Shown here: one piece after another, positions 1 through 64,000 of the stretch
How positions within the stretch are numbered: position 1 is the first letter of the stretch
Layout of the letters: each line of letters opens with the position of its first letter
NCBI GenBank assembly: GCA_027486415.1
Contig: JAIXPC010000002.1
Location: 806,001-870,000, forward strand
Origin: Sphingomonadales bacterium
Lineage (GTDB): Bacteria; Pseudomonadota; Alphaproteobacteria; Sphingomonadales; Sphingomonadaceae
Direction of reading: 5' to 3'
Length of the DNA: 64,000 nucleotides
Position numbers and translations under genes: made by a program
The notes under the pieces: generated by a model
Seen by the model: the letters and a program-made list of their open reading frames with translations, nothing else
The model's database searches: none
What the model was told of the DNA's origin: nothing

Positions 1-1
1 C

Positions 2-265
2 GGTTTCATCCGCTGGATGGACCAGACGGCGCGCGTCGGCTGGCTGATCAACGATTTGCACCGGCACTGGCTGGCATGGGCGGGTTTTCGCGTGCTGGCC
101 ATCCTGTTCCGCTGGCACCCCATCGTGGCGCATGATGGCGCCGTGTCCGTGCGCCGCGCCTTCACCCGCGCGGATTGGGAGCGCTTGCTGGCCGAAGCCG
201 GCGTGGCCGCCACCGTGCGCTGGCACGTCCCGTTCCGCTGGACGGTCGAATCATGCCCGCGATGA
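2..265 (+). CDS. Methyltransferase domain protein, C-terminal fragment
   Basis: The reading frame is open from the window edge and stops at 263-265, so only about the last 87 residues are present. The visible part (RWMDQTARVGWLINDLHRH, then SVRRAFTRADWERLLAEAG) resembles the C-terminal end of SAM-dependent methyltransferases that often sit beside an FAD oxidoreductase in type III polyketide loci. The catalytic SAM-binding half lies outside the window, so the family call comes from the tail and the neighbour only. Its stop overlaps the start of the next gene, indicating translational coupling. Confidence 0.6.
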   Translation, partial: GFIRWMDQTARVGWLINDLHRHWLAWAGFRVLAILFRWHPIVAHDGAVSVRRAFTRADWERLLAEAGVAATVRWHVPFRWTVESCPR

Positions 266-1344
266 CCCCGGTGCTGGTCGTCGGCGGCGGGCTGGCCGGC
301 GCGGCGGCAGCCATCGATCTGGCCGGCGCGGGCGGCGCACCGCTGCTGATCGAGCGCGAGGCGGGCGAACACGACAAGATCTGCGGCGAATTCCTGAGCG
401 GGGAGGCGGTGGCGGCGCTGGCCGGGCTGGGCATCGACGCGCGCGCGCTGGGGGCCGTGCCGATCACCCGCGTCACGCTGCACGCTGGCTGTCGCCAGGC
501 CTCTGCCCTGCTGCCCTTCCCGGCGCTCAGCCTGTCGCGGCGCGTGCTGGATGCGGCGATGCTGGAACAGGCGGCGCGCGTGGGGGTCGAGGTGGAGCGC
601 GGGGTGAGTGTGCGCGGCATCGCCGGCGGCATCGCCCAGACGACGGCCGGCGACATCAGCGCCGACACGCTGCTGCTGGCCAGCGGCAAGCATGACGTGC
701 GCGGGGCGCCGCGCCCGGACGGGCCGGACGAGATCGGCTTCAAGATGTATTTTCGCGCCCCCGCCCTGTCGGCGCGGCTGGCCGGCACGGTGGCCGTCAC
801 CTTCTTCGATGGCGGCTATGCCGGGCTGCAGCCGGTGGAGGGCGGGCGGCTGAACCTGTGCCTGCTGGTGGATGGCGCGCATTACCGCGACCTGGGCAGC
901 TGGCCGGCGCTGCTGGCGCGCCTGTGCCGGGAACCGGGCCTGGCGCCGCTTGCCGATGCCCAGCCGCTGCTGCCGCGCCCGCTGGCCATCAGCCGCGTGC
1001 CTTATGGCCATCTGGCGCGGGCCAGCGATGATGGCGTCTGGCGGCTGGGCGATCAGGCCGCGGTGATCCCCAGTTTCTGCGGCGACGGCATGGCCATCGC
1101 GCTGGAATCGGGCCGGCTGGCGGCGCAGATGCTGGGGCAGGGGGCGCGTGCCCCGGATTACCAGCGCGTGCTTCTTGCCCGCACGCGCCGCCCGGTCACG
1201 CTGGCGATGGCGGCGCTTGCCGTCGCGCGCCACCCGGCGGGACGCCTGGCGGCCATCGCCGGCCTGTCGGCCATTCCCGGCGGGCTGGCACTGCTGGCGC
1301 GGCTGACGCGGGTGGCCGATCCGCACGCGCTTGCAGTCGCCTGA
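253..1344 (+). CDS. NAD(P)/FAD-dependent oxidoreductase, geranylgeranyl-reductase-like
   Basis: A protein of about 363 residues. The N-terminus carries a Rossmann dinucleotide motif (VLVVGGGLAGAAAAIDLA) followed by an acidic residue after the second strand (LIERE). Near the C-terminus GDQAAVIPSFCGDGMAIALESG is interrupted only by the usual variation of the second FAD motif (GD, then GxGM). This layout is that of flavin monooxygenases and geranylgeranyl reductases. The start at 253 overlaps the upstream methyltransferase; ATG 262 forms an ATGA overlap with its stop and is an equally good start. Paired with a methyltransferase, it probably tailors a lipid or polyketide, but the substrate cannot be read from the sequence. 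Confidence 0.8.
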   Translation: MPAMTPVLVVGGGLAGAAAAIDLAGAGGAPLLIEREAGEHDKICGEFLSGEAVAALAGLGIDARALGAVPITRVTLHAGCRQASALLPFPALSLSRRVLDAAMLEQAARVGVEVERGVSVRGIAGGIAQTTAGDISADTLLLASGKHDVRGAPRPDGPDEIGFKMYFRAPALSARLAGTVAVTFFDGGYAGLQPVEGGRLNLCLLVDGAHYRDLGSWPALLARLCREPGLAPLADAQPLLPRPLAISRVPYGHLARASDDGVWRLGDQAAVIPSFCGDGMAIALESGRLAAQMLGQGARAPDYQRVLLARTRRPVTLAMAALAVARHPAGRLAAIAGLSAIPGGLALLARLTRVADPHALAVA

Positions 1345-1365
1345 CAGACGGGGCAGACGCCGCCC

Positions 1366-2130
1366 ATGCAGCAGCTCCCCATCTTCGTGAACCTTGTGGG
1401 CCGCGCCGTCATCCTGATCGGTGATGGCGAGGCGGCCGAGGCCAAGGCCCGTCTGGTCCGTGCGGCGGGCGGCACCCTGGTCAATGAACGTGCCGCCAGC
1501 GCCGCGTTGGCCTTCGTCGCCATTGATGATGATGCCGAGGCCACGGCAGCCGCCGCCCGGCTGCGCGCCCGCGGCCTGCTGGTGAACGTGGTGGACAAGC
1601 CCGCGCTGTCGGATTTCCTGATGGGCGCCATCATCGACCGCGATCCCGTCACCGTCGCCGTCTCCACCGCCGGCGCATCGGCCAGCCTGTCCCGCGCCCT
1701 GCGTACCCGGCTGGAAGCGCTGCTGCCGGCCAGCCTGGGGCCGCTGGCGCGCGCCATCCTGTCGGCGCGCGACGCGGTGAGCGCGCGGCACCGCACCCCC
1801 AGCGACCGCCGCCGGCTGTGGGAACGCGCACTGGCCGAACATGGCCCGCTCGATCCGTTCGCGGCGCTGCCCGATCCCGATGCGGCCGTGGCCGGCGTCG
1901 TGGAGGGCACTTCGGCCGCGAGGCCCGAACTGCTGGTCATCACCATCACCAGCCCCGATCCGGGCGACCTCACCCTCAACCAGATGAACGCGCTCGCCCG
2001 CTGTGACGTGCTGGTGGTGGACGGTGCGGTGCCCACCCCGATCACCGACCGCGCCCGGCGGGATGCGGTGCGGCTGGATGCGATGCCGGAACCGCTGCCG
2101 CAGGGGCTGACGGTGGTCGTCAAGGGATAG
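1366..2130 (+). CDS. Siroheme synthase-like protein (CysG N-terminal module, degenerate SUMT remnant)
   Basis: 254 residues. Residues 1-150 match the precorrin-2 dehydrogenase/ferrochelatase module of CysG: a dinucleotide loop (VILIGDGEAAEAKARL), DFLMGAIIDRDPVTVAVST and GASASLSRALRTRLEALLP. This module oxidises precorrin-2 and inserts iron to make siroheme. Residues 185-254 (ELLVITITSPDPGDLTLNQ, then ARCDVLVVDGAVPTPI) resemble only the first 60 or so residues of the uroporphyrinogen methyltransferase domain. That part has lost the GAGPGD loop and everything after it. The methyltransferase would have to come from a separate gene. The 3' end overlaps glcF on the other strand by 11 bp. Confidence 0.82.
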   Translation: MQQLPIFVNLVGRAVILIGDGEAAEAKARLVRAAGGTLVNERAASAALAFVAIDDDAEATAAAARLRARGLLVNVVDKPALSDFLMGAIIDRDPVTVAVSTAGASASLSRALRTRLEALLPASLGPLARAILSARDAVSARHRTPSDRRRLWERALAEHGPLDPFAALPDPDAAVAGVVEGTSAARPELLVITITSPDPGDLTLNQMNALARCDVLVVDGAVPTPITDRARRDAVRLDAMPEPLPQGLTVVVKG

Positions 2131-3295
2131 GGCACGGCCCTCCGCTCGCCCAGTCGAGCAGTTCGACCACGTGCACGGTCTGCCACGCCGGGTCGGCCAG
2201 CTGGGTCAGGCAGCCGATGTTGCTGCTGGCCAGCACGCGGGCGCCGGTGGCGGCGATATGGGCCTGTTTGCGCGCGCGCAGTTCGCCCGACATGTCGGGT
2301 TGCAACAGGGCGTAGGTGCCGGCGCTGCCGCAGCAGATATGCGCTTCGGCGATGTCGTGGACGGTGAAGCCAGCCGCCACCAGCAGCGCGCGCGGGGCGG
2401 TGACGCGCTGGCCGTGCTGCAGTGAGCAGGGATTGTGCCAGGCGACGGCCGGCGGCGCGATGACCGATGGCAGCGGCGGCAGGGTCGCGAGATATTCGGA
2501 GACGTCGCGCACCTTGGCGGCGAGCGGATCGGTCCAGTGTTTCATGACGCTGCCGCAGCCCGAGGTGGTGGTGAGGATGGCGTCCACCGGGCCGGCAGTG
2601 CGCCAGGCGGCCAGGATGGCTTCGGCGCGGGCGGCGGCGGTGTCGGCCTGGCCCAGGTGCTGGTGCAGCGCGCCGCAGCAGCCGGCGTCGCGGGTGACGA
2701 TCACTTGCAGCCCGTGGCGGGTGAGCAGGCGGATGGCGGCGTCGTCGATTTGCGGGCGCAGGGCGGGCTGCACACAGCCGAGGTGGAGGATGACGCGGCC
2801 CAGGGGCGTGTCGGGAGGCACGGGATCGCGGCGTTCGGCGGCGCCGGTGGGCGGGATGCGGGCGGGCGCCATTGCCATCATGCGCTGCAAGGGCGCCGGC
2901 AGCAGCGGCGCCAGTGGCCGGGCGAGGCGGGCGAGATGCAGCGCGGCGCGAAACAGCCGGCGGCGTGACAGCAGGGCGGTGAGCGCGCGGCGGGTGAGGC
3001 GCTCTGGCCACGGCCGACGCGGTTCGGCATGGGCGCGGGCCAGATCGACCAGCTGCGCGTAATCGACGCCGGATGGGCAGGTGGTGGTGCAGCTGAGGCA
3101 GGTGAGGCAGCGATCCATGTGCCTGAGCGCGCGCGGGGAGGGCGACTGGTCGGGCGCGTCCAGCATTTCCTTCATCAGCCAGATGCGCCCGCGCGGGCCG
3201 TCAAGCTCGTCGCCGGTAACGAGGTAGGTCGGGCAGGTGGCGTTGCAGAAGCCGCAATGCACGCATTTGCGGGTGAGGGCGGCGGCGTCGGTCAT
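2120..3295 (-). CDS. glcF: Glycolate oxidase iron-sulfur subunit GlcF
   Basis: 391 residues. Two ferredoxin-type motifs near the N-terminus (CVHCGFCNATCP and CLTCLSCTTTCP) each bind a 4Fe-4S cluster. Two cysteine-rich CCG domains follow, visible as CCGALHQHLG and CCGSAGTYAL. GlcF passes electrons from the flavin subunits GlcD and GlcE to the respiratory chain during oxidation of glycolate or D-lactate to the 2-oxo acid. It is last in a glcD-glcE-glcF operon, overlapping glcE by 4 bp. Its stop overlaps the convergent siroheme-synthase-like gene. Confidence 0.95.
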   Translation of the reverse strand: MTDAAALTRKCVHCGFCNATCPTYLVTGDELDGPRGRIWLMKEMLDAPDQSPSPRALRHMDRCLTCLSCTTTCPSGVDYAQLVDLARAHAEPRRPWPERLTRRALTALLSRRRLFRAALHLARLARPLAPLLPAPLQRMMAMAPARIPPTGAAERRDPVPPDTPLGRVILHLGCVQPALRPQIDDAAIRLLTRHGLQVIVTRDAGCCGALHQHLGQADTAAARAEAILAAWRTAGPVDAILTTTSGCGSVMKHWTDPLAAKVRDVSEYLATLPPLPSVIAPPAVAWHNPCSLQHGQRVTAPRALLVAAGFTVHDIAEAHICCGSAGTYALLQPDMSGELRARKQAHIAATGARVLASSNIGCLTQLADPAWQTVHVVELLDWASGGPCPIP

Positions 3296-4413
3296 GGCGC
3301 GGCCCCCGGACTGAGGATGCCCGCCGGATCGAACTGCGCCTTCACCCGCGCCGACAAGGCGGCGACACCTGGATCGAGCGGCGCGCGCGCCGGAACGGAG
3401 GACGCGCCGCGCAGCCGTTCGGCATGGCCGTCACGCCCCGCCGCCTGCGTGACCAGCGCGTGCATGTCGACATTCGCCATGTCGGCCGGCAGCAACACCC
3501 AGGCCAGCGCGCCGGCCCAATCCAGCCGCAGCCGCGCCTGCGCCGGCAACAGCGCCGCCAGAGCCGGCGCACAGGTGGCGGGCAGCGGGCAGCGCCAGAG
3601 GATATCGTCGGGTGCGATGGTGCCGGACAGGCTGGCCGTTGCCGCCCACAGCGCGCGGCTGTCGGCCCCGTCGATCACGTCCGCCGCGCCCAGCCGCGCC
3701 CGCGCTGCGTCTACCAGCGCCGGCAGCGCCACGGCGGTGGCCTCGATCCGCAGCTGCACCTGCACGCCATCCCAGGCCGCGCCGGTGATGCCGCCATCGA
3801 CCAGCAGGGCATCGGCCATCGCGCGCACGGCCCGTTCCGCCGTGTCAGCGGGCAGCAGCACTGTCGCCTGTGCCGGCGGCAGTGGCAGCACTTTCAGGGT
3901 AATTTCGGCAACCACGGCCAGCGTGCCGCGTGATCCGGTCAGCAGACGCGGCAGATCAAAACCCGTCACGTTCTTCAACACCTTGCCGCCAGCGCGAAAG
4001 ATTTCGCCGCGTCCCGTTACGCCGGTCAGCCCCAGCACATGGTCGCGCACGGCGCCGGCAAACGGCCGTCTTGGCCCGGAAAGCCCGCTCGCCACCGCGC
4101 CGCCGATGGTGCCATCGCCGCGACCCCAGATGGCATCGGGCGATGGTGGCTCGAACGCCAGGCACTGGCCCGCCTTGGCCAGCAGCGCCTCCACCTCGGC
4201 CAGCGGTGTCGATGCCGGCACGGTGAGCAGCAGCTCGCCCGGATCATGATCGATGGCGCCGCCGATGCCGGTGACGTCCAGCACCGTGTCGGCCGCGCCG
4301 GGACCGATGCCGGGCTTGCTGCCGCTGCCGGTCACCGCCAGCGTTTGGCCCCGCGCCGCCGCGTCGGCGATGATGGCGGCGAGTTCCTCGGTCGTTGTCG
4401 GCCGGTGGGGCAT
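3292..4413 (-). CDS. glcE: Glycolate oxidase FAD-binding subunit GlcE
   Basis: 373 residues with a PCMH-type FAD-binding domain across roughly the first 180. The region around FEPPSPDAIWGRGDGTIGG and the VRDHVLGLTGVTGRGEIFRAGG stretch, here read in two pieces, is typical of GlcE. The N-terminus PTTTEELAAIIADAAARG is also characteristic. GlcE is the second flavoprotein of glycolate oxidase and works with GlcD and GlcF at the inner face of the membrane. The gene lies between glcD (stop and start share one base, TGATG) and glcF (4-bp overlap), so the three subunits are probably translated together. Confidence 0.93.
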   Translation of the reverse strand: MPHRPTTTEELAAIIADAAARGQTLAVTGSGSKPGIGPGAADTVLDVTGIGGAIDHDPGELLLTVPASTPLAEVEALLAKAGQCLAFEPPSPDAIWGRGDGTIGGAVASGLSGPRRPFAGAVRDHVLGLTGVTGRGEIFRAGGKVLKNVTGFDLPRLLTGSRGTLAVVAEITLKVLPLPPAQATVLLPADTAERAVRAMADALLVDGGITGAAWDGVQVQLRIEATAVALPALVDAARARLGAADVIDGADSRALWAATASLSGTIAPDDILWRCPLPATCAPALAALLPAQARLRLDWAGALAWVLLPADMANVDMHALVTQAAGRDGHAERLRGASSVPARAPLDPGVAALSARVKAQFDPAGILSPGAAP

Positions 4414-5900
4414 CAGAAGCGCGGCAGTTCGGGGAAGGGCAACCGCCCGCCGTGGACGTGCATGGCGTTCATTTCGGCACAGCGCGACAGGCTGGGAAAC
4501 ACCTTGCCGGGATTGAGCAGGCCATTGGCATCAAAGGCGCATTTCAGCCGGCTCTGCACGTCGAGATCGAGCGCGGCAAACTGGTGGGGCATCAGATCGC
4601 GCTTCTCGACGCCTACCCCATGCTCCCCGGTCAGCACACCGCCGGCATCGACACAGGCCTTCAGGATTTCGGCCCCCGCCGCCTCCGCTGCTGCGGTCTG
4701 GCCCGGCACGGAGGCATCATACATCACCAGCGGGTGGAGATTGCCGTCGCCGGCGTGGAACACGTTTGCCACCCCCAGCCCGTGCCGCGCCACGATGGCG
4801 CTGATCTCGGCCAGCACCGCCCCAAGTTGCCGGCGCGGGATGGTGCCATCGACGCAATAATAATCCGACGCGATGCGCCCAACGGCGGGAAAGGCCGCCT
4901 TGCGGCCGGCCCAGAACAGCAGCCGCTGCGCCTCGTCGGCCGAAGCGCTCAGATGTGTGGCGCGGTGGGCGCCGGCGATGCGGGTGATCTCGGCCAGCTG
5001 GTCGTCCACCTGCGCCGCCGTGCCATCGGCTTCGGCAATCATCAGCGCCGCGACATCGGTGGGATAGCCAGCATTCACAAAGTCTTCCGCCGCCCGGATC
5101 GCCGGCGCGTCCATCATCTCGAGGCCCGCCGGGATGATGCCCGCCGCGATGATGGCCGCCACGCAGTCGCTGGCATCGGCAACGGTCGGAAAGCCGATCA
5201 GCAGAGCGCGCTGAGTCGCCGGTTTCGGCAAGATCCGCACCGTCGCCTCGGTCACCACGCCCAGCAGCCCTTCCGAACCGCAGACAAGGCCAAGCAGGTC
5301 ATAACCCGCCTGTTCCTGCCCCCGCCCGCCCAGCCGCAGCACGGTGCCGTCGATCAAAACCAGTTCGGCGCCCAGCAGATTGGGGCTGGTGGTGCCATAT
5401 TTCAGGCAATGCACGCCGCCGGCATTCTCGGCCACGTTGCCGCCGATGGAACAGGCGATCTGGCTCGACGGATCGGGGGCGTAATAGAAACCGCGATGCA
5501 CCATCGCTTGGCTGACGGCGAGATTGGTCACGCCCGGCTGCACTACGGCGCAGCGATTGTCGTAATCGATCTCCAGAATGCGGTTGAACCGGCTCATCCC
5601 CAGCACGATGCCATCGGCCAGCGGCAGCGCCCCGCCGGAAAGCGACGTGCCCGATCCGCGCGCCACCACCTTCACGCCGTGGGCATGGCACCAGGCCAGC
5701 ACGCGGCTCACCTGCTGCGTGGTGCGCGGCAGCACCACGGCGAGCGGGCTCTGCCGATACATCGCCAGCCCGTCGCTGCCATAGGGCGAGACGCCGTCAT
5801 CATCGGCAATCACCCCATCCGGCACGATGGCAGCCAGCGCCGCCGCAATTTCGGCACGGCGAGCGATCACGCCGGCGTTGGGGGCGGGCATCTGCATCAT
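4413..5900 (-). CDS. glcD: Glycolate oxidase FAD-linked subunit GlcD
   Basis: 495 residues, the usual GlcD length. An FAD_binding_4 domain spans about residues 50-230: VVARGSGTSLSGGALPLADG, then PDPSSQIACSIGGNVAENAG. A C-terminal FAD-oxidase domain ends with HAGDGNLHPL and GVLTGEHGVGVEKR, both conserved in GlcD and D-lactate dehydrogenases. The frame is open far upstream, but homology begins at MMQMPAPNAG, so the start is placed at 5900. It is the first gene of glcDEF and oxidises glycolate, for example from phosphoglycolate salvage, to glyoxylate. Confidence 0.95.
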   Translation of the reverse strand: MMQMPAPNAGVIARRAEIAAALAAIVPDGVIADDDGVSPYGSDGLAMYRQSPLAVVLPRTTQQVSRVLAWCHAHGVKVVARGSGTSLSGGALPLADGIVLGMSRFNRILEIDYDNRCAVVQPGVTNLAVSQAMVHRGFYYAPDPSSQIACSIGGNVAENAGGVHCLKYGTTSPNLLGAELVLIDGTVLRLGGRGQEQAGYDLLGLVCGSEGLLGVVTEATVRILPKPATQRALLIGFPTVADASDCVAAIIAAGIIPAGLEMMDAPAIRAAEDFVNAGYPTDVAALMIAEADGTAAQVDDQLAEITRIAGAHRATHLSASADEAQRLLFWAGRKAAFPAVGRIASDYYCVDGTIPRRQLGAVLAEISAIVARHGLGVANVFHAGDGNLHPLVMYDASVPGQTAAAEAAGAEILKACVDAGGVLTGEHGVGVEKRDLMPHQFAALDLDVQSRLKCAFDANGLLNPGKVFPSLSRCAEMNAMHVHGGRLPFPELPRF

Positions 5901-5937
5901 CGGCCCACCATTGCGCGCCGGGCAGGAGAAGGGAAGG

Positions 5938-6060
5938 GGCCTCCGGCGGGCAGGGACGCGGTCCCTGCACCCGTTCGATCTTCCTTGGCGCAGTCCCGCC
6001 CGGAGCGCGCCGAACCAACGAAAGTGGGTGCAGGGCCTCAGGCCCTGCCCGCCGGAGGCC
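5938..6060. repeat. Nested palindromic intergenic repeat
   Basis: An 18-bp arm (ggcctccggcgggcaggg, 5938-5955) recurs as an exact inverted copy at 6043-6060. Inside the left arm is the small palindrome caggga-cgcgg-tccctg, and beside the right arm is gcagggcctcaggccctgc at 6030-6048. The element fills most of the gap between divergent glcD and ridA. Such GC-rich dyads recall dispersed REP-like elements. I saw no second full copy in this window. Confidence 0.75.
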
Positions 6061-6107
6061 GCTTTTCCTGTTCCCATTCCCCCGCCACCTGTTCCATGGT
6101 CGCGCGC

Positions 6108-6479
6108 ATGGAGATTGACGTTCCCGACAACGCCCCGCCCGGCGGCCATTATTCGCACGTAACCACGGGGGCCGGGCTGGTATTCGTGTCGGGCCAGCTG
6201 CCCATCGACAAGGTGCAGGGCCGGCTGGCCGATGCGCCGTTCGCCGTGCAGGCCGAATGCGCCATCCGCAATCTGATCAATGCGTTGCGGGCGGCGGGAT
6301 CGGGGCCGGAGAAATTGCTGAAGGTCAATGTCTACATCGTCGGCATCGATCACTGGCCGGCGTTCAATCGCGTCTATGCCGAACTGCTCGGCCCGCATCG
6401 CCCGGCCCGCGCCGTGATCCCGGTGCCCGAACTCCATTACGGCTTCCTGGTCGAAGTCGACGGGGTGGCGACGGCATGA
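6108..6479 (+). CDS. RidA family protein (enamine/imine deaminase)
   Basis: 123 residues covering the whole RidA (YjgF/UK114) fold. Conserved elements are GLVFVSGQLPID near residue 26, VYIVGIDHWPAFNRVY, and the C-terminal RPARAVIPVPEL, whose arginine binds the substrate carboxylate. RidA hydrolyses reactive 2-aminoacrylate-type enamines released by PLP enzymes. The next gene, overlapping by 4 bp, is a PLP enzyme, which fits that role. ATG 6096 is an alternative start four codons upstream; neither has a clear ribosome binding site. Confidence 0.85.
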   Translation: MEIDVPDNAPPGGHYSHVTTGAGLVFVSGQLPIDKVQGRLADAPFAVQAECAIRNLINALRAAGSGPEKLLKVNVYIVGIDHWPAFNRVYAELLGPHRPARAVIPVPELHYGFLVEVDGVATA

Positions 6480-7609
6480 GCGCCCTTGCCGAGATCGAGA
6501 CCCCGGCGCTGCTGATCGACCGCGCGAAGATGCAGCGCAACATCGCCGAGATGGCCGCCGCCATTGCCGGTTCGGGCGCCATGCTGCGGCCGCACGTGAA
6601 GACCCACAAATCGGTGGACGTCTGGCGCGACGTGCTGGCCGGCGGCGGCACCAGCGGGATCACCGTCTCGACGCTGGCGGAGGCCGAACATTTCGCCGCG
6701 CACGGAGCGGACGACATTCTCTACGCCGTTGGCATCGTGCCGGCCAAGGTGGCCCGCGTGGCGCGGCTGCTCAAGGCCGGCGTGCGGGTGATGGCGGTGG
6801 TGGACGATGCCGCGCAAGGCCGCGCCGTCGCCGATGCGGCGCGGGCGGCGGGCGTGGTGCTGCCGGTGCTGATCGAGATTGATGTGGATGGCCACCGCGC
6901 CGGCGTGACGCCCGGTGCCTCCGAACTGGTGCCCTTGGCCGAGCTGATCGCCGCCGATCCGGCGCTGCACCTGGCCGGCGTGATGACCCACGCCGGCGGG
7001 TCCTATGGTGACGCCACAGCGGCGGCGCGGGCGGCGGCGGCGCAGAACGAGGCGACGGGCTGCGTGCGCGCGGCCGAGCGCATACGGGATGCCGGCATCG
7101 CCTGCGATATCGTCTCGGTGGGATCGACGCCAACGGCGCTGGCCGGTGCCGATCTGGCCGGTGTCACCGAGGTGCGGGCCGGTGTCTACACCTTCTTCGA
7201 TCTGGTGATGGCCGGGCTGGGTGTCACCACGCCTGACCGGATTGCGCTCAGTGTGCTGACCACCGTGATCGGCCACCAGGCGCAAAAGGGATTGATCATC
7301 GTCGATGCCGGCTGGATGGCGCTGTCGCGCGATCGCGGCACGGCGGGGCAGGCTGTCGATCAGGGCTATGGCCTTGTCTGCGATGCCGATGGCGCGGTGC
7401 TGGGCGATATCATCGTGCGTGAATGCAACCAGGAACATGGGCTGATCGGCGCGCGCGATGGCCGGCTTGATCCGGCGCGCTTCCCGATCGGATCACAGCT
7501 GCGCATCCTGCCCAATCACGCCTGCGCGACGGGCGCGCAGCACAGCCATTATCATGTCGTCGAGAATGGCGTGGTGACCGGCCAGTGGCCGCGCATCAAC
7601 GGCTGGTAA
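6476..7609 (+). CDS. D-threonine aldolase / DSD1-type PLP enzyme
   Basis: 377 residues with an alanine-racemase-like PLP barrel at the N-terminus. LRPHVKTHKS around residue 38 contains the PLP-binding lysine. A C-terminal metal-site motif, PNHACATGAQHSHYHVV, is typical of fold-III D-threonine aldolases and D-serine dehydratases. The enzyme should cleave or dehydrate a D-3-hydroxy amino acid; which one cannot be decided by eye. It overlaps ridA by 4 bp (ATGA), suggesting that RidA clears its enamine by-product. The preceding open frame is the ridA region in another frame, so the start is set at the overlap. Confidence 0.83.
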   Translation: MSALAEIETPALLIDRAKMQRNIAEMAAAIAGSGAMLRPHVKTHKSVDVWRDVLAGGGTSGITVSTLAEAEHFAAHGADDILYAVGIVPAKVARVARLLKAGVRVMAVVDDAAQGRAVADAARAAGVVLPVLIEIDVDGHRAGVTPGASELVPLAELIAADPALHLAGVMTHAGGSYGDATAAARAAAAQNEATGCVRAAERIRDAGIACDIVSVGSTPTALAGADLAGVTEVRAGVYTFFDLVMAGLGVTTPDRIALSVLTTVIGHQAQKGLIIVDAGWMALSRDRGTAGQAVDQGYGLVCDADGAVLGDIIVRECNQEHGLIGARDGRLDPARFPIGSQLRILPNHACATGAQHSHYHVVENGVVTGQWPRINGW

Positions 7610-7613
7610 GCCC

Positions 7614-8708
7614 TCAGCGCGCCAACTGCGCGGCGTAGAGCGCCATGCGGTTGCGAACCGCGGCTTCGTTGCCGGTGTTGGCCGGCAGGCCCAGCAGCGG
7701 CAGGCTGCCCCGCGCGGTCACGCTGCCCTGTTCGGGGTGGCGCGCAACGTCTTGCAGGATGGCGATGCGGCGGTCAGCGGGAAGGCGCGCGCGCAATTCG
7801 GCGTCCACCAGCGCTGGCAGCTGCGATTGCAGCGGTTCGGTGTCGTACATGTCGGGCACGGCGGCGATCAGCAGCAGGTTGCGGGCGCGCTGGGCCGGAT
7901 CGGGTTCGGCAGCGGCGGGCCATTTGGCGATCTGCCGCTGCACCCGGTCGATGGCGCTTTGCGCGGCGGCATCGGGGGCGGTGGCGGCGATCGGCGCGAC
8001 CGCGCCCGCAGGGGCCGCGGCAATCGCCAGATCGGCGTGCGGCGGCGGTGGGCCGGGGCGCTGTGCCACCAGCGCCGACAGTGCCAGCCAGGTGGTGAAC
8101 ATCAGGGCATAGGGCCATTTGCGCGGCAGCAGCCGGGTGACGATCAGGGTCATGGCGCCGGTGCCGGCCAGCGCGATCAGGGCCGATTGCGCCGCGCGCG
8201 TGCCGGTGCCGGTCAGCGCCGTCTGGATCGCCGTCGTTGCCCATTGCGCCGGCAGCAGGGTGAGCAGCCAGGCCGGCATCAGCGCGGCCGAAAGCAGGAT
8301 CGCCGCCTCCCCGCCGACCACGAACAGCGCCGCCCACACGCCGGCCTTGCCTTGCGCTTTCGCAAACAGCGCCCCGCGCGCGGCAAAGCTGAGGCTGGCG
8401 ATGATGAGGGCGAGGCCGGTGGAGAAGGGATGCGGCAGCGCCGGCATGCCGAGCAGCCGCGCCAGCTGGATCAGGCCCACCCCGCCCAGCAGCGCCAGCC
8501 CCAGCCCCAGCCAGAAGCGCCCGGCCGCGGCGGCCGCGATCATGCCGACGCCCATCAGGCCCAGCGCCAGGATCGGCCCGCCCTGCAACGCCAGCGGCGC
8601 CGGGGCAGGCACATCCTTCAGCGCCAGCATCGCCAGCGCCGGCGGCAGCAGCAGGGCGATGGCGATGATCAGGGTGCGGGGCAGGCTGGCGGGCGGTGTC
8701 TGGGTCAT
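7614..8708 (-). CDS. Multi-pass membrane protein of unknown function
   Basis: 364 residues. About eight hydrophobic segments lie in the first 230 residues, starting with RTLIIAIALLLPPALAMLAL. A Pro/Ala-rich linker follows, then a soluble C-terminal region of about 130 residues containing YDTEPLQSQLPALVDAELRA. I do not recognise a family. It lies back to back with the copper-type MerR gene (31-bp gap, same strand) and convergent to the D-threonine-aldolase-like gene. The frame runs further upstream into merR, but ATG 8708 (MTQTPPASLP) gives the most natural start. Confidence 0.6.
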   Translation of the reverse strand: MTQTPPASLPRTLIIAIALLLPPALAMLALKDVPAPAPLALQGGPILALGLMGVGMIAAAAAGRFWLGLGLALLGGVGLIQLARLLGMPALPHPFSTGLALIIASLSFAARGALFAKAQGKAGVWAALFVVGGEAAILLSAALMPAWLLTLLPAQWATTAIQTALTGTGTRAAQSALIALAGTGAMTLIVTRLLPRKWPYALMFTTWLALSALVAQRPGPPPPHADLAIAAAPAGAVAPIAATAPDAAAQSAIDRVQRQIAKWPAAAEPDPAQRARNLLLIAAVPDMYDTEPLQSQLPALVDAELRARLPADRRIAILQDVARHPEQGSVTARGSLPLLGLPANTGNEAAVRNRMALYAAQLAR

Positions 8709-8739
8709 GGACTGTTCTTTGACAGCCCGACCAAGCCGG

Positions 8740-9135
8740 TCAATGGCAGTTTCCGGTGAAGGTGGCGATGATCGGGCAGGGGCCATCCTTGCCGCTGGTG
8801 CATTCGTCGAGCAGGCCCGACAGGGCGGCGCGGGCCTCGGCCAGTTGCGCCATTTCGGCATCGATGGCGGCCAGCCGCGTTCGGGTGAGCGCCTGGACGC
8901 GGCTGCGGTCGCCGCCGGCATCCAGTTCGAGCAGTTCGGCGATTTCCTTCAGCGAAAATCCCGCCCGCTGGGCGGCGCGGATGAAGCGCAGGCGCTGGAT
9001 GTCGCCATCGTCGTAATGGCGCACGGCGGTGGCCGCGGCGGGAACAGGCATCAGCCCTTTTCGTTGATAGAAACGCACGGTTTCGACGCCAACATTCGCG
9101 GCAGCCGCCAGGCGGGCGATGGTAAGGGCGGGCAT
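8740..9135 (-). CDS. MerR family regulator, CueR-like copper sensor
   Basis: 131 residues. The N-terminal winged helix-turn-helix reads LTIARLAAAANVGVETVRFY, and a long dimerisation helix follows. The C-terminal metal loop is CTSGKDGPCPII, two cysteines separated by seven residues, the spacing I know from Cu(I)-sensing CueR (Cys112 and Cys120). I see no cysteine at the position that divalent-metal MerR proteins use on the dimer helix. The tail adds a further Cys-His (GNCH). Divergent from the copper genes across a MerR-type promoter, it most likely activates them on Cu(I). Confidence 0.82.
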   Translation of the reverse strand: MPALTIARLAAAANVGVETVRFYQRKGLMPVPAAATAVRHYDDGDIQRLRFIRAAQRAGFSLKEIAELLELDAGGDRSRVQALTRTRLAAIDAEMAQLAEARAALSGLLDECTSGKDGPCPIIATFTGNCH

Positions 9136-9138
9136 CGC

Positions 9139-9170
9139 TTGACTCCGTATCGTGGTACGGAGGCTATACC
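9139..9170 (+). promoter_or_regulatory. MerR-type promoter/operator for the copper operon
   Basis: A -35 element TTGACT (9139-9144) and a -10 element at 9164-9170 (ctatac/tatacc) are separated by 19-20 bp, longer than the usual 17. The spacer holds the inverted repeat ctccgta (9143-9149) and tacggag (9156-9162). Overlong spacers with a central dyad are the hallmark of MerR-family activated promoters. The -35 begins 4 bp from the regulator's start codon, so the regulator probably also controls itself. Confidence 0.85.
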
Positions 9171-9204
9171 GCAGCGACTCGCTGGCCTGCAAAGGAGAAA
9201 CGCG

Positions 9205-9957
9205 ATGGACGCCCAACTGCCCCGCACCGCGCGCCTGGTTCGCATGGCGCTGCCCGATCATGTCTGCCCGTGGGGCCTGCGCGCCCGCCACCTGCTGAAA
9301 AGCCATGGCTATGCCTTCGAGGAAGAACTGCTGACCAGCCGCGAGGCGGTGGAGGCATTCAAGGCGGCCGAGGGCGTGAAGACGATGCCGCAGGTGTGGA
9401 TCGCCGGCACCCGCGTGGGCGGCCACGACGATCTGCGACGCTGGCTGGGGCTGACGCTGCATGATCCCAAGGCCATCACCTATCGCCCGGTGATCGCGCT
9501 GTTCGGCATGGCGGCCGCAATGGCGCTGGCGCTGAGCGTGGCGGTGATGGGCACGCCGTTCACGCTTCACGCCGCCGAATGGTTCATCGGCATCGCCATG
9601 TGCCTGCTCGCCTTCCTGAAGCTGAAGGATATCGAAGGCTTCGTCACCGGCTTCATCGGTTATGACCTGCTGGCGCGGGCCTGGCTGCCCTATGCCTATG
9701 TCTATGCATGGGCGGAGGGCGCGGCCGGGGTGCTGATGCTGTCGGGCCAGCTGGTGGGCCTCGCATCGGCCATCGCGCTGTTCATCGGTTCGGTGGGGGC
9801 GGTATCGGTGGTGAAGGCGGTGTATGTCGAGCGGCGCGAACTGACCTGCGCCTGCGTCGGCGGTGGCAGCAACGTGCCGCTCGGTTTCATCTCGCTCCTG
9901 GAGAATGTGACAATGATCGCAATGGCTTTCTGGATGGTGGCGGCGCACGGGATTTGA
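9205..9957 (+). CDS. Glutaredoxin-MauE/DoxX fusion membrane protein
   Basis: 250 residues. Residues 1-85 form a glutaredoxin-like domain with a single-cysteine CPWG site (PDHVCPWGLRARHLL) and the cis-proline loop KTMPQVWIAG. Residues 95-250 hold about four membrane spans of the MauE/DoxX type, with CACVGGGSNVPLG near the end. A strong ribosome binding site (aaggag, 9192-9197) fixes the start. It is first in the operon and shares a TGATG junction with copA. I infer a membrane redox or thiol function serving periplasmic copper proteins; this is not established. Confidence 0.75.
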   Translation: MDAQLPRTARLVRMALPDHVCPWGLRARHLLKSHGYAFEEELLTSREAVEAFKAAEGVKTMPQVWIAGTRVGGHDDLRRWLGLTLHDPKAITYRPVIALFGMAAAMALALSVAVMGTPFTLHAAEWFIGIAMCLLAFLKLKDIEGFVTGFIGYDLLARAWLPYAYVYAWAEGAAGVLMLSGQLVGLASAIALFIGSVGAVSVVKAVYVERRELTCACVGGGSNVPLGFISLLENVTMIAMAFWMVAAHGI

Positions 9958-11921
9958 TGATGATGATGCGCCTGCTGCTCCTGATCCTTGCCCTGTTCGT
10001 GCCCGCGCTGGCGCGTGCCGCCACCTACGACCTGGTGGTGGAGCGCCAGAAGATGCAGGTGGTGCCCGGCCGCACCGACAGCGTGATCGCCATCAACGGC
10101 AGCGTGCCCGGCCCGACCCTGCGCTTCAAGGAGGGCGAGGAGGCGGTAGTGCGCGTCACCAACCGGCTGGACGCCACGACGTCGATCCACTGGCACGGCC
10201 TGCTGGTGGATGGGCCGCACGATGGCGCGCCGGGGTTCAACGGCTTCAAGGGCATCGCGCCCGGCACCACCTACACCTATCGCATCAAGGTGCGGCAGAG
10301 CGGCACCTATTGGTACCACGCCCATTCCGAAGGCCATGAACAGGCCGGCCAATATGGCGCGCTGATCATCGCGCCCCAGGGCGACGATCCGATCAAGGCG
10401 GATGCCGAGCATGTGATCCTGCTGTCGGACCACACGCGCGAAGACCCCGGCCAGGTGATGAAGAACCTGAAGGCCGACAGCGGTTATTACAACTGGAACA
10501 AGCGCACCCTGCCGGAACTGGCGCGCGACGCGAAGAAATTCGGGCTGAAGGCGACGCTGGCCGAGCGCCGGGCCTGGGGCGACATGCGGATGGACGCCAC
10601 CGACATTGCCGACGTCACCGGCTATGCACTGTTGATGCACGGCAAGCCGACGGCGGCGGGGCCCACCCTCGCCTTCACGCCCGGCCAGCGCGTGCGCCTG
10701 CGCTTCATCAACGGCAGCGCCATGAGCTTCATGGACATCCGCATCCCCGGTGTGCCGATGACGATCGTTGCCGCCGATGGCCGCCCGGTGCAGCCGGTGA
10801 CCGTGGACGAATTCCGCATGGGCGTCGCCGAAACCTATGACGTGATCGTGACCCCGCCGGCCGGTGCCCATGCCCTGTGGGTGGAAACGCTCGACCGCCG
10901 CGCCAGCGTGCTGGGCCGCCTGACCAGCGATCCGGCGCTCAAGGTCACGGCGCCCCCGCCGCGGCCGAAACAGGTGCTGTTGCTGGCCGAGATGGGCCAT
11001 TCGATGCCCGCGCCCGGGGAAGCGTGCAGCGCCGAACATGCCGCGATGGGCCATTGCACCGCCTCTCCCCTCCCGCCTGCGGGAGGGGCCGGGGGTGGGT
11101 CTGCCGATCCGGACTGCCCGCCGGAACATGCCGCGATGGGCCATTGCACGCCCAAAACGCCGGCCGTTGCGGCAAGCGATCCAGACTGCCCGCCGGAACA
11201 CGCCGCGATGGGCCATTGCACACCGAAATCCGCCGCATCCCCCTCTGGCCCGCGTGTCGGCACGGCAGTGGCGCTGGCCGAAAGGCCGGCGGGCGGCACG
11301 CCCTTCCCGGTGGTCGACTATGGCTATGGCAAGGATCCGATGGTCGGCATGGACCACAGCAAGATGGCCGGCATGAACATGCCGGTGCTCGGCAAGGAAG
11401 GCGATACCGACGGGTCGGGCCGCGTCTTTGGCTGGGCCACCGGCGCGCCCTATGGCGCCCGCGTGCTGTCGATGCGTGATCTGGTGGCGCTGGAACCGAA
11501 GGACGCCGCCCCGCCGACGCGGGAGATCGTCGTGCGCCTGCAGGGCAACATGGAACGCTATATCTGGACGCTCAATGGCAAGAAGTTCGGCGAAGGCCCG
11601 CCCATCGACGTGAAATATGGCGAGCGCGTGCGCGTCACCTTCGTCAACGAGACGATGATGGCCCACCCGATGCACCTGCACGGGATGTTCTTCGAGGTGG
11701 AGAACGGCCAGGCCCCCGGCCTGATGCCCGAAAAGAACGTCATCGTTGTCGCGCCGGGCCGCACCCAGTCGATCATCCTCACCGCCAACGAGGCCGGCGA
11801 ATGGCCGCTGCACTGCCACCTGCTCTATCACATGAATTCGGGCATGATGCAGAAACTGGTGGTGGCCAATGTGCTGGGCCCGGATGGCAAGGCCGTGCCC
11901 ACGGCGGGGCATGTCCATTGA
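9957..11921 (+). CDS. copA: CopA-type multicopper oxidase
   Basis: 654 residues with a Sec signal (MMMMRLLLLILALFVPALARA). All copper ligand motifs are present: IHWHG near residue 77, YWYHAHSEGHEQ near 118, HPMHLHG near 570 and HCHLLYHMNSGM near 619. Periplasmic CopA oxidises Cu(I) and confers copper tolerance. Residues about 358-422 hold three Cys/His/Met-rich repeats (core EHAAMGHC), probably copper-binding, with a GC-rich palindrome inside the coding sequence between units one and two. The homologues I know carry a Tat signal; here the leader lacks twin arginines. The TGATG junctions on both sides imply coupled translation. Confidence 0.92.
   Translation: MMMMRLLLLILALFVPALARAATYDLVVERQKMQVVPGRTDSVIAINGSVPGPTLRFKEGEEAVVRVTNRLDATTSIHWHGLLVDGPHDGAPGFNGFKGIAPGTTYTYRIKVRQSGTYWYHAHSEGHEQAGQYGALIIAPQGDDPIKADAEHVILLSDHTREDPGQVMKNLKADSGYYNWNKRTLPELARDAKKFGLKATLAERRAWGDMRMDATDIADVTGYALLMHGKPTAAGPTLAFTPGQRVRLRFINGSAMSFMDIRIPGVPMTIVAADGRPVQPVTVDEFRMGVAETYDVIVTPPAGAHALWVETLDRRASVLGRLTSDPALKVTAPPPRPKQVLLLAEMGHSMPAPGEACSAEHAAMGHCTASPLPPAGGAGGGSADPDCPPEHAAMGHCTPKTPAVAASDPDCPPEHAAMGHCTPKSAASPSGPRVGTAVALAERPAGGTPFPVVDYGYGKDPMVGMDHSKMAGMNMPVLGKEGDTDGSGRVFGWATGAPYGARVLSMRDLVALEPKDAAPPTREIVVRLQGNMERYIWTLNGKKFGEGPPIDVKYGERVRVTFVNETMMAHPMHLHGMFFEVENGQAPGLMPEKNVIVVAPGRTQSIILTANEAGEWPLHCHLLYHMNSGMMQKLVVANVLGPDGKAVPTAGHVH
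11028..11222 (+). repeat. Three Cys/His/Met repeats in copA, with an embedded palindrome
   Basis: The core gaacatgccgcgatgggcc occurs three times within this span (twice exactly, the third with cacgcc), each encoding EHAAMGHC after a nearby cysteine. Units two and three are 72 bp apart, units one and two about 90 bp. The longer gap contains cccctcccgc-ct-gcgggagggg (11067-11088) followed by ccgggggtgggt. That stretch is translated in frame as a Pro/Gly-rich linker and resembles dispersed intergenic palindromes of Proteobacteria. Confidence 0.85.
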
Positions 11922-12619
11922 TGCGCACCGCCCTGATCGCCGCCGCGCTGCTGGCGGCACCCGCCATGGCGCAGGACCGCCACGGCCATGGTGATGCCAT
12001 CAACAATTTCACGCTGGTGGAAGAAGCCGACATCACCCGCTTTGACGGCAAGTGGGTGGCGAACTGGGAGGTGCAGGGCTGGATCGGCGGCGACCTCAAC
12101 AAATTCTGGTGGCGCACCGAAGGCGAAACCAAGGGCCCGCGCCTGGAACAGAGCGAATTCCAGGCGCTCTACAGCCGCAACATCGCCACCTTCTTCGACG
12201 CGCAGGTGGGCCTGCGCCACGATATCCAGCCCGATGCCCGCAGCTATGCCGTGGTCGGTGTGCAGGGCCTGTCGCCCTTGTTCTTCGAAACCGAAGCCCA
12301 CGCTTTCTTCGGCTTCAAGGGCGACGTGCTGTTCCGCCTGCGCCAGTCCTTCGATCTCAGGATGACCAACCGTTTCGTCATCCAGCCTTTGTTCGAAACC
12401 GATATCTACGCCACGCGGGTGCCGGAACGCCTGATCGCCCCCGGCCCGGCCATCATCGAAGCCGGCGTGCTGACCCGTTACGAAATCACCCGCCGGGTCG
12501 CGCCCTATGTCGCGGTGATGTTCGAGCGCCGGCTGGGCGAATCCTCGCGGCTGGCGCGGGTCGCCGGCGAGAATCCGGGTGGCTGGTCGGTGCGGACCGG
12601 GGTGCGATTCTGGCTGTGA
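11921..12619 (+). CDS. copB: Copper resistance outer-membrane protein CopB
   Basis: 232 residues with signal peptide MRTALIAAALLAAPAMAQ, followed by a short His-containing segment (DRHGHGDA). The rest is a CopB-type beta barrel: WWRTEGETKGP, then LYSRNIATFFDAQVGLRHD, and a C-terminal strand ending in FWL as outer-membrane proteins do. CopB works with CopA in copper sequestration or efflux at the outer membrane. The Met-rich N-terminal repeats of Pseudomonas CopB are absent; here that role may have moved to the repeats in CopA. It overlaps copA by one base. Confidence 0.9.
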   Translation: MRTALIAAALLAAPAMAQDRHGHGDAINNFTLVEEADITRFDGKWVANWEVQGWIGGDLNKFWWRTEGETKGPRLEQSEFQALYSRNIATFFDAQVGLRHDIQPDARSYAVVGVQGLSPLFFETEAHAFFGFKGDVLFRLRQSFDLRMTNRFVIQPLFETDIYATRVPERLIAPGPAIIEAGVLTRYEITRRVAPYVAVMFERRLGESSRLARVAGENPGGWSVRTGVRFWL

Positions 12620-12660
12620 GGCAACGCCCCGCCAGCACAAACCGGCCTTTGAAAATATTG

Positions 12661-12716
12661 GCACGGCCGTGCCGAAACAGCAAATGCCTGAATGCACAGC
12701 TTAACTGGCATTTGCT
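12661..12716. promoter_or_regulatory. Two inverted repeats between copB and the ten-gene operon
   Basis: A perfect 12-bp palindrome gcacggccgtgc lies at 12661-12672. Perfect 10-bp arms agcaaatgcc (12679-12688) and ggcatttgct (12707-12716) follow around an 18-nt loop. No T-run follows, so a simple intrinsic terminator is not obvious. The second pair could be a regulator site or a structured RNA upstream of the promoter at 12735. Nothing else is visible in the gap. Confidence 0.5.
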
Positions 12717-12734
12717 CGGCGTGAAAAACAGTTA

Positions 12735-12762
12735 TTGACGCCAAAAAACGACTCAATACACT
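12735..12762 (+). promoter_or_regulatory. Sigma-70-like promoter for the ten-gene operon
   Basis: TTGACG (12735-12740) and TACACT (12757-12762) are separated by 16 bp. They lie about 50 bp upstream of the first start codon at 12814. The region is AT-rich against its GC-rich surroundings. It is the only good promoter-like pair I see for the operon, whose later genes are closely packed or overlapping. Confidence 0.5.
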
Positions 12763-12813
12763 ACGGGTCATCAGTACAGGGTCGGGCTGACAAGCACCAC
12801 GGTGGGGGGCGCT

Positions 12814-13914
12814 ATGGACAGTCTTTCTTCTGGTGCGGCCGCAGTGGCCGTGGCCAATTCGAACTCTGTTGCCGATCTTCAAGACAGAACTTCATGCGAT
12901 CTGGTTGTCATCGGCCCCGGTCGCGCCAGTCCGCGTGCCGCCTCGGTCCTGGCCGATGCGCTCGGCCTGCCGATCGAGGCTGTGGTTGATGCCATCTACC
13001 GCGCGCCCGGTCGCCTGGCCGGCGGGCTGACGGCGGCCGATGCCGAAACCCTGGCCGGCATGCTGGCACCGCTCGGCCTTGATCTGGCCGTGCTGCCGGC
13101 CGGAACGCTACCCCGGCGCGGCGCGCTGCGCGATGTGGCGGCCGAACTCGTTGATCCCGATGCCGCCGATGCGGTTGCCGCCGCGCTCGGGCGCTTTGTC
13201 GGGATGGAGGCTGAAGCGGCCCTCGATCTTCTGCTCACCCCGCCCGGCATCATCCTGGGCAATGTCACGCCGCCCACCGTCGCGGCGCTGGCGGCCGCAC
13301 TGCCGTCCGGCGCTGTGCGGCTGCTGGAGGTGGAGCCTGATGCCGCGCGTTATGCCCTGTTCGCAGCCGGGTTGACGCCGGTTCAGGCCAGCCTGCTGCG
13401 CGGTCACCTGCCGCCCGGTGCCGCCATCGGGGCCGATGGCAGCGCCCTGCTGCTGGGCCTGTCGCGCAGCGAGGCGGACGCGCTGTGGCGGCGGCTGCGC
13501 GCACCGGAAAAGGTGCGGCTGGTGCCAGAGCCGCTGCTGCGCTTTGGCATCCTGCTGCACCAGGTGGCACCAGACGCCGCCGAGGCGCTGGAGCGGTTGG
13601 CCGGGGTGCCAGCGGCGGATTTCGCGCTGGTCGCCGCCGCCCTGCCGCTGCCGGTTGAAAGCGATCTGCCGCTGGCCGGGCTTGATGCCAGGCTTGCCGC
13701 CTATGCCGAAGCCGGGCTGGCGGTGACCGCCGAGCTGGAAAGCTTCGCGCCCGTCGTGCTCGAATTGCTGTCGGCCAGTCCCGAAGCGCTGGCCGCGGCC
13801 GGCCTCACCGGCCCAGCGCCCATTGCAACCCCGCCGCTGTGGCGCCCGCGCGCCCGCCTGCTGCGCCATCGGCTGGAGGCGGCGGGCGCGGAAGTGGTGG
13901 AGGCAGCAGCATGA
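12814..13914 (+). CDS. Repeat protein of unknown function, first gene of the ten-gene operon
   Basis: 366 residues, no signal peptide or membrane span. Start ATG 12814 follows a ggggggc ribosome binding site; GTG 12802 is in frame but overlaps that site. The protein seems built from four or five degenerate modules of about 65-75 residues. The clearest, residues 30-94, reads ADALGLPIEAVVDAIYRAPG, then LTAADAETLAGMLAPLG, and looks like the alpha-beta fold of the ribosomal L7/L12 C-terminal domain. Later modules show similar hydrophobic spacing (LLLTPPGIILGNVT; LLLGLSRSEADALWRRL). That comparison is by eye. It overlaps the next gene by 4 bp. Confidence 0.7.
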   Translation: MDSLSSGAAAVAVANSNSVADLQDRTSCDLVVIGPGRASPRAASVLADALGLPIEAVVDAIYRAPGRLAGGLTAADAETLAGMLAPLGLDLAVLPAGTLPRRGALRDVAAELVDPDAADAVAAALGRFVGMEAEAALDLLLTPPGIILGNVTPPTVAALAAALPSGAVRLLEVEPDAARYALFAAGLTPVQASLLRGHLPPGAAIGADGSALLLGLSRSEADALWRRLRAPEKVRLVPEPLLRFGILLHQVAPDAAEALERLAGVPAADFALVAAALPLPVESDLPLAGLDARLAAYAEAGLAVTAELESFAPVVLELLSASPEALAAAGLTGPAPIATPPLWRPRARLLRHRLEAAGAEVVEAAA

Positions 13915-14477
13915 CCATCGATCCCCGCCACCGCCTGCACATCGGCATTGCCGAGGCTGGCAAGCTGCTGGCCCTGAAGGGCCGCCACCAGCAGGCGCTG
14001 GCCAGGTATCGCGAGGCGCTGCAGCTGGCGCACGGCGCGCGCGCGCCGCAGCTGTTTGCCCGCCATTATCTCCATTGCGTGCTCGAAAGCCTGGAGCATC
14101 TGGGCGATCACGCCCGCGCCGCCGAACTGGCTGCCGCTGCCGCCGATACCGCCTCCTGCCCTGATCCGACCCCGTTCCAGAAACGCGATCGTGCCCATCT
14201 GCTCGAACGGCAGGGAGTCAATCTGGCGCTGGCCGGCGACATTGCGGGCGCGCGGTCGGCGCTGGCCGATGCGGTGGCGCTGGATGACGGACTGCCGCTG
14301 GCCCGCGCCATCCTCGACTGGACGGCGCGCGGCCTTGCCATCAACCCCCAGCGCCTTGCCGACGCCCAGCGCAAGCATGGCTATTGGGTGGTGCGCGCCG
14401 ACACGGTCGATCCGGCCCGCGCGCTTGAAAGCCCGCACGCTCACACTGCCCCCCTGATGGAGACGATCCGTGGCTGA
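13911..14477 (+). CDS. Small TPR-like helical protein
   Basis: 188 residues, apparently cytoplasmic. The spacing of alanines, leucines and small residues in EAGKLLALKGRHQQALARYR and in LERQGVNLALAGDIAGARSA matches tetratricopeptide helices; three or four repeats fit into residues 8-140. TPR proteins usually scaffold protein assemblies. It overlaps its upstream neighbour by 4 bp (ATGA) and the next gene by 8 bp, so it is a translationally coupled member of the unknown operon. The last 40 residues show no recognisable motif. Confidence 0.7.
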   Translation: MTIDPRHRLHIGIAEAGKLLALKGRHQQALARYREALQLAHGARAPQLFARHYLHCVLESLEHLGDHARAAELAAAAADTASCPDPTPFQKRDRAHLLERQGVNLALAGDIAGARSALADAVALDDGLPLARAILDWTARGLAINPQRLADAQRKHGYWVVRADTVDPARALESPHAHTAPLMETIRG

Positions 14478-16248
14478 TGAAAATCCGATCGAGAAACTGC
14501 GTCCCGGCCAGATCCTCGCCGACAGCGCGGTGACCGATTACATCAAGGCGATGGGCATCGCGATTGCCGAAGCCCAGATGCAGCTGGACATCAACAGCCT
14601 GCGCCAGGTCGGCGAATATGCCCAGCCGCGCGAGGGGCTGGACAACAAAAGCCTGCTGCAGCTGGGCCTGTCGCCGCCCTTCTATCATTACCAGCATGCC
14701 GATCTTTCGGTGTCGATGCAGATCGTGATGAAGATCGGCGAGCAGACGGCGTGGGGCATCGGCGGGAAGGCCGAATTCGGCATGGATACCGGCGGCCCGG
14801 TCGGCGCGGCCTCTGCCCGGCAAGCGCAGGTGAGCGTGAAAAGCCTGCCCGCCAGCGTGACGGTGGACGGCAAGAAGACCGACACGACCGGCACCGATTT
14901 GGAAGCTGGCGCGGAGCAACTGGCCGCCGCCCTGCGCGCCGGGCCGTTCGAACGCGCCTTTGCCGACACGGAACGCAAGCCGGTGACCGCAGCGCTGGAG
15001 CCGGCAGCAGCAAAGAACCCGATCCTGACATCGAACGCCGTCGCCTTCCTCAAGCCCGCCGAGACCAGTGTCGGGGTGATCCGCATCCAGCAGACGCCAG
15101 CACCACCGCCGGCGGACGGCGAGACGTTCAAGCTGAACACCACCCGATCCGTCACCGTGACGGGCGCTGCCAACCGCACGCTTTATGCCCGCAAGGTGGT
15201 GGAGGCGATCAACGGCACCGACAAGTTCAAGGCCCGGCTGATCAACGATGCCGGCGGCGACAGCACGGCGCCCGATGCACCGGGATCGATGGTCATTGCA
15301 CTGTTTGACACCGACAAGTGGGATATCAAGCGAGAAGCCCGCGAAGAGCTGGATCTTGCCGCCGCAGCCATCAAGGCGGGCAACTTCACCGTCAACATCA
15401 AGGGTTATGCGGACAAGCGCGGCGAACCCGGAGACAATCGGGTATTGGGGCAGAAGCGCGCCGATGCCGTTGCCAAGTACCTGGCCGGCAAAGGTGTGTC
15501 GCGCGACAAGATGAAGGCCGAAAGCGGCGGCGAGGACCGCTGGAATGGCGTGCCCGTCACCACGAACAATCAGCAGTTCCGCCGCGCCGAAGTGCTGTTG
15601 CCGGGCAGCACTGATCTCATCATCCTGGTTGAGGACAAGGGCGAACAGCTGGAGGGCGCCGCGCCCGACACATCTGGCGGCGGGGCGGGCAATGGCTTCC
15701 TTTTTGCCCGAAAGTTCGATGCGCTGCCCATTGACGGGACGACGGTGAAACTGGGCGCAGCCGCCACCAGCGTTGCCATCAAGAAGGATGCGGTGAACGA
15801 CAGCGGCACGACGTTCGCCGAAGGCAGCCCGGAAGCCTGCGCCTTCAACCTGGCGCGCGACATCAACGCCGCCACCGCCACCCACAAGGTGCGCGCGACC
15901 CGCAACGGCGCCATGGTGGTGCTGGCCAATGCGGATGATGCGGTGGTGATCGACCTGGTCACCCTGTCGGCCAACGACATCAAGCTGGAGGCGGGCGGCG
16001 GCGCGACCGTCACCAAGCCGCTGACCGGAATCAAGGCAAATGCCGACGCGCCCAAGGAAAAGACGCGGTACACCTTCGCCGCGGCCATCACCGCCGATTA
16101 CCGCACCAGCCGGCAGTTCGAACAATCGGTCAACGGCAACAGCTCGATCAGTGCGCGGCTGGTGTCTGTCCCGGCGCCGGTGGAGTTTCTGGACGAACTG
16201 AAGACCTATCTCGGCCAGATCCCGCAACCGCGCCAGCCGCAGGGCTGA
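14470..16248 (+). CDS. Shared-domain protein split by an OmpA-like insertion
   Basis: 592 residues from a GTG start (8-bp overlap; upstream ggag at about 14459). Residues 20-85 hold the first half of the operon's shared domain (AIAEAQMQLD at 31, LGLSPPFYHY at 65). The second half appears only at residues 535-592 (SARLVSVPAPVEFLDEL near 561). Between them lie two beta-rich modules (LYARKVVEAINGTDKFKARL and FNLARDINAATATHKVRA). These flank an OmpA/MotB-like domain at about 278-380 (NIKGYADKRGEPGDNRVLG, then KRADAVAKYLAGKG). OmpA domains normally bind peptidoglycan in the periplasm, but no signal peptide is present. Function unknown. Confidence 0.75.
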   Translation: MADENPIEKLRPGQILADSAVTDYIKAMGIAIAEAQMQLDINSLRQVGEYAQPREGLDNKSLLQLGLSPPFYHYQHADLSVSMQIVMKIGEQTAWGIGGKAEFGMDTGGPVGAASARQAQVSVKSLPASVTVDGKKTDTTGTDLEAGAEQLAAALRAGPFERAFADTERKPVTAALEPAAAKNPILTSNAVAFLKPAETSVGVIRIQQTPAPPPADGETFKLNTTRSVTVTGAANRTLYARKVVEAINGTDKFKARLINDAGGDSTAPDAPGSMVIALFDTDKWDIKREAREELDLAAAAIKAGNFTVNIKGYADKRGEPGDNRVLGQKRADAVAKYLAGKGVSRDKMKAESGGEDRWNGVPVTTNNQQFRRAEVLLPGSTDLIILVEDKGEQLEGAAPDTSGGGAGNGFLFARKFDALPIDGTTVKLGAAATSVAIKKDAVNDSGTTFAEGSPEACAFNLARDINAATATHKVRATRNGAMVVLANADDAVVIDLVTLSANDIKLEAGGGATVTKPLTGIKANADAPKEKTRYTFAAAITADYRTSRQFEQSVNGNSSISARLVSVPAPVEFLDELKTYLGQIPQPRQPQG

Positions 16249-16252
16249 TCCG

Positions 16253-16720
16253 ATGTCGGACGTCTCCCGCGTCACCAACCAGCTGCTGTCGGCGCCGCTG
16301 CCGCAGATCATCGAACGGCTGGGCATCGCCATCGCCGAAGCGCAGACCGCGCTGGATCGCAACAGCATCCAGGTGGCGCAGGCGATGGCCGAAACCGAGA
16401 TCGAGCTGGGCGGCGAGCGCACCAACCTGATCGCGCTGGGTTTCACCCCAACCTTCTACAGCTTCACCGAGGCTACGGTGGAGGCAAAGCTCAGCTTTTC
16501 CATGCAGGAAACCACCGAGACGAAGGTGGAAGCCGGGCTGAAGGTCGAGGCCGGCTATGCGTTTGTCATGGTCGCCGCATCGGTGAACGTATCCTATGCG
16601 CGCAAATTTTCGGTGGGGGCCGAGGGCATGAGCAGCATCGCTGCGCGCCTTGTATCGCTGCCGCCCCCCGAACTCCTTGAAACCCGCCTCAAGGCCATGG
16701 CGGACAAGGCCAACCCGTGA
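16253..16720 (+). CDS. Shared-domain protein, minimal form (155 aa)
   Basis: The shortest and least decorated copy of the operon's shared domain. Order of elements: amphipathic helix with LLSAPLPQIIERLGIAIAEA (residues 11-30), LGFTPTFYSF (62-71), a beta-rich middle (VEAKLSFSMQ onward), then SSIAARLVSLPPPELLETRL near the C-terminus. No signal peptide or membrane span. It lies 4 bp after the preceding gene. Because it shows the domain without insertions, it is the best query for family searches. I do not know its function. Confidence 0.75.
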   Translation: MSDVSRVTNQLLSAPLPQIIERLGIAIAEAQTALDRNSIQVAQAMAETEIELGGERTNLIALGFTPTFYSFTEATVEAKLSFSMQETTETKVEAGLKVEAGYAFVMVAASVNVSYARKFSVGAEGMSSIAARLVSLPPPELLETRLKAMADKANP

Positions 16721-16740
16721 TCTGAAAAAGGAGACTGACG

Positions 16741-17520
16741 ATGGCAATCGGACAGGAACTGCTCAACGTCCCCATGGGCGACATGATCCGCCAGATGGCC
16801 TTTGCCATCGCCGAGGCGCAGGTGAAGCTGGATGCCAGCAGCATCGAGGTCGCCGAGATGATGGGCGGCCTGAAGACGGTGCAGGACGAGGACGGCAAGC
16901 AGACCTTCGACGACAGCCGGGTGTTCTTCGGATACGAGATGATGACGGTGAAGGAGGCCGAGGCATATCTCGCCGCGGACGAAGCCATTTCAGGCGGCGA
17001 CAAGACCGCGCTGACCACATTGATCAGCAGCCAGAAAAGCGCGCTGCCGACGGAGGAACGGGCCACTGGCCTCATTCGTGTACCGACCCGCGTGTCGATG
17101 CTGGAACTGGGCTTCTCGCCCACTTTCTACCAGTTCGTCGACACCATCATCGAGGTGAAGATCGCCATCAAGATCACCCGCACGGTGGAAACGACGCGCA
17201 GCCGGCGCGATACAGCGTCGGCCAACGCCTCGTCGAAAACCACGGCGGCGCGCTTCGGCGTCGGCTTTGGCAGTGTCGGTGCGCGCTTTGGCACCAACAG
17301 CAACAGCCAGGCCACCACCAGCCAGGTCGATGCCAGCTACTCGGCGAAATACAGCTATTCGGCCGAAGGTTCCTCCCTGCTCCGCACCAAGCTGGTGCCG
17401 CTGCCTCCGCCGCCGATCCTTGAAGAACGCATCCGCCGCCTGCTCGACGAGGAAAGCGCGCGGCGCACCAAGGCGCTGGAAACGGAACTCGCCAAGCCCG
17501 TCACGCCCACTCCGCCCTGA
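16741..17520 (+). CDS. Shared-domain protein (259 aa)
   Basis: The start is supported by aaaggaga at about 16727-16734. The protein opens with QELLNVPMGDMIRQMAFAIA (AIAEAQ at 22-27) and has LGFSPTFYQFVDTIIEVKI from about residue 123. It ends in YSAEGSSLLRTKLVPLPPPP near 203-222, then a charged helix. An extra segment of about 60 residues (EMMTVKEAEAYLAADEAISG) separates the first two elements. It is closest to the next protein (181 aa): both share PTFYQFVDT and AEGSSL-RTKLVP-PPP, suggesting a recent duplication. Function unknown. Confidence 0.75.
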   Translation: MAIGQELLNVPMGDMIRQMAFAIAEAQVKLDASSIEVAEMMGGLKTVQDEDGKQTFDDSRVFFGYEMMTVKEAEAYLAADEAISGGDKTALTTLISSQKSALPTEERATGLIRVPTRVSMLELGFSPTFYQFVDTIIEVKIAIKITRTVETTRSRRDTASANASSKTTAARFGVGFGSVGARFGTNSNSQATTSQVDASYSAKYSYSAEGSSLLRTKLVPLPPPPILEERIRRLLDEESARRTKALETELAKPVTPTPP

Positions 17521-17562
17521 TCGTAACCCGTCCCTACTGCCCTCAGCATGGAGTGACAGACG

Positions 17563-18108
17563 ATGAGCGTTGGAACCGAGCTTCTGTCGGTGCCCTTTCC
17601 CGAAATGGTGCAGCGCCTGGGTGTCGGCATCGCCAATGCCCAGTTGCAGCTTGATCTCGTCTCCCTTCGCATCGCCCGCCTGATGGCCGGTTATGACGAG
17701 GAGGCGGAGGTCAAGAAGGAGGGCGATGGCGTCAAGTCCAAGAATTACCTCGTCAAGCTTGGCGACGGCCAGGAATACAGCCTGATGGAGCTGGGCTTCA
17801 CGCCGACATTCTACCAGTTCGTCGACACCGTGATCGAACTGAAGATGTCGATCAGCGTGTCGAGCGAGACCGAGATCAAGCGCGAGGCCAAGTCGAGCGT
17901 GACTGCCGGCGGCGCGGTGTGGACGCCCTTTGGCGGCGGCGGTGCCATCCGGTCGAGCAGCGTTTCAGCCAGCTTTTCGGCCAAGTATCAGTACAGCGCC
18001 GAAGGATCATCGCTGATGCGGACCAAGCTGGTGCCGATCCCGCCACCGGCGCTGTTTGAAGAGCGGGTGCGCGCCCTGATCGCCGCGCGCACGCCGCAGG
18101 TGCCCTGA
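17563..18108 (+). CDS. Shared-domain protein (181 aa)
   Basis: Begins SVGTELLSVPFPEMVQRLGV with GIANAQ at 22-27, then ELGFTPTFYQFVDTVIELKM from about residue 76, a Gly/Ser-rich loop (AGGAVWTPFGGGGAIRSSS), and YSAEGSSLMRTKLVPIPPPA from about 145. It is the closest paralogue of the preceding gene but lacks its 60-residue insert. A ggag at about 17551 precedes ATG 17563. The 42-bp gap before it is the longest in the operon. The beta-strand pattern suggests a structural or assembly role, which is inference. Confidence 0.75.
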   Translation: MSVGTELLSVPFPEMVQRLGVGIANAQLQLDLVSLRIARLMAGYDEEAEVKKEGDGVKSKNYLVKLGDGQEYSLMELGFTPTFYQFVDTVIELKMSISVSSETEIKREAKSSVTAGGAVWTPFGGGGAIRSSSVSASFSAKYQYSAEGSSLMRTKLVPIPPPALFEERVRALIAARTPQVP

Positions 18109-18111
18109 ACC

Positions 18112-18936
18112 ATGGCGCAGCCGCCGTGGAAGGACGCGCTGGTGCGGGCCAGCCGGGGGCCAGCAGCGCCAGCCCCGGCCGCCGCGCCTGCCCCGGCCGC
18201 TGCGCCGCCGCCGCTGGAGCGCGTGGCGGCAGCAGCGCCCGGCCTCCAGCACCTGCTCGACGAACGGCGCGCGCTGGAACAGCGCATCTTGGGCCTGACT
18301 GGCGGCGCGGCTGATGATCCGCGCTATGCCGTAGAACCTCTTGATCAGCGCCGAGCTGCGCTGGCGGCGTGGGGCCAGTCCCGCGATGCGATGCGCGACG
18401 GACGGCGCAACCCCGCCGCGGCCTTCGCCCCGCAGGCGCCGCCGTTGCGGGGAACCGCCGCCGATACGCTGCGCGCCACCGCAGCCGATGCTCTGCGCGC
18501 CACGCCGGGCGAATTGCTGGCCGAGGCCCGGCCCACCCGCCTGTTTGAACGGTTCGAACGGCCCGCGCCCACCGCCAATGCTGATCCGCTCGATCGCCGG
18601 CTGGCGCGGGCGCGCGATATGGCGGCCCGCGCCCGCCGCACGCTGGATGCAGCCGAACGCCCGCTGGATCAGGCGCGCGACGCCATTCCGCGCGACTGGC
18701 AGCAACGGGCGCGCGATCGCATCCCCGGCCTTGGCAAGAACGATCATTATGTCCGCGAAAGCGCGCGCAAGCTTTCGGTGCTGGTGGGCAGCATCGACGA
18801 GATCGGCACGAAGGCCGACCGGCTGCGCGGCCTGGCGCGCGACATGCGCGAACTGAAACAGGCCGACGAGGCCGGTGACGAGGCCCGGCGGGAACGGGCG
18901 CTGGAACGGCTGCAGGCCAAGCGGCGCGAAGCGTGA
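18112..18936 (+). CDS. Ala/Pro-rich, helical protein of unknown function
   Basis: 274 residues without the shared domain. The first 45 residues are a low-complexity Ala/Pro stretch (PAAPAPAAAPAPAAAPPP). Most of the rest is predicted by composition to be charged helix (LARARDMAARARRTLDAAER; ERALERLQAKRREA). A short motif repeats at TAADTLRATAADALRATPGE. No signal peptide or membrane span. It starts 3 bp after the previous stop and is followed by a strong gggggagagg site for the next gene. It may be a linker or scaffold subunit; I do not recognise it. Confidence 0.65.
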   Translation: MAQPPWKDALVRASRGPAAPAPAAAPAPAAAPPPLERVAAAAPGLQHLLDERRALEQRILGLTGGAADDPRYAVEPLDQRRAALAAWGQSRDAMRDGRRNPAAAFAPQAPPLRGTAADTLRATAADALRATPGELLAEARPTRLFERFERPAPTANADPLDRRLARARDMAARARRTLDAAERPLDQARDAIPRDWQQRARDRIPGLGKNDHYVRESARKLSVLVGSIDEIGTKADRLRGLARDMRELKQADEAGDEARRERALERLQAKRREA

Positions 18937-18951
18937 TGGGGGGAGAGGTGC

Positions 18952-19626
18952 GTGTCTGATCCGGTTGATTTCGTCGACAACAGCATCGGGCAGTTGCTCG
19001 TCGCGCTGGCCGATGGCGTGCGCGAGGCAGAGCGTGCGCTGGCCGCCGGCCCGCAGATGGACGATAGCGGCCGCGCCGTCACCCGTTATGCGCTGCCGTA
19101 TCTGGATTTCAGCATCAACGTGGATGTGGAGGTCGCCACGCCGCCCCCTGCCGGTGGCGTGAAGGGCCTGCCAGTGCTGCGCCTGTTCACCGTGCCGGTT
19201 CACCGCGCCAGCGACAATCGCGAGATCCGGTCCAGCATGTCGGGCCGGCTGGTGGCGGTGCCGGCTGGCGAAGGCCTGCCACTGCCGCGCATCCGGCTGA
19301 CGCCCGGCCCCAATATCGAGGGCAGGGCCGCGATCGGCATCGCGGTCAGCAACAGTGCCGGGGAAGTGCTTGCCGGCCAGCCGGTGGAGCTGAACATCGA
19401 TCACCGGGCCAGCGAGACTCTGTCAAAGGCGCGCGGCGTGCCGACTCTGCCGCGCCGTGACGGCACCAGGCTGGCCGCCGGCATCGTCACCACCGATGGC
19501 GAAGGCCGCGCCACCACGGCGCTGCTGATTGATGCGGACGAACCCGCCCGCGCCCTCATTGTCGTCACCGCCAGCATCGGGCCCTGGTCCGCCCAGGCGA
19601 CGATCAGCGCCGAGGTGCTGGGATGA
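18952..19626 (+). CDS. Divergent shared-domain protein with Ig-like C-terminal domain
   Basis: 224 residues from a GTG start with ribosome binding site gggggagagg. Residues 5-110 look like a drifted copy of the shared domain: helix IGQLLVALADGVREAERALA, strand-rich LPYLDFSINVDVEV, and SSMSGRLVAVPAGEG near residue 95 in place of RLVxxPPP; the PTFY motif is lost. Residues 120-224 resemble a bacterial Ig-like domain of the Big_1 type (GEVLAGQPVELNI, then GIVTTDGEGRATTALLI). Such domains usually act in adhesion or assembly. The ATGA overlap with the next gene shows tight coupling. Confidence 0.68.
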   Translation: MSDPVDFVDNSIGQLLVALADGVREAERALAAGPQMDDSGRAVTRYALPYLDFSINVDVEVATPPPAGGVKGLPVLRLFTVPVHRASDNREIRSSMSGRLVAVPAGEGLPLPRIRLTPGPNIEGRAAIGIAVSNSAGEVLAGQPVELNIDHRASETLSKARGVPTLPRRDGTRLAAGIVTTDGEGRATTALLIDADEPARALIVVTASIGPWSAQATISAEVLG

Positions 19627-20909
19627 CGACGCCATTCACCTGGTCCGCCCGCCTGCTTGATGCGGGCGGCGCCGCCGTTGCCGGTGCTGCACTGGCTGTC
19701 GAACTGTTCGATTTGGGCAGCAACAAATGGGTGGCGCTGTCGCAGGGCACCACCGGCAGCGATGGCGGCGCGCGGGGCCGCGGCGAGATCGGCGATGACA
19801 GCCTGCCCTTTGCCCCGGCGCTGCGGCTGACCGACAATGGCGCGGTGATGGCCACCACCCCGGCCATCGCCCGCACCGCACGCGGCCTGTCGATCGATTT
19901 CAGCGAGGTGCGACGGGCCCCCGTCGCCACGCCGTTCATCCGCACGCTGGGCGGGGGGCGTTCGCCATTCAGCATCGGCGGGGGCGTGGCGGCGACCGGC
20001 ACGGCCAGCGTCGACATGGCCGCCCTGCGCACCGAGGTGAGCCGCGATTTCGGCGAACGACTGGCGGCGCGCGAGCGCGAGGTGGCCGATCGCGACACCA
20101 AGCTGGCTGAGAATGTCCGCGTGCTGGGCGAGAAGGAGGCGGAGATCAGCCGGCTTTCCGGCCTGGTGACGACGCGCGATCAGGAACTTGCCGGCCTGCG
20201 CCGGACGTTGGCCGCCACCGATGTCGCCGCCCTGCGTGCCGAGATCGACAAGGATTATGCCGAACGGCTGGCGCGGCGGGATCAGGACCTGGCGACCCGC
20301 GACGAACAGATCAGCCTGCGCGATGCGAAACTGGCCGACACCAAAGCCGCCATCGAGGAGCGCGATGGCGAAATCCGCCGGCTGACGGGCGTGATTGCGG
20401 AGAAGGACCGCATCATCAACACGCCGCGCGCCGATGCCGCCAGCGTGACGGGCGTCACCGATTTTGCCAGCACCATCGGCGTCCAGCTCGACGAGGCGCA
20501 AACGGCGCTGAAATCGCGCGGTTTCTCGCTGGGCGCCATCGAGGTCAATGCCAAGGCGCTGCTGCGCGATGATGGCCGCAAGATCGAGATTCCGGATCGC
20601 GAGGCGATGAAGACGCTGCCGCCCGGTGTGCTGGCCGATCTGAAGTTCAGCTATCGCCCCGACAAGCCGCCACCCGAGGTGACGGGCCAGACGGTGCCCG
20701 ACCTGATGTATCTCACTGAAAACCGCGCCCGGGCCGTGCTGACCAGCCTTGGCCTGATACTGGAAGCGAGCACTGGCCCGGCCGCCCTGAACGCCAATGC
20801 CGCCACCGGCCAGGCCATGCTGCAGACGCCGCCCGCCGGTGCCGATCTGCCGCGCGGTGGCCGGGTGCACGTGATCTTTGCCGCAGCCAAGGAGCAGGAT
20901 GATGGCTGA
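19623..20909 (+). CDS. Coiled-coil protein with C-terminal PASTA domain
   Basis: 428 residues. The N-terminus (1-90) resembles a transthyretin/Ig-like beta domain (FTWSARLLDAGGAAVAGAAL). A Gly-rich linker leads to a coiled coil at about 134-265, made of two similar units with a 69-residue period (ALRTEVSRDFGERLAARE at 134, ALRAEIDKDYAERLARRD at 203). Next comes a small domain with TIGVQLDEAQTALKSRGFSL. The last 70 residues (GQTVPDLMYLTENRARAVLT, then QTPPAGADLPRGGRVHVIF) match the PASTA pattern. PASTA normally binds cell-wall material outside the cell, yet no export signal is visible. Function unknown. Confidence 0.72.
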   Translation: MTTPFTWSARLLDAGGAAVAGAALAVELFDLGSNKWVALSQGTTGSDGGARGRGEIGDDSLPFAPALRLTDNGAVMATTPAIARTARGLSIDFSEVRRAPVATPFIRTLGGGRSPFSIGGGVAATGTASVDMAALRTEVSRDFGERLAAREREVADRDTKLAENVRVLGEKEAEISRLSGLVTTRDQELAGLRRTLAATDVAALRAEIDKDYAERLARRDQDLATRDEQISLRDAKLADTKAAIEERDGEIRRLTGVIAEKDRIINTPRADAASVTGVTDFASTIGVQLDEAQTALKSRGFSLGAIEVNAKALLRDDGRKIEIPDREAMKTLPPGVLADLKFSYRPDKPPPEVTGQTVPDLMYLTENRARAVLTSLGLILEASTGPAALNANAATGQAMLQTPPAGADLPRGGRVHVIFAAAKEQDDG

Positions 20910-21549
20910 CAACCCGGTTGCCGATCTGCTGGCCGAAACTGTCGCCGCGCCGCTGGGCGAGGTGATCGCCGCCGTGGGGCAGGGCGTGGCGGAGGCACAG
21001 CGGGCGCTGGACGATGCCGCGCTGGCGGCAACGATGGCGATTTACGAGGAGCAGGGCGAGGCCGGCATGACGCTGCTGCGCGAGATTGGCTATCGCCCCA
21101 CCTTCTACGTGCTGCCCGATACCGCCTGCGAGGTGCAGGTTTCGATGCGGATCGGCGGCAGCGGCGGGGCCGATGGCAGCGCCGGCACCGCGCGCCTGCC
21201 CGGCGGCATTGCCGCGCTGGGGCGGGGGCGGACCTACGTGACGCCGGTGGATGCCGGTTTCCAGCAGCGGTTCGGCTTTCAGGCCAGCGCGGCGGCCAAG
21301 CTGACCTTTCGCATCGTCCCGGTGCCGCCGCCATCGGCGCTGGACGATGCACGGCCGATGCCGGCGCTGGTCGGGCGGCTGGCGACGGAGGCGCTGGCGG
21401 TGCTCGATCGGCTGGGGCTGGCGGTGCGCCTGATCGATGGCGACGGCAAGGACGTGGCCAGTGCTGCGGGTGCCAGCGTGACAAAACAGAGCGTGGAACC
21501 GGGCCGGTTGGCGCCGCTGGGCGAAGCCGTGATCCTGACGATCGGCTAG
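20902..21549 (+). CDS. Shared-domain protein with C-terminal PASTA-like domain
   Basis: 215 residues. ATG 20902 lies 7 nt after aaggag and overlaps the upstream gene by 8 bp; ATG 20899 is one codon earlier. Residues 5-150 are a shared-domain copy: PLGEVIAAVGQGVAEAQRAL, IGYRPTFYVLPDT at 62, KLTFRIVPVPPPSALDD near 137. Residues 152-215 (MPALVGRLATEALAVLDRLG, then KQSVEPGRLAPLGEAVILTI) fit a PASTA domain. It is the only member in which both features of the operon occur in one chain, linking the two protein types. Last gene; its TAG stop is shared with the convergent gene. Confidence 0.73.
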   Translation: MADNPVADLLAETVAAPLGEVIAAVGQGVAEAQRALDDAALAATMAIYEEQGEAGMTLLREIGYRPTFYVLPDTACEVQVSMRIGGSGGADGSAGTARLPGGIAALGRGRTYVTPVDAGFQQRFGFQASAAAKLTFRIVPVPPPSALDDARPMPALVGRLATEALAVLDRLGLAVRLIDGDGKDVASAAGASVTKQSVEPGRLAPLGEAVILTIG

Positions 21550-22364
21550 GCCGTCGCCCGCGCCGGTCGCTGCGTGCCGCCCCCGGCCCGCCAGCCCAGC
21601 CAGCCGGCCAGCGCGCCGGCGGCGATGCCGGCCGATGCGGTCAGGCCCAGCGGGATCGCCGCATAGGCCTGCAGCACCGTGCCCAGCACCGGCATGTCCG
21701 GCGCGAACCACATTACCAGCGATTGCAGCGCCACGAAGCCCGCGGCCAGCAGCCAGGGCGCGCCGGTCTTGCGCTTCCGGGCATAGACGATGATGGCAAA
21801 GCCAATGGCCAGCGTGTTGCTGATCAAGATCACATCCAGCACCTGGCGCGGGCCATCGCTGCCGATGATGTTCAGCCACGGCAGAAATTGATCGATCACC
21901 CGCGAGAACGGCGATTCAAACAGGATCAGCGGCGTCGCCAGCATGTAACCGCCGTGCATCGCGATGTTTGTCCGGTGCTTCAGCGCCTTGTAAAACAGGG
22001 TCAGATAGGCGGCCAATGCGACGGCCATGCCCCAGAAGAACGATGGCCCCAGGAACAAGGAGAACGGGGTCACGGCCCGGGCATAATTCTGCGCGGAAAG
22101 ATCGATGATCAGCACGAAGCCCAGCATCAGCAGCGGGAACAGCGCAAAGCTGGCCAGCCCCAGCTGCCGGTGCAGGCCGTTGGCGCGGCGCTGGATGGCA
22201 AGGCTCTGGACGATCAGCAGCAGCAGCCAGGCCGACGAACTGAGCGCATGGACATGGAAGGTAACCGGCACATGGCCGATGGGCGACCAGTACGTCGCCC
22301 AGAAGCCGGCCAGGATGACCGCCAGCACCAGCCCCACATACCAATGCCCCTGACGATATGGCAT
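21546..22364 (-). CDS. Seven- or eight-span membrane protein of unknown function
   Basis: 272 residues from ATG 22364 (MPYRQGHWYVGLVLAVILAG), which has a gggggac ribosome binding site. The longer frame from 22388 would start inside a long inverted repeat. Hydrophobic segments recur along the chain (SAWLLLLIVQSLAI; FALFPLLMLGFVLIIDLS; FFWGMAVALAAYLTLFY). Histidines in VTFHVHALSSS, LHRQLG and NIAMHGGYML could bind heme or metal; that is a guess. The stop codon ctag is shared with the unknown operon on the other strand. No family recognised. Confidence 0.65.
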   Translation of the reverse strand: MPYRQGHWYVGLVLAVILAGFWATYWSPIGHVPVTFHVHALSSSAWLLLLIVQSLAIQRRANGLHRQLGLASFALFPLLMLGFVLIIDLSAQNYARAVTPFSLFLGPSFFWGMAVALAAYLTLFYKALKHRTNIAMHGGYMLATPLILFESPFSRVIDQFLPWLNIIGSDGPRQVLDVILISNTLAIGFAIIVYARKRKTGAPWLLAAGFVALQSLVMWFAPDMPVLGTVLQAYAAIPLGLTASAGIAAGALAGWLGWRAGGGTQRPARATA

Positions 22365-22370
22365 TGCCCA

Positions 22371-22418
22371 GTCCCCCAACCGATGCATCCGAAATCGGAT
22401 GTATCATGTTTGGGGGAC
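22371..22418. promoter_or_regulatory. Long inverted repeat upstream of the membrane protein
   Basis: Outer arms gtcccccaa (22371-22379) and ttgggggac (22410-22418) are perfect. Inner arms gatgcatccga (22382-22392) and tcggatgtatc (22395-22405) differ at one base around an aa centre. The inner dyad looks like a dimeric repressor operator. The whole could also act as a terminator for the minus-strand gene ending at 22447. The outer arm contains the ribosome binding site of the gene starting at 22364. Confidence 0.6.
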
Positions 22419-22446
22419 AGCGGCCACCGCGGGCGTGTGGCCCCCC

Positions 22447-23361
22447 TCAGCGCAGGTTGGCGATGATCGTGTCGACAAAGCTGGCCACGGCGCGGCTGGT
22501 GTCGGCCGGGGCGGGGTTGTTGTAGAGTTCGATCGAATAGACGCCCCGGAACCCCATGGCTTCGGCATCACGCACCAGCCGTGCCACGTCGAACGAGGTG
22601 TGGGCATAGGTGTCGGGATCAAACGCCAGCCCCTTGGCCGACACGATGTGGGTGACCGGCATGGCTGACAGCATGGCGTCGTAACGATCGCCGGGCGGGG
22701 CCCAGGCGCCCCAGTCCAGCTCCGCCTTCAGGAACGGATGGTTCACCGCCTTCACCAGCGCGACCAGACCCGACACGGCGGCGGTGGCCCCGCCGTGATT
22801 TTCCAGCAGCACGATGATGCCCAACTTGCGGCCATGATCGGCCATCTGGCGCAGCACGGTGATGGCGGCGGCCTGATTGAGCTCGCCGCCGCGCTGGCGG
22901 TTGACGTTGAAGCGCATCGATGAACAGCCGAGCACGCGCGCCTTTTCCAGCCAGACGATGCCTTCGGCCACGGCCTGTTTCTGATCATCGGGATCATTGG
23001 CGTCGATGCGGGCCATGTCCTCCACCTCGACGCTGACGATCTGCACGCCGGCCGCATCGGCGGCGGCACGGATGGCGCGGCATTCCTCGAAACTGTGGCC
23101 GGCAGGGCCGAACTGCTGATCCCACAGCTCCACCTTGGTGATGCCGAACCGGGCCTTCACAAAGGCCGGCAGGGTGCGGTGAGACAGTTTCGGCATCGCG
23201 GTCGCGCTGGCGAAGCGGCCTTCGTAATGGGCGCGGTAGGTCGAACTGCTGACCGACAGGCGGGCGAGCTTGCTGGCGGGATAGGGCGGCGCGGCGCGCA
23301 GGGCCTGGCCGGCCAGCAGGGCGGTGGCCGAGCCCGCTGCAAGGAAATTGCGCCTGTTCAT
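22447..23361 (-). CDS. Tat-exported TIM-barrel sugar isomerase/epimerase-like protein
   Basis: 304 residues. The N-terminus MNRRNFLAAGSATALLAGQALRAA, read in parts, is a twin-arginine signal (NRRNFL plus hydrophobic stretch). The rest is an AP-endonuclease-2-type TIM barrel: VELWDQQFG, VQIVSVEVEDMARI, LGIIVLLENHGG and a late GVYSIELYNN carry the conserved Glu and His positions of sugar isomerases. Export to the periplasm argues against a sugar-phosphate substrate; free or keto-sugars seem likelier, by inference. It follows the TonB receptor on the same strand and is probably co-regulated. Confidence 0.75.
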   Translation of the reverse strand: MNRRNFLAAGSATALLAGQALRAAPPYPASKLARLSVSSSTYRAHYEGRFASATAMPKLSHRTLPAFVKARFGITKVELWDQQFGPAGHSFEECRAIRAAADAAGVQIVSVEVEDMARIDANDPDDQKQAVAEGIVWLEKARVLGCSSMRFNVNRQRGGELNQAAAITVLRQMADHGRKLGIIVLLENHGGATAAVSGLVALVKAVNHPFLKAELDWGAWAPPGDRYDAMLSAMPVTHIVSAKGLAFDPDTYAHTSFDVARLVRDAEAMGFRGVYSIELYNNPAPADTSRAVASFVDTIIANLR

Positions 23362-23469
23362 GGCTGTTCTCCTGTGGCCGGGCGGTGATCAGGCCCGGCG
23401 GAAACGAAACTGCCCCGGATCATGGCGATGATCCGGGGCAGCAATCGTGGGCTGGTGTTGGCTAACCGA

Positions 23470-26352
23470 TCAGAAACGCGACCGGAAACCAACCGTGAAG
23501 TAACGGCCGATGATGTCGTGGCCGTTGGTTGTGGCCAGGAACAGGCCCGGCACCGACGACGAACCACCGGTGTTGCCGTGCACGGCCGGAGCGGTGTTGA
23601 ACAGGTTCTGCACGTTGAAGAACACCTGGTTGGTGCCGCCCAGCGCGTTGATGTCGTAGGAGAAGGTGAGATCGGTGTAGGTGCGCGCCGGCACCGGCCC
23701 TTCCGCCCACACCTGCACCGGATCGGCATCGCGGCGGCTCTGGTTCACATAACGCTGCAACCAGTCGAAGCGGAACGGGCCGTTCGAATATTGCACGTTC
23801 ATCGTGGCACGCAGGCTGGGCAGGCCAGCAGCCCCGGCCGCGTCGAGCACGGTCGTGCCCGGCAGGGTCTGGGTGGTCTGACGCAGCGTCCACGTCACCA
23901 GGCCGCGCAGGTTGATGCGGCCTTCGCCAACACGGAAGTTGTAGTTCATTTCCGTATCGACGCCTTCGCTCAGGAACGCCGCGGTGTTCTGCGGCCGCGC
24001 GAAGATGCGGGTCGGGAAGTTCGCCGGCGAGGTGTTGGTTGGCCCCAGCGGGCGTTCGAACAGCGCGCACAGCGGCGAGGTGCCGTTGCTCTGCACGCAC
24101 AGGCGGGCGACGGTGGCGTTGTTGCCCGAAACGTTGGCAATCGCGTTGTCGATCTTGATCCGGTAGTAATCGACCGACAGCGAGAAGTTGGGCAGGAAGC
24201 TGGGCGTCAGCACGATGCCGCCAGTCAGCGTGTTGGCGACTTCCGGCACCAGGTTCGGGTTGGCACCGGTTTCCACCGGGGCGACGGCGTTGACGCCGGT
24301 CAAGAGGTCGGTGATGCCCGACGGGTTGACGACCGCTGCGCCAAACAGCTGGGTGACGCTGGGCGCCAGGATGTCACGCGAGCGCGTGGCGCGAACGCGG
24401 ATATCCTGGTTCAGGCGCCAGTCGAGACCAAGCTTCCATGTCCACACCACGCCCGACGACGAATAATCGGTGTAGCGGGCGGCGCCGTTGACGTTCAGCG
24501 AGTCGGCGATGGCCGAATCCTTGAGCAGCGGGATATCGGTTTCGATGGCGATTTCCTTCACCGAAACCTGCTGCCGCGCCTGGCGGGCGACGACGTTGTT
24601 GACCCAGCGCGCCTGCGTGGTGCTGCAGTTCAGCGGGCGCGAGGTGCCCGGGAAGTTCGGCAGCGAGGCGCAGTTGACGAGGTCGCTCGGCTGGAAGTCG
24701 GATTCGACCTGCACCGAGGCTTCACGCATTTCGCCGCTGAGCGCCAGCTGGACCGGGCCGGCCCAGGTGCTGAACGGCGAACCGGCAAAGCTGGCGTTGA
24801 CCGCCTTCAGCTGGCTGTAGCGGGTGAACTGCGTCTGCAGCAGCACATAATCCAGAGCCGCCTGGCTTTCCGACGTCGGGCCGAACACGTTCAGCGGGAC
24901 GCAGCCCGGATAGGCACCGGGGTTGGTGAGCGTCACGCGGCAGACGATCTGGCCATCGGCCGGGTTGACCACGGCATCCAGTGCCGCTGCCGCCTTGGCG
25001 CCGTCCATGTTGGCGTTGTTGAGTGTGTTCTGCCGTTCGCGGCTGAACTGGCCGGCGACCGCCCATGCCCAATCCGAACCGCCCAGGCTGACCTTGCCAT
25101 CAAGGCCGGCAGCGAGGTTGACCGTGTTGAGGAAGGTTTCCGGCTGACGCGGCGTCGCCTGGCCCAGCATCTTGCCATACAGGAAGCTGGTGACCCCGGC
25201 GTTACGCAGGGTCGTCTGGACTTCCGGGCTCAGGAACGCGTTGGACGCGCTGATGGTGTAGTTCCGGAACTCGTTGACTTCGTGGTTGTTCTGGTTGTTC
25301 GTCTCGACATAGGTGCCCTGCATCCAGACGTTCACGTTGTCAGACAGCTCGTAATCGGCGCGGCCATACACCTGCGTGTTGACCAGCTTCGTCTTGAGCG
25401 AGGCATATTTGTGGAAGCCGCCTTCACCACCGCTCTGGATCGTGCTGGCGCCGGTGGCGGCACCGTTCACGAACGGGGTGAGCACACCGTTCTGGCTGAA
25501 GTTGAAGTTCTGCAGCGGGTTGGCCGGCTGGCCGGGGCTGCTCGCCAGTATCTTGCCGCCGAACGAGGTGTTGCTGATGCGGGTGTTGATGATCGAACGG
25601 AACGGGTTGGCGGCAGTGCCGGCACCCTGGGTCGAGTAGACATCACGACCCCACGGACGCACCAGCTTCGACATGATGCCCGGATCGTTGAAATGTTCGA
25701 CCGAGCCCATCAGGTGCAGACGGCCAAAGGTCTTGCCCCCGGCAACGCCATAGCGCTGCACGAAGTTGTCACCATAGGTCGACAGACCGGCCTGGGCGTT
25801 GATCTTCAGGCCTTCGAATTTCTTGTCCACGATGAAGTTGACGACACCGGCGACGGCGTCGGAACCATACACCGCCGACGCACCGCCGGTCACGATGTCG
25901 ACGCGGCTGATCAGCATCTGCGGGATCTGGTCGATGTTGTTCACCGGCAGGCGCTGGCCGTTGAACAGCACCAGCGTGCGATCGGCACCGATGGAACGCA
26001 GGTTCAGCGCGTTGGCGCCCGAGTTGCCGCCCGAGTTGCCGGGGTTGCGCTGCTGTGCCGGCAGGCCGGCGAACACCGGCAGCTTGTACAGGGCATCGGC
26101 CAGAATGGTCGGCGTCGTCTGCAAAAGGTCGGTCGTGCTCACCGCCGTCAGGGGCGTCGGGCTGATGGTGCCGCTGTTCAGCAGGCGCGAACCGGTGACC
26201 ACCATTTCGGCAGGTTCGGCTTCTGCATCGGCAACGGCGGTGCCGGCAGCCGGCTGCGACTGCGCGGCCTGGCCGGCGCTGGCCGGCGAAAAGGCCATCA
26301 GGCTGGCCCCGGCCAGCAGACAACCGATCCAGGCATTCTTGTTCGTCATCAT
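23470..26352 (-). CDS. TonB-dependent receptor
   Basis: 960 residues. ATG 26352 has a gggggac ribosome binding site; the leader NAWIGCLLAGASLMAFSPASA is a signal peptide. The plug domain begins after EMVVTGSRL (TonB-box region) and contains ALNLRSIGADRTLVLFNGQR and IVTGGASAVYGSDAVAGVVN. The C-terminal barrel ends GRYFTVGFRSRF with terminal Phe. It imports a substrate across the outer membrane using TonB energy. Sugar-processing neighbours and a LacI-like operator upstream suggest an oligosaccharide or sugar acid rather than iron. Confidence 0.93.
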   Translation of the reverse strand: MMTNKNAWIGCLLAGASLMAFSPASAGQAAQSQPAAGTAVADAEAEPAEMVVTGSRLLNSGTISPTPLTAVSTTDLLQTTPTILADALYKLPVFAGLPAQQRNPGNSGGNSGANALNLRSIGADRTLVLFNGQRLPVNNIDQIPQMLISRVDIVTGGASAVYGSDAVAGVVNFIVDKKFEGLKINAQAGLSTYGDNFVQRYGVAGGKTFGRLHLMGSVEHFNDPGIMSKLVRPWGRDVYSTQGAGTAANPFRSIINTRISNTSFGGKILASSPGQPANPLQNFNFSQNGVLTPFVNGAATGASTIQSGGEGGFHKYASLKTKLVNTQVYGRADYELSDNVNVWMQGTYVETNNQNNHEVNEFRNYTISASNAFLSPEVQTTLRNAGVTSFLYGKMLGQATPRQPETFLNTVNLAAGLDGKVSLGGSDWAWAVAGQFSRERQNTLNNANMDGAKAAAALDAVVNPADGQIVCRVTLTNPGAYPGCVPLNVFGPTSESQAALDYVLLQTQFTRYSQLKAVNASFAGSPFSTWAGPVQLALSGEMREASVQVESDFQPSDLVNCASLPNFPGTSRPLNCSTTQARWVNNVVARQARQQVSVKEIAIETDIPLLKDSAIADSLNVNGAARYTDYSSSGVVWTWKLGLDWRLNQDIRVRATRSRDILAPSVTQLFGAAVVNPSGITDLLTGVNAVAPVETGANPNLVPEVANTLTGGIVLTPSFLPNFSLSVDYYRIKIDNAIANVSGNNATVARLCVQSNGTSPLCALFERPLGPTNTSPANFPTRIFARPQNTAAFLSEGVDTEMNYNFRVGEGRINLRGLVTWTLRQTTQTLPGTTVLDAAGAAGLPSLRATMNVQYSNGPFRFDWLQRYVNQSRRDADPVQVWAEGPVPARTYTDLTFSYDINALGGTNQVFFNVQNLFNTAPAVHGNTGGSSSVPGLFLATTNGHDIIGRYFTVGFRSRF

Positions 26353-26376
26353 CGTCCCCCAGGATTGCTGTGTGTT

Positions 26377-26392
26377 TACGTAATCGTTTGCA
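26377..26392 (-). promoter_or_regulatory. LacI-type operator candidate upstream of the TonB receptor
   Basis: Read on the minus strand the site is tgcaaacgattacgta, with the central CG typical of LacI-family operators. It lies 25 bp upstream of the receptor start and resembles candidate sites at 26611, 31354, 33039 and 39735. The flanking intergenic stretch 26393-26610 shows nothing else I can name. Confidence 0.55.
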
Positions 26393-26610
26393 GTCCGAAA
26401 TTCGGTCGGTCCGGGTTGAATGACAAGCAGGCTTTGCAGCGTCAGGTCCCGGAATTTCCGCGCGGCAGGGGGTTGTATCCCCCTATCAGCGCCCGGATAC
26501 TGCCCACGATGCGGCAGAAAGGCAACACTCGATTGCCATCCTGTCACGACGCGCAGGTTTGTGTCCGATCTGCAACAGCGGTCAGGATTGCCGTGAGATC
26601 AGGGCTTATA

Positions 26611-26624
26611 TGAAAACGTAATCA
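26611..26624 (+). promoter_or_regulatory. LacI-type operator candidate upstream of the mutarotase-like gene
   Basis: tgaaaacgtaatca matches the pattern TGAAAnCGnnnTCA shared with the site at 31354 (tgaaatcgatatca on the minus strand). It overlaps an in-frame ATG at 26624, which is one reason to place the real start at GTG 26669. Binding of a repressor here would block transcription of the gene downstream. Confidence 0.55.
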
Positions 26625-26668
26625 TGATAGTGTTGCAACACATCACGGCCGCAGGGGAGGCGACGCCA

Positions 26669-27751
26669 GTGCAGATCATCAGCAACGAATCCGGGATCGG
26701 GCCGGGCAGCAGCGACACCGACCGGCGCAGCATCCTCGCCGGCCTGCTGGCCGCGGCCGCCCTGCCGATGGCCGCGCCCATGGCAGCAAGGGCCCAGCCG
26801 GTGCCCAGCCCCGATCCCGACGCGCCCGATGCACCGGCCGTCCGCATCAGCAACGGGTTGGTCAGCGCCGTGCTGTTCATGCCCGACCCTGAAAAGGGCT
26901 ATTATCGCGGCACCCGTTTTGACTGGTCGGGGGCAGTGGCCGATCTCAGGGCGGCCGGCCACAGCTATTTCGGCCGCTGGTTCCCGGCCTATGATCCGAA
27001 GAAGCATGATGCCATTCCCGGCCCGGTGCAGGATTATGTCACCGGGCAGGGCTTTGACGCGGCGGCCATCGGCGGCCCGTTCGTCAAGATCGGCGTTGGC
27101 ATCCTGAAAAAGCCTGCCGAACCGATCCGCGGCTTCCCGACCCTCGAAATCCTCGACGGCGGCCGCTGGACCACCCGTGTCCGCAAGGATGCTGTGGATT
27201 TCATGCACGAGGTCAACGATCCCGTGTCGGGCTATGGCTATCGCTACAAGAAGACGGTCGCCCTGCCGCGCGGCCGGAACCAGCTGGTGCTGACCCACCA
27301 CATCGAATCGATCGGTCGCAATCCGATCGATACCGAGATGTATGATCACAATTTCTTCGTGCTGGATGGCCAGCCCAGTGGCCCGGATGTGGAGGTGCGC
27401 TTTCCCTGGGCCGTGGAGGCGTTCAACATTCGCGGCGAAGGCATCGACGTCGGCCGCGACCGGCTGAACTACAGGAACGCGCTGGAAAAGCCGGTCAGGA
27501 TGCAACTGAAGGGCTTTGGCCCCAGCCCGAAGGATTACGACATCATCGTCGAAAACCGCCGCACCGGCGCCGGCGTGCGCGTCACCAGCGACACGCCGCT
27601 TTCGGATTTCGTGTTCTGGACCTCCCCGCGCACCACCTGCCCGGAAGCCTATATCCACGTCCACGCCGATCGCGGCCGGCCGATGTCGTGGCGCATCACC
27701 TATGATTTCTATTCCATCCCGGAGGCCCAGCGCCTTGGCCGCCAGGGCTGA
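26669..27751 (+). CDS. Tat-exported mutarotase-fold-like protein
   Basis: 360 residues. GTG 26669 is chosen because ggggagg lies 8 nt upstream, while ATG 26624 falls in an operator-like site and has no such signal. A twin-arginine leader follows (DTDRRSILAGLLAAAALPMA). The body resembles aldose-1-epimerase-like beta-sandwich proteins: VKIGVGILKKP, THHIESIGRNPIDTEMYDHN, FVFWTSPRTTCPEAYIHV. The conserved His and Glu/Asp in those stretches may bind sugar. A role on periplasmic or exported sugars is inferred from the neighbours. It starts an operon with the cupin protein 18 bp downstream. Confidence 0.65.
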   Translation: MQIISNESGIGPGSSDTDRRSILAGLLAAAALPMAAPMAARAQPVPSPDPDAPDAPAVRISNGLVSAVLFMPDPEKGYYRGTRFDWSGAVADLRAAGHSYFGRWFPAYDPKKHDAIPGPVQDYVTGQGFDAAAIGGPFVKIGVGILKKPAEPIRGFPTLEILDGGRWTTRVRKDAVDFMHEVNDPVSGYGYRYKKTVALPRGRNQLVLTHHIESIGRNPIDTEMYDHNFFVLDGQPSGPDVEVRFPWAVEAFNIRGEGIDVGRDRLNYRNALEKPVRMQLKGFGPSPKDYDIIVENRRTGAGVRVTSDTPLSDFVFWTSPRTTCPEAYIHVHADRGRPMSWRITYDFYSIPEAQRLGRQG

Positions 27752-27769
27752 AACGACACGGGGAGGGGC

Positions 27770-29461
27770 ATGATGAAGACGATCGTGGCAGCAGGCGCAG
27801 CCCTCGGCCTCGCGCTCACACCGCTCATGGCGCTGGCCCAGGCAGCTCCCGACCCGGCCCCGGCTCCGGCGCGCGCGCCAAACACCGAACGGCAGGACGC
27901 GCTGGATCCCAGCCCGGTCGATCCGGCGAACGACCCGGATATCGGCTTGTTCGTTGGTGATTACCGCGTCGCCAAACCGCGCACCCTGTTTGGCGCGCTT
28001 GTCGTGCAGGATATCCTCACCCCGTTGGGTGCGGCCGATCCGATGCGCCCTGCCGCGCGCGGCGCAGTCCTGATCGACATCACCAGCGTCAGTCGCGCCA
28101 GCCTTGCCCCCGGTGCGACGGCGAAAGGGCGCATGCCTGCCGGCACGCGGGCGGCCCTTTATGTGGCCGATGGCACCGCGCAGGTGACGGCGAACAGCCG
28201 CGCCCACCCACTGCGCGAAGGCCATTTCATCGTCCTCACCCCGGATTTCGATTTCGCCCTCGCCAACACCGGCAAGGTCCCGCTTACCCTATATATGCGA
28301 ACCGAACCGGTGCCGCCCGGCGCTGCGCTCACCCCCGATGTCAGCATCTTCAGCCGTTTCGACAATGATCGCCGCATCGGCGCGCACTGGCTGCACATCT
28401 GCAACGGCGGCCTTGGCAACAACAATCTGTGCACCATCGCCCCCCGCACCATGCCGCAGCCGCACAGTCACAATTGGGAAGAGGTGTGGCTGGCGGTGAA
28501 GGGCGAATCGGTCCTGATGCTGGGCAAGCAACTGGTGCGGATGCGCCCCGGCCAGGCCTACAAGATCCCGCCCAGCGGCCTTGCCCCGCACAGCAATCTC
28601 AATCCGAACAACGAACCGATCCAGCTGATTTACATGGGGCCGCTGGTTCGCAAACCCCGCCCGCCGCTGCCGGATTATGCCCAGTTGCAGAACACGCCGA
28701 TCGATCCGGCGGGCGCGCCCGATATCGATCTGTTCATGGGCAACTGGCGCGATGCCTATCCGCGCATGGCCCACGGCAATCTCTACCTGCGCGACATGCT
28801 GACCAGCCTGACCGGCGGCGATGCGGTGAAGCCGATCCGCAAGGGCGCAGTGCTGACGGCGGCGACCGCGGTGAGCCACGCCATGCTGGAACCCGGATCG
28901 ACCGCGCACCGCGCCGAAGGCGACCCGGCCGACGTGCAGGAAATCTTCATCGTCGAAGCCGGCACCGGCACGCTCCAGATCGAGGGCAAGGAACTGGCGC
29001 TGTCAAAGGGCAAGGCCTTCATCCTGCCTCCCGGCCGCGATTTCCGGCTGACCGCGACGGGCAGCGCCTATCTCAGCTTTCATGTGATTGCCGAAAAGGT
29101 CGCGCCCGGCGCCGCGCCCGCACCCGTGACCCTGATCGATCACGGCGGGGAGCGCCCTGTGATCACCGATTGGCACAACCAGCGCCGACCGCTGGTGACG
29201 GCGGCCGATGGCCTGGCCCGGCTGGGCGCGATCGATGCCCTGACGCTGCCGCCGCTGGCCATGGCGCGGGCGCAGAGCAGCGCGCCCGGTGCCGAGGATA
29301 TCTGGATCGCGCTGGATGACGTCGATGCGATGATCGGCAAGCAGTTGCGGTCATTGCAGGCTGGCACCGCCTACAAGGTGCCGCCCACCGGCATCACCGC
29401 CCGCGCCAACATCAATCTTGGCGCCAGGCCGGCGCGTTTCCTTCACATCACCACGAAATGA
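27770..29461 (+). CDS. Exported multi-cupin protein (duplicated two-cupin unit)
   Basis: 563 residues with signal peptide MKTIVAAGAALGLALTPLMA. The sequence is an internal duplication: DPANDPDIGLFVGDYRVAKP near residue 50 corresponds to DPAGAPDIDLFMGNWRDAYP near 313, each followed by a pair of cupin-like domains. The best metal-binding cupin is TMPQPHSHNWEEVWLAVKGE near 228, with His-x-His and Glu; the matching copy (NINLGARPARFLHI) has lost those ligands. YKIPPSGLAPHSN and YKVPPTGITARAN also match. A periplasmic sugar-acid binding or isomerising role is possible but unproven. Confidence 0.65.
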   Translation: MMKTIVAAGAALGLALTPLMALAQAAPDPAPAPARAPNTERQDALDPSPVDPANDPDIGLFVGDYRVAKPRTLFGALVVQDILTPLGAADPMRPAARGAVLIDITSVSRASLAPGATAKGRMPAGTRAALYVADGTAQVTANSRAHPLREGHFIVLTPDFDFALANTGKVPLTLYMRTEPVPPGAALTPDVSIFSRFDNDRRIGAHWLHICNGGLGNNNLCTIAPRTMPQPHSHNWEEVWLAVKGESVLMLGKQLVRMRPGQAYKIPPSGLAPHSNLNPNNEPIQLIYMGPLVRKPRPPLPDYAQLQNTPIDPAGAPDIDLFMGNWRDAYPRMAHGNLYLRDMLTSLTGGDAVKPIRKGAVLTAATAVSHAMLEPGSTAHRAEGDPADVQEIFIVEAGTGTLQIEGKELALSKGKAFILPPGRDFRLTATGSAYLSFHVIAEKVAPGAAPAPVTLIDHGGERPVITDWHNQRRPLVTAADGLARLGAIDALTLPPLAMARAQSSAPGAEDIWIALDDVDAMIGKQLRSLQAGTAYKVPPTGITARANINLGARPARFLHITTK

Positions 29462-29482
29462 AGGCGCGCGCCGGCCGGCGCC

Positions 29483-31321
29483 TCACTTGCCCAGCGTGAA
29501 CGCCACCAGCGCGGCACCCTTCGGCCCCTTGCTGTCACGCGCGCCGCTGGCGGCAATCACCAGATATTGCCGGCCATTGGCCATGTAGGTGGCCGGCGTC
29601 GCCACACCGCCAAACGGCAGGGTGGCCTTCCAGAGTTCCTTGCCGGTGGCGGCTTCATAGGCGCGGAACTGGCGATCATAGATGGTGGCACCGATGAACA
29701 GCAGGCCGCTGGCGGTGACGACCGGGCCGCCATAGCTTTCGCTGCCGGTATCGGCCATGCCCTTGGCGGCCAGTTCGGGATAATATCCGAAGGGGATCTT
29801 CCACAGATATTTGCCGCTGTTCATGTCGATGGCGTTCAGCGTGCCCCACGGCGGCTTGGTGCCGGGATAGCCATCGGGATCACGGAACTTGTTGTAACCG
29901 GAGAAATTGAACTTCGAACGGCCGGGGCCGGGCCGGTTCTGATCGATGATCGACGTGTACCAGGCGATATTCTCGCTGTTGGCATAAAGAATGCCCTTGG
30001 GATCGGCCGCCATCCCGCCCCATTCCACCCCGCCGCTGAAACCGGGGATGACGATCGTGTCCTTGTTTTTCGCGATCGGCGTGTAGACCGGTCCATATTT
30101 CATCGTCGCCAGCCGGGCACGGGCGGCGGCATTGGCTTCGGGCGTGCGGTTGGTCAGTGAATCGGGGCCGATCTCGTGCAGGCCCAGCGGTGCAGGCGCG
30201 ACCGGGATCGGCTGGGTGGGGGAGGCGACCTCACCTTCCACATCAGAGGCCGGGAACGGCTTTTCCTGGATGTCGAACAGCGGCTTGCCGGTCTTGCGAT
30301 CGAACAGGAAGATGAAACCGGCCTTGTTGGTGACGGCCACCGCCTTCACCGGCCTGCCGCCGCGCTTCACCGTCATCAGGATCGGCTGGGCGGCGAAATC
30401 GGCGTCCCACATGTCGTGGTGGACGGTCTGGAAATGCCACAGGCGCTTGCCGGTGGTGGCATCGATGGCAACAAGGCTGTTGCCGTAAAGATTGTTGCCC
30501 AGCCGCTCACCACCCCAGAAATCGTCGGCGGGCGATCCCAGTGCGGCATAAACGACGCCGGCTTCCTCGTCGACGATGGTGCCCTGCCAGGCGTTGACGC
30601 CGCCAGCGGTTTTCCAGGCATCGGCGGGCCAGGTTTCGTAACCCGGCTCGCCGGGATGCGGGATGGCGTGGAAGGCCCACAGCAACTTGCCGGTGCGGAC
30701 ATCCCAGCCGCGGATGTCACCGGGGGCCGACGGCGAGGTTTCGGGAACCCCGCCCGCCGTGATGATCACATCCTTGTAGAGGCTGGGTGGGGTGCCGATG
30801 TTGACGAGATTCTTCGTCGGATCATCGCCGCGCAGTTGCCGCCTGAGATCGATTTTGCCGCCGTCGCCAAAGCTGGGGATCAGCGCGCCGGTATCGGCAT
30901 TGATGACATAGACGAACGCGCCGCCGGGCACGATGATGCGGCGATCATTGCCCGATGCCCAATAGGTGAGGCCGCGTCCGCGCCCGCCGCCGGCGCCGGG
31001 GAAGCTCGTCGTCCATTTCGTGGTGCCGGTGGCGCCATCCAGCGCCACGACCTTGCCATCGGTGGTGGTGGCATAGAGCACGCCATCGACGATGATCGGC
31101 TGCACCTGCAGGCCGCCGGCCGGCATGTCGAACCGCCAGGCCTGCGTGAGCTTGGCCACATTGGCCTTGGTGATCTGCTTCAGCGTCGAATAGCGCGTGC
31201 CGCCGTGATCGCCGCCATAGGCCGGGTAATCGCCGGGGGCAGCCAGTGCGGCGCTGCCCACCAGCAGGGCGGCAACAAGGCCGATGGCGCGGCCGGCGCG
31301 CGCTTGTAGTGCGATGGTCAT
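29483..31321 (-). CDS. PQQ-dependent dehydrogenase, periplasmic
   Basis: 612 residues with a signal peptide (IGLVAALLVGSAALAA). Quinoprotein propeller features run the length: YGGDHGGTRYSTLKQI, LVNIGTPPSLYKDVIITAGG, FHAIPHPGEPGYETWPADAW, VHHDMWDADFAAQPIL and ANGRQYLVIAASG. It is a soluble-type PQQ alcohol or aldose dehydrogenase: no N-terminal membrane spans and no fused heme domain, so a separate acceptor is needed. The small cytochrome c at 36832 is one candidate. It should oxidise a sugar or polyol in the periplasm. A LacI-type operator lies 33 bp upstream. Confidence 0.88.
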   Translation of the reverse strand: MTIALQARAGRAIGLVAALLVGSAALAAPGDYPAYGGDHGGTRYSTLKQITKANVAKLTQAWRFDMPAGGLQVQPIIVDGVLYATTTDGKVVALDGATGTTKWTTSFPGAGGGRGRGLTYWASGNDRRIIVPGGAFVYVINADTGALIPSFGDGGKIDLRRQLRGDDPTKNLVNIGTPPSLYKDVIITAGGVPETSPSAPGDIRGWDVRTGKLLWAFHAIPHPGEPGYETWPADAWKTAGGVNAWQGTIVDEEAGVVYAALGSPADDFWGGERLGNNLYGNSLVAIDATTGKRLWHFQTVHHDMWDADFAAQPILMTVKRGGRPVKAVAVTNKAGFIFLFDRKTGKPLFDIQEKPFPASDVEGEVASPTQPIPVAPAPLGLHEIGPDSLTNRTPEANAAARARLATMKYGPVYTPIAKNKDTIVIPGFSGGVEWGGMAADPKGILYANSENIAWYTSIIDQNRPGPGRSKFNFSGYNKFRDPDGYPGTKPPWGTLNAIDMNSGKYLWKIPFGYYPELAAKGMADTGSESYGGPVVTASGLLFIGATIYDRQFRAYEAATGKELWKATLPFGGVATPATYMANGRQYLVIAASGARDSKGPKGAALVAFTLGK

Positions 31322-31353
31322 TGGTGGCCTCCCCAGCCCGGTATTCTGGGCGA

Positions 31354-31367
31354 TGATATCGATTTCA
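31354..31367 (-). promoter_or_regulatory. LacI-type operator candidate upstream of the PQQ dehydrogenase
   Basis: On the minus strand the site reads tgaaatcgatatca, a near-perfect dyad around a central CG. It lies between the dgoA stop and the PQQ dehydrogenase start, and matches the candidate sites at 26611 and 39735 in its TGAAA and CG positions. Confidence 0.6.
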
Positions 31368-31392
31368 TGATCAAGCGCAATCGCGCCGGTTT

Positions 31393-32016
31393 TCACCGCA
31401 GCGCCCGCACGGCCGCAACAGCCGCATTGGCCCGCGCCCTGACCTCGGCGGGCGTCATGCCGGGCTTGTAGAGATCGCTGCCAAGGCCGAAACCGCGGGC
31501 ACCGGCGGCCCACCATTCGGCCATCTGCGCCGGCCCGACGCCGCCCACCGGCACGATCGTGGCAGCAGATGGCAGCACGGCGCGCAGGGCCTGCACATGG
31601 CCGGGGCCATAAGTGGCGGCGGGAAACAGCTTCAGGATGTCAGCGCCGGCCGCAATGGCGGCAAAGGCTTCGGTGGCGGTGGCAACGCCGGGCAGCGGAA
31701 CGCTGCCCTTGGCCAGCGCCAGGCGGATCACCGCCGCATCCATGTTCGGCGAAACGATGATCTGGCCGCCGGCAGCGATCACGTCATCGACGTCAGCCAC
31801 CGACAGCACGGTGCCAGCGCCGGACACCATGATGTCAGCCATGGCCTGCAAATTCTGAATGCTGTCGAGCGGTTGCGGCGAATTCAGCGGCACCTCGACA
31901 ATGCGGATCCCGGCGGCGTGCAGCGCCTCGGCAATGGCGATCACCTCGCCGGGTCTGACCCCGCGCAGGATGGCAACCAGCGGCATCTCGGCAAAGGCCT
32001 GGGCAAAGCGGAGCAT
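31393..32016 (-). CDS. dgoA: 2-dehydro-3-deoxy-6-phosphogalactonate aldolase
   Basis: 207 residues, the normal size of KDPG/KDPGal aldolases. LVAILRGVRPGEV carries the substrate-binding arginine, IVEVPLNSPQPLDSI the catalytic glutamate, and GADILKLFPAATYGP the Schiff-base lysine. The VEVPLNSP form rather than IEVTLRT favours the galactonate enzyme over Eda. It splits KDPGal into pyruvate and glyceraldehyde 3-phosphate. The gene overlaps dgoK by one base, so the last two steps of the De Ley-Doudoroff galactose pathway form one unit. Confidence 0.93.
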   Translation of the reverse strand: MLRFAQAFAEMPLVAILRGVRPGEVIAIAEALHAAGIRIVEVPLNSPQPLDSIQNLQAMADIMVSGAGTVLSVADVDDVIAAGGQIIVSPNMDAAVIRLALAKGSVPLPGVATATEAFAAIAAGADILKLFPAATYGPGHVQALRAVLPSAATIVPVGGVGPAQMAEWWAAGARGFGLGSDLYKPGMTPAEVRARANAAVAAVRALR

Positions 32017-32921
32017 CAGGCAAGGGTCCCCCGGTAAAGCGCGGCAAGGCCGGCAAGAACGGCCGTCTCACCATCGTGAACATGGGCTTCGATGCCGCGA
32101 TGGGCCATGGCGCGTGCATAACGTTGGCACAGCGCCGGCTCCCCGATGATGGCAACGGGGCCGGGCACGTCAATGCCCAGAAGTGCCGGCGTGGCAGCCA
32201 CTTCCGCGCCGATCAGCAGGCCCGACAGATAGGATTCGGCCCAGGCCGATGTCATGCTGCCGCCCACCACGCGCGATCGGGCCGTGAACAGCCGCGATGC
32301 CAGCGCGCCGCCATCGCCGGCAGCTTCAAGCCCTTGATCAAAGGCAGTTTCATTCTCGACAGCATCCGTCACGCGCAGGGCGCTGTGCTGGCGCAGGATG
32401 GCAAACAGCTCCCCGGTCATCGCCGTCACGAAGCCATCGATGCGGTTGTCGATCAGCCTGGCCCACTTGGCATGGGTGCCGGGGTGGCACAGCAGATACT
32501 CCCCTCGTTGCCGCGCCGGATCGCTCATCGCCCAGCCAAACAACTGGGTCTCCTCCCCGCGCATCACGTCCGGTCCCGACCCATCCGCCCGTTCCGTTCT
32601 GAGGCCGGGCACGATCCACACCCCGTCGTCCACAGCGAACAGACTGCGCTGCAACTCCCCGAATGTCGCCGGGCAATCGGCATATGGCACCGCCGTCCAG
32701 CCCAGGGTTGACCCGATCATCCCGCACAGCACCGCCGGCAGCTGTTCCGCCTGCAAGGCCGGGCGAACCTCGGTCGCAAATCTCCGCGCCGCCTCCCCTG
32801 GAGCCAACCCGCTGACACCAAGAGCAAAATCGCGGCGCACCAGAGGCGTTCCATCCGCTGTCGCGATCCACGCGCGCAGGTTGGTTGTCCCCCAATCCAG
32901 CGCCAGAAAATGCGCCGACAT
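32016..32921 (-). CDS. dgoK: 2-dehydro-3-deoxygalactonokinase
   Basis: 301 residues. FLALDWGTTNLRAW is the N-terminal phosphate-binding motif of DgoK, and GPDVMRGEETQLFGW and LCHPGTHAKWARL are the other family signatures. It phosphorylates 2-keto-3-deoxygalactonate at C6, producing the substrate of the overlapping dgoA. No galactonate dehydratase (dgoD), the step before it, is present in the window. It is divergent from the RraA-like gene across a 200-bp gap that holds an operator-like dyad and otherwise nothing I recognise. Confidence 0.94.
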   Translation of the reverse strand: MSAHFLALDWGTTNLRAWIATADGTPLVRRDFALGVSGLAPGEAARRFATEVRPALQAEQLPAVLCGMIGSTLGWTAVPYADCPATFGELQRSLFAVDDGVWIVPGLRTERADGSGPDVMRGEETQLFGWAMSDPARQRGEYLLCHPGTHAKWARLIDNRIDGFVTAMTGELFAILRQHSALRVTDAVENETAFDQGLEAAGDGGALASRLFTARSRVVGGSMTSAWAESYLSGLLIGAEVAATPALLGIDVPGPVAIIGEPALCQRYARAMAHRGIEAHVHDGETAVLAGLAALYRGTLA

Positions 32922-33038
32922 CAGGCTGCCGCCTGCCGCTGATCGGTTTGCAACCCTTGCATATCGTCCATTCCCATCCCCGCTCCGGCGCTTGCCTTCA
33001 CCCTGTGATTTTTGATCTTCTCATTCGGCATCCTTCTA

Positions 33039-33052
33039 TGCAAAGGTTTACA
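33039..33052. promoter_or_regulatory. Operator-like dyad between dgoK and the RraA-like gene
   Basis: tgcaaaggtttaca is an imperfect dyad (tgcaaa against tttaca, one mismatch). It resembles the TonB-receptor site tgcaaacgattacg, but its centre is GG rather than CG, so it is the weakest member of the proposed set. It could control both divergent transcription units. Confidence 0.4.
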
Positions 33053-33121
33053 TGTCTGCCACTCAATCATTGTGTGAGCCCAACGCAGTCTGCACGCCAT
33101 AATCAGCTCTGGGGAGTTTTC

Positions 33122-33793
33122 ATGCTGAAGGTTTTCAACGATTTCGAACGTCGCCCCGATCTGCTGGCGCGCTTCGATGCCTTGCTGCCGACCTATTCGA
33201 TTTCGTGCATCTTTGCCGATGTCATGTACCGGCAGAACGTCATGCATTCGGCCATCAAGCCGGCGTTCAAGGCAAAGGTCACCGGCCAGGCCATCACCGT
33301 TCAGTTGTCGGGCGGCGATCTTGTCGATCCGCTGCGGGCGCTGGAAATGGGCTTCCCGGGCGACGTGATCGTCGTGAACGCCGGTGGTGATACCGAAGTG
33401 TCGGTGTGCGGCGGCCTGATGGGCGGCCTCGCCAAGAATCGCGGCATCCGCGGCATGATCGTCGATGGCGCCGGTCGCGACATCGACGAGCTGGAAGACA
33501 TCAACTGGCCGATCTGGACCCGCGCCATCACCGCGCGCGGCACCCACACGATGTTCTCCCAGCGCAAGGAAGAACTCTCGATCAACGTGGACATCCCCTG
33601 CGGCGGCGTCATCGTGCGCCCCGGCGATTTCATCGTGGCCGACACCATCGGAGTCTGCGTTGTCCCCGTCGACCGTGCAGAGGAGTTCCTGACGCTGGCC
33701 GAGGAACAGGCCGAGCGTGAGAAGAACACCCGCGCCTGGGTGCAGCAAGGCAAGACGGTCGAGGATCTGCTTGCCGAATTCGGCCGGATCTGA
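33122..33793 (+). CDS. RraA family aldolase/decarboxylase-like protein
   Basis: 223 residues; ATG 33122 follows ggggag by about 6 nt. The RraA core is clear: GDVIVVNAGGDTEVSVCGGL, then GGLAKNRGIRGMIVDGAGRD with the conserved Arg and Asp that bind metal and substrate in 4-hydroxy-4-methyl-2-oxoglutarate aldolases and oxaloacetate decarboxylases. True RNase E inhibitors share the fold, but a transporter and sugar-acid genes on either side argue for a catabolic lyase. The transporter follows 7 bp downstream. Confidence 0.82.
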   Translation: MLKVFNDFERRPDLLARFDALLPTYSISCIFADVMYRQNVMHSAIKPAFKAKVTGQAITVQLSGGDLVDPLRALEMGFPGDVIVVNAGGDTEVSVCGGLMGGLAKNRGIRGMIVDGAGRDIDELEDINWPIWTRAITARGTHTMFSQRKEELSINVDIPCGGVIVRPGDFIVADTIGVCVVPVDRAEEFLTLAEEQAEREKNTRAWVQQGKTVEDLLAEFGRI

Positions 33794-33800
33794 TCCCGCG

Positions 33801-35066
33801 ATGAAGACCGCCCGGCTGAAGAAGATCCAGACGACCGCGGTCGTCCTCCTCGTGCTTTCGGGGCTGATCAACTACCTCGACCGCAGCACGCTCTCGATCG
33901 CCAACAGCGCGGTCAGTGCCGAGATGAATCTGTCAGCCTCCGAAATGGGGCTGCTGCTCTCGGCCTTCTCGCTCCCCTACGCGCTGGCGCAGCTGCCGAT
34001 GGGGGTGCTGCTTGATCGCATGGGCGCACGCTTCACGCTGGGTTTCGGCATGCTGCTGTGGTCGGTCGCCCAGCTGGCCGGCGGCTTCGTCCGCAGCGTC
34101 AATCAATTCTTTGCCGCGCGGCTGCTGCTCGGCGTGGGCGAAGCGCCGCAATTCCCGGCCGGGGCCAAGGTGTTCAGCGACTGGTTCGCCGTCAAGGAGC
34201 GCGGGCGCCCCACCGGCATCTTCGTCGCCTCCACCACCATTGCGCCGGCGCTGGCGCCGCCAGTGCTCACCGCGCTGATGTTCGCCTTCGGTTGGCGCGG
34301 CATGTTCATCATCATGGGGGTGCTGGGCATCGTCATCGCGATCGCCTGGTACGCCATCTATCGCGATCGCCGCGACGTGGCGCTGACGGCGGAAGAAATC
34401 GCCTGGCTGGAAGACGGCAAGCCCGCCGATGATCGTTCGATGACGGCCGCGGAATGGCGCAGCCTGTTCAGGCAGCGCACCACCTGGGGGATGCTGCTGG
34501 GCTTCATGGGCGTCATCTACATGGTGTGGCTGTATCTCACCTGGCTGCCCGCCTATCTGGAAAAGGAACGCGGTCTGCCGCTGGCCACGGCCGGCTGGGT
34601 GATGATCATCCCCTATCTGGCGGGCACGTTGGGCCAGCTTTCGTCGGGCATCGTCGCCGACAAGTTGCTGGCGCGGGGTCTCGCGCCCATCACCAGCCGC
34701 AAGTGGCCGATCTGCATCGGCCTGGTCTGCGCTGCGGCCTTCACCATTCCGGCGGCCTATACCCCCAGCCTGGTCTGGGCGATCGTGTTCATCTCGCTCG
34801 CCATGTATTTCGTCAATCTGGCGAGCGGCGGCGCCTGGGCGCTGGCCAGCGTCGCCGCACCGCGCCGGCTGGTGGCCTCGCTGGGCAGCCTGCAGAATTT
34901 CGGCGGCTATCTGGGTGGCTCCATGGCGCCGATCATCACCGGCGTGATCGTCGATCGCACCGGCAGTTTCGTCTATGCGCTGCTGATCAGCGCAGCTGTC
35001 GCCCTCGCTGGAGCGATTGCCTACGTCACGCTGGTCCGCACGCCGATCGCCGATCCCGACGCCTGA
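33801..35066 (+). CDS. MFS transporter, ACS (anion:cation symporter) family
   Basis: 421 residues with about twelve membrane spans. The start of span one (LLVLSGLINYLDRSTLSIAN), SLPYALAQLPMGVLLDRMGA and LGVGEAPQFPAGAKVFSDWF are signatures of the ACS group, which includes the hexuronate, glucarate and galactonate symporters. It most likely brings a sugar acid into the cytoplasm for the RraA-like, DgoK and KDG-kinase-type enzymes encoded nearby. The frame upstream of ATG 33801 belongs to the RraA-like gene. Confidence 0.9.
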   Translation: MKTARLKKIQTTAVVLLVLSGLINYLDRSTLSIANSAVSAEMNLSASEMGLLLSAFSLPYALAQLPMGVLLDRMGARFTLGFGMLLWSVAQLAGGFVRSVNQFFAARLLLGVGEAPQFPAGAKVFSDWFAVKERGRPTGIFVASTTIAPALAPPVLTALMFAFGWRGMFIIMGVLGIVIAIAWYAIYRDRRDVALTAEEIAWLEDGKPADDRSMTAAEWRSLFRQRTTWGMLLGFMGVIYMVWLYLTWLPAYLEKERGLPLATAGWVMIIPYLAGTLGQLSSGIVADKLLARGLAPITSRKWPICIGLVCAAAFTIPAAYTPSLVWAIVFISLAMYFVNLASGGAWALASVAAPRRLVASLGSLQNFGGYLGGSMAPIITGVIVDRTGSFVYALLISAAVALAGAIAYVTLVRTPIADPDA

Positions 35067-35094
35067 TCCGGGCTTTTTGTTCAGCCCGAAAGAA

Positions 35095-35126
35095 ATCCGG
35101 CGCCCGTGTTGCCACGGGCGCCGGAT
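35095..35126. terminator. Strong hairpin between convergent genes
   Basis: atccggcgcccgtg (35095-35108) and cacgggcgccggat (35113-35126) form a perfect 14-bp stem with loop ttgc. It sits between the ends of the transporter (+) and the gene ending at 35157 (-). A-rich sequence (gaaagaaa) on the left side gives a T-rich tail when read leftward, so it may terminate the minus-strand unit and pause the other. Confidence 0.7.
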
Positions 35127-35156
35127 CATCAAGCCGGGTGCGGGCCCTCTGACACT

Positions 35157-35660
35157 TTACTGACGCTTGAAGACCTCGGTGAAACGCTGCGTCTGCGCCG
35201 GCAGTTCGCGCACCGTATCGATGGTCAATTCCTTGCCGTCGGCCGACAGCGACCAGGTTTCGGTCGCCGTCATCGTCACGTTGCCCGGCATGCCGCCATA
35301 GGGCTGCACGGTGGTCACCTTCAGCGTGTCACCCGCCATGGCAGCCGTGGTTGAAACCTGCACCAGGCCGCTGTCGGCGCGCGACATGCGGGCCTTGCCG
35401 TCGGTCGTGTACGAACGCTGCGGCAGCTGCGGATGGGTGAAGACAACGCCCGTCGCACTCTGCTGCACGCGCACGATGAACGGGGCATTGGGGTTGCCAC
35501 CGCCAATGCCCGGCGACCGGGTCAGCCAGTAATTGGGGTAGGGTGCCGATTTGCTGCGTGATGCATCGCGGGCCCAGGCGCCGCTGAAATCCGCGGCAAG
35601 GGCGGCGGCGGACGTGCCGAGGGCAGCGACCAGCAGCGCCATCTTGGTGAAATTGCGCAT
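35157..35660 (-). CDS. Small exported protein of unknown function
   Basis: 167 residues with signal peptide MRNFTKMALLVAALGTSAAALA. The mature part begins with DFSGAWARDASRSKSAPYPN and has TWSLSADGKELTIDTVRELP near the end, a pattern of small secreted beta proteins that occur beside PQQ dehydrogenase and TonB loci; I know no function for them. It is last in a minus-strand series starting with the SMP-30 gene and ends next to the hairpin at 35095. Confidence 0.65.
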   Translation of the reverse strand: MRNFTKMALLVAALGTSAAALAADFSGAWARDASRSKSAPYPNYWLTRSPGIGGGNPNAPFIVRVQQSATGVVFTHPQLPQRSYTTDGKARMSRADSGLVQVSTTAAMAGDTLKVTTVQPYGGMPGNVTMTATETWSLSADGKELTIDTVRELPAQTQRFTEVFKRQ

Positions 35661-35671
35661 ATGTCCCTCCT

Positions 35672-36757
35672 TCAGGGCTGGGTGCCGTGGATCTTGACGC
35701 CCAGCTTGGCGGCAATGGCGCGGATGTTGCGCTGCGCCTGCTGGTATTCGTCATTGGTGGTGAGGAATTCGACCAGCATGTACGGATTGCTCTTCAGCCG
35801 GCTCAGCCGCGCCAGGAACAGTTCGTAATCCATGCCGCCGGTGCCGTTCATCGCCCAGTTAATGCCGGGCAGCATGTCGTTCCAGGCGAAATCCTTGGCG
35901 TGGACATAGGAGATCTGGTCGCCCAGCATGTCGAACGTCAGGTCGAGCATTTCGCTCATCCGGAACGCCACGTTCGGGAACACCATGTTGGTGATGTCGA
36001 GGCCAACCGTGATGCGCTCGTCACCCACGTCCTCGCGCAGCCGCTTGTGCGCCCACGGATTGTTGACGCTTTCGGTGTTCACTGCCTCGATGGCGATCTT
36101 CACCTTGCTGCCGGCGGTGTCACGGCAGATGCGCTTCAGCGCGCCCACCGTCCGCATCCAGGCCTCGCGGCTCCAGTTCAGCGGGTGAGCCCAGTTGCGG
36201 TTGGTGTGCATCGATCCGGCGTGGGTGAGGATCAGCTCGCAGCCCACCTCTTCCGCTGCATGGATCGAATCGATGATGTGACGCTGCCAGCGTTCGGCAT
36301 CGGGATCGGGCGCGATGATGTTGCCGGCGCAGTGCAGGCCATAGAACACCACGTCGTTGGCCTTCAACTGGGCCTTGATCTCGCGGATTTCGCTGTCCGG
36401 CTTCTTGCGTTCCAGCCAGGCGTTGGATGGCGCTTCACAGGCGCTCCAGCCGCCATCGTGCATGGCCTTGAACAGCGCGCCATAATCCACGCCCTCTGCA
36501 CCGGTGACGCGCGGCGTGGACTGGCTGGCCAGCCGGATGGTGCGCGGGCCTGCCGTCAGGTTGCGCTTGTAATTTTCCGGCGGGCTCCATTGATACAGGA
36601 AATCCTGACCCCACACGTCGGCAAGGCCGGGTCCACCGCCGCCGGGGCCGGCCATCGGGCCGGCGGCGGCGGCAGAGGGCAGGGCGATGCCGCTGCCGGC
36701 CGCCAGCCCGGCGACTGCGCCGGCTGCGAAGAAATTGCGTCTGTTGACGTCCGTCAT
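35672..36757 (-). CDS. Tat-exported TIM-barrel sugar isomerase/epimerase-like protein
   Basis: 361 residues. Leader VNRRNFFAAGAVAGLAAGSG is a twin-arginine signal, followed by a Gly/Pro-rich stretch. The barrel contains VFYGLHCAGNIIAPD, CELILTHAGS, KIAIEAVNTESVNNPW and VGLDITNMVF, with the Glu, Asp and His positions that bind a divalent metal in xylose-isomerase-like enzymes. It is the second exported member of this superfamily in the locus (the other is at 22447); the two differ widely, so they are not a recent duplicate. The likely substrate is a free periplasmic sugar or keto-sugar. Confidence 0.75.
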   Translation of the reverse strand: MTDVNRRNFFAAGAVAGLAAGSGIALPSAAAAGPMAGPGGGGPGLADVWGQDFLYQWSPPENYKRNLTAGPRTIRLASQSTPRVTGAEGVDYGALFKAMHDGGWSACEAPSNAWLERKKPDSEIREIKAQLKANDVVFYGLHCAGNIIAPDPDAERWQRHIIDSIHAAEEVGCELILTHAGSMHTNRNWAHPLNWSREAWMRTVGALKRICRDTAGSKVKIAIEAVNTESVNNPWAHKRLREDVGDERITVGLDITNMVFPNVAFRMSEMLDLTFDMLGDQISYVHAKDFAWNDMLPGINWAMNGTGGMDYELFLARLSRLKSNPYMLVEFLTTNDEYQQAQRNIRAIAAKLGVKIHGTQP

Positions 36758-36831
36758 GGTCTCCCCCTTATTGGCCCCGGATTGATCCCGGTTGATGCCA
36801 TCGGTCCGTTGCGCGGCTGGGCCGCCCGTAA

Positions 36832-37125
36832 TCAGTCGCCTTCCGCCAGATAGGCGATGATCTTCTCGTAATTGGCCTCGTCCACCATTGCGCCGCGCGC
36901 GACCATCTGATCGACTAGTTCACGCCAGGCGGCGGCATCGCGCTTCTGGCCGACCACGATGTCGGGCTGGTGGCACTGGCTGCACGACTGGATGACCAGC
37001 GCCTTGCCGGGGCCGGGACGCAGATTTTCCGAACCGGGCGGATCGGCCGGCGTGGCTTGCGCGAAGGCGCAGGTGATGATGGCAAGGGCGGCGGGCGCCG
37101 CCAGCAGGACGTGGGTGAAACGCAT
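36832..37125 (-). CDS. Small periplasmic c-type cytochrome
   Basis: 97 residues. After a signal peptide (MRFTHVLLAAPAALAIITCAFA) comes a single heme site, CSQCH near residue 48, and a late Met (MVARGAMVD) that may be the sixth ligand. Its size fits a monoheme electron carrier. As the only cytochrome in the sugar locus, it could accept electrons from the PQQ dehydrogenase at 29483, which lacks its own heme domain; this pairing is inferred from context. The neighbouring gaps (about 75 and 82 bp) hold nothing I recognise. Confidence 0.82.
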   Translation of the reverse strand: MRFTHVLLAAPAALAIITCAFAQATPADPPGSENLRPGPGKALVIQSCSQCHQPDIVVGQKRDAAAWRELVDQMVARGAMVDEANYEKIIAYLAEGD

Positions 37126-37207
37126 CAGGGCAACCTGTCAAACCGGGCGCGGGGGTGCGCTGGCAGTGTGTGGCAGCGCACGGTTGAACCCAGGCTTGCC
37201 GGCATGA

Positions 37208-38170
37208 TCACGGCCGCGCTGCGCCCTTGCGGCCCGGCGCGGCACCCGGCAGCGGCTCTGGCGCGACGGTGGCGGCGGCAACCGCGGCAGCGAACACCGG
37301 ATCGACCGGGCGCGGCGGCGGTGCGTTGGCCGGGCGCGGCATGGTGGAGAAATAGAACCAGGTCTGCCGCTGGTTGCTGTGATTGATGGCGGCGTGCACG
37401 GTGCGGCCATTGGGCGGCACCACAAAGCCCTGATCCTGTTTCCAGTCGCGGATCTCGCTGCCCACTTGCAACAATGCCGGCGCGGCGGTCAGCTTGATCC
37501 ACGCCTCTTCGGTGCCGGGCACATGGGCATGGGCACCGGCAATGGTGCGCGGTGCCATCGATACCAGCAGGAACCGCTCCCCGAAATCGCGGAACGGTGC
37601 CTTGGAAAGATTTACCCAGTGCGCGCCCTGCTCGACATAGAGGAGTTTCGCGCTGTCGCGCACCACGATCGCGGTGCTGGCGGTGCCCTGCGCCGGCCCG
37701 GCCAGGATGGTCATCTGCAGGCCATCATCGCCAGTAGCGCCGATGCGGTGCGCCATGCCGGCGGGGATCAGGAAGGCAAAACCCGGCTTCAGCGGCCAGC
37801 GCTGCCTGCCGTCGTCGATCTGGCCGTGGCCGGCCTTCACATAGCCGATCCACTGTTCCTCGGGCTGCATCATGCTGGTCGCTTCGCCGGCTTCCAGGCT
37901 GGCGGCGAAAATCTCGCTCTTGTGCACCAGCAGCGCGCCCGGCCAGCCCGGCTGGGTGGGATCGCCTTTCGACAGGATGGTGCGCGCCAGCATGGCGTTG
38001 CCGATGATGCGCGGTGCCGACAGCGCGGCATCGCCCAGGAAACGCTCGACGGTGACGCCGGTCACCCGGTTGGCTTCGCTTTCGCGCGGCACCGGGCGCT
38101 GTTCCGCCGTTTGCGCGTGCAGGGGGCTGATCAGCAGGGCAGCGGCGGCAAGGGCAAAATGGGCGCGCAT
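37208..38170 (-). CDS. Exported two-cupin protein
   Basis: 320 residues with signal peptide MRAHFALAAAALLISPLHAQ. The first cupin lies around residues 75-155 (EEQWIGYVKAGHGQIDDG; FAFLIPAGMAHRIGATG), the second around 190-280 (GAHAHVPGTEEAWIKLTAAP; FVVPPNGRTVHAAINHS). The second keeps His-x-His and Glu typical of metal binding. It has the same general plan as half of the four-cupin protein at 27770. A Pro/Ala-rich tail follows. It may act on sugar acids or lactones in the periplasm; no specific reaction can be assigned. Confidence 0.68.
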   Translation of the reverse strand: MRAHFALAAAALLISPLHAQTAEQRPVPRESEANRVTGVTVERFLGDAALSAPRIIGNAMLARTILSKGDPTQPGWPGALLVHKSEIFAASLEAGEATSMMQPEEQWIGYVKAGHGQIDDGRQRWPLKPGFAFLIPAGMAHRIGATGDDGLQMTILAGPAQGTASTAIVVRDSAKLLYVEQGAHWVNLSKAPFRDFGERFLLVSMAPRTIAGAHAHVPGTEEAWIKLTAAPALLQVGSEIRDWKQDQGFVVPPNGRTVHAAINHSNQRQTWFYFSTMPRPANAPPPRPVDPVFAAAVAAATVAPEPLPGAAPGRKGAARP

Positions 38171-38179
38171 CAGGCCGGC

Positions 38180-38599
38180 TCAGACTTCGTCAAACAGGGA
38201 CACGTGGAAATTGCGGTCGATCAGCGTGTTCTCGATGCCCGGCCACAGATCGGCGTGAACCTTCGATGCGATCCAGATCTGGCGCAGCTCCTCGCTCTCG
38301 TACGTCAGCTGGAAGCGGTAGTTGACCGCTTCCGGCAGCTTGTCACCCTGGATCAACGTCCGCAGCTTCAGCATCTTGAGATCGATGAAGCCCTTGAACT
38401 TCGCGCCGGCGGGTTTGAAGCGCTGGTGGAAATGCGCCAGCATTTCGGCCTCGCGCGCCGGATCCACCTTCAGATCGCAGTACAGCACGATCGGCTTCCT
38501 GGCCGGCGCTGCCGCCTCTGCCCGCCCGGCGAGGCCGGCAGCGGCAACAGCGCCACCGACCAGCGTCGCCATCGCGCCGCGGCGATCCATGCCGCTCAC
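38180..38599 (-). CDS. Tat-exported small dimeric alpha/beta barrel-like protein
   Basis: 139 residues from GTG 38599, which overlaps the upstream stop (GTGA); ATG 38590 is a possible later start. The leader MDRRGAMATLVGGAVAAAGL has twin arginines. The mature part (KPIVLYCDLKVDPAREAEML, then AVNYRFQLTYESEELRQIWI) has the length and strand-helix pattern of antibiotic-biosynthesis-monooxygenase (ABM) ferredoxin-like folds. Function in the sugar locus is unknown. Close packing with the genes on both sides suggests one operon with the SMP-30-like lipoprotein. Confidence 0.6.
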   Translation of the reverse strand: MSGMDRRGAMATLVGGAVAAAGLAGRAEAAAPARKPIVLYCDLKVDPAREAEMLAHFHQRFKPAGAKFKGFIDLKMLKLRTLIQGDKLPEAVNYRFQLTYESEELRQIWIASKVHADLWPGIENTLIDRNFHVSLFDEV

Positions 38600-39663
38600 T
38601 TGGCCGCGGCCCTTGTGTACATCGGCTTTTGCCCGGCCACTTCGGTCCGCATCTTGTACACGTTGCCGGCACCCATGATGAACAGCGTCTTCAGATCATC
38701 ACCGCCCCAGATCATGTTGGCCTGGGCGCGATCCGGCGTCTTGATCTGGCCCAGCACCTTGCCTTCGGGGCTGATGATGCGGATGCCGCCGGGGCCAGAC
38801 GTCCAGACATTGCCGGCGCTGTCCACCTTCAGGCCATCGGGCACGTCGATCGGGTTGGGGCCGGGATAGGTGATGAAGCGCTTGCCGTTCGACACCGTGC
38901 CATCGTCATTCACGTCATAGACGTTGACGAACATCTCCGGCTCGGAATTGGAGATATAAAGCTTCTTGCCGCCGGGCGCGAAGGCGATCCCGTTGGGGCG
39001 CGGCAGATCGGTGATCACCGCCGTCGTCTTGCCGTTGGCGTGGCGCCACACCGCGTTGTAGGGCTGTTCCTTGGCGGGGTCCTTGTCCTGGCCCACCAGG
39101 CCATAGGGCGGATCGGTGAACCACAGCGCGCCATCGGGCGTGAAGGCCAGATCGTTGGGGCTGTTGACCCGCTTGCCGTTGGCCTTGTCCAGCACCACGG
39201 TCACGTTCATCTTGTCATCCAGTCGCACGATGCGGCGCGCACCGTGCTGGGTCATCAGGATGCTGCCATCCTTGTCGACGATGGTGCCGTTGGAGCCCTG
39301 GAAGCTGTCGGGCGCCATTTTTTCAAGGCCGCCCGATTGTTCCATGATCAATACCGGCTTCTCGCCGTCCACAAGCTCATACAGCTTGTTGTCCATCAGG
39401 TCGGAAAAGCGCAGCCGGTCGCCCAGCCACAGCGGGCCTTCGACAAAGCGGAACCCGCTGGCGATCTGCACCGGCTTCTCGCCCGGCGCGATCAGGGCAT
39501 CCAGCGCCGGATCCAGCCGGTCAACGCTGGTCTGCCCCACCACGGCAGCTTCGGCAGCAGGCTTGGCGGCCTCGGCCGATTTGTCGGCAGGCGAACAGGC
39601 GACCGCGGCAAGCGCCACACCAGACAGCAGGGCAAGGCCGGCAAAACGTGTCATTCGCATCAT
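38596..39663 (-). CDS. SMP-30/gluconolactonase-like lipoprotein
   Basis: 355 residues. The leader GLALLSGVALAAVACSPADK carries a lipobox with Cys near residue 23, so the protein is probably membrane-anchored in the periplasm. The rest is a six-bladed SMP-30 propeller: FRFVEGPLWLGDRLRFSDL, VNSPNDLAFTPDGALWFTDP, LPRPNGIAFAPGGKKLYISN and VPDGLKVDSAGNVWTSGPGG. The Glu, Asn and Asp residues in these blades bind the catalytic divalent metal in lactonases. It could open the aldonolactone made by the PQQ dehydrogenase. ATG 39654 (MTRFAG) has better ribosome-site spacing than ATG 39663. Confidence 0.82.
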   Translation of the reverse strand: MMRMTRFAGLALLSGVALAAVACSPADKSAEAAKPAAEAAVVGQTSVDRLDPALDALIAPGEKPVQIASGFRFVEGPLWLGDRLRFSDLMDNKLYELVDGEKPVLIMEQSGGLEKMAPDSFQGSNGTIVDKDGSILMTQHGARRIVRLDDKMNVTVVLDKANGKRVNSPNDLAFTPDGALWFTDPPYGLVGQDKDPAKEQPYNAVWRHANGKTTAVITDLPRPNGIAFAPGGKKLYISNSEPEMFVNVYDVNDDGTVSNGKRFITYPGPNPIDVPDGLKVDSAGNVWTSGPGGIRIISPEGKVLGQIKTPDRAQANMIWGGDDLKTLFIMGAGNVYKMRTEVAGQKPMYTRAAAK

Positions 39664-39734
39664 CCCCAGTTATCGCAACCGCCGGGTTGACCCCCTGTCA
39701 TGGCCGACGATCCGCCCTCTTCGGGGCGTGGTTA

Positions 39735-39748
39735 TGAAAACGATTGAT
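39735..39748 (+). promoter_or_regulatory. LacI-type operator candidate upstream of the SMP-30 gene
   Basis: tgaaaacgattgat (followed by ca) shares TGAAA and the central CG with the candidate sites at 26611 and 31354. It lies 72 bp upstream of the SMP-30 gene and just past the stop of the first LacI gene, where a repressor would control the minus-strand unit running to 35157. Confidence 0.55.
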
Positions 39749-39807
39749 CACCCGTTGCGGGCCGGCTGTCAATGGCCGGAAACGGCCCTTTTGAAAAAGC
39801 CGGGGCG

Positions 39808-40839
39808 TCAGCTGGCCACGGCGCGGGCGGCGGTGTGCGGCGGGCCGGCCGATCGGCGCACGACCACTTCGGCTTCCAGCACCGTATCGCGCTCAATGGC
39901 CTGCGAATCCAGCAGAAGCAGCATCTTTTCCATGGCGCGATAACCGATCTGATAGGTCGGTACATGCACGGTCGAAAGCGCCGGAGAGGCGATGGCGGCC
40001 AGGCGCTCATCGTCAAAGCCAACCACCGAGATATCGCCCGGAACCTGCCAGCCGACGCTGCGGAAATGCTGCAACGCGCCGATCGCCGTCTGGTCATTGG
40101 CGGCAAACACGGCCGTTGGCGGGTCTTTCATGGCGACGATTGCGGCCGCCGCCGCCGCCCCGCCGTCAACAGTGAAATCGCCCGGCAGGCACAGCGCCGG
40201 ATCAAAGCCGATCCCGCGTCTTTCCAGTGCCCGGCAAAAGCCGTCGCGGCGGTGGGTGGTCAGGCTCGATCCCGGCGCCCCCAGGATATGCGCGATACGG
40301 CGATGGCCCAGATCGAGCAGATAGGACGTGATCATTTCCGATGCGCCGACGTGGTCGATCCGCACCTTGGGCAGCTCCGTCTGCTCCCCGATGTCGAGCG
40401 CGATCACCGTTGGGGGCAGGCCGCGCGCTTCGTCCGGCTCATATCGGCCCACCGTCGTCACCAGGATCAGGCCATCGGCCCGGCCCGCTGCCACCTGATC
40501 CACATAGCCCTGTTCGCGCGCCAGATCGCGCTCGCTGTGACCGACCAGCACGCCATAGCCCGCCGATTTGGCTGCATCCTCGGCGCCGGCAAAGATCTCC
40601 AGGAAGTAGGGGTTGAGGCTGGGCACGACCACGAGGATCAGGTTGGTCCGGCTGCCACGCAACCGCCGGGCAGCCACGTGCGGGCGGTAATTCAGCGTCT
40701 GCACCGCCTGTTCGATGGCCTGACGCGCATCCGGGCTGAGCAGTTCCGGATTGTTGAAGGCGCGCGACACGGTGGCGATCGACACACCGGCAACGCGGGC
40801 GACATCGTGGATGGTGACCGACCGTTTTCGCATGCTCAT
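39808..40839 (-). CDS. LacI family transcriptional regulator (first of a tandem pair)
   Basis: 343 residues. The helix-turn-helix reads TIHDVARVAGVSIATVSRAF, followed by the hinge NYRPHVAARRL; the effector domain is a periplasmic-binding-protein fold (SLNPYFLEIFAGAEDAAKSA; GDISVVGFDDERLAAIASPA). Such repressors release DNA on binding a sugar or sugar acid. It follows the second LacI gene by only 10 bp and is clearly related to it. It is the natural candidate to bind the TGAAAnCG sites in the sugar locus. ATG 40839 gives the normal N-terminal length. Confidence 0.93.
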   Translation of the reverse strand: MSMRKRSVTIHDVARVAGVSIATVSRAFNNPELLSPDARQAIEQAVQTLNYRPHVAARRLRGSRTNLILVVVPSLNPYFLEIFAGAEDAAKSAGYGVLVGHSERDLAREQGYVDQVAAGRADGLILVTTVGRYEPDEARGLPPTVIALDIGEQTELPKVRIDHVGASEMITSYLLDLGHRRIAHILGAPGSSLTTHRRDGFCRALERRGIGFDPALCLPGDFTVDGGAAAAAAIVAMKDPPTAVFAANDQTAIGALQHFRSVGWQVPGDISVVGFDDERLAAIASPALSTVHVPTYQIGYRAMEKMLLLLDSQAIERDTVLEAEVVVRRSAGPPHTAARAVAS

Positions 40840-40849
40840 GCCTTCGTCG

Positions 40850-41884
40850 TCACGGGGCTGCCGGAGCGGCGCAGGTGCCGCGCACCACCAGCCGGGTGGG
40901 CAGCGTCGCATCCACCACGTCGCTGCGCCCTTCGATGCGCGCAATCAGCGCGGCCATGGCCAGCCGGCCCAGTTCCACCTTGTCAAAGGCCACAGTGGTG
41001 ACCGGCGGATCATACAGCATCCCGAACCTGAGATCGTCAAAGCCGATCACCGAGATATCCGCCCCGATCCTCAACCCGTCGCGCTTCACCGCCTGCAGCG
41101 CCCCCACCGCCAGTTCATCGTTGGCGGCCAGCACCGCGGTAGGGCGCGGGTATCGCGTCAACAGCCGTGCCATCAGTGCCTCGCCGGTCGCCAGCGTCAC
41201 GGCGCCGGTCAGGATCGGGCAATGCGCCGGTTCCAGTCCGCCCGCGGCAATCGCGTCTGCAAAGCCCTGCGCGCGGTCACGCGCCATCAAACTGTCGGAC
41301 GGGCCGCCGATATGGGCGATGCGGCGATGGCCCAGCCCGATCAGATGCTCCACAGCGGCGCGGGCGGCGGCCACGTTGTCGATCCGCATATTGGGCGCAC
41401 CGATGCCGCTGATCGTGTCCACCGCCGTCACCATGATCGGCAGACTGGGCTGGCGCTCGGCCAGGCGAGCGGGATCGGCCGTCGTCACCAGCACGATGCC
41501 ATCGGCGCGCTGGCTCAGCACCTGATCCAGAAACACATGCTCGCGATCGGCATCGCCGCCGCTGTGTGCCATCAGCACGCTATATCCCTGCCGCACCGCC
41601 TCGCGCTCCGCACCGCGGAAAATCTCCAGAAACAGCGGGCTGAAACTCGGGATGATCACCAGCAGCGTGCGGGTCGTGCGCGTTCTGAGGTCGCGTGCGG
41701 CCAGATTGGGGCGATAGCGCATGCGCGCCGCCATCTCGCCAACGCGCTCCAGCGTCTCCACCGACACCATGTCGGGTTGCGACAGCGCCCGCGACACGGT
41801 CGACACCGAAACCCCCAGCGCCCGCGCGACATCGCGCATGCGGACAGACGGCTGCGCCTCCACATCCCGTTCACTGCCTGACAA
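40850..41884 (-). CDS. LacI family transcriptional regulator (second of a tandem pair)
   Basis: 344 residues from a TTG start at 41884, supported by gggag 6 nt upstream; GTG 41863 is a shorter option. Helix-turn-helix MRDVARALGVSVSTVSRALS and hinge RYRPNLAARDLR are typical. The effector domain follows its neighbour closely: IIPSFSPLFLEIFRGAEREA against VVPSLNPYFLEIFAGAEDAA. The pair looks like an old duplication that may split control of the locus between two inducers. The 247-bp gap to kdgK holds a palindrome at 41947 that could be its own operator. Confidence 0.92.
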   Translation of the reverse strand: MSGSERDVEAQPSVRMRDVARALGVSVSTVSRALSQPDMVSVETLERVGEMAARMRYRPNLAARDLRTRTTRTLLVIIPSFSPLFLEIFRGAEREAVRQGYSVLMAHSGGDADREHVFLDQVLSQRADGIVLVTTADPARLAERQPSLPIMVTAVDTISGIGAPNMRIDNVAAARAAVEHLIGLGHRRIAHIGGPSDSLMARDRAQGFADAIAAGGLEPAHCPILTGAVTLATGEALMARLLTRYPRPTAVLAANDELAVGALQAVKRDGLRIGADISVIGFDDLRFGMLYDPPVTTVAFDKVELGRLAMAALIARIEGRSDVVDATLPTRLVVRGTCAAPAAP

Positions 41885-41946
41885 GCTTGGCTCCCATGTT
41901 ATGGCCCGTCAGTGCCGCACTATACACACATTGCAACTTGTGACAC

Positions 41947-41963
41947 GAAAATTGCAAATTTTC
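41947..41963. promoter_or_regulatory. AT-rich palindrome between the LacI pair and the KDG kinase
   Basis: gaaaatt-gca-aattttc is a perfect 7-bp dyad around gca, 63 bp upstream of the TTG start of the second LacI gene. It differs from the TGAAAnCG sites elsewhere in the locus, so it may be an autoregulatory site for the second regulator or bind another protein. The rest of the gap (41885-42131) shows nothing further. Confidence 0.5.
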
Positions 41964-42131
41964 ATGAAATGACTGGCGCGATACGCCTTGCCTCTGGCCA
42001 TATGCTTGCGAACATACAGAAAAGCCGCGCGGGATCGTTGTCAGTTCCAGGTGCGATAGCGGCTGGGCGGCGCCCGCAAATGCGTGTTAGACCGTCGCAG
42101 CCGGTATCGTGGCCGGAAGGGGGATGGGGCA

Positions 42132-43139
42132 ATGGCAGGCGCGTTCGTGGGATTTGGCGAGCTGCTGATCCGGCTGTCGGCGCCGGGCCGCAGCCTGTTG
42201 ATGCAGACCCCGGCGCTGGATGTGCACGTGGGCGGGGCGGAGGCGAATGTCGCCGTTGGCCTTGCCCGGCTGGGCCACGCGACGAAGATGGTGAGCGCGG
42301 TGCCCGACAATGCGTTGGCGGCCGGTGCGGTTGCCCAGTTGCGCGCCAGCGGCGTTGATACCGGCGGCATCATCACCCGCCCTGGCCGCATGGGCCTGTA
42401 TTTCCTGTCGCCGGGCGCCGGCATGAGGGCGTCGGAAGTCGTTTATGATCGTGCCGGCAGCAGCTTTGCCACCACACCGGCGGCCAGCTTTGACTGGCCC
42501 CGCCTGCTGGCCGGCGCGTCGCGGCTCCACCTGTCGGGCATCACCCCGGCGCTGGGGCCGGAAACGGAGGCGGCAGCCATCGCCGCGGCAGAAGCGGCCA
42601 CCGCGCTGGGCGTGCCGCTGTCCTTCGATGGCAATTTCCGCGGCCAGCTGTGGGCGGCGCGCGGCGTTGATCCCCGCCCGATCCTTGCCCGGCTGGTCAG
42701 CCATGCCGATATCCTGTTCGGCAATCACCGCGACGTTGCCCTGCTGCTGGATCGGGAGTTTGCCGGCACCGGCAACGCCCGCCACCGCGCCGCCGCCGAA
42801 GCCGCGTTCGCCGCCTTCCCGCGGCTCAGGATCATCGCGTCGACCGCGCGCGACGCGCAGGATGCCGATCGCCACAGCCTGTCGGCCCGCATCGATCGGC
42901 GCGATCACCACGTCGAAACCGAAGCCATGCTGGTATCGGGCATTGTCGACCGGATCGGCGCCGGCGACGCCTTTGCCGCCGGCGTGCTGCACGGCCTCGC
43001 CCACGGCACACCCGGTGAGGCCGCCCGCATCGGCCTGGCGCTTGCCTGCCTCAAACACACGCTCCCCGGCGACGCCAGCCTGTTCACCCAGCGCGATATC
43101 GATGCGTTTCTGGCGGGGACGGTGGACGTGCGGCGCTGA
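42132..43139 (+). CDS. kdgK: 2-dehydro-3-deoxygluconokinase-like PfkB sugar kinase
   Basis: 335 residues of the ribokinase/PfkB family. GELLIRLSAPGRSLLMQTPA and VGGAEANVAVGLARLG form the substrate-binding start, and DRIGAGDAFAAGVLHGL is the C-terminal signature with the catalytic Asp. The family form is that of KDG kinases, which phosphorylate 2-keto-3-deoxygluconate; some members also use the galacto epimer. Together with dgoK it gives the locus two kinases for 2-keto-3-deoxy sugar acids. ATG 42132 is set by homology; upstream in-frame sequence shows none. Confidence 0.85.
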   Translation: MAGAFVGFGELLIRLSAPGRSLLMQTPALDVHVGGAEANVAVGLARLGHATKMVSAVPDNALAAGAVAQLRASGVDTGGIITRPGRMGLYFLSPGAGMRASEVVYDRAGSSFATTPAASFDWPRLLAGASRLHLSGITPALGPETEAAAIAAAEAATALGVPLSFDGNFRGQLWAARGVDPRPILARLVSHADILFGNHRDVALLLDREFAGTGNARHRAAAEAAFAAFPRLRIIASTARDAQDADRHSLSARIDRRDHHVETEAMLVSGIVDRIGAGDAFAAGVLHGLAHGTPGEAARIGLALACLKHTLPGDASLFTQRDIDAFLAGTVDVRR

Positions 43140-43267
43140 GCGCGGTTGTGCGTTCAACGCACCCGGCCCCTTGATCGCAGGCGAGGATCAGCCGGATATC
43201 ATCATCGAGATATTGGAGAATTCGCAGTGTGGCACCCATCCGTGGGCTCGCCTCAAAACTGCAATGA

Positions 43268-43354
43268 TGGTGCGGCCAAGAAGACTCGAACTTCCACGGC
43301 CTTTCGGCCACAACGACCTCAACGTTGCGCGTCTACCAATTCCGCCATGGCCGC
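43268..43354 (-). tRNA. tRNA-Leu (anticodon GAG)
   Basis: Read on the minus strand, gcggcca at the 5' end (43354 downward) pairs with tggccgc near the 3' end, followed by discriminator A and an encoded CCA (43268-43270). The anticodon arm caacg-ttgaggt-cgttg gives anticodon GAG. A variable arm with stem tggccgaaaggcc-type pairing marks a class II tRNA, as expected for leucine. TTCGAGTC forms the T-loop region. Confidence 0.93.
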
Positions 43355-43410
43355 ACACCAGGGAAATGAGCGCCGGGGCGCCCCTTCGGTAGGAGGGGGC
43401 GGGTAGCAGG

Positions 43411-43436
43411 GGAGGGGCTGGCGTGCAAGCCCCTCC
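43411..43436. terminator. Possible terminator hairpin after the acyl-CoA dehydrogenase
   Basis: ggaggggct (43411-43419) and agcccctcc (43428-43436) form a perfect 9-bp stem with an 8-nt loop, just beyond the minus-strand stop at 43453. There is no clear T-run, so termination strength is uncertain. Confidence 0.45.
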
Positions 43437-43452
43437 GCCGCCATCCGCAGAC

Positions 43453-44673
43453 TTAATTATACTTCCGCAGTTCGTTCTTCGCGATGGCCTGGCGGTGCAC
43501 TTCGTCCGGGCCGTCGGCGAGGCGCAGGGTGCGCTGGCCGGCATAGCCCGATGCGAGGCCATAATCCTGGCAGACGCCGCCGCCGCCGTGGGCCTGGATC
43601 GCCATGTCGTGGATCATGCAGCTCATGTTGGGAGCGACCACCTTGATCATCGCGATCTCGTTGGCGGCGGCCTTGTTGCCGACGGTGTCCATCATGTAGG
43701 CAGCCTTCAGCGTGAGCAGGCGCGACTGTTCGATCGCGATGCGGGCATCGGCGATGCGTTCATGCCACAGGCTGTGTTCGCTGATCGGCTTGCCGAAGGC
43801 GACGCGGCTCTTCAGGCGCTTCACCATCTTTTCCAGCGCGCGTTCGGCGGCACCGATCGATCGCATGCAGTGGTGGATGCGGCCCGGCCCCAGGCGCCCC
43901 TGCGCGATTTCAAAGCCGCGGCCTTCGCCCAGGATCATGTTGCTGGCCGGCACGCGCACATTGTCGAGGATCACCTCGAAATGGCCGTGCGGCGCGTCGT
44001 CGAACCCGAACACGTTCAGCGGGCGCAGCTTGGTGATGCCCGGCGCATCCAGCGGCACCAGGATCTGGCTCTGCTGGCTGTGGCGCGGCGCGGATGGATC
44101 GGTCTTGCCCATGACGATGGCGATCTTGCAGCGCGGATCACCGACGCCCGACGACCACCATTTGCGGCCGTTGATCACATATTCATCGCCTTCGCGGCGA
44201 ATGGAGGTTTCGATGTTGGTGGCGTCCGACGAGGCGACCGCCGGCTCGGTCATCAGGAAGGCGGAGCGGATCTCGCCGGCCATCAGCGGCTTCAGCCAGG
44301 TCTGCTTCTGCTCCTCGGTGCCATAGGTGCGGAGCACTTCCATGTTGCCGGTATCGGGTGCCGAGCAGTTGAACACTTCCGACGACCAGCCGGCGCGGCC
44401 CATTTCCTCGGCCAGCGGGGCATATTCGAGGTTGGTGAGGCCGGGACCCTTCCATTCGCCGGTGTCGTGATCGCAGATGTTGAGGAACAGGTTCCACAGG
44501 CCAGCGGCGCGGGCCTTGGGCTTCAGTTCCTCGATCACCGGCAGCACCTTCCAGCGATCGCCTTCCATCACCTCGCGATGGTAACGCTCTTCGTTGGGAT
44601 AGATATGCTCGTCCATGAAGCCGCGCAGCTTTTCGATCAGGTCCTTGGTTTTCTGGCTATATTCGAAATGCAT
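43453..44673 (-). CDS. Acyl-CoA dehydrogenase
   Basis: 406 residues from ATG 44673 ([20 protein letters not shown]); the open frame continues upstream without homology. Flavin and substrate motifs are present: [60 protein letters not shown] and the late [19 protein letters not shown], read in pieces. This form is closest to the ACAD10/11-like group, which handles long or unusual acyl chains. It uses FAD and passes electrons to electron-transfer flavoprotein. It stands alone, divergent from the AsmA-like gene. Confidence 0.92.
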
Positions 44674-44834
44674 GGCGCGATGTCCCTTTGACTGACGTTC
44701 TGGTTCCAGCCGTGAAGCTGTCATGCCACGGGATGATTGGCCACTGGCAAAAAGGAAAGAGCGGGGGAATGCGTAGGGGCGTGTCGCGTTAACCTTTAAG
44801 GCTGAGTCCAGCTTTGGCGTGGCACCAATGGGAC

Positions 44835-46808
44835 ATGGTCGATTCGCGCGCCCCCACCGCGATTCCAGGCCGGCACCACCCGCAGCGGTGGTGGCGATGG
44901 GTGCTTGGCGTGGTGGCGCTGCTGGCGGCGGCCTATGTCTATCAATATGTGACCAAGGGCGCGTTCTGGAAAGCGACGTTCGAACGGCAGGTTTCGAAAC
45001 GGGCCGGGCGGCCGGTGCGGGTGGCCGGCACGTTTCATCTGTATCTGGCGCCTGACCTCAGATTCCGCGCAGACGGGCTGACGATCGGCAATCCCGGCTG
45101 GGCGGAGGCCGACCAGTTTTTCGCGGCAAGACGCATCACCGCCGAGGCGTCGATCTGGCAATTGCTGTTTGGTGACACGCGGATTGATGATCTGCAGGTT
45201 GATGGCGGGCGGTTGGCGCTGCAGCGGCGCGCGGATGGCAGCAATACATGGACATTTGGCGACGAGCCGCTCGATCTGCCCGACATAAGCCGGGCAGCGG
45301 CCACCGACAGCCGCATTTCCGTCATCGATGCGCGGTCACAGACGCGCATCATGGTGGCGCTTGAAGGGGTCGGCGGGGCGGCGGCGGACGGCGCGGCGCG
45401 AGTGGAGGGCCCGCTGGTGTTTCGCGGGTCGGGCAGCATGCGAGGTGCGCCAGTGGGGTTTCAGGGCCGGCTGACAACGCCCAACCAGGCTGCGGCCGGC
45501 GGGCGGATCGCGCTGCGGGCGGGCGGCCGGATTGCCGATACGCGCCTCGGTGTTGCAGGCGAAATGCCCGGCGCGACACGGCTGGAAGGGGCTGATCTCA
45601 GTGTCTCGATGGCGGGTCCCAACCTCCACAATTTCGGGCGCATTTTCGATGTGGCTCTGCCCGCGACCCGTCCCTATGCGCTGGCCGCCCACCTGACGAA
45701 GGCGGGACGTGATTACCGGCTGAGCCGGGTGAAGGGCGGGATCGGGGACACCGATATCACCGGCACGCTGACCGTGCGCCCCGCGGCGACGAAACAGGAG
45801 CGGATGAAGCTGACCGGCCAGCTCGCCTCCAACCGACTGGATATCAAGGATGTTGGCCCCCTGTTTGGCTATGATCCCGCGCGGATTTCGGCAGGGCGGG
45901 TGGTGAGGCAGGAGGGCGGTCGGCCGAGGTTGCTGCCGGATGCGCCGTTGGCCATTGCCGCGCTGGGATCGATGGATGCCGACGTCGATTACCGGGCCAA
46001 ACGGGTTGAGACCGGCAAGCTGCCCTTCACCAATTTCCGGCTGCGCGTGGCGCTGAACAACAGCAAACTCAATCTGTTGCCCCTTGCGTTCGATATCGCC
46101 ACCGGGCGGCTGATCGCCAATATCGGCATCGACGCACGCCGGCCGCCGGCAAAGACCGCTTATGATATCCGTCTGACGCAGATTCCGCTGGGCAAGTTGT
46201 TCACCGGCTTCAAGGTCGAGGATGCCGGCACCACCGCCACGCTGCGCGCGCGGGTGCAGCTCAACGGCGTCGGCAACACGGTGCAATCATCCCTGGCGAC
46301 CTCGAACGGGCGCATCGCGGTGATCGTGCCGCAGGGGACGCTGTGGCTGCGAAATGTCGAATTGGCCGAGCTTGATCTGCAGAACTTCCTCACCGCGATG
46401 CTCAGCAACAAGTTGAAAGACAAGCGGGATATCAATTGCGGCATCGTCGCCTTCACCGTGCGCCAGGGCAAGGCAATCGCGGATCCCATCGTCATCGATT
46501 CCGACAAGACGGTGCTGCGCGGGCGCGGCGGCTTTGATTTCGGCGACGAATCGCTGGCGATGGCGATGGAGGCTGACAGCAAGCAGATCAGCCTGTTCTC
46601 CGGCCAGTCGCCGATCGCGATCAACGGCTGGTTTGCCGATCCCGCCATCAACCCCGTTTCAGGCGAACTGCTGGCGCGCGGCGCGGCGGGCGCGGCGCTG
46701 GGGATCGCGGCGTCACCGCTGGCCGCGCTGCTGGCCTTCATCGATCCCGGCGACGCCAAGGACGTCAATTGCGCTCCGATCCTCGCTGGCAAGCCGGCCC
46801 GGCGCTGA
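44835..46808 (+). CDS. AsmA family protein
   Basis: 657 residues. A single N-terminal membrane anchor ([20 protein letters not shown]) follows a short cytoplasmic lead. The long periplasmic beta-rich part has AsmA features: [20 protein letters not shown] and [20 protein letters not shown] near the start, and [20 protein letters not shown] near residue 520 in the conserved C-terminal AsmA region. AsmA-like proteins are thought to bridge lipid transport between the two membranes. ATG 44835 is chosen over 44814 by homology and position. The ku gene follows after 56 bp. Confidence 0.85.
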
Positions 46809-46864
46809 TCGGGAACAATGGCTGACATCAGAGCGTTCTGGCGGCAGGTCTTGCGGAGACGAAG

Positions 46865-47758
46865 ATGGCGGCGCGCCCTTATTGGAAAGGCCAGTTGCGC
46901 CTGGCGCTGGTGTCGATTCCGGTCGAAGTTTTTTCGGCCACGAAAAGCGGCGCTGCCATTGCCTTCAACCAGATTCACGAACCCTCGGGCAAGCGCATCA
47001 AGCTGGAAAAGACCGTACCCGGCATCGGCCCGGTCGCACCGGAGGACATCGTCAAGGGCTTTGAATATGCCAAGGGCGAATATGTCGTGCTCGACGAGAA
47101 GGAGATCGAGGGCGTCAGGCTGGAGAGCAAGAAGACACTGGAGTTGACGCAGTTCGTCGACGCGCACGAGATCGATGCCATCTATTACGACAAGCCCTAT
47201 TATGTCGTGCCGGCCGATGACCTGGCCGAAGAGGCGTTCATCGTGCTGCGCGAGGCGCTGCGCCAGAGCCGCAAGGTGGGGCTGGGCCAGCTTGCCATGC
47301 GCGGGCGCGAATATGTGGTGAGCATCAAGCCGTGCGGGCGCGGGTTGGTGATGGAAACGCTGCGCTATGCCGACGAGGTGAACAAGGCATCGGCCTATTT
47401 CCGCGAGATCGACGATGCCAAGCCCGATGCCGAGCTGCTGGAACTGGCGACGACGCTGATCGACAAGAAGACCGGCAAGTTCGACGCATCGGACTTCAAG
47501 GATCGTTATGTCGATGCGCTGCGGGAAATCATCGAACGCAAGAAGGCCGGCAAGACGATTTCCGTCGACAGTGACACTGGCCCCGATCCGCGTGGCAGCA
47601 ACATCGTTGACCTGATGGCGGCGCTGAAATCGTCGATTGGCAAGGATGCGGGCGGCAAGGATGGCGGCAAGCCTCCAGCCAAGGCCAAGCCGGCTGCTGA
47701 CAAGAAGGCTGCCAAGCCGGCGGCCACGACGCCGCCGCGCCGCCGGGCGGCGCGATGA
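46865..47758 (+). CDS. ku: Non-homologous end-joining protein Ku
   Basis: 297 residues. It opens with RPYWKGQLRLALVSIPVEVF, the standard start of bacterial Ku, and contains KRIKLEKTVPGIGPVAPEDI and IDAIYYDKPYYVVPADD. The core ends near residue 250; a Lys/Ala/Pro-rich tail (PPAKAKPAADKKAAKPAATT) follows, which in other Ku proteins helps DNA or ligase binding. Ku rings double-strand ends and recruits LigD, encoded by the next gene with a 4-bp ATGA overlap. Confidence 0.96.
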   Translation: MAARPYWKGQLRLALVSIPVEVFSATKSGAAIAFNQIHEPSGKRIKLEKTVPGIGPVAPEDIVKGFEYAKGEYVVLDEKEIEGVRLESKKTLELTQFVDAHEIDAIYYDKPYYVVPADDLAEEAFIVLREALRQSRKVGLGQLAMRGREYVVSIKPCGRGLVMETLRYADEVNKASAYFREIDDAKPDAELLELATTLIDKKTGKFDASDFKDRYVDALREIIERKKAGKTISVDSDTGPDPRGSNIVDLMAALKSSIGKDAGGKDGGKPPAKAKPAADKKAAKPAATTPPRRRAAR

Positions 47759-50184
47759 GCCCCAAGACGGCCCCGCTCGCCCGTTATCGCGAGATGCGCG
47801 ATTTCTCGCGCACATCCGAACCATCGGGGGACGCGAAGGTGAAGGCCGGCAAGCGCTTCGTGGTGCAGAAGCACGCCGCCACCCGCCTGCATTTTGATTT
47901 CCGGCTGGAGTTGGATGGCGTGCTGGTCAGCTGGGCGGTGACGCGCGGCCCCAGCGCCAATCCCGACGACAAGCGGCTGGCGGTACGGACCGAGGATCAC
48001 CCGATCGCCTATGCCAGCTTTGAAGGCACCATCCCCGAAAAGGAATATGGCGGCGGCACGGTGATGCTGTGGGACAATGGCCGCTGGGAACCGGTGCCGG
48101 GCAAGGATCCGAAAAAGACGCTGGCCGAGGGGCATCTGCACTTCTTCCTGCATGGGCAGCGCATGAAGGGCGAATGGATCCTGGTGCGCCTGAAGCGCAG
48201 GCCCGGCGAGAAGCGCGAGAACTGGCTGTTGCGGAAGGTCGCGGACGAACATGCCGGCGGATCGGACGACCTGGTGGGCCGCCATCTCACCAGCGTCGAC
48301 AGTGGCCGCACGCTCGACCAGATCGCCGCCGGAACGCCGGTGAGAAAGGCGCGTGCGGCCAAGGCGAAATCCACCCTGCCGGCTTTCCGCCCGGTGCAGC
48401 TGGCTTCGCTGGTTGATCATGTGCCGACCGGCAAAGACTGGCTGCACGAGGTCAAGTTCGATGGCTATCGCACGCTCATCGCCATCGGCGGCGGCGCGGC
48501 GCGGGCCTATACGCGCAGCGGGCTCGACTGGTCCGACAAGTTCGCCAGCCTGACAGAGGCGGCACTGGCCTTGCCCTGCGACAGCGCCCTGATCGATGGC
48601 GAGGCCGTGGTGCTGATGGACGATGGCCGCACCAGTTTCCAGGCCCTGCAGGCGGCGCTGAAGGGCGCGCCCGATCGCATCGCCTATTTCGCCTTCGACC
48701 TGCTGATGATCGACGGAGACGACCTCACCGGCCAGCCGCTGCGGGAACGCAAGGCGCGCCTCGAAACCCTGCTGGGCAAGGGCAGCGACCGCCTCCGCTA
48801 TTCCGACCATATCGCCGGCAGCGGCGAGGCGCTGTTCGACAGATTCTGCGAAAAGGGCCTGGAAGGCGTCATCTCCAAGCGGGCCGATGCGAAATATGTC
48901 GGCGCGCGCAACGGCGCCTGGCTGAAGACCAAGTGCACGAAGCAGGAAGCGCTGGCCATCGTCGGCTGGCTGCCGTCGGACAAGACGCGCGGGTTTCGCT
49001 CCCTGCTGCTTGGCCGCGACGATGGCGGCGTGCTGCGCTATGCCGGCAAGGTCGGCACCGGCTTTGGCGAGGCGGAGATGGCGCGGCTGCAGACATTGCT
49101 GGCGCCATTGGAGAACGCATCGCCGACCGTGGAAGCGCCAAAATCTGCCGTGCGCGGCGCGCGGTGGGTGAAGCCGGAACTGGCCGCCAATGTCGCTTAT
49201 GGCGAGATCACCGGCGACGGCGTGCTGCGCCACCCAAGCTATCTCGGGCTGGAAACCGCGACCCCGCCCGACCGGGTAAAGCCGAAGCCGGCGAAGACGA
49301 AGCCCCCGCCACCCGCCAAGCCCAGCGGCGTGAAGATCAGCAACCGCGAGCGCATCCTGTTTCCCGAAGCCGGCATCACCAAGGGCGAGCTCGCCAATCA
49401 TTACGAGGCGGTGGCCGGCATCATGCTGCCATGGGTGGCGCGCCGGCCGATCAGCCTGGTGCGCTGCCCGCAGGGCCGGGCCAAGCAATGCTTCTTCCAG
49501 AAGCATGACGCCGGCAGCTTCGGCGATACGGTCAAGCGCGTGGCCATCACCGAAAAGGACGGGGACGAGGCCGATTATCTCTATGTCGAAGATGCCGCCG
49601 GCCTTTTGACCTGCATTCAGATGGGCACGATCGAGCTGCACGGCTGGGGATCGACGGTCGACGCGCTGGAACAACCCGACCGGCTGGTGATTGACCTCGA
49701 CCCCGACGAGGGGCTGGATTTTCGGGCGGTTGCCGATGCCGCGGCCCACATTCGCGACCTTCTGTCGGACATGGGGCTGACCAGTTTCCCGATGGCCACC
49801 GGCGGCAAGGGCATCCACGTCGTCGTGCCGTTGGTGCCGGCGGCAGAGTGGCCGGCGGTGAAGGATTTTGCCCGCCGCCTCGCCATGGCGCTGGCGCAAA
49901 GCGATCCGGTGCGGTTCACCGCCACGATGGCGAAGGCGCAGCGCAAGGGGAAGATCTTCATCGACTGGCTGCGCAACCAGCGCGGTGCCACGGCGGTGAT
50001 GCCCTACAGCGTGCGCGCCCGCGAGAATGGCCCGGTGGCGGCGCCGCTGACGTGGGAGGAACTGCGAACGCTCGACACGCCGGCACACTGGCACGTGGGC
50101 GACGCCGAAGACCTTGTGGCCCGCGCCGCTTCGAGCGACCTCGCCGGCTGGGGCCAAGCCGAACAGACGCTACCCGACCTCTGA
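47755..50184 (+). CDS. ligD: Multifunctional DNA ligase D
   Basis: 809 residues in the order phosphoesterase - ligase - polymerase. Residues 1-170: 3'-phosphoesterase (FVVQKHAATRLHFDFRLELD; IPEKEYGGGTVMLWDNG). Residues about 200-500: ATP-dependent ligase with motif EVKFDGYRTL (catalytic Lys), LIDGEAVV and LEGVISKRADAKYVG. Residues 520-809: primase-type polymerase (LFPEAGITKGELANHYEAVA; RLVIDLDPDEGLDF; MATGGKGIHVVVPL). It trims, fills and seals ends held by Ku. The domain order is the Pseudomonas type, not the mycobacterial one. Confidence 0.96.
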   Translation: MSPKTAPLARYREMRDFSRTSEPSGDAKVKAGKRFVVQKHAATRLHFDFRLELDGVLVSWAVTRGPSANPDDKRLAVRTEDHPIAYASFEGTIPEKEYGGGTVMLWDNGRWEPVPGKDPKKTLAEGHLHFFLHGQRMKGEWILVRLKRRPGEKRENWLLRKVADEHAGGSDDLVGRHLTSVDSGRTLDQIAAGTPVRKARAAKAKSTLPAFRPVQLASLVDHVPTGKDWLHEVKFDGYRTLIAIGGGAARAYTRSGLDWSDKFASLTEAALALPCDSALIDGEAVVLMDDGRTSFQALQAALKGAPDRIAYFAFDLLMIDGDDLTGQPLRERKARLETLLGKGSDRLRYSDHIAGSGEALFDRFCEKGLEGVISKRADAKYVGARNGAWLKTKCTKQEALAIVGWLPSDKTRGFRSLLLGRDDGGVLRYAGKVGTGFGEAEMARLQTLLAPLENASPTVEAPKSAVRGARWVKPELAANVAYGEITGDGVLRHPSYLGLETATPPDRVKPKPAKTKPPPPAKPSGVKISNRERILFPEAGITKGELANHYEAVAGIMLPWVARRPISLVRCPQGRAKQCFFQKHDAGSFGDTVKRVAITEKDGDEADYLYVEDAAGLLTCIQMGTIELHGWGSTVDALEQPDRLVIDLDPDEGLDFRAVADAAAHIRDLLSDMGLTSFPMATGGKGIHVVVPLVPAAEWPAVKDFARRLAMALAQSDPVRFTATMAKAQRKGKIFIDWLRNQRGATAVMPYSVRARENGPVAAPLTWEELRTLDTPAHWHVGDAEDLVARAASSDLAGWGQAEQTLPDL

Positions 50185-50192
50185 GGGGTCAC

Positions 50193-50267
<75 letters not shown>

Positions 50268-50310
50268 CTACCCGTGAGACGCGCCGGATTAGCCTGTGTG
50301 GCCGGCCAAC

Positions 50311-51384
50311 TCAACAGCCGTTCGCACAGGCCGGATCGGGCGACCACCAGACGATGCGGGCCACCGTGCCGCCGGTATCGATGCGCGGATCGGTGGCGAT
50401 CATGTTGATGCGGCCATCGGCGGGTGATCGCACCGTTTCGACAAGCGCGCCGAACGCGTCACGCACGTCGGCGATGGGCTGGTCCTTCTTCACCGCGCTG
50501 CCGATGGGCAGCAGCAGTCGCGCCCAGCCCGGCCTGGTGGCACGGGCGGCGACGATGTCGTTGGCAACATAGACACCGGCCGGCGGCGGCGTCACCTTCC
50601 CGGGCAGCATCTTGAGATCGCGCATCAGGTTGGCCAAGCCGGATTCGGCGCGGGCGATCATTGTGTCGTCAAACACTTCCGGGCGGCCCAGTTCCAGCGT
50701 GATCGCCGGCACGCCATCATCGGTCAGCGTGTTTTCCACCGTTCCCTTGTCGCCCTTGTCCATCTTGATGATGTCGGGCGCGACCAGTTCGGCCATGCGA
50801 CGGGTGCGCGGGGTCGAGGCAAAGACATACATCATGTAGGCGGTGCCGCGCGATTGGGTGTGCAGATCAACGGCGGTATCGGCGTTGGGCCGCAGCAGCC
50901 GGCTCCAAAGTCGCCCGGCGAAATCGGCAATGGCGCTGCCGCCTTCGCGGCCTGGCAACTCGCGATTGAGATTGGGTGCGCTGCGCGACCAGTCCGGCGT
51001 CCATTGCCGCGATGATTGCAGCAGGCCAGGCGGGTTGAGGCCGGGCACCATCGTCAGCGTGCCCGACAGTTTTGCCGAGTCGATGGTGGCGGCCAGACGA
51101 TGGATCACCGCGATGCCGTTCAGTTCATCGCCGTGGATGCCGGCCGTCAGCAGCAGGCGCGGGCCGGGCTGGGCACCCTTGATGACGATGACCGGTACCA
51201 GCCATGGCTGGCCGACCGGCGTGGAGCCGGCGCGAAACCAGAAGCGCATGGTGACGCCGGTCGGCAGTGTGTTGACGTCCAGCCGGTCAACGATGCTGAC
51301 GCCATCGAGGCTGCCGGCGGCTTCGGTTGCCGCAACGGCCGGGGCGGCGGCCAGCAGCGCTGCCGCGATCACCAGTGCGCGCAT
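50311..51384 (-). CDS. Exported succinylglutamate desuccinylase/aspartoacylase family protein
   Basis: 357 residues from ATG 51384 with a signal peptide (MRALVIAAALLAAAPAVAA). An M14-like zinc carboxypeptidase fold is shown by LLTAGIHGDELNGIAVIH (His and Glu ligands) and AVDLHTQSRG (third ligand), with LNRELPG between. A C-terminal beta domain (ARLLLPIGSAVKKDQPIADV) follows. Family members deacylate small amides such as N-acetyl or N-succinyl amino acids; the signal peptide puts this one outside the cytoplasm. The bolA stop overlaps the start by one base (TGATG). Confidence 0.82.
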   Translation of the reverse strand: MRALVIAAALLAAAPAVAATEAAGSLDGVSIVDRLDVNTLPTGVTMRFWFRAGSTPVGQPWLVPVIVIKGAQPGPRLLLTAGIHGDELNGIAVIHRLAATIDSAKLSGTLTMVPGLNPPGLLQSSRQWTPDWSRSAPNLNRELPGREGGSAIADFAGRLWSRLLRPNADTAVDLHTQSRGTAYMMYVFASTPRTRRMAELVAPDIIKMDKGDKGTVENTLTDDGVPAITLELGRPEVFDDTMIARAESGLANLMRDLKMLPGKVTPPPAGVYVANDIVAARATRPGWARLLLPIGSAVKKDQPIADVRDAFGALVETVRSPADGRINMIATDPRIDTGGTVARIVWWSPDPACANGC

Positions 51385-51662
51385 CAAGCCTCGCCGGGGG
51401 CCGTGGCAACGATCCGCAGCGCATGGATGCGATCGGGCGCCACCAGATCGCCCAGCGCGGCATAGACGGCGCGCTGCCGGGCAATGCGGCTCTGCCCGGC
51501 AAAGCGGGCCGCCGTGATCTTGACGGTGAAGTGCGATTCGGCATCGTCGCCGCGGTGGCCGGCGTGGCCAGCGTGCTGGTGACTGTCGTCGATCACCTCA
51601 AGGCTGGTAGGACCAAGCGCCGCTGTCAGGCGCGATTGGATTTCTGCGGCAACCTTGCCCAT
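51384..51662 (-). CDS. bolA: BolA family protein
   Basis: 92 residues. MGKVAAEIQSRLTAALGPTS, VIDDSHQHAGHAG and ESHFTVKITAARFAGQSRIA are the BolA fold with its DNA/Fe-S helix-turn region; the ending has DRIHALRIVATAP. The His-rich DSHQHAGHAGH stretch is where BolA proteins form Fe-S bridges with monothiol glutaredoxins. BolA proteins act in Fe-S homeostasis and stress. It is divergent from the J-domain gene with about 54 bp between the coding regions. Confidence 0.9.
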   Translation of the reverse strand: MGKVAAEIQSRLTAALGPTSLEVIDDSHQHAGHAGHRGDDAESHFTVKITAARFAGQSRIARQRAVYAALGDLVAPDRIHALRIVATAPGEA

Positions 51663-51716
51663 ATCTTCTCCTCTGCCGGCGGTTATAGACCGGGGCCCGC
51701 AAAAAGGACGACAGCA

Positions 51717-52298
51717 ATTTCCGGTCACAGCCAACCTCGCCACAGCCGCTGGCACGGACGCGTCGAGCGCCCGTCGGCGGATGGTTGCGCCTGGCCGGGC
51801 TGCGACGCCGAGGGCGAATTTCGCGCGCCGCGGTCGAACCGCGTGCCGGGCGACGTGGGCGGTTGGCAATATCTGTGCCTTGATCATGTTCGCGCCTTCA
51901 ACGCCGGTTACAATTATTTCGACGGCATGAGTCCTGACGAGATCCACGCCGCCCAGTCGCCGCTGGCCGGCTGGGAAAAGGATGTGGTGCGCGGCGGCAA
52001 GATGGCCTTCACCTTCGGCGATCCGCACGGCCTGTTCGATGGCCCGGTGCGGCCGTCGCGCCCGCCGCCCGGCAAATGGGCGGACAAGGGCGACGCACAG
52101 GCGCTGGGCACGCTGGGCCTGGATCGCAATGCCACGGCCGCTGATGTGCGGCGCGCCTATCGCGGCCTGGTGCGGCGATACCACCCTGACAGCAATGGGG
52201 GGGATCGCAGCCACGAAGGAAAGTTGCAGGCCGTGGTCAAGGCCTTTACGCACCTGAAAGCTGCAGCCGGATACAGAACGGAGTCGGACAAGACGTGA
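51717..52298 (+). CDS. J-domain protein with probable non-canonical start
   Basis: About 193 residues if translation begins at ATT 51717, which has aagga 8 nt upstream. There is no in-frame ATG, GTG or TTG between the bolA start region and the conserved N-terminal part ([18 protein letters not shown]), so ATG starts further in would remove conserved sequence. The middle reads [20 protein letters not shown]. The C-terminus is a J domain ([20 protein letters not shown], then [10 protein letters not shown]) with the HPD motif that stimulates DnaK. The two Cys pairs may bind zinc. It overlaps cobS by 4 bp. Confidence 0.78.
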
Positions 52299-53290
52299 GC
52301 GATATGCACGAAACCAAGCCGGTGGCGATGATGGCCCCGGATACCACGGTGGACGCCCGCGAGGTGTTCGGTGTCGATATCGACATGGCGGTGCCCGCCT
52401 TTTCGGTGAAGGACGACCGCGTTCCCGATCTCGATCCGGCCTATGTGTTCGATCCCGACACCACGCTCGCCATCCTGGCCGGCTTTGCCCACAATCGCCG
52501 CGTGATGGTGCAGGGCTATCACGGCACCGGCAAATCCACCCACATCGAGCAGGTGGCGGCGCGTCTGAATTGGCCGTGCATCCGCATCAACCTCGACAGC
52601 CACATCAGCCGCATCGATCTGATCGGCAAGGATGCCATCGTGCTGCGGAACGGCGCGCAGGTGACCGAATTCCGCGAAGGCCTGTTGCCGTGGGCGCTGC
52701 AGACGCCGACCGCGCTGGTGTTCGACGAATATGATGCCGGCCGCCCGGACGTGATGTTCGTGATCCAGCGCGTGCTGGAAGTGGAAGGAAAGCTGACGCT
52801 GCTCGACCAGAACCGCGTGATCCGGCCCAACCCGTATTTCCGGCTGTTTGCCACCGCCAACACCGTGGGCCTGGGTGACACGACCGGGCTCTATCACGGC
52901 ACGCAGCAGATCAACCAGGGCCAGATGGACCGCTGGAACATCGTCACCACCCTGAATTACCTGCCGCACCACACCGAAACCGCGATCGTCACGGCCAAGG
53001 TGAAGGAATTCGACACCGAAGCCGGCCGCAAGACCATCGCCAACATGGTGCGCGTGGCCGACATGACGCGCGCCGGATTCATCGGCGGCGACATCTCGAC
53101 GGTGATGAGCCCGCGCACGGTGATCACCTGGGCGCAGAATGCCGCCATCTTCGGCAATGTCGGCTTTGCCTTCCGGCTGTCGTTCCTCAACAAGTGCGAC
53201 GACGCCGAACGCAGCATCGTGGCCGAATATTACCAGCGCGTATTCGGCGAGGATCTGCCGGAAAGCGTGGCGGTGAAGGCAAAGCGGTAA
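52295..53290 (+). CDS. cobS: Cobaltochelatase subunit CobS
   Basis: 331 residues, an AAA+ ATPase. The Walker A is [18 protein letters not shown] and the Walker [17 protein letters not shown]; the arginine-finger region [20 protein letters not shown] follows. CobS assembles with CobT and CobN to insert cobalt into hydrogenobyrinate diamide in aerobic B12 synthesis, as a MoxR-class ATPase. The start overlaps the J-domain gene (GTGA) and cobT follows 9 bp later. No cobN lies in this window. Confidence 0.94.
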
Positions 53291-53299
53291 CCCAGGTCC

Positions 53300-55156
53300 A
53301 TGGCCGATCCCAGCCCCACCGAAGATTTCCGCCAGGCCGTCGCCGCCACGATGCGCGCGCTGGGCATGGCGCCGGGGATGGAGCTGGCCTACACCGCCGA
53401 CAAGCCCGGCTGCTTCGGCGACCAGGCCCGCGTGCCGCAGCCGGCGCGCGCCCTGCCGGCCGAGCAGGTGGCCGAAGTGCGCGGCTGGGCCGACAGCTTT
53501 GCGCTGAAGCGTCGGTTCCACGATCCCAAGCTGCACAATGTCGACCAGCCGGATTCGGGGCTGGCCCGCGATATCTGGAACGCGGTCGAACAGGCCCGCT
53601 TTGAAGCCCTGGGCGCCGCCGAAATGGCTGGCGTGGCGCGCAACCTCGATCGCATGACCGAGATGCGGGTGCGCACCGATCCGATCGTGCGCGCCCGGTC
53701 GGCGGAGGAAGTGCCGCTGGCATCGGCCCTGCAATTGCTGGTGCGCGAACGGTTGACCGGCGCGCCGGTGCCGGCCGCAGCGGAATATGCGGTGGACATG
53801 GTGCGCGCCGATATCGAGGCGCGGGCGGGCGGCCACCTGGATGATCTGGTCGCCGCAATGGGTGATCAGGCCGCCTTTGGCCAGGCGCTGCGCCGGGTGC
53901 TGAACGATCTGGGCCTTGGCACCGATCCGGACGCCGAACCGGAACAGGCCGAGCAATCCGAAGGCCAGGACGAGGAAGAACAGCCCGGCGAGGACAGCGA
54001 GGACCAGGAACAGGACGACGGCGGCGGCAGCGAGCAATCGACCGAAACCCGCGCCGAGGAATCTTCGGATGCGCCGGAAGATGCCGACAGCCGAGAGGTG
54101 GAGATGGACACCGACCAGGTGTCTGACGCCGAGATGGGCGACGAGGGCCAAGACGGCATGATGCCGTGGCGGCCGAACATGCCGATGTCGGACCTGCCGC
54201 CCGATTTCGAATACAAGGCCTATACCACCAAGCACGACGAGGTCGTGGGGGCCGCCGAACTGTGTGACGACGAGGAGCTGACGCGCCTGCGCTCCTACCT
54301 CGATCAGCAGCTGATCCCGCTGCAATCGGCGGTGACCAAGTTGGCCAACCGGCTGCAGCGCCGCTTGATGGCGCAGCAGAACCGCAGCTGGGATTTCGAC
54401 CAGGAGGAAGGCCTGCTCGATGCCGCGCGGCTGGTGCGGATCGTCACCAATCCCGATCATGCCCTGAGCTACAAGGTGGAGCGCGACACCGAGTTTCGCG
54501 ACACGGTGGTGACGCTGCTGATCGACAATTCGGGATCGATGCGCGGCCGGCCGATCTCGATTGCGGCCATCTGCGCCGATATCCTGGCGCGCACGCTGGA
54601 ACGCTGCGCGGTGAAGACCGAGATCCTCGGCTTCACCACGCGCGCCTGGAAGGGCGGGCAGAGCCGCGAGGCCTGGCTGGCCGGTGGCCGTCCGGCGAAA
54701 CCGGGCCGCCTCAACGACTTGCGCCATATCGTCTACAAGCAGGCCGATGCGCCGTGGCGGCGGGCGCGCAAGAACCTGGGCCTGATGATGCGCGAAGGCC
54801 TGCTGAAGGAAAATATCGACGGCGAGGCGCTGCTGTGGGCGCACGACCGCCTGATCGCCCGTCCCGAGGATCGCCGCATCCTGATGGTGATTTCCGATGG
54901 CGCGCCCGTGGATGATTCCACCTTGTCGGTGAACAGCGGCAATTATCTGGAGCGCCATCTGCGCGCCGTGATCCGCCACATCGAAACCCGCAGCCCGGTT
55001 GAACTGATCGCCATCGGCATCGGCCACGACGTGACGCGATATTACAATCGCGCCGTGACCATCATGGATGCCGAACAGCTGGGCGGCACCATCATCGACA
55101 GCCTGGCTGCGCTGTTCGAGGAAGGCGGCAGCGGCAAGCGCAGTCGGCGCCGTTAA
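53300..55156 (+). CDS. cobT: Cobaltochelatase subunit CobT
   Basis: 618 residues. The N-terminal CobT domain includes [21 protein letters not shown] highly acidic linker ([20 protein letters not shown] and more, residues about 215-290) separates it from a C-terminal von Willebrand A domain with the metal-binding site [17 protein letters not shown] and a later [13 protein letters not shown]. CobT partners the ATPase CobS. The acidic linker plus VWA domain is the normal CobT plan. A short basic tail (GKRSRRR) ends the protein. Confidence 0.94.
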
Positions 55157-55212
55157 AACTGCGGCTTGCGGCGAACAGGTTCCTGAATTGAGTCGGCGGA
55201 CGACGGCCGTTG

Positions 55213-56142
55213 TCACCGCAAGGTGAATCGCACCTTGCGATTGCCGAAATCCAGCGCGACGCGGCGGAAGCTGGACAACAGGTCTGACCCCAGGAACACC
55301 GCTGGCCGGTCGTTCAGCCCGAACAGGGCGAACGGCGGGGCATCGGCAAAGGCGATCGTGACGTTGCTGAGATAGAGCCCGCCAATCCGCACATTGTCGA
55401 GCACGATGGCTTCGGCCTTCAGCACCTGGCCGGTGACGGAGAGCAGCTCGATATCGACCATGCGTTCGGGCCGGCGCGTGCCGAACAGGCGTTCGCGCAG
55501 GGCGCGGTTGCCAAGCGTGACCTCACTGCCGGTATCGATCACCGCGGACACCGGCCGGTTGCTCACCGATGCCTGGGTGATGATCAATTGCCCCTTGCGG
55601 CGGCGCGCGGTGACAACGATTTCCTGTCCGTCGCCGGCCGATGGGCTGGTGCGCGAATCCTGAACCGTGATGGTGCGCTTGACGAAATCCAGCATCAGCC
55701 GCTGATCGGCGAGCGCATCGATCCCGATCAGCCCATCCGCTCCCAGATGACGCGACGAGAGCGCCGGGGCGATGATCGGCCCGACTTCCGATTGGCCGAG
55801 TGTGAGCGCCGCGACCTCCACCGTTGCGACATCGCGTGATCCGGCCATGCCCTGCAGCCGCACCGGTTCACCTGCCGGCAGGTTCAACCGTTCGGCCAGC
55901 AGATCGCTCACCACCGATCGATCTGCGCCAGAATCGACGAGGAAGCGATGCGGGCCGGCGCCATTCACCTTCACGTCGATGAACATGCGCTTTTTCAGCT
56001 GGTCTGCCTCAAGCGCTTCGCCGGTGATTTCCAGATTGTTGTCAATAACAGCGGGCGCGATTGGCGATTGGCCAGACACACTCAGGGCCGGCGGCGTGAC
56101 GCCAGCAACCGCAAGGGCGATCATCATGGGGGAAAGGGGCAT
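55213..56142 (-). CDS. Exported protein with two retropepsin-like domains
   Basis: 309 residues with an N-terminal signal-like segment (MMIALAVAGVTPPALSV). Two aspartic-protease-like halves are visible: HRFLVDSGADRSVVSDLL near residue 66 and VSAVIDTGSEVTLGNRALRE near 200, each with Asp-(Ser/Thr)-Gly. The hydrophobic-hydrophobic-Gly motifs follow (GADGLIGIDALADQRLMLDF; PAVFLGSDLLSSFRRVALDF). With both Asp present it could form an active single-chain protease; the substrate is unknown. It is divergent from the GDT1-like transporter. Confidence 0.8.
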   Translation of the reverse strand: MPLSPMMIALAVAGVTPPALSVSGQSPIAPAVIDNNLEITGEALEADQLKKRMFIDVKVNGAGPHRFLVDSGADRSVVSDLLAERLNLPAGEPVRLQGMAGSRDVATVEVAALTLGQSEVGPIIAPALSSRHLGADGLIGIDALADQRLMLDFVKRTITVQDSRTSPSAGDGQEIVVTARRRKGQLIITQASVSNRPVSAVIDTGSEVTLGNRALRERLFGTRRPERMVDIELLSVTGQVLKAEAIVLDNVRIGGLYLSNVTIAFADAPPFALFGLNDRPAVFLGSDLLSSFRRVALDFGNRKVRFTLR

Positions 56143-56228
56143 GGCTCCATTTTCGGCCTGTTAACGTCCCGGTGCAAGAGGGCAGGCAGGGGTGGCCGTC
56201 GATGCCGCACCTCGTTAAGCCGGCAGGA

Positions 56229-56801
56229 ATGGACACCAGTCTCGCCACCATTGGCACCTCAGCCGGCCTCGTCGCGATCGCCGAGGTCGGCGACAAGACG
56301 CAGTTGCTGTCAATCATGCTGGCAGCGCGGTTTCACAAGCCGTGGCCGATCATCGTCGGCGTGGCCGTCGCGACCCTGGCCAATCACGCCGTGGCGGCCT
56401 GGGCCGGAGCGGCGCTTTCGGCATGGTTTGCCGGCCAGTGGTTTCAGATTGCGGTGGGACTGGGTTTCATCGCCACGGCCCTGTGGGTGCTCGTGCCCGA
56501 CAAGGCTGATGATAATCAGCCGGCGCCCCATGGCGGCGTGTTCCTGACAACCGCCATTGCCTTTTTCATCGCGGAAATCGGCGACAAGACGCAGGTGGCG
56601 ACCGTGGGCCTCGGCGCGCAGTTCCACGATGTCGCCGCCGTCACCATCGGCACCACGCTGGGCATGATGATCGCCAACGTGCCGGCGATCTTCCTGGGCG
56701 ACCGCGTGCTGCGGGCGGTGCCGATGGCGGCCGTGCGCGTGATGGCGGCGCTGGTGATGGCGGGTCTGGGCGCGGCGATGCTGTGGCCAGCTATTCGTTG
56801 A
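56229..56801 (+). CDS. GDT1/TMEM165 (UPF0016) family cation transporter
   Basis: 190 residues with about six membrane spans in two repeats. Each repeat carries the family signature: VAIAEVGDKTQLLSIM at the start and FIAEIGDKTQVATVGLG in the middle, where Glu and Asp bind Mn2+ or Ca2+. Bacterial members are manganese exporters (MneA/MntP-like role). ATG 56229 is adjacent to agga with little spacing; ATG 56202 with gcagggg upstream is a reasonable alternative adding nine residues. The gene stands alone. Confidence 0.88.
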   Translation: MDTSLATIGTSAGLVAIAEVGDKTQLLSIMLAARFHKPWPIIVGVAVATLANHAVAAWAGAALSAWFAGQWFQIAVGLGFIATALWVLVPDKADDNQPAPHGGVFLTTAIAFFIAEIGDKTQVATVGLGAQFHDVAAVTIGTTLGMMIANVPAIFLGDRVLRAVPMAAVRVMAALVMAGLGAAMLWPAIR

Positions 56802-56807
56802 TGCTGC

Positions 56808-58019
56808 TCAGATGATCTTGCGGGCCCTCAGTTCTTCCAGCGCGGCGGCATTCAGGCCCAGCAGCTCGCCATAGACCTCGGCATTGTCCTGCCCGATGCT
56901 TTCCGGCGCGCGGCGGCGGACGCTGCCCGGCGTTGCGGACAGTTTCGGGAAGACATTCTGCATCTTCACTTCGCCCCAGCGCGGGTGGTGGACCGATATG
57001 ATCGCCTCACGCGCGGCGAAGTGCGGATCGTCGAGCATGTCCTGCGGGCGATAGAGGCGGCCCGCCGGCACGCCGGCCGCGATCATCTTGTCCTCCAGTT
57101 CGGCGATGGTCAGGGTTCGGGTCCATTCGCCGATCAGCGCGTCCAGCTCCTCCTGGTGCTTGCCGCGGGCGACATGGTTCACATAGCGCGGGTCGGTCGC
57201 CAGTTCCGGTCGGCCCATGGCGGCGCACAGGCGGCCGAACACCGTGTCCTGATTGGCGCCAATCAGATATTCGCCATCCTTGCAGGGATAGACATTCGAC
57301 GGCGCAATGCCCGGCAACACCGATCCGGAGCGTTCGCGCACATAGCCCGACGCCACATATTCCGGCACCAGGCTCTCCATCACCTGTAGCACCGCCTCAT
57401 AAAGCGCGGAGTCGACCACCTGGCCCTTGCCGGTCATGTGCCGATGGTTCAGCGCCGCCAGCGCCCCCATGGCGCCATAGCTGGCCGCCAACGTGTCGCC
57501 GATCGACACACCCATGCGGCTCGGCGGCCGATCCGGATCGCCGACGATGGCCCGCCAGCCGCCCATCGCCTCGCCGATGCCGCCAAAGCCGGCGCGCGAC
57601 GAATAGGGGCCGGTCTGGCCATAGCCTGACACGCGCACGATGATCAGGCCGGGGTTCTCGGCCATCAGCACCTCGGGCGACAGGCCCCATTTTTCCAGCG
57701 TACCGGGGCGGAAATTCTCGATCAGGATATCGGCCTTGGCGATCAACTGGCGGGCCAGCGCCTGGCCTTCGGCTTCGCGCAGATTGCACGACACCGCACG
57801 CTTGTTGCGGGCGACAACTTCCCACCACAGCGGAAAGTCGCCGCGGCCCCACACGCGCATCGGATCACCCCCGCCCTTTCCAACTTCTCCCGGCGGTTCC
57901 AGCTTGATCACATCGGCGCCCATGTCGCCCAGCAATTGTCCGCAGAACGGGCCGGCGATCAGCTGACCCATTTCGACGACTCGGATGCCGGCCAGCGGTC
58001 CGGTGTTTTCCACGCTCAT
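56808..58019 (-). CDS. CaiB/BaiF-type CoA transferase
   Basis: 403 residues. GIRVVEMGQLIAGPFCGQLL and GADVIKLEPPGEVGKGGGDP at the N-terminus, and GQVVDSALYEAVLQVMESLV with the catalytic Asp (residue about 180) are family signatures; the end shows PKLSATPGSVRRRAPESIGQ. It moves CoA from one acyl-CoA to a carboxylic acid. It is last in the operon HMG-lyase-like, hyuA, hyuB, caiB-like and overlaps hyuB by 4 bp, so it probably activates an acid made by the upstream steps. Confidence 0.9.
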   Translation of the reverse strand: MSVENTGPLAGIRVVEMGQLIAGPFCGQLLGDMGADVIKLEPPGEVGKGGGDPMRVWGRGDFPLWWEVVARNKRAVSCNLREAEGQALARQLIAKADILIENFRPGTLEKWGLSPEVLMAENPGLIIVRVSGYGQTGPYSSRAGFGGIGEAMGGWRAIVGDPDRPPSRMGVSIGDTLAASYGAMGALAALNHRHMTGKGQVVDSALYEAVLQVMESLVPEYVASGYVRERSGSVLPGIAPSNVYPCKDGEYLIGANQDTVFGRLCAAMGRPELATDPRYVNHVARGKHQEELDALIGEWTRTLTIAELEDKMIAAGVPAGRLYRPQDMLDDPHFAAREAIISVHHPRWGEVKMQNVFPKLSATPGSVRRRAPESIGQDNAEVYGELLGLNAAALEELRARKII

Positions 58020-59905
58020 TCCGCGGCCTCGGCAAAGTGCCACACTGGCGGCTTCGGCGCCGGCAGGCCGGTTTCCGCCACGCAGCGTGCGCGCAGTTCG
58101 TCAACGGTGCCGCCATAGTTGAAGATCGCCGCTTCGGCGGGACGCGTCGCCGCCAGTTCGGCGCGCAGTGCAAACGTGGCCGCCTCATCCACCCGGCCCT
58201 CGCTATCGGCCACCACGCCATAGGCGCGCGCACCCGTCACGCTCACCAGCCCCTGCCGGATTTCCAGCCCGACCAGCGCCGGGTCACGTTCCAGCGGGTT
58301 GCCCCAGCCGCCGCCGCCCCAGGTGATGAAGTGCAGCTGGTCGCCGGCCTCGACATCAAGGCTGTCCAGCTTGTTGGCCACGATGGTCTGGGTGCCATCG
58401 GCCTTTTCCAGGATCTTGCGGGCCCGGCTGCCCGGCTCTCCGCCGTTCACGCCCCACGGATAGGTGAACCAGCGATCGTCGTGGATCGAAACCGTGCCTG
58501 CGGACAGGAAGCGATAGGTCATCAGGATGCCGTTGCCGCCGCGATTGAGACCGGCGCCGCCAGTGTCGGCCAGCGCCTCGTAACGCTCGATCCGCAGCGG
58601 GAAATAGCGCTCCAGGAACTCGTTGGGCACGTTGGTGAAGCCCGGCCAAAGCGAGTGGCCATCGGGCCCGTCACCAAACGGCTTGCCAGGGATGCCGCCG
58701 AACCCGATCTGGAACAGCTGGAACCATTCGCCCCGCTTGCTCGGCCGCTGGTCGCGCCCCGAATACATCAGGTGCGGGCTGGACGAGAAACCGGCGGCGC
58801 ACAGGAATTCCGGCGTGCGTTGGCCGAGCAGCCCGCCCAGGATATCGAAGATGCGGCCCAGCGCGTGGGTGCGCCCCGACAGCGCCGCCGGGTAACGTGG
58901 CTTCAGCAACGAGCCTTCCGGGATTTTCACCTCGATCAGGTCATAGAACCCGTCGTTGAACATGATCTGCGGGTCGAAGACCATGATCATGTAGATGCCG
59001 AAGAACATCTTGAACATGTTCTCGTTCAAATAGAAATTGATCGCCGCGTCGGACTGCGGATCGGTGCCGTCGAAATCCAGCACCACCTTGTCGCCCACCC
59101 GCTGCATCGTGCAGCGAATCTTGTAGGGGCCATAGCCCACGCCATCGTCGCAGACGAAATCCTCGAAACTCACCCGGTCGGTGGAGACGGACTGGGCGAT
59201 GAGCGCCTTCATGGCGCGGTGGTTGCGCGCCAGCAGCGCGTCCATGGCCGCGACCACGTCATCCTCGCCAAAACGGGCGCACATCTCGTCGATCCGGCGC
59301 GCCGCCACCCGGCACGACGCGATCAGGGCGTTCAAGTCCGCCGCGCACCAATCCGGCTTGCGGGTCTGGTGCATCACCAGCTTGATCAGGTCCTCGTTAT
59401 ACTCACCCTTCTTCCAGATCTTCACCGGCGGGATGCGCACGCCCTCTTCAAAGATCGCGCGCGCATCGATCGGCATGGAGCCGGCGACCTTGCCGCCGAT
59501 GTCGCTCTGGTGGCCGAACATCGCCGTCCACGCCACCAGCCTGCCTGACCGATAGACCGGCAGCAGCACCAGCCAGTCGTTGGAATGGCTGATCGCGCCC
59601 TCGCAGCTGTATGGGTCCGACAGGAAGATCATGTCGCCTTCCTCGATCGTGCCGTCCCAGCCCTTGAGGAAACCATCGATGAAGCTGCCGAACTGGCCAA
59701 CGATCATCTTGCCCGCCGGGTTGGCGATCATCGGGAAGGCATCGCCCTGTTCGCGGATGCCGGGGGACATGGCGGTGCGGACAAGGGTGGCGTCCATCTC
59801 GATGCGCGCGTTCCTGAGCGCATTCTCGATGATGTCGAGTGTGACGGGATCGATGGTCTTCGGCGCAAACGGCCGCGGATTGGTCTCGATGATGCGGGCG
59901 GGCAT
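58016..59905 (-). CDS. hyuB: Hydantoinase/oxoprolinase family subunit B
   Basis: 629 residues. The HyuB domain starts with DPVTLDIIENALRNARIEMD and MSPGIREQGDAFPMIANPAG, and continues through GDMIFLSDPYSCEGAISHSN and FGHQSDIGGKVAGSMPIDAR. The last 50 residues (AELAATRPAEAAIFNYGGTV) are a short extension. With HyuA it forms ATP-dependent amidohydrolases or carboxylases acting on hydantoins, 5-oxoproline or related rings. The gene starts 3 bp after hyuA and overlaps the CoA transferase. Confidence 0.9.
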   Translation of the reverse strand: MPARIIETNPRPFAPKTIDPVTLDIIENALRNARIEMDATLVRTAMSPGIREQGDAFPMIANPAGKMIVGQFGSFIDGFLKGWDGTIEEGDMIFLSDPYSCEGAISHSNDWLVLLPVYRSGRLVAWTAMFGHQSDIGGKVAGSMPIDARAIFEEGVRIPPVKIWKKGEYNEDLIKLVMHQTRKPDWCAADLNALIASCRVAARRIDEMCARFGEDDVVAAMDALLARNHRAMKALIAQSVSTDRVSFEDFVCDDGVGYGPYKIRCTMQRVGDKVVLDFDGTDPQSDAAINFYLNENMFKMFFGIYMIMVFDPQIMFNDGFYDLIEVKIPEGSLLKPRYPAALSGRTHALGRIFDILGGLLGQRTPEFLCAAGFSSSPHLMYSGRDQRPSKRGEWFQLFQIGFGGIPGKPFGDGPDGHSLWPGFTNVPNEFLERYFPLRIERYEALADTGGAGLNRGGNGILMTYRFLSAGTVSIHDDRWFTYPWGVNGGEPGSRARKILEKADGTQTIVANKLDSLDVEAGDQLHFITWGGGGWGNPLERDPALVGLEIRQGLVSVTGARAYGVVADSEGRVDEAATFALRAELAATRPAEAAIFNYGGTVDELRARCVAETGLPAPKPPVWHFAEAAE

Positions 59906-59908
59906 GGC

Positions 59909-61948
59909 TCAGGCCTCCGGCGTGATGAGGAGGTTGGCGAAATCATCCACCGTGGCGATGTGGCCGTTGTGGACGAGCGTGGTGGAGTCCATCTCGGTGA
60001 TCACCGCCGGGCCGCGCACGATGTCGCCGGCGCGCAGTTTCGACCGGTCGTAAATGGCCGCGGCGCGGGCCTGCCCGTCCATCCACACTTCGTGATCGCG
60101 CACCCGCGCGGCCGTCGGGTTGCCGTCGCCCCTGGCGATGCGCTCCGCCGACACATTGGCCGCCTTGCCGAGCGCCACGACGCGGATGTTGACCAGTTCC
60201 TGCGGCACCGAAAGATTAAAGGTGAACAGCCGCTTGTGCTCGGCATCGAAGCGCTGGGTGAGATCGGCGATGGTGCTACCCTGCGGCAGCGCCAACGGCA
60301 CTTCAAAGGCCTGGCCGGCGTAGCGCACGTCGATTTCGGTGCGGATCTCGACATCGGCCGTTGCCACGCCTTCGGCCGCCAGTTCGGCGCGCGTCTGCGC
60401 CACCAGCTCGGCGATCACCGCGTTCACGTCGGCATCATCGGTGTGGGTGACGAGCTTGTTGAAACTTCGCTGGGCATCAACGCGCAGGCGCGTGGTGGCA
60501 TCGCCATATGCGCACAGCACGCCGGGCGAGGGCGGGATGATCACCGGCCACGAACCCATCAGCATGCCCATGGCATTGCCGTGCAGCGGACCGGCCCCGC
60601 CAAAGGCCATCAGCGCAAAATCGCGCGGGTCATAACCCTGCTGCACCGAAACCAGCCGCAGCGCGCCAAACATGGTCTCGTTGACGATGGCGATGATGCC
60701 GGCGGCGGCCTCGAGTAGCGGCAGGCCGAGCGCGTCGGCCACCGTCTGCACCGCGCGCCGGGAGGCCTCGCGGTCCAGCTTGAAGGCGCCGCCGAGCAGG
60801 TTTTCGGGCAGATAGCCGAGCACAACGTTAGCGTCCGTCACGGTCGGCAATTCGCCGCCGCGGCCATAGGCGGCCGGGCCCGGCACGGCGCCGGCCGATT
60901 GCGGGCCGACGCGCAGCGCCTTGGTCAGTTCCGGCACGGTGGCGATGGAGCCGCCGCCAGCACCCACCGTCTTCACGTCCAGCGAAGACGCGCGGACGGT
61001 GAGGTGGCCGACGCTGGTTTCGCGGCGCAGGCGGGCCTGGTAATCCTCGATCAGCGCGACATCGGTGGAGGTGCCGCCCATGTCGAGCGTCAGCACGTTG
61101 GGGAAGCCGGCGTTCTTGGCGATCCACACCGCGCCCGCCACGCCGCCAGCCGGGCCGGACATCAGCAGGTTGACCGGTGCCGTGCGGCTCTTTTCCGCCG
61201 ACATCAGGCCACCATCGGACCGCAGCAGGTTCAGCTTGGCCGGTGTGCCCCAGTCCTTGAGGGCATTTTCCAGATTGCCGACATAGCGCGAAACGGTCGG
61301 TCGCACGGCGCTGTTGGCAACCGTCGTCAGGGCGCGCTCATACTCCTGCATTTCGGGCAGGATGTCGGCGGAGACAGAGACGGGGATGCCCGGCAATTCC
61401 TCGGCGCAGATTTCGGCGACACGGCGCTCGTGGGCGTCGTTCATGTAGCTGTTGATCAGGCAGATGGTGATCGCCTCCACCTTCTCCTCGGCCAGCCGCT
61501 TGAGATTGTAGCGCAATGTCGCCTCGTCGAGCGGGCGGACGATCTCGCCATCGGCGCCGATGCGTTCCGGCGCTTCGATCGTGGCTTCCAGCGGTGCCAT
61601 CGGGGTGGGTTTGGGCCAGACGATCCAGGCGGCGAGACCACCGGGCACGAGGCTGCGGGCGATCTGCAGGATGTGGCGATAGCCTTCGGTGACGATCAGG
61701 CCGACGCGGGCGATCTTGTGTTCCAGCACCGCGTTGGTGGCGACCGTGGTGCCGTGCAGGAACAGCGACAGGTCGGTTGCCGAAATGCCGGCCTTTTCAC
61801 ACAGTTGGCGGGCACCGGCGATCACGGCTTCGGACGGATCGTGCGGCGTGCTGGGCACCTTGTCGCGCACGGCGCGGCCCGTGGCCTCGTCAATAACGAT
61901 CAGGTCGGTGAAGGTGCCACCGACGTCCACACCAAGACGATAGGTCAC
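59909..61948 (-). CDS. hyuA: Hydantoinase/oxoprolinase family subunit A
   Basis: 679 residues from GTG 61948, which overlaps the upstream stop (GTGA). RLGVDVGGTFTDLIVIDEAT is the first ATP-binding motif and FLHGTTVATNAVLEHKIARV follows. The second domain has NVLTLDMGGTSTDVALIEDY and VGAGGGSIATV. A C-terminal part with VRGPAVITEMDSTTLVHNGH ends the protein. HyuA supplies ATP hydrolysis for ring opening by HyuAB. No residues of the motifs are missing, so it is likely active. The specific substrate is not readable. Confidence 0.92.
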   Translation of the reverse strand: MTYRLGVDVGGTFTDLIVIDEATGRAVRDKVPSTPHDPSEAVIAGARQLCEKAGISATDLSLFLHGTTVATNAVLEHKIARVGLIVTEGYRHILQIARSLVPGGLAAWIVWPKPTPMAPLEATIEAPERIGADGEIVRPLDEATLRYNLKRLAEEKVEAITICLINSYMNDAHERRVAEICAEELPGIPVSVSADILPEMQEYERALTTVANSAVRPTVSRYVGNLENALKDWGTPAKLNLLRSDGGLMSAEKSRTAPVNLLMSGPAGGVAGAVWIAKNAGFPNVLTLDMGGTSTDVALIEDYQARLRRETSVGHLTVRASSLDVKTVGAGGGSIATVPELTKALRVGPQSAGAVPGPAAYGRGGELPTVTDANVVLGYLPENLLGGAFKLDREASRRAVQTVADALGLPLLEAAAGIIAIVNETMFGALRLVSVQQGYDPRDFALMAFGGAGPLHGNAMGMLMGSWPVIIPPSPGVLCAYGDATTRLRVDAQRSFNKLVTHTDDADVNAVIAELVAQTRAELAAEGVATADVEIRTEIDVRYAGQAFEVPLALPQGSTIADLTQRFDAEHKRLFTFNLSVPQELVNIRVVALGKAANVSAERIARGDGNPTAARVRDHEVWMDGQARAAAIYDRSKLRAGDIVRGPAVITEMDSTTLVHNGHIATVDDFANLLITPEA

Positions 61949-62904
61949 GCTTTTGCTCCGGTTGGGATGGGGCGGGGCAGGAAATCGCCGGCCTTGCCCG
62001 CGCGGCTGGGCAGTGCCCGGCCCATGATGCCGGCGAACCATGCATTGGCTGCCAACGCCGCATCGAGATTATAGCCTGTCGCGATGCCTGATTTTTCAAA
62101 CAGATAGATCAATTCCTCGGTGCCGACATTGCCGGCGGCGCCGGGCGCGAACGGGCAGCCGCCTAGTCCGCCGAGCGCGCTGTCAAAGGTTCGGCAGCCG
62201 GCCATGTAGCCGGCCCAGGCGTTGGCGGGGGCGAGGCCCCGCGTGTCGTGCAGGTGCAGGCGGATCGGGATGGGTGCGATGGCGTCGATTACGCGTGCCG
62301 TCAGGTCGCCAACCTGCCCCGGAACGGCGACACCGATCGTGTCGGCCAGAGCGATTTCTTGGGCGCCAGCGTCGGCCATGCGCTTGGCAAGGTCCACGAT
62401 CCGGTCGGCGGGGACGGGGCCTTCATAAGGGCAACCGAAGGCGGCGCTGATCGTCACCTGGGCGTAAAGCCCTGCGTTCTTTGCCATTTTCAGCATGGCC
62501 GTGTTGGCCGTGATGCCGTCCGCGATGGTCTGGCCCTGGTTGACGACGCCAAATGTGTCGCTGGCCACCAGCACGCAGCCCGCCTCGTCAAGCGGCCGTG
62601 CCGTGTCCAGGCTGGCGATGGCGCGGGCCACCCCGCGCTCGTTCAGGCAGAGGCCGATCATGCGAACGCCGGGAGCGGCGGGAAGCCCGGCAACGATGGT
62701 TTCGGCGTCGGCCATCTGCGGCACGCGGCGCGGATTCACAAAGCTTGCAACTTCGATGCGGCGGGCACCAATGGCGATCAGATGGTCAACCAAAGCCAGC
62801 TTGTTGGCACTGGAGACCAGCGTTTGTTCGTTCTGGAGGCCATCGCGGGGCGCGACCTCGACGATGGAGACCGGATCGGCGGCAATTGGGCTGGCGGCGG
62901 ACAT
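61945..62904 (-). CDS. HMG-CoA lyase-like protein
   Basis: 319 residues from ATG 62904. A DRE-TIM lyase barrel: VEVAPRDGLQNEQTLVSSAN at the start, RRIEVASFVNPRRVPQMADA, HLHDTRGLAPAN with the metal-binding His pair, and GLGGCPFAPGAAGNVGTEEL with the catalytic Cys loop. HMG-CoA lyase cleaves 3-hydroxy-3-methylglutaryl-CoA to acetoacetate and acetyl-CoA; relatives cleave other branched 3-hydroxyacyl-CoAs. As first gene of the HyuAB-CaiB operon it suggests that ring opening and CoA transfer feed a branched acyl-CoA. A palindrome lies directly upstream. Confidence 0.9.
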   Translation of the reverse strand: MSAASPIAADPVSIVEVAPRDGLQNEQTLVSSANKLALVDHLIAIGARRIEVASFVNPRRVPQMADAETIVAGLPAAPGVRMIGLCLNERGVARAIASLDTARPLDEAGCVLVASDTFGVVNQGQTIADGITANTAMLKMAKNAGLYAQVTISAAFGCPYEGPVPADRIVDLAKRMADAGAQEIALADTIGVAVPGQVGDLTARVIDAIAPIPIRLHLHDTRGLAPANAWAGYMAGCRTFDSALGGLGGCPFAPGAAGNVGTEELIYLFEKSGIATGYNLDAALAANAWFAGIMGRALPSRAGKAGDFLPRPIPTGAKA

Positions 62905-62909
62905 GGCGT

Positions 62910-62921
62910 TTTGTATACAAA
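62910..62921. promoter_or_regulatory. GntR-type operator candidate in the divergent promoter
   Basis: tttgtatacaaa is a perfect 12-bp palindrome 6 bp upstream of the HMG-lyase-like start and 48 bp from the divergent hydrolase start. It fits the TnGT-n-ACnA style of FadR-subfamily GntR regulators, and such a regulator is encoded at 63574. Both divergent units could be controlled from it. Confidence 0.65.
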
Positions 62922-62968
62922 GCCGTGATCGGCCTGTATAGAGCGCCGGGCAGGAGAAATCGTTCATT

Positions 62969-63598
62969 ATGACCGATGCAGACGCGGATTATGCGGCAGC
63001 GGGCTTTGGCCAGGGCCTGGTGCCTGGCCCGCGGCCGGCGCTGGTGATGATCGATTTCGCGCGCGCCTATTTCGATCCGGCTTCGCCTCTTTACGCGGGG
63101 GTTGAGCGTGCGCGCGACATGGCGACGCGGGTGCTGGCGGCTGCCCGGCGCTGTGCCGTGCCGGTGTTTCACACCCGGGTGGAGTATCAGCCCGGTGGCG
63201 CCGATGGCGGGGTGTTCTATCGCAAGATCGCAGCGCTGAAGGCGTTTGATGCCGGCAGTCCGCTTGGCGATTTCGAGCCGCCGCTGCTGCCCGAGGGTGG
63301 GGAGGTGGTGATCACCAAGCAGTATCCATCCGCCTTCTTCGGTACGGATCTGGCCGCTCGCCTGAAGGCAGGTGGCATCGACACGCTGGTGATCTGCGGC
63401 CTGTCCACATCGGGCTGCGTGCGGGCTTCGGCGGTGGACGCTATCTGCCACGGGTTCGTCCCCGTCATCGTGGCCGATGCCGTTGGCGACCGGTTGCCGG
63501 CGGTGCACGATGCCAATTTGTTCGATCTGGCCGCCAAGACCGCAGAGTTGCGGATGGCGGATGAGATTATCGTTTATTTCGAGGGGCTTGCGTCCTGA
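62969..63598 (+). CDS. Isochorismatase-fold cysteine hydrolase, N-carbamoylsarcosine amidase-like
   Basis: 209 residues. The catalytic triad is visible: Asp in ALVMIDFARAYFDPASPLYA, Lys in EVVITKQYPSAFFGTDLAAR, Cys in LVICGLSTSGCVRASAVDAI. The first motif resembles N-carbamoylsarcosine amidases, which hydrolyse the N-carbamoyl amino acids that hydantoinases of the HyuAB type can produce. It diverges from that operon across a shared operator, so the two probably act in one pathway. Its 3' end overlaps the GntR gene by 25 bp. Confidence 0.85.
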   Translation: MTDADADYAAAGFGQGLVPGPRPALVMIDFARAYFDPASPLYAGVERARDMATRVLAAARRCAVPVFHTRVEYQPGGADGGVFYRKIAALKAFDAGSPLGDFEPPLLPEGGEVVITKQYPSAFFGTDLAARLKAGGIDTLVICGLSTSGCVRASAVDAICHGFVPVIVADAVGDRLPAVHDANLFDLAAKTAELRMADEIIVYFEGLAS

Positions 63599-64000
63599 AA
63601 CGCGTGCAGCGCGCGCCGGATATGCGCGGTCATTATCGCGCGTGCCCACTCTTCATCATGGGCAGCAAAGGCCTGGATCAGCTGTCCGTGCTCATGGGCT
63701 GACCGGGCCAGATCGGCCCGGTCATATCGGGTCGCCGTGCGCCGCACGATCGGCTGTTCCACGAGGCTGGCCAGCATGGCGACCAGCCGTGCGGAGGCCG
63801 ATGCATTCAGCACCAGATCGTGGAAGCGGCGATTTTCGCCGAGAAAGCGCGCAATGTCTGGCGTGGGCTGGGCGATGGCGGCTTCGATGGCGGCGTTGCA
63901 CTGGCGCAGGCTGTCCAGCTGGGCTGCGGTGATGCGCTGTGCCGCGCGGGCGGCGGCATGGCCTTCCAGCATGGCGCGCAGCGCAAACATCTCGGCAACG
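63574..64000 (-). CDS. GntR family regulator, FCD domain (N-terminus outside the window)
   Basis: About 141 residues remain; the frame is open to the window edge, so the DNA-binding domain is missing from view. VAEMFALRAMLEGHAAARAA, then FHDLVLNASASARLVAMLAS, SAHEHGQLIQAFAAHDEEWA and MTAHIRRALHAF are the helices of an FCD (FadR C-terminal) effector domain with its metal-binding Asp/His residues. It likely senses a pathway acid and binds the palindrome at 62910. It is convergent with the hydrolase gene and overlaps its end. Confidence 0.85.
   Translation of the reverse strand, partial: VAEMFALRAMLEGHAAARAAQRITAAQLDSLRQCNAAIEAAIAQPTPDIARFLGENRRFHDLVLNASASARLVAMLASLVEQPIVRRTATRYDRADLARSAHEHGQLIQAFAAHDEEWARAIMTAHIRRALHAFQDASPSK

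What the first reader, a model, noticed from the sequence alone, without database searches (positions are those of the whole stretch)
12814..21549. Ten-gene operon of unrecognised proteins built around a shared domain: candidate undescribed system
Ten genes run in one direction with gaps of -8 to +42 bp and many stop-start overlaps, behind one promoter-like pair. At least five proteins, and probably a sixth drifted copy, share a domain: a helix with AIAEAQ-type sequence, LGF-PTFY-F, a beta-rich middle and a terminal RLVxxPPP. Around it the operon adds a repeat protein, a TPR-like protein, an OmpA-like insertion, an Ig-like domain, a coiled coil and two PASTA domains. No enzyme motif is visible. 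The mix suggests a multi-subunit structure or surface-linked assembly made mostly of paralogous subunits. I know no named system with this content; the name and function remain open.
Basis: partly seen in the sequence, partly recalled or inferred. Interest (0 to 1): 0.92.

Follow-up and report, generated by a model that had tools for sequence, protein, structure and literature searches.

The report
Widespread unexplained ten-gene bacterial operon
A set of ten neighbouring genes, most of them drifted copies of one little-studied building block, keeps the same order in very different bacteria and may make one large protein structure that grips the bacterial cell wall.

Summary
Ten co-directional genes (12814-21549; gaps -8 to +42 bp) recur in exactly this order in 28 of 78 loci examined, the window included (17 Pseudomonadota, 11 Bacteroidota), with cut or rearranged relatives in Myxococcota, Latescibacterota, Chloroflexota and Planctomycetota. 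All ten look to be under purifying selection. The shared domain (helix, long amphipathic beta-hairpin, C-terminal helix) is a distant relative of Pfam DUF2589, which has no known function. It occurs in g3, g4, g5, g6, g10 and, drifted, g8. g9 carries a domain that matches the Trypco2 adapter of bacterial conflict systems. g1 starts with a ribosomal-L12-like module; g2 is TPR-like. The OmpA-like domain of g3 sits at the hairpin tip and keeps its peptidoglycan-binding residues; g9 and g10 end in PASTA domains. No signal peptide, enzyme, motor or known system was recognised. Some related loci carry cell-wall hydrolases. A shorter version occurs in bacteria, with a related set in archaea. Most likely the operon builds one hetero-oligomeric, peptidoglycan-binding assembly of paralogous beta-hairpin subunits. 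Conservation and homology are shown; assembly, location and purpose are inferred. Searches of the held paper library found no description.

The parts
12735..12762 (+). promoter-like hexamer pair upstream of g1
   Evidence: 1 found, 0.7 expected by chance, so weak
12814..13914 (+). g1, 366 aa; N-terminal module like the bL12 C-terminal domain (about 12898-13095, mapped from the orthologue profile), rest unrecognised
   Evidence: 13 of 33 orthologues match Ribosomal_L12 at E<=0.01; profile against PDB bL12 E 6.2e-5
13911..14477 (+). g2, 188 aa, TPR-like protein; best conserved of the orthologue alignments made for g1, g2, g3, g8 and g9
14470..16248 (+). g3, 592 aa; shared domain split by an insert of about 400 residues at the hairpin tip
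   Evidence: AF2 model
15301..15540 (+). OmpA-like peptidoglycan-binding domain inside g3
   Evidence: Pfam E 7.7e-15; Foldseek to Pal E 9.8e-9; D315 37/41, N323 41/41, R330 40/41, R371 41/41
16253..16720 (+). g4, 155 aa, minimal shared (D) domain
   Evidence: AF2 model
16741..17520 (+). g5, 259 aa, D domain with insertion after the first helix
   Evidence: DUF2589 E 0.16
17563..18108 (+). g6, 181 aa, D domain
18112..18936 (+). g7, 274 aa, no recognised domain
   Evidence: relative in 38 of 78 loci, window included
18952..19626 (+). g8, 224 aa; drifted D domain (18964-19272) then Ig-like part
   Evidence: hhalign to D 96.2%, E 2.5e-9; Big_1 in 6 of 33 orthologues
19623..20909 (+). g9, 428 aa; N-terminal region, coiled coil, Trypco2-like domain (20442-20693), PASTA (20691-20879)
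   Evidence: hhalign to Trypco2 94.3%, E 1e-7; PASTA in 27 of 29 orthologues
20902..21549 (+). g10, 215 aa; D domain plus C-terminal PASTA (21358-21543); ATG at 20899 also possible

Best explanation
The operon encodes one hetero-oligomeric protein assembly that binds peptidoglycan. Six paralogous subunits (g3, g4, g5, g6, g8, g10), each a helix plus a long amphipathic beta-hairpin of the DUF2589 superfamily, pack side by side through their hairpins into a ring or tube. g3 carries an OmpA-like peptidoglycan-binding domain at its hairpin tip. g10 (PASTA) and g9 (extended coiled-coil protein with a Trypco2-like domain and PASTA) add further wall- or ligand-binding arms. g1 (bL12-like) and g2 (TPR) serve as cytoplasmic assembly factors. 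The complex is made without Sec signals and reaches the wall either by driving its hairpins through the membrane or after lysis. Shown: conserved gene set and order, purifying selection, paralogy, DUF2589 and Trypco2 profile similarity, conserved OmpA residues, tip position of the insert in the predicted model. Inferred: co-assembly, ring or tube geometry, route to the wall, biological purpose.
For: Exact ten-gene order in 28 of 78 loci in two phyla, variants elsewhere, with flanking genes that by eye differ between loci except among close relatives. dN/dS 0.14-0.26. D domain in g3-g6 and g10 and in g8; DUF2589-like, 94.7%, E 5.7e-8 over 140 columns, against 0.5% for the D profile with the unrelated g2 profile. 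Two-residue hydrophobic alternation in strand 1 (residues 72-100), permutation p below 0.0001; strand 2 p 0.02. AF2: long hairpin, confident only at its base, low confidence at the tip, as could be expected if partners are missing. g3 insert between the two hairpin strands; OmpA binding residues conserved in 37-41 of 41. Wall genes near related loci: GH19 in L131 and L134, Amidase_3 in L132, muramidase in L144; next to ten-gene-type loci Amidase_2+SH3 in L034 and SH3 in L020, PG_binding_1 in L083 and L038.
Against: No signal peptide or transmembrane helix is evident by a simple hydropathy scan, yet OmpA, PASTA and (in L054, L089) LamG domains normally act outside the cytoplasm. The hairpin tip is low-confidence in both models, and no PDB fold match to g4 reaches significance (best E 0.29). 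Wall genes are absent from the window operon and were found at 4 of 35 long-form loci whose flanks I read by eye, without a control count. No complex was modelled.
Confidence: 0.42

Rival explanations
1. A membrane-perforating device: the amphipathic hairpins of several subunits insert together as one beta-barrel through the inner membrane, so that wall hydrolases or cell contents pass (a lysis or killing pore).
For: Strong hydrophobic alternation of the hairpin; the weak structural neighbours of g4 among the 50 listed are mainly beta-barrel pore stems and flagellar ring collars; wall hydrolases near related loci.
Against: Those structural matches are not significant (best E 0.29); the hairpin tip of g3 carries a folded insert of about 400 residues, hard to push through a membrane; no hydrolase in the window operon.
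Confidence: 0.2
2. A cytoplasmic conflict (defence) system related to the vWA-MoxR systems, in which g9 brings in the Trypco2 adapter and the D proteins form the sensor or effector scaffold.
For: g9 domain matches Trypco2 (94.3%; 6 of 29 members weakly by Pfam, best E 0.018); sporadic occurrence, 1 of 299 Pseudomonadota and 4 of 396 order genomes, own genome counted; PASTA and OmpA domains also occur in some of those conflict systems (passages of PMC7159879); no signal peptides.
Against: No trypsin, MoxR or vWA domain in the ten proteins; PADLOC gives only five weak matches; D itself is not convincingly linked to Trypco2 (36%) nor to the g9 domain (25%).
Confidence: 0.17
3. A released tail-like or contractile-injection-like particle with paralogous ring proteins and a wall-binding hub.
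For: Signal-less proteins with outside-type domains (PASTA, OmpA, and LamG in L054 and L089); an eCIS_core/Fic protein beside a DUF2589 pair in L131; one unnamed viral model with the same fold (E 2.8e-6); one short phage record holds a remote DUF2589 relative.
Against: No sheath, tube, baseplate or motor match in Pfam or NCBIfam; in PHROGs the OmpA part matches a family of unknown function (E 6.9e-16) and a baseplate family only at E 0.057; no relative of the D domain by a one-pattern scan of viral contigs or by tblastn of g6 in phage records.
Confidence: 0.1
4. An intracellular shell or inclusion, built of helix-hairpin-helix subunits as gas vesicles are (comparison recalled).
For: Helix, long amphipathic hairpin, helix order in the model; several paralogues in one cluster; relatives in bacteria and halophilic archaea.
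Against: No Gvp family match; conserved peptidoglycan-binding residues in g3 are hard to explain inside the cytoplasm.
Confidence: 0.06

Closest known systems
DUF2589 (Pfam PF11655)
   Same: Profile-profile match over 140 columns, 94.7%, E 5.7e-8; two neighbouring DUF2589 genes in 4 of the 6 genomes with matches; similar run of helix, strands and C-terminal helix judged from the alignment.
   Different: The window proteins fall below Pfam's cut-off (g5 12.7 against 23 bits); I noticed no ten-gene set at the DUF2589 loci read by eye. The one paper in the library that names DUF2589 mentions induction of AF0414-AF0417 on lactate (PMC3949148, one passage).
Trypco2 (PF19631) of vWA-MoxR conflict systems
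   Same: g9 domain aligns over 72 columns, nearly the whole Trypco2 profile.
   Different: No trypsin, MoxR or vWA domain in the operon; here the domain lies between a coiled coil and PASTA.
OmpA/Pal peptidoglycan-binding domain
   Same: g3 insert matches by sequence and fold with conserved binding residues.
   Different: No recognisable signal peptide or membrane anchor; inserted into the tip of a beta-hairpin in the model.
Extracellular contractile injection systems
   Same: Multi-gene, signal-less, outside-type domains; eCIS_core near one DUF2589 pair.
   Different: None of the defining parts was recognised in the ten proteins.

Membership tests
DUF2589 (PF11655) | score above Pfam's gathering cut-off | tested here: not met
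   g5 12.7 bits against 23; 2 of 115 D members at E<=0.01
DUF2589 (PF11655) | profile similarity over the whole domain | tested here: met
   94.7%, 140 columns; so a superfamily relative, not a member
Trypco2 (PF19631) | score above Pfam's gathering cut-off | tested here: not met
   no match in the window domain; 6 of 29 orthologues at E<=1, best 0.018
Trypco2 (PF19631) | profile similarity over the whole domain | tested here: met
   94.3%, 72 columns; other pairs with these profiles 0.1-1.8%
vWA-MoxR ternary conflict systems | MoxR ATPase, vWA protein, effector such as trypsin | tested here: not met
   none in the ten proteins; flanking genes of the window not scanned
contractile injection systems / tailocins | sheath, tube, baseplate proteins and ATPase | tested here: not met
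   Pfam, NCBIfam and PHROGs scans of the ten proteins
gas vesicles | GvpA and accessory Gvp families | tested here: not met
   Pfam and NCBIfam scans of the ten proteins
known anti-phage defence systems | match to PADLOC models | tested here: not met
   five weak matches only, to ZorB (OmpA part), JetC (coiled coil) and PD-T4-6 models, best E 0.0021
beta-barrel pore-forming proteins | oligomeric barrel of one hairpin (or two) per subunit | tested here: inconclusive
   long amphipathic hairpin, but Foldseek E>=0.29; oligomers not modelled
OmpA/Pal peptidoglycan-binding domain | Pfam score and conserved binding residues (residue roles recalled) | tested here: met
   55.5 bits against 27.2; D315 37/41, R330 40/41

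The most novel reading that the evidence does not exclude
A previously undescribed class of prokaryotic nanostructure: a hetero-oligomeric ring, tube or pore made of six or more DUF2589-superfamily beta-hairpin subunits, wall-binding at the hairpin tip, present as a ten-gene form in several bacterial phyla and as a shorter form in bacteria and, related, in archaea, and sometimes paired with cell-wall hydrolases.
Probability: 0.33. Interest if true: 0.92.

Novelty: categorically new. Interest (0 to 1): 0.74.

Why it matters
A ten-gene unit kept in the same order from Sphingomonadales to Flavobacteriales, under purifying selection and rare in the genomes sampled, is likely to do something specific, and none of the libraries searched explains it. 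It gives a context to the DUF2589 superfamily, puts a second orphan domain (Trypco2) in the same operon, and offers conserved peptidoglycan-binding residues, a shorter version and cultured strains to test. If it forms a single assembly it would be a new kind of envelope-associated machine.

Tried and rejected
Phage or plasmid origin of the ten-gene set: the one-pattern scan of viral contigs gave no relative of the D domain, tblastn of g6 gave none in phage records and one remote hit among 72,556 plasmids. A classic DUF2589 protein did find one short phage record (30.5%) and four plasmids, so the wider superfamily is not wholly chromosomal. D as a Trypco2 relative: hhalign 36% over 36 columns; D against the g9 domain 25%; neither accepted. 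Coiled-coil protein 'e' of the short version as Trypco2: 1.4% directly, 51% to the g9 domain, left open. g8 against classic DUF2589 directly: 22%, so its link rests on the D profile. Protein 'a' of the short version as a subtilisin-propeptide relative: PDB E 1.5, only a lead. An RNA component: no Rfam match at the gathering score in 9000-24000. Paper searches found no description of the operon. An M15-like peptidase in L142 (guessed by eye) and a 'peptidoglycan-binding protein' in L143 (annotation) had no Pfam match, so they are not counted.
Full report
OBSERVATION. The window lies in a 2.7 Mb assembly. Its genus appears to be that of Sandarakinorhabdus sp. AAP62, because contig G011:C4 of a same-genus genome and the AAP62 contig of L058 have the same length. 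Ten + strand ORFs with gaps of -8 to +42 bp run from 12814 to 21549. Upstream lie genes that look like a multicopper oxidase and a CopB-type protein (names recalled, read by eye); the downstream gene is convergent and meets g10 at its stop codon. dN/dS against the same-genus copy in G012 is 0.14-0.26 for all ten genes.

CONSERVATION. In the same genus 4 of 24 genomes, the own one included, have the ten-gene set and 2 more a smaller relative. Five of these (L015, L016, L017, L058, L059) have the contig lengths of the genus copies and are not independent of them; others are near-copies of each other (L021-L023, for example). With the window this makes 78 loci. Relatives were found in 45 (g1), 48 (g2), 38 (g7), 47 (g8) and 55 (g9) of 78; D proteins are in all 78 by design. 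The exact order g1 g2 D D D D g7 g8 g9 D occurs in 28 of 78 (17 Pseudomonadota, 11 Bacteroidota by record title); 4 more lack only a detected g7, in a place where an ORF of similar size is present. Several of the rest are cut by contig ends or hold the short version. The detected genes lie on one strand in 76 of 78 loci. Variants occur in Myxococcus (L040), Latescibacterota (L030, cut), SAR324 (L083), Chloroflexota (L054, rearranged) and Planctomycetota (L089, D genes and g9 only). It is rare: 4 of 396 genomes of the order and 1 of 299 of the phylum, own genome counted in both. A g2 tree of 30 rows puts the 10 Bacteroidota rows in one clade and mixes orders within Pseudomonadota. No relative of the D domain was found by a one-pattern scan of viral contigs or by tblastn of g6 in phage records; one of 72,556 plasmids holds a remote one. 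A classic DUF2589 protein found one short phage record and four plasmids.

THE SHARED DOMAIN. A2 holds 115 members, picked from 140 listed of 203 single-domain hits, mostly by dropping near-copies. No PDB sequence matches it at E<=1. AlphaFold2 gives helix 16-47, two short strands, a long hairpin 68-92/113-136 and a C-terminal helix; mean pLDDT 73, high at the hairpin base and below 50 at the tip. Hydrophobicity alternates along strand 1 (72-100) with permutation p below 0.0001; strand 2 is weaker, p 0.02. Foldseek against the PDB has no hit at E<=0.001; the weak ones (E 0.29 and up) are mostly long hairpins of beta-barrel pores and flagellar ring collars. Against predicted viral proteins one unnamed entry matches at E 2.8e-6. 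Profile comparison places the domain in the DUF2589 superfamily: 94.7%, E 5.7e-8 over 140 columns, using 9 of 11 DUF2589 matches, from 5 of the 6 genomes with a match among 299. g8 begins with a drifted copy (96.2%).

OTHER PARTS. The g9 domain between coiled coil and PASTA matches Trypco2 over 72 columns (94.3%; 7 of 8 Trypco2 matches used). Other pairs give 0.1-1.8%; the g9 domain against D gives 25% and D against Trypco2 36%, which I do not accept. Trypco2 was named for co-occurrence with trypsin-like peptidases in vWA-MoxR conflict systems (passages of PMC7159879; also passages of PMC10907252). In two fetched Trypco2 loci the neighbour reads by eye as a trypsin-like protease. g1 starts with a bL12-C-terminal-like module (13 of 33 orthologues; PDB E 6.2e-5). 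g2 is TPR-like. g3 holds an OmpA domain; residues D315, N323, R330 and R371 are kept in 37, 41, 40 and 41 of 41 orthologues (41 of 45 long copies aligned; their role in binding is recalled), and the model puts the insert 117-516 between the two hairpin strands. PASTA is found in 27 of 29 g9 orthologues (29 of 33 aligned). In Chloroflexota (L054) and Planctomycetota (L089) g9 carries LamG domains, 6 and 3 stretches. No signal peptide or membrane helix is evident in a simple hydropathy scan.

SHORT VERSION AND NEIGHBOURS. Many loci hold a shorter operon: small protein 'a' (21 of the 32 loci L058-L089), two D proteins, 'd' (17 loci; related to the g8 N-terminus, 93.6%) and a coiled-coil protein 'e' (11 loci). 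It occurs in Pseudomonadota, Clostridia, Chloroflexota, a cyanobacterium and others; in haloarchaea and Methanohalarchaeum a related set (D proteins, a g9-like protein) has 'a' after the D genes, and 'e' was not detected. Wall-related genes recur. Of the 6 DUF2589 genomes read, 3 have a wall hydrolase domain nearby: GH19 (L131), GH19 (L134), Amidase_3 (L132). One of three plasmid stretches has a muramidase (L144). Of 35 long-form loci, some cut, whose flanks I read by eye I sent flanking genes of 6 to Pfam; 4 had wall domains: Amidase_2+SH3 directly after g10 (L034), SH3 (L020), PG_binding_1 (L083, one of two copies above the cut-off; L038, divergent). This is suggestive, not a controlled count.

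INTERPRETATION. A fixed set of paralogous hairpin subunits with adapters and wall-binding domains and no recognised enzyme reads best as the parts list of one hetero-oligomeric structure that binds peptidoglycan. The tip position of the OmpA domain suggests that hairpin tips face the wall. How signal-less proteins get there is the main open point; membrane insertion of the hairpins or release by lysis are the two routes I consider. The Trypco2 link raises the alternative of a conflict system. Both are testable.

LITERATURE. DUF2589 occurs in 1 paper of the held library (one passage read). Trypco occurs in 2 (passages read). Searches by content (listings only) found no description of the operon. 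Subscription papers and preprints are largely not held, so a description elsewhere cannot be excluded.

Noticed in passing
window 9708-11921: Multicopper-oxidase-like protein with three EHAAMGHC-type Cys/His/Met repeats, perhaps metal binding, upstream of the operon (read by eye).
   Followed up: no
L131 1771-7041: 1756-aa protein with eCIS_core and Fic domains near a DUF2589 pair and a GH19-type hydrolase in an unnamed Pseudomonadota genome.
   Followed up: partly
L054 2807-7447 and L089 11978-14902: g9 equivalents with 6 and 3 LamG stretches before PASTA: g9 may be the variable, adhesive member of the set.
   Followed up: partly
L066 3831-7129: Cyanobacterial short version followed by a vWA-looking protein (by eye; no Pfam match) and a 728-aa protein with a C-terminal OmpA domain and a D-family match.
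   Followed up: partly
L077 12880-13182 and relatives (protein 'a'): About 100-aa protein in 21 of 32 loci searched, from bacteria to haloarchaea; only a hint of similarity to a subtilisin propeptide (E 1.5).
   Followed up: partly
L068 1364-12243: Desulfonema magnum copy is interrupted by unrelated genes between g2 and the D genes, by eye including a transposase-like ORF.
   Followed up: no
BFVD entry A0A516MP19: Unnamed viral protein predicted to share the g4 fold (E 2.8e-6, TM 0.60), although the sequence searches of viral and phage collections with the D family found no relative.
   Followed up: no
L137 (G263:C1:3258000-3277900): A genome of another genus in the same family also holds D genes in a row (six matches); the stretch was fetched but its gene order was not analysed.
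   Followed up: no
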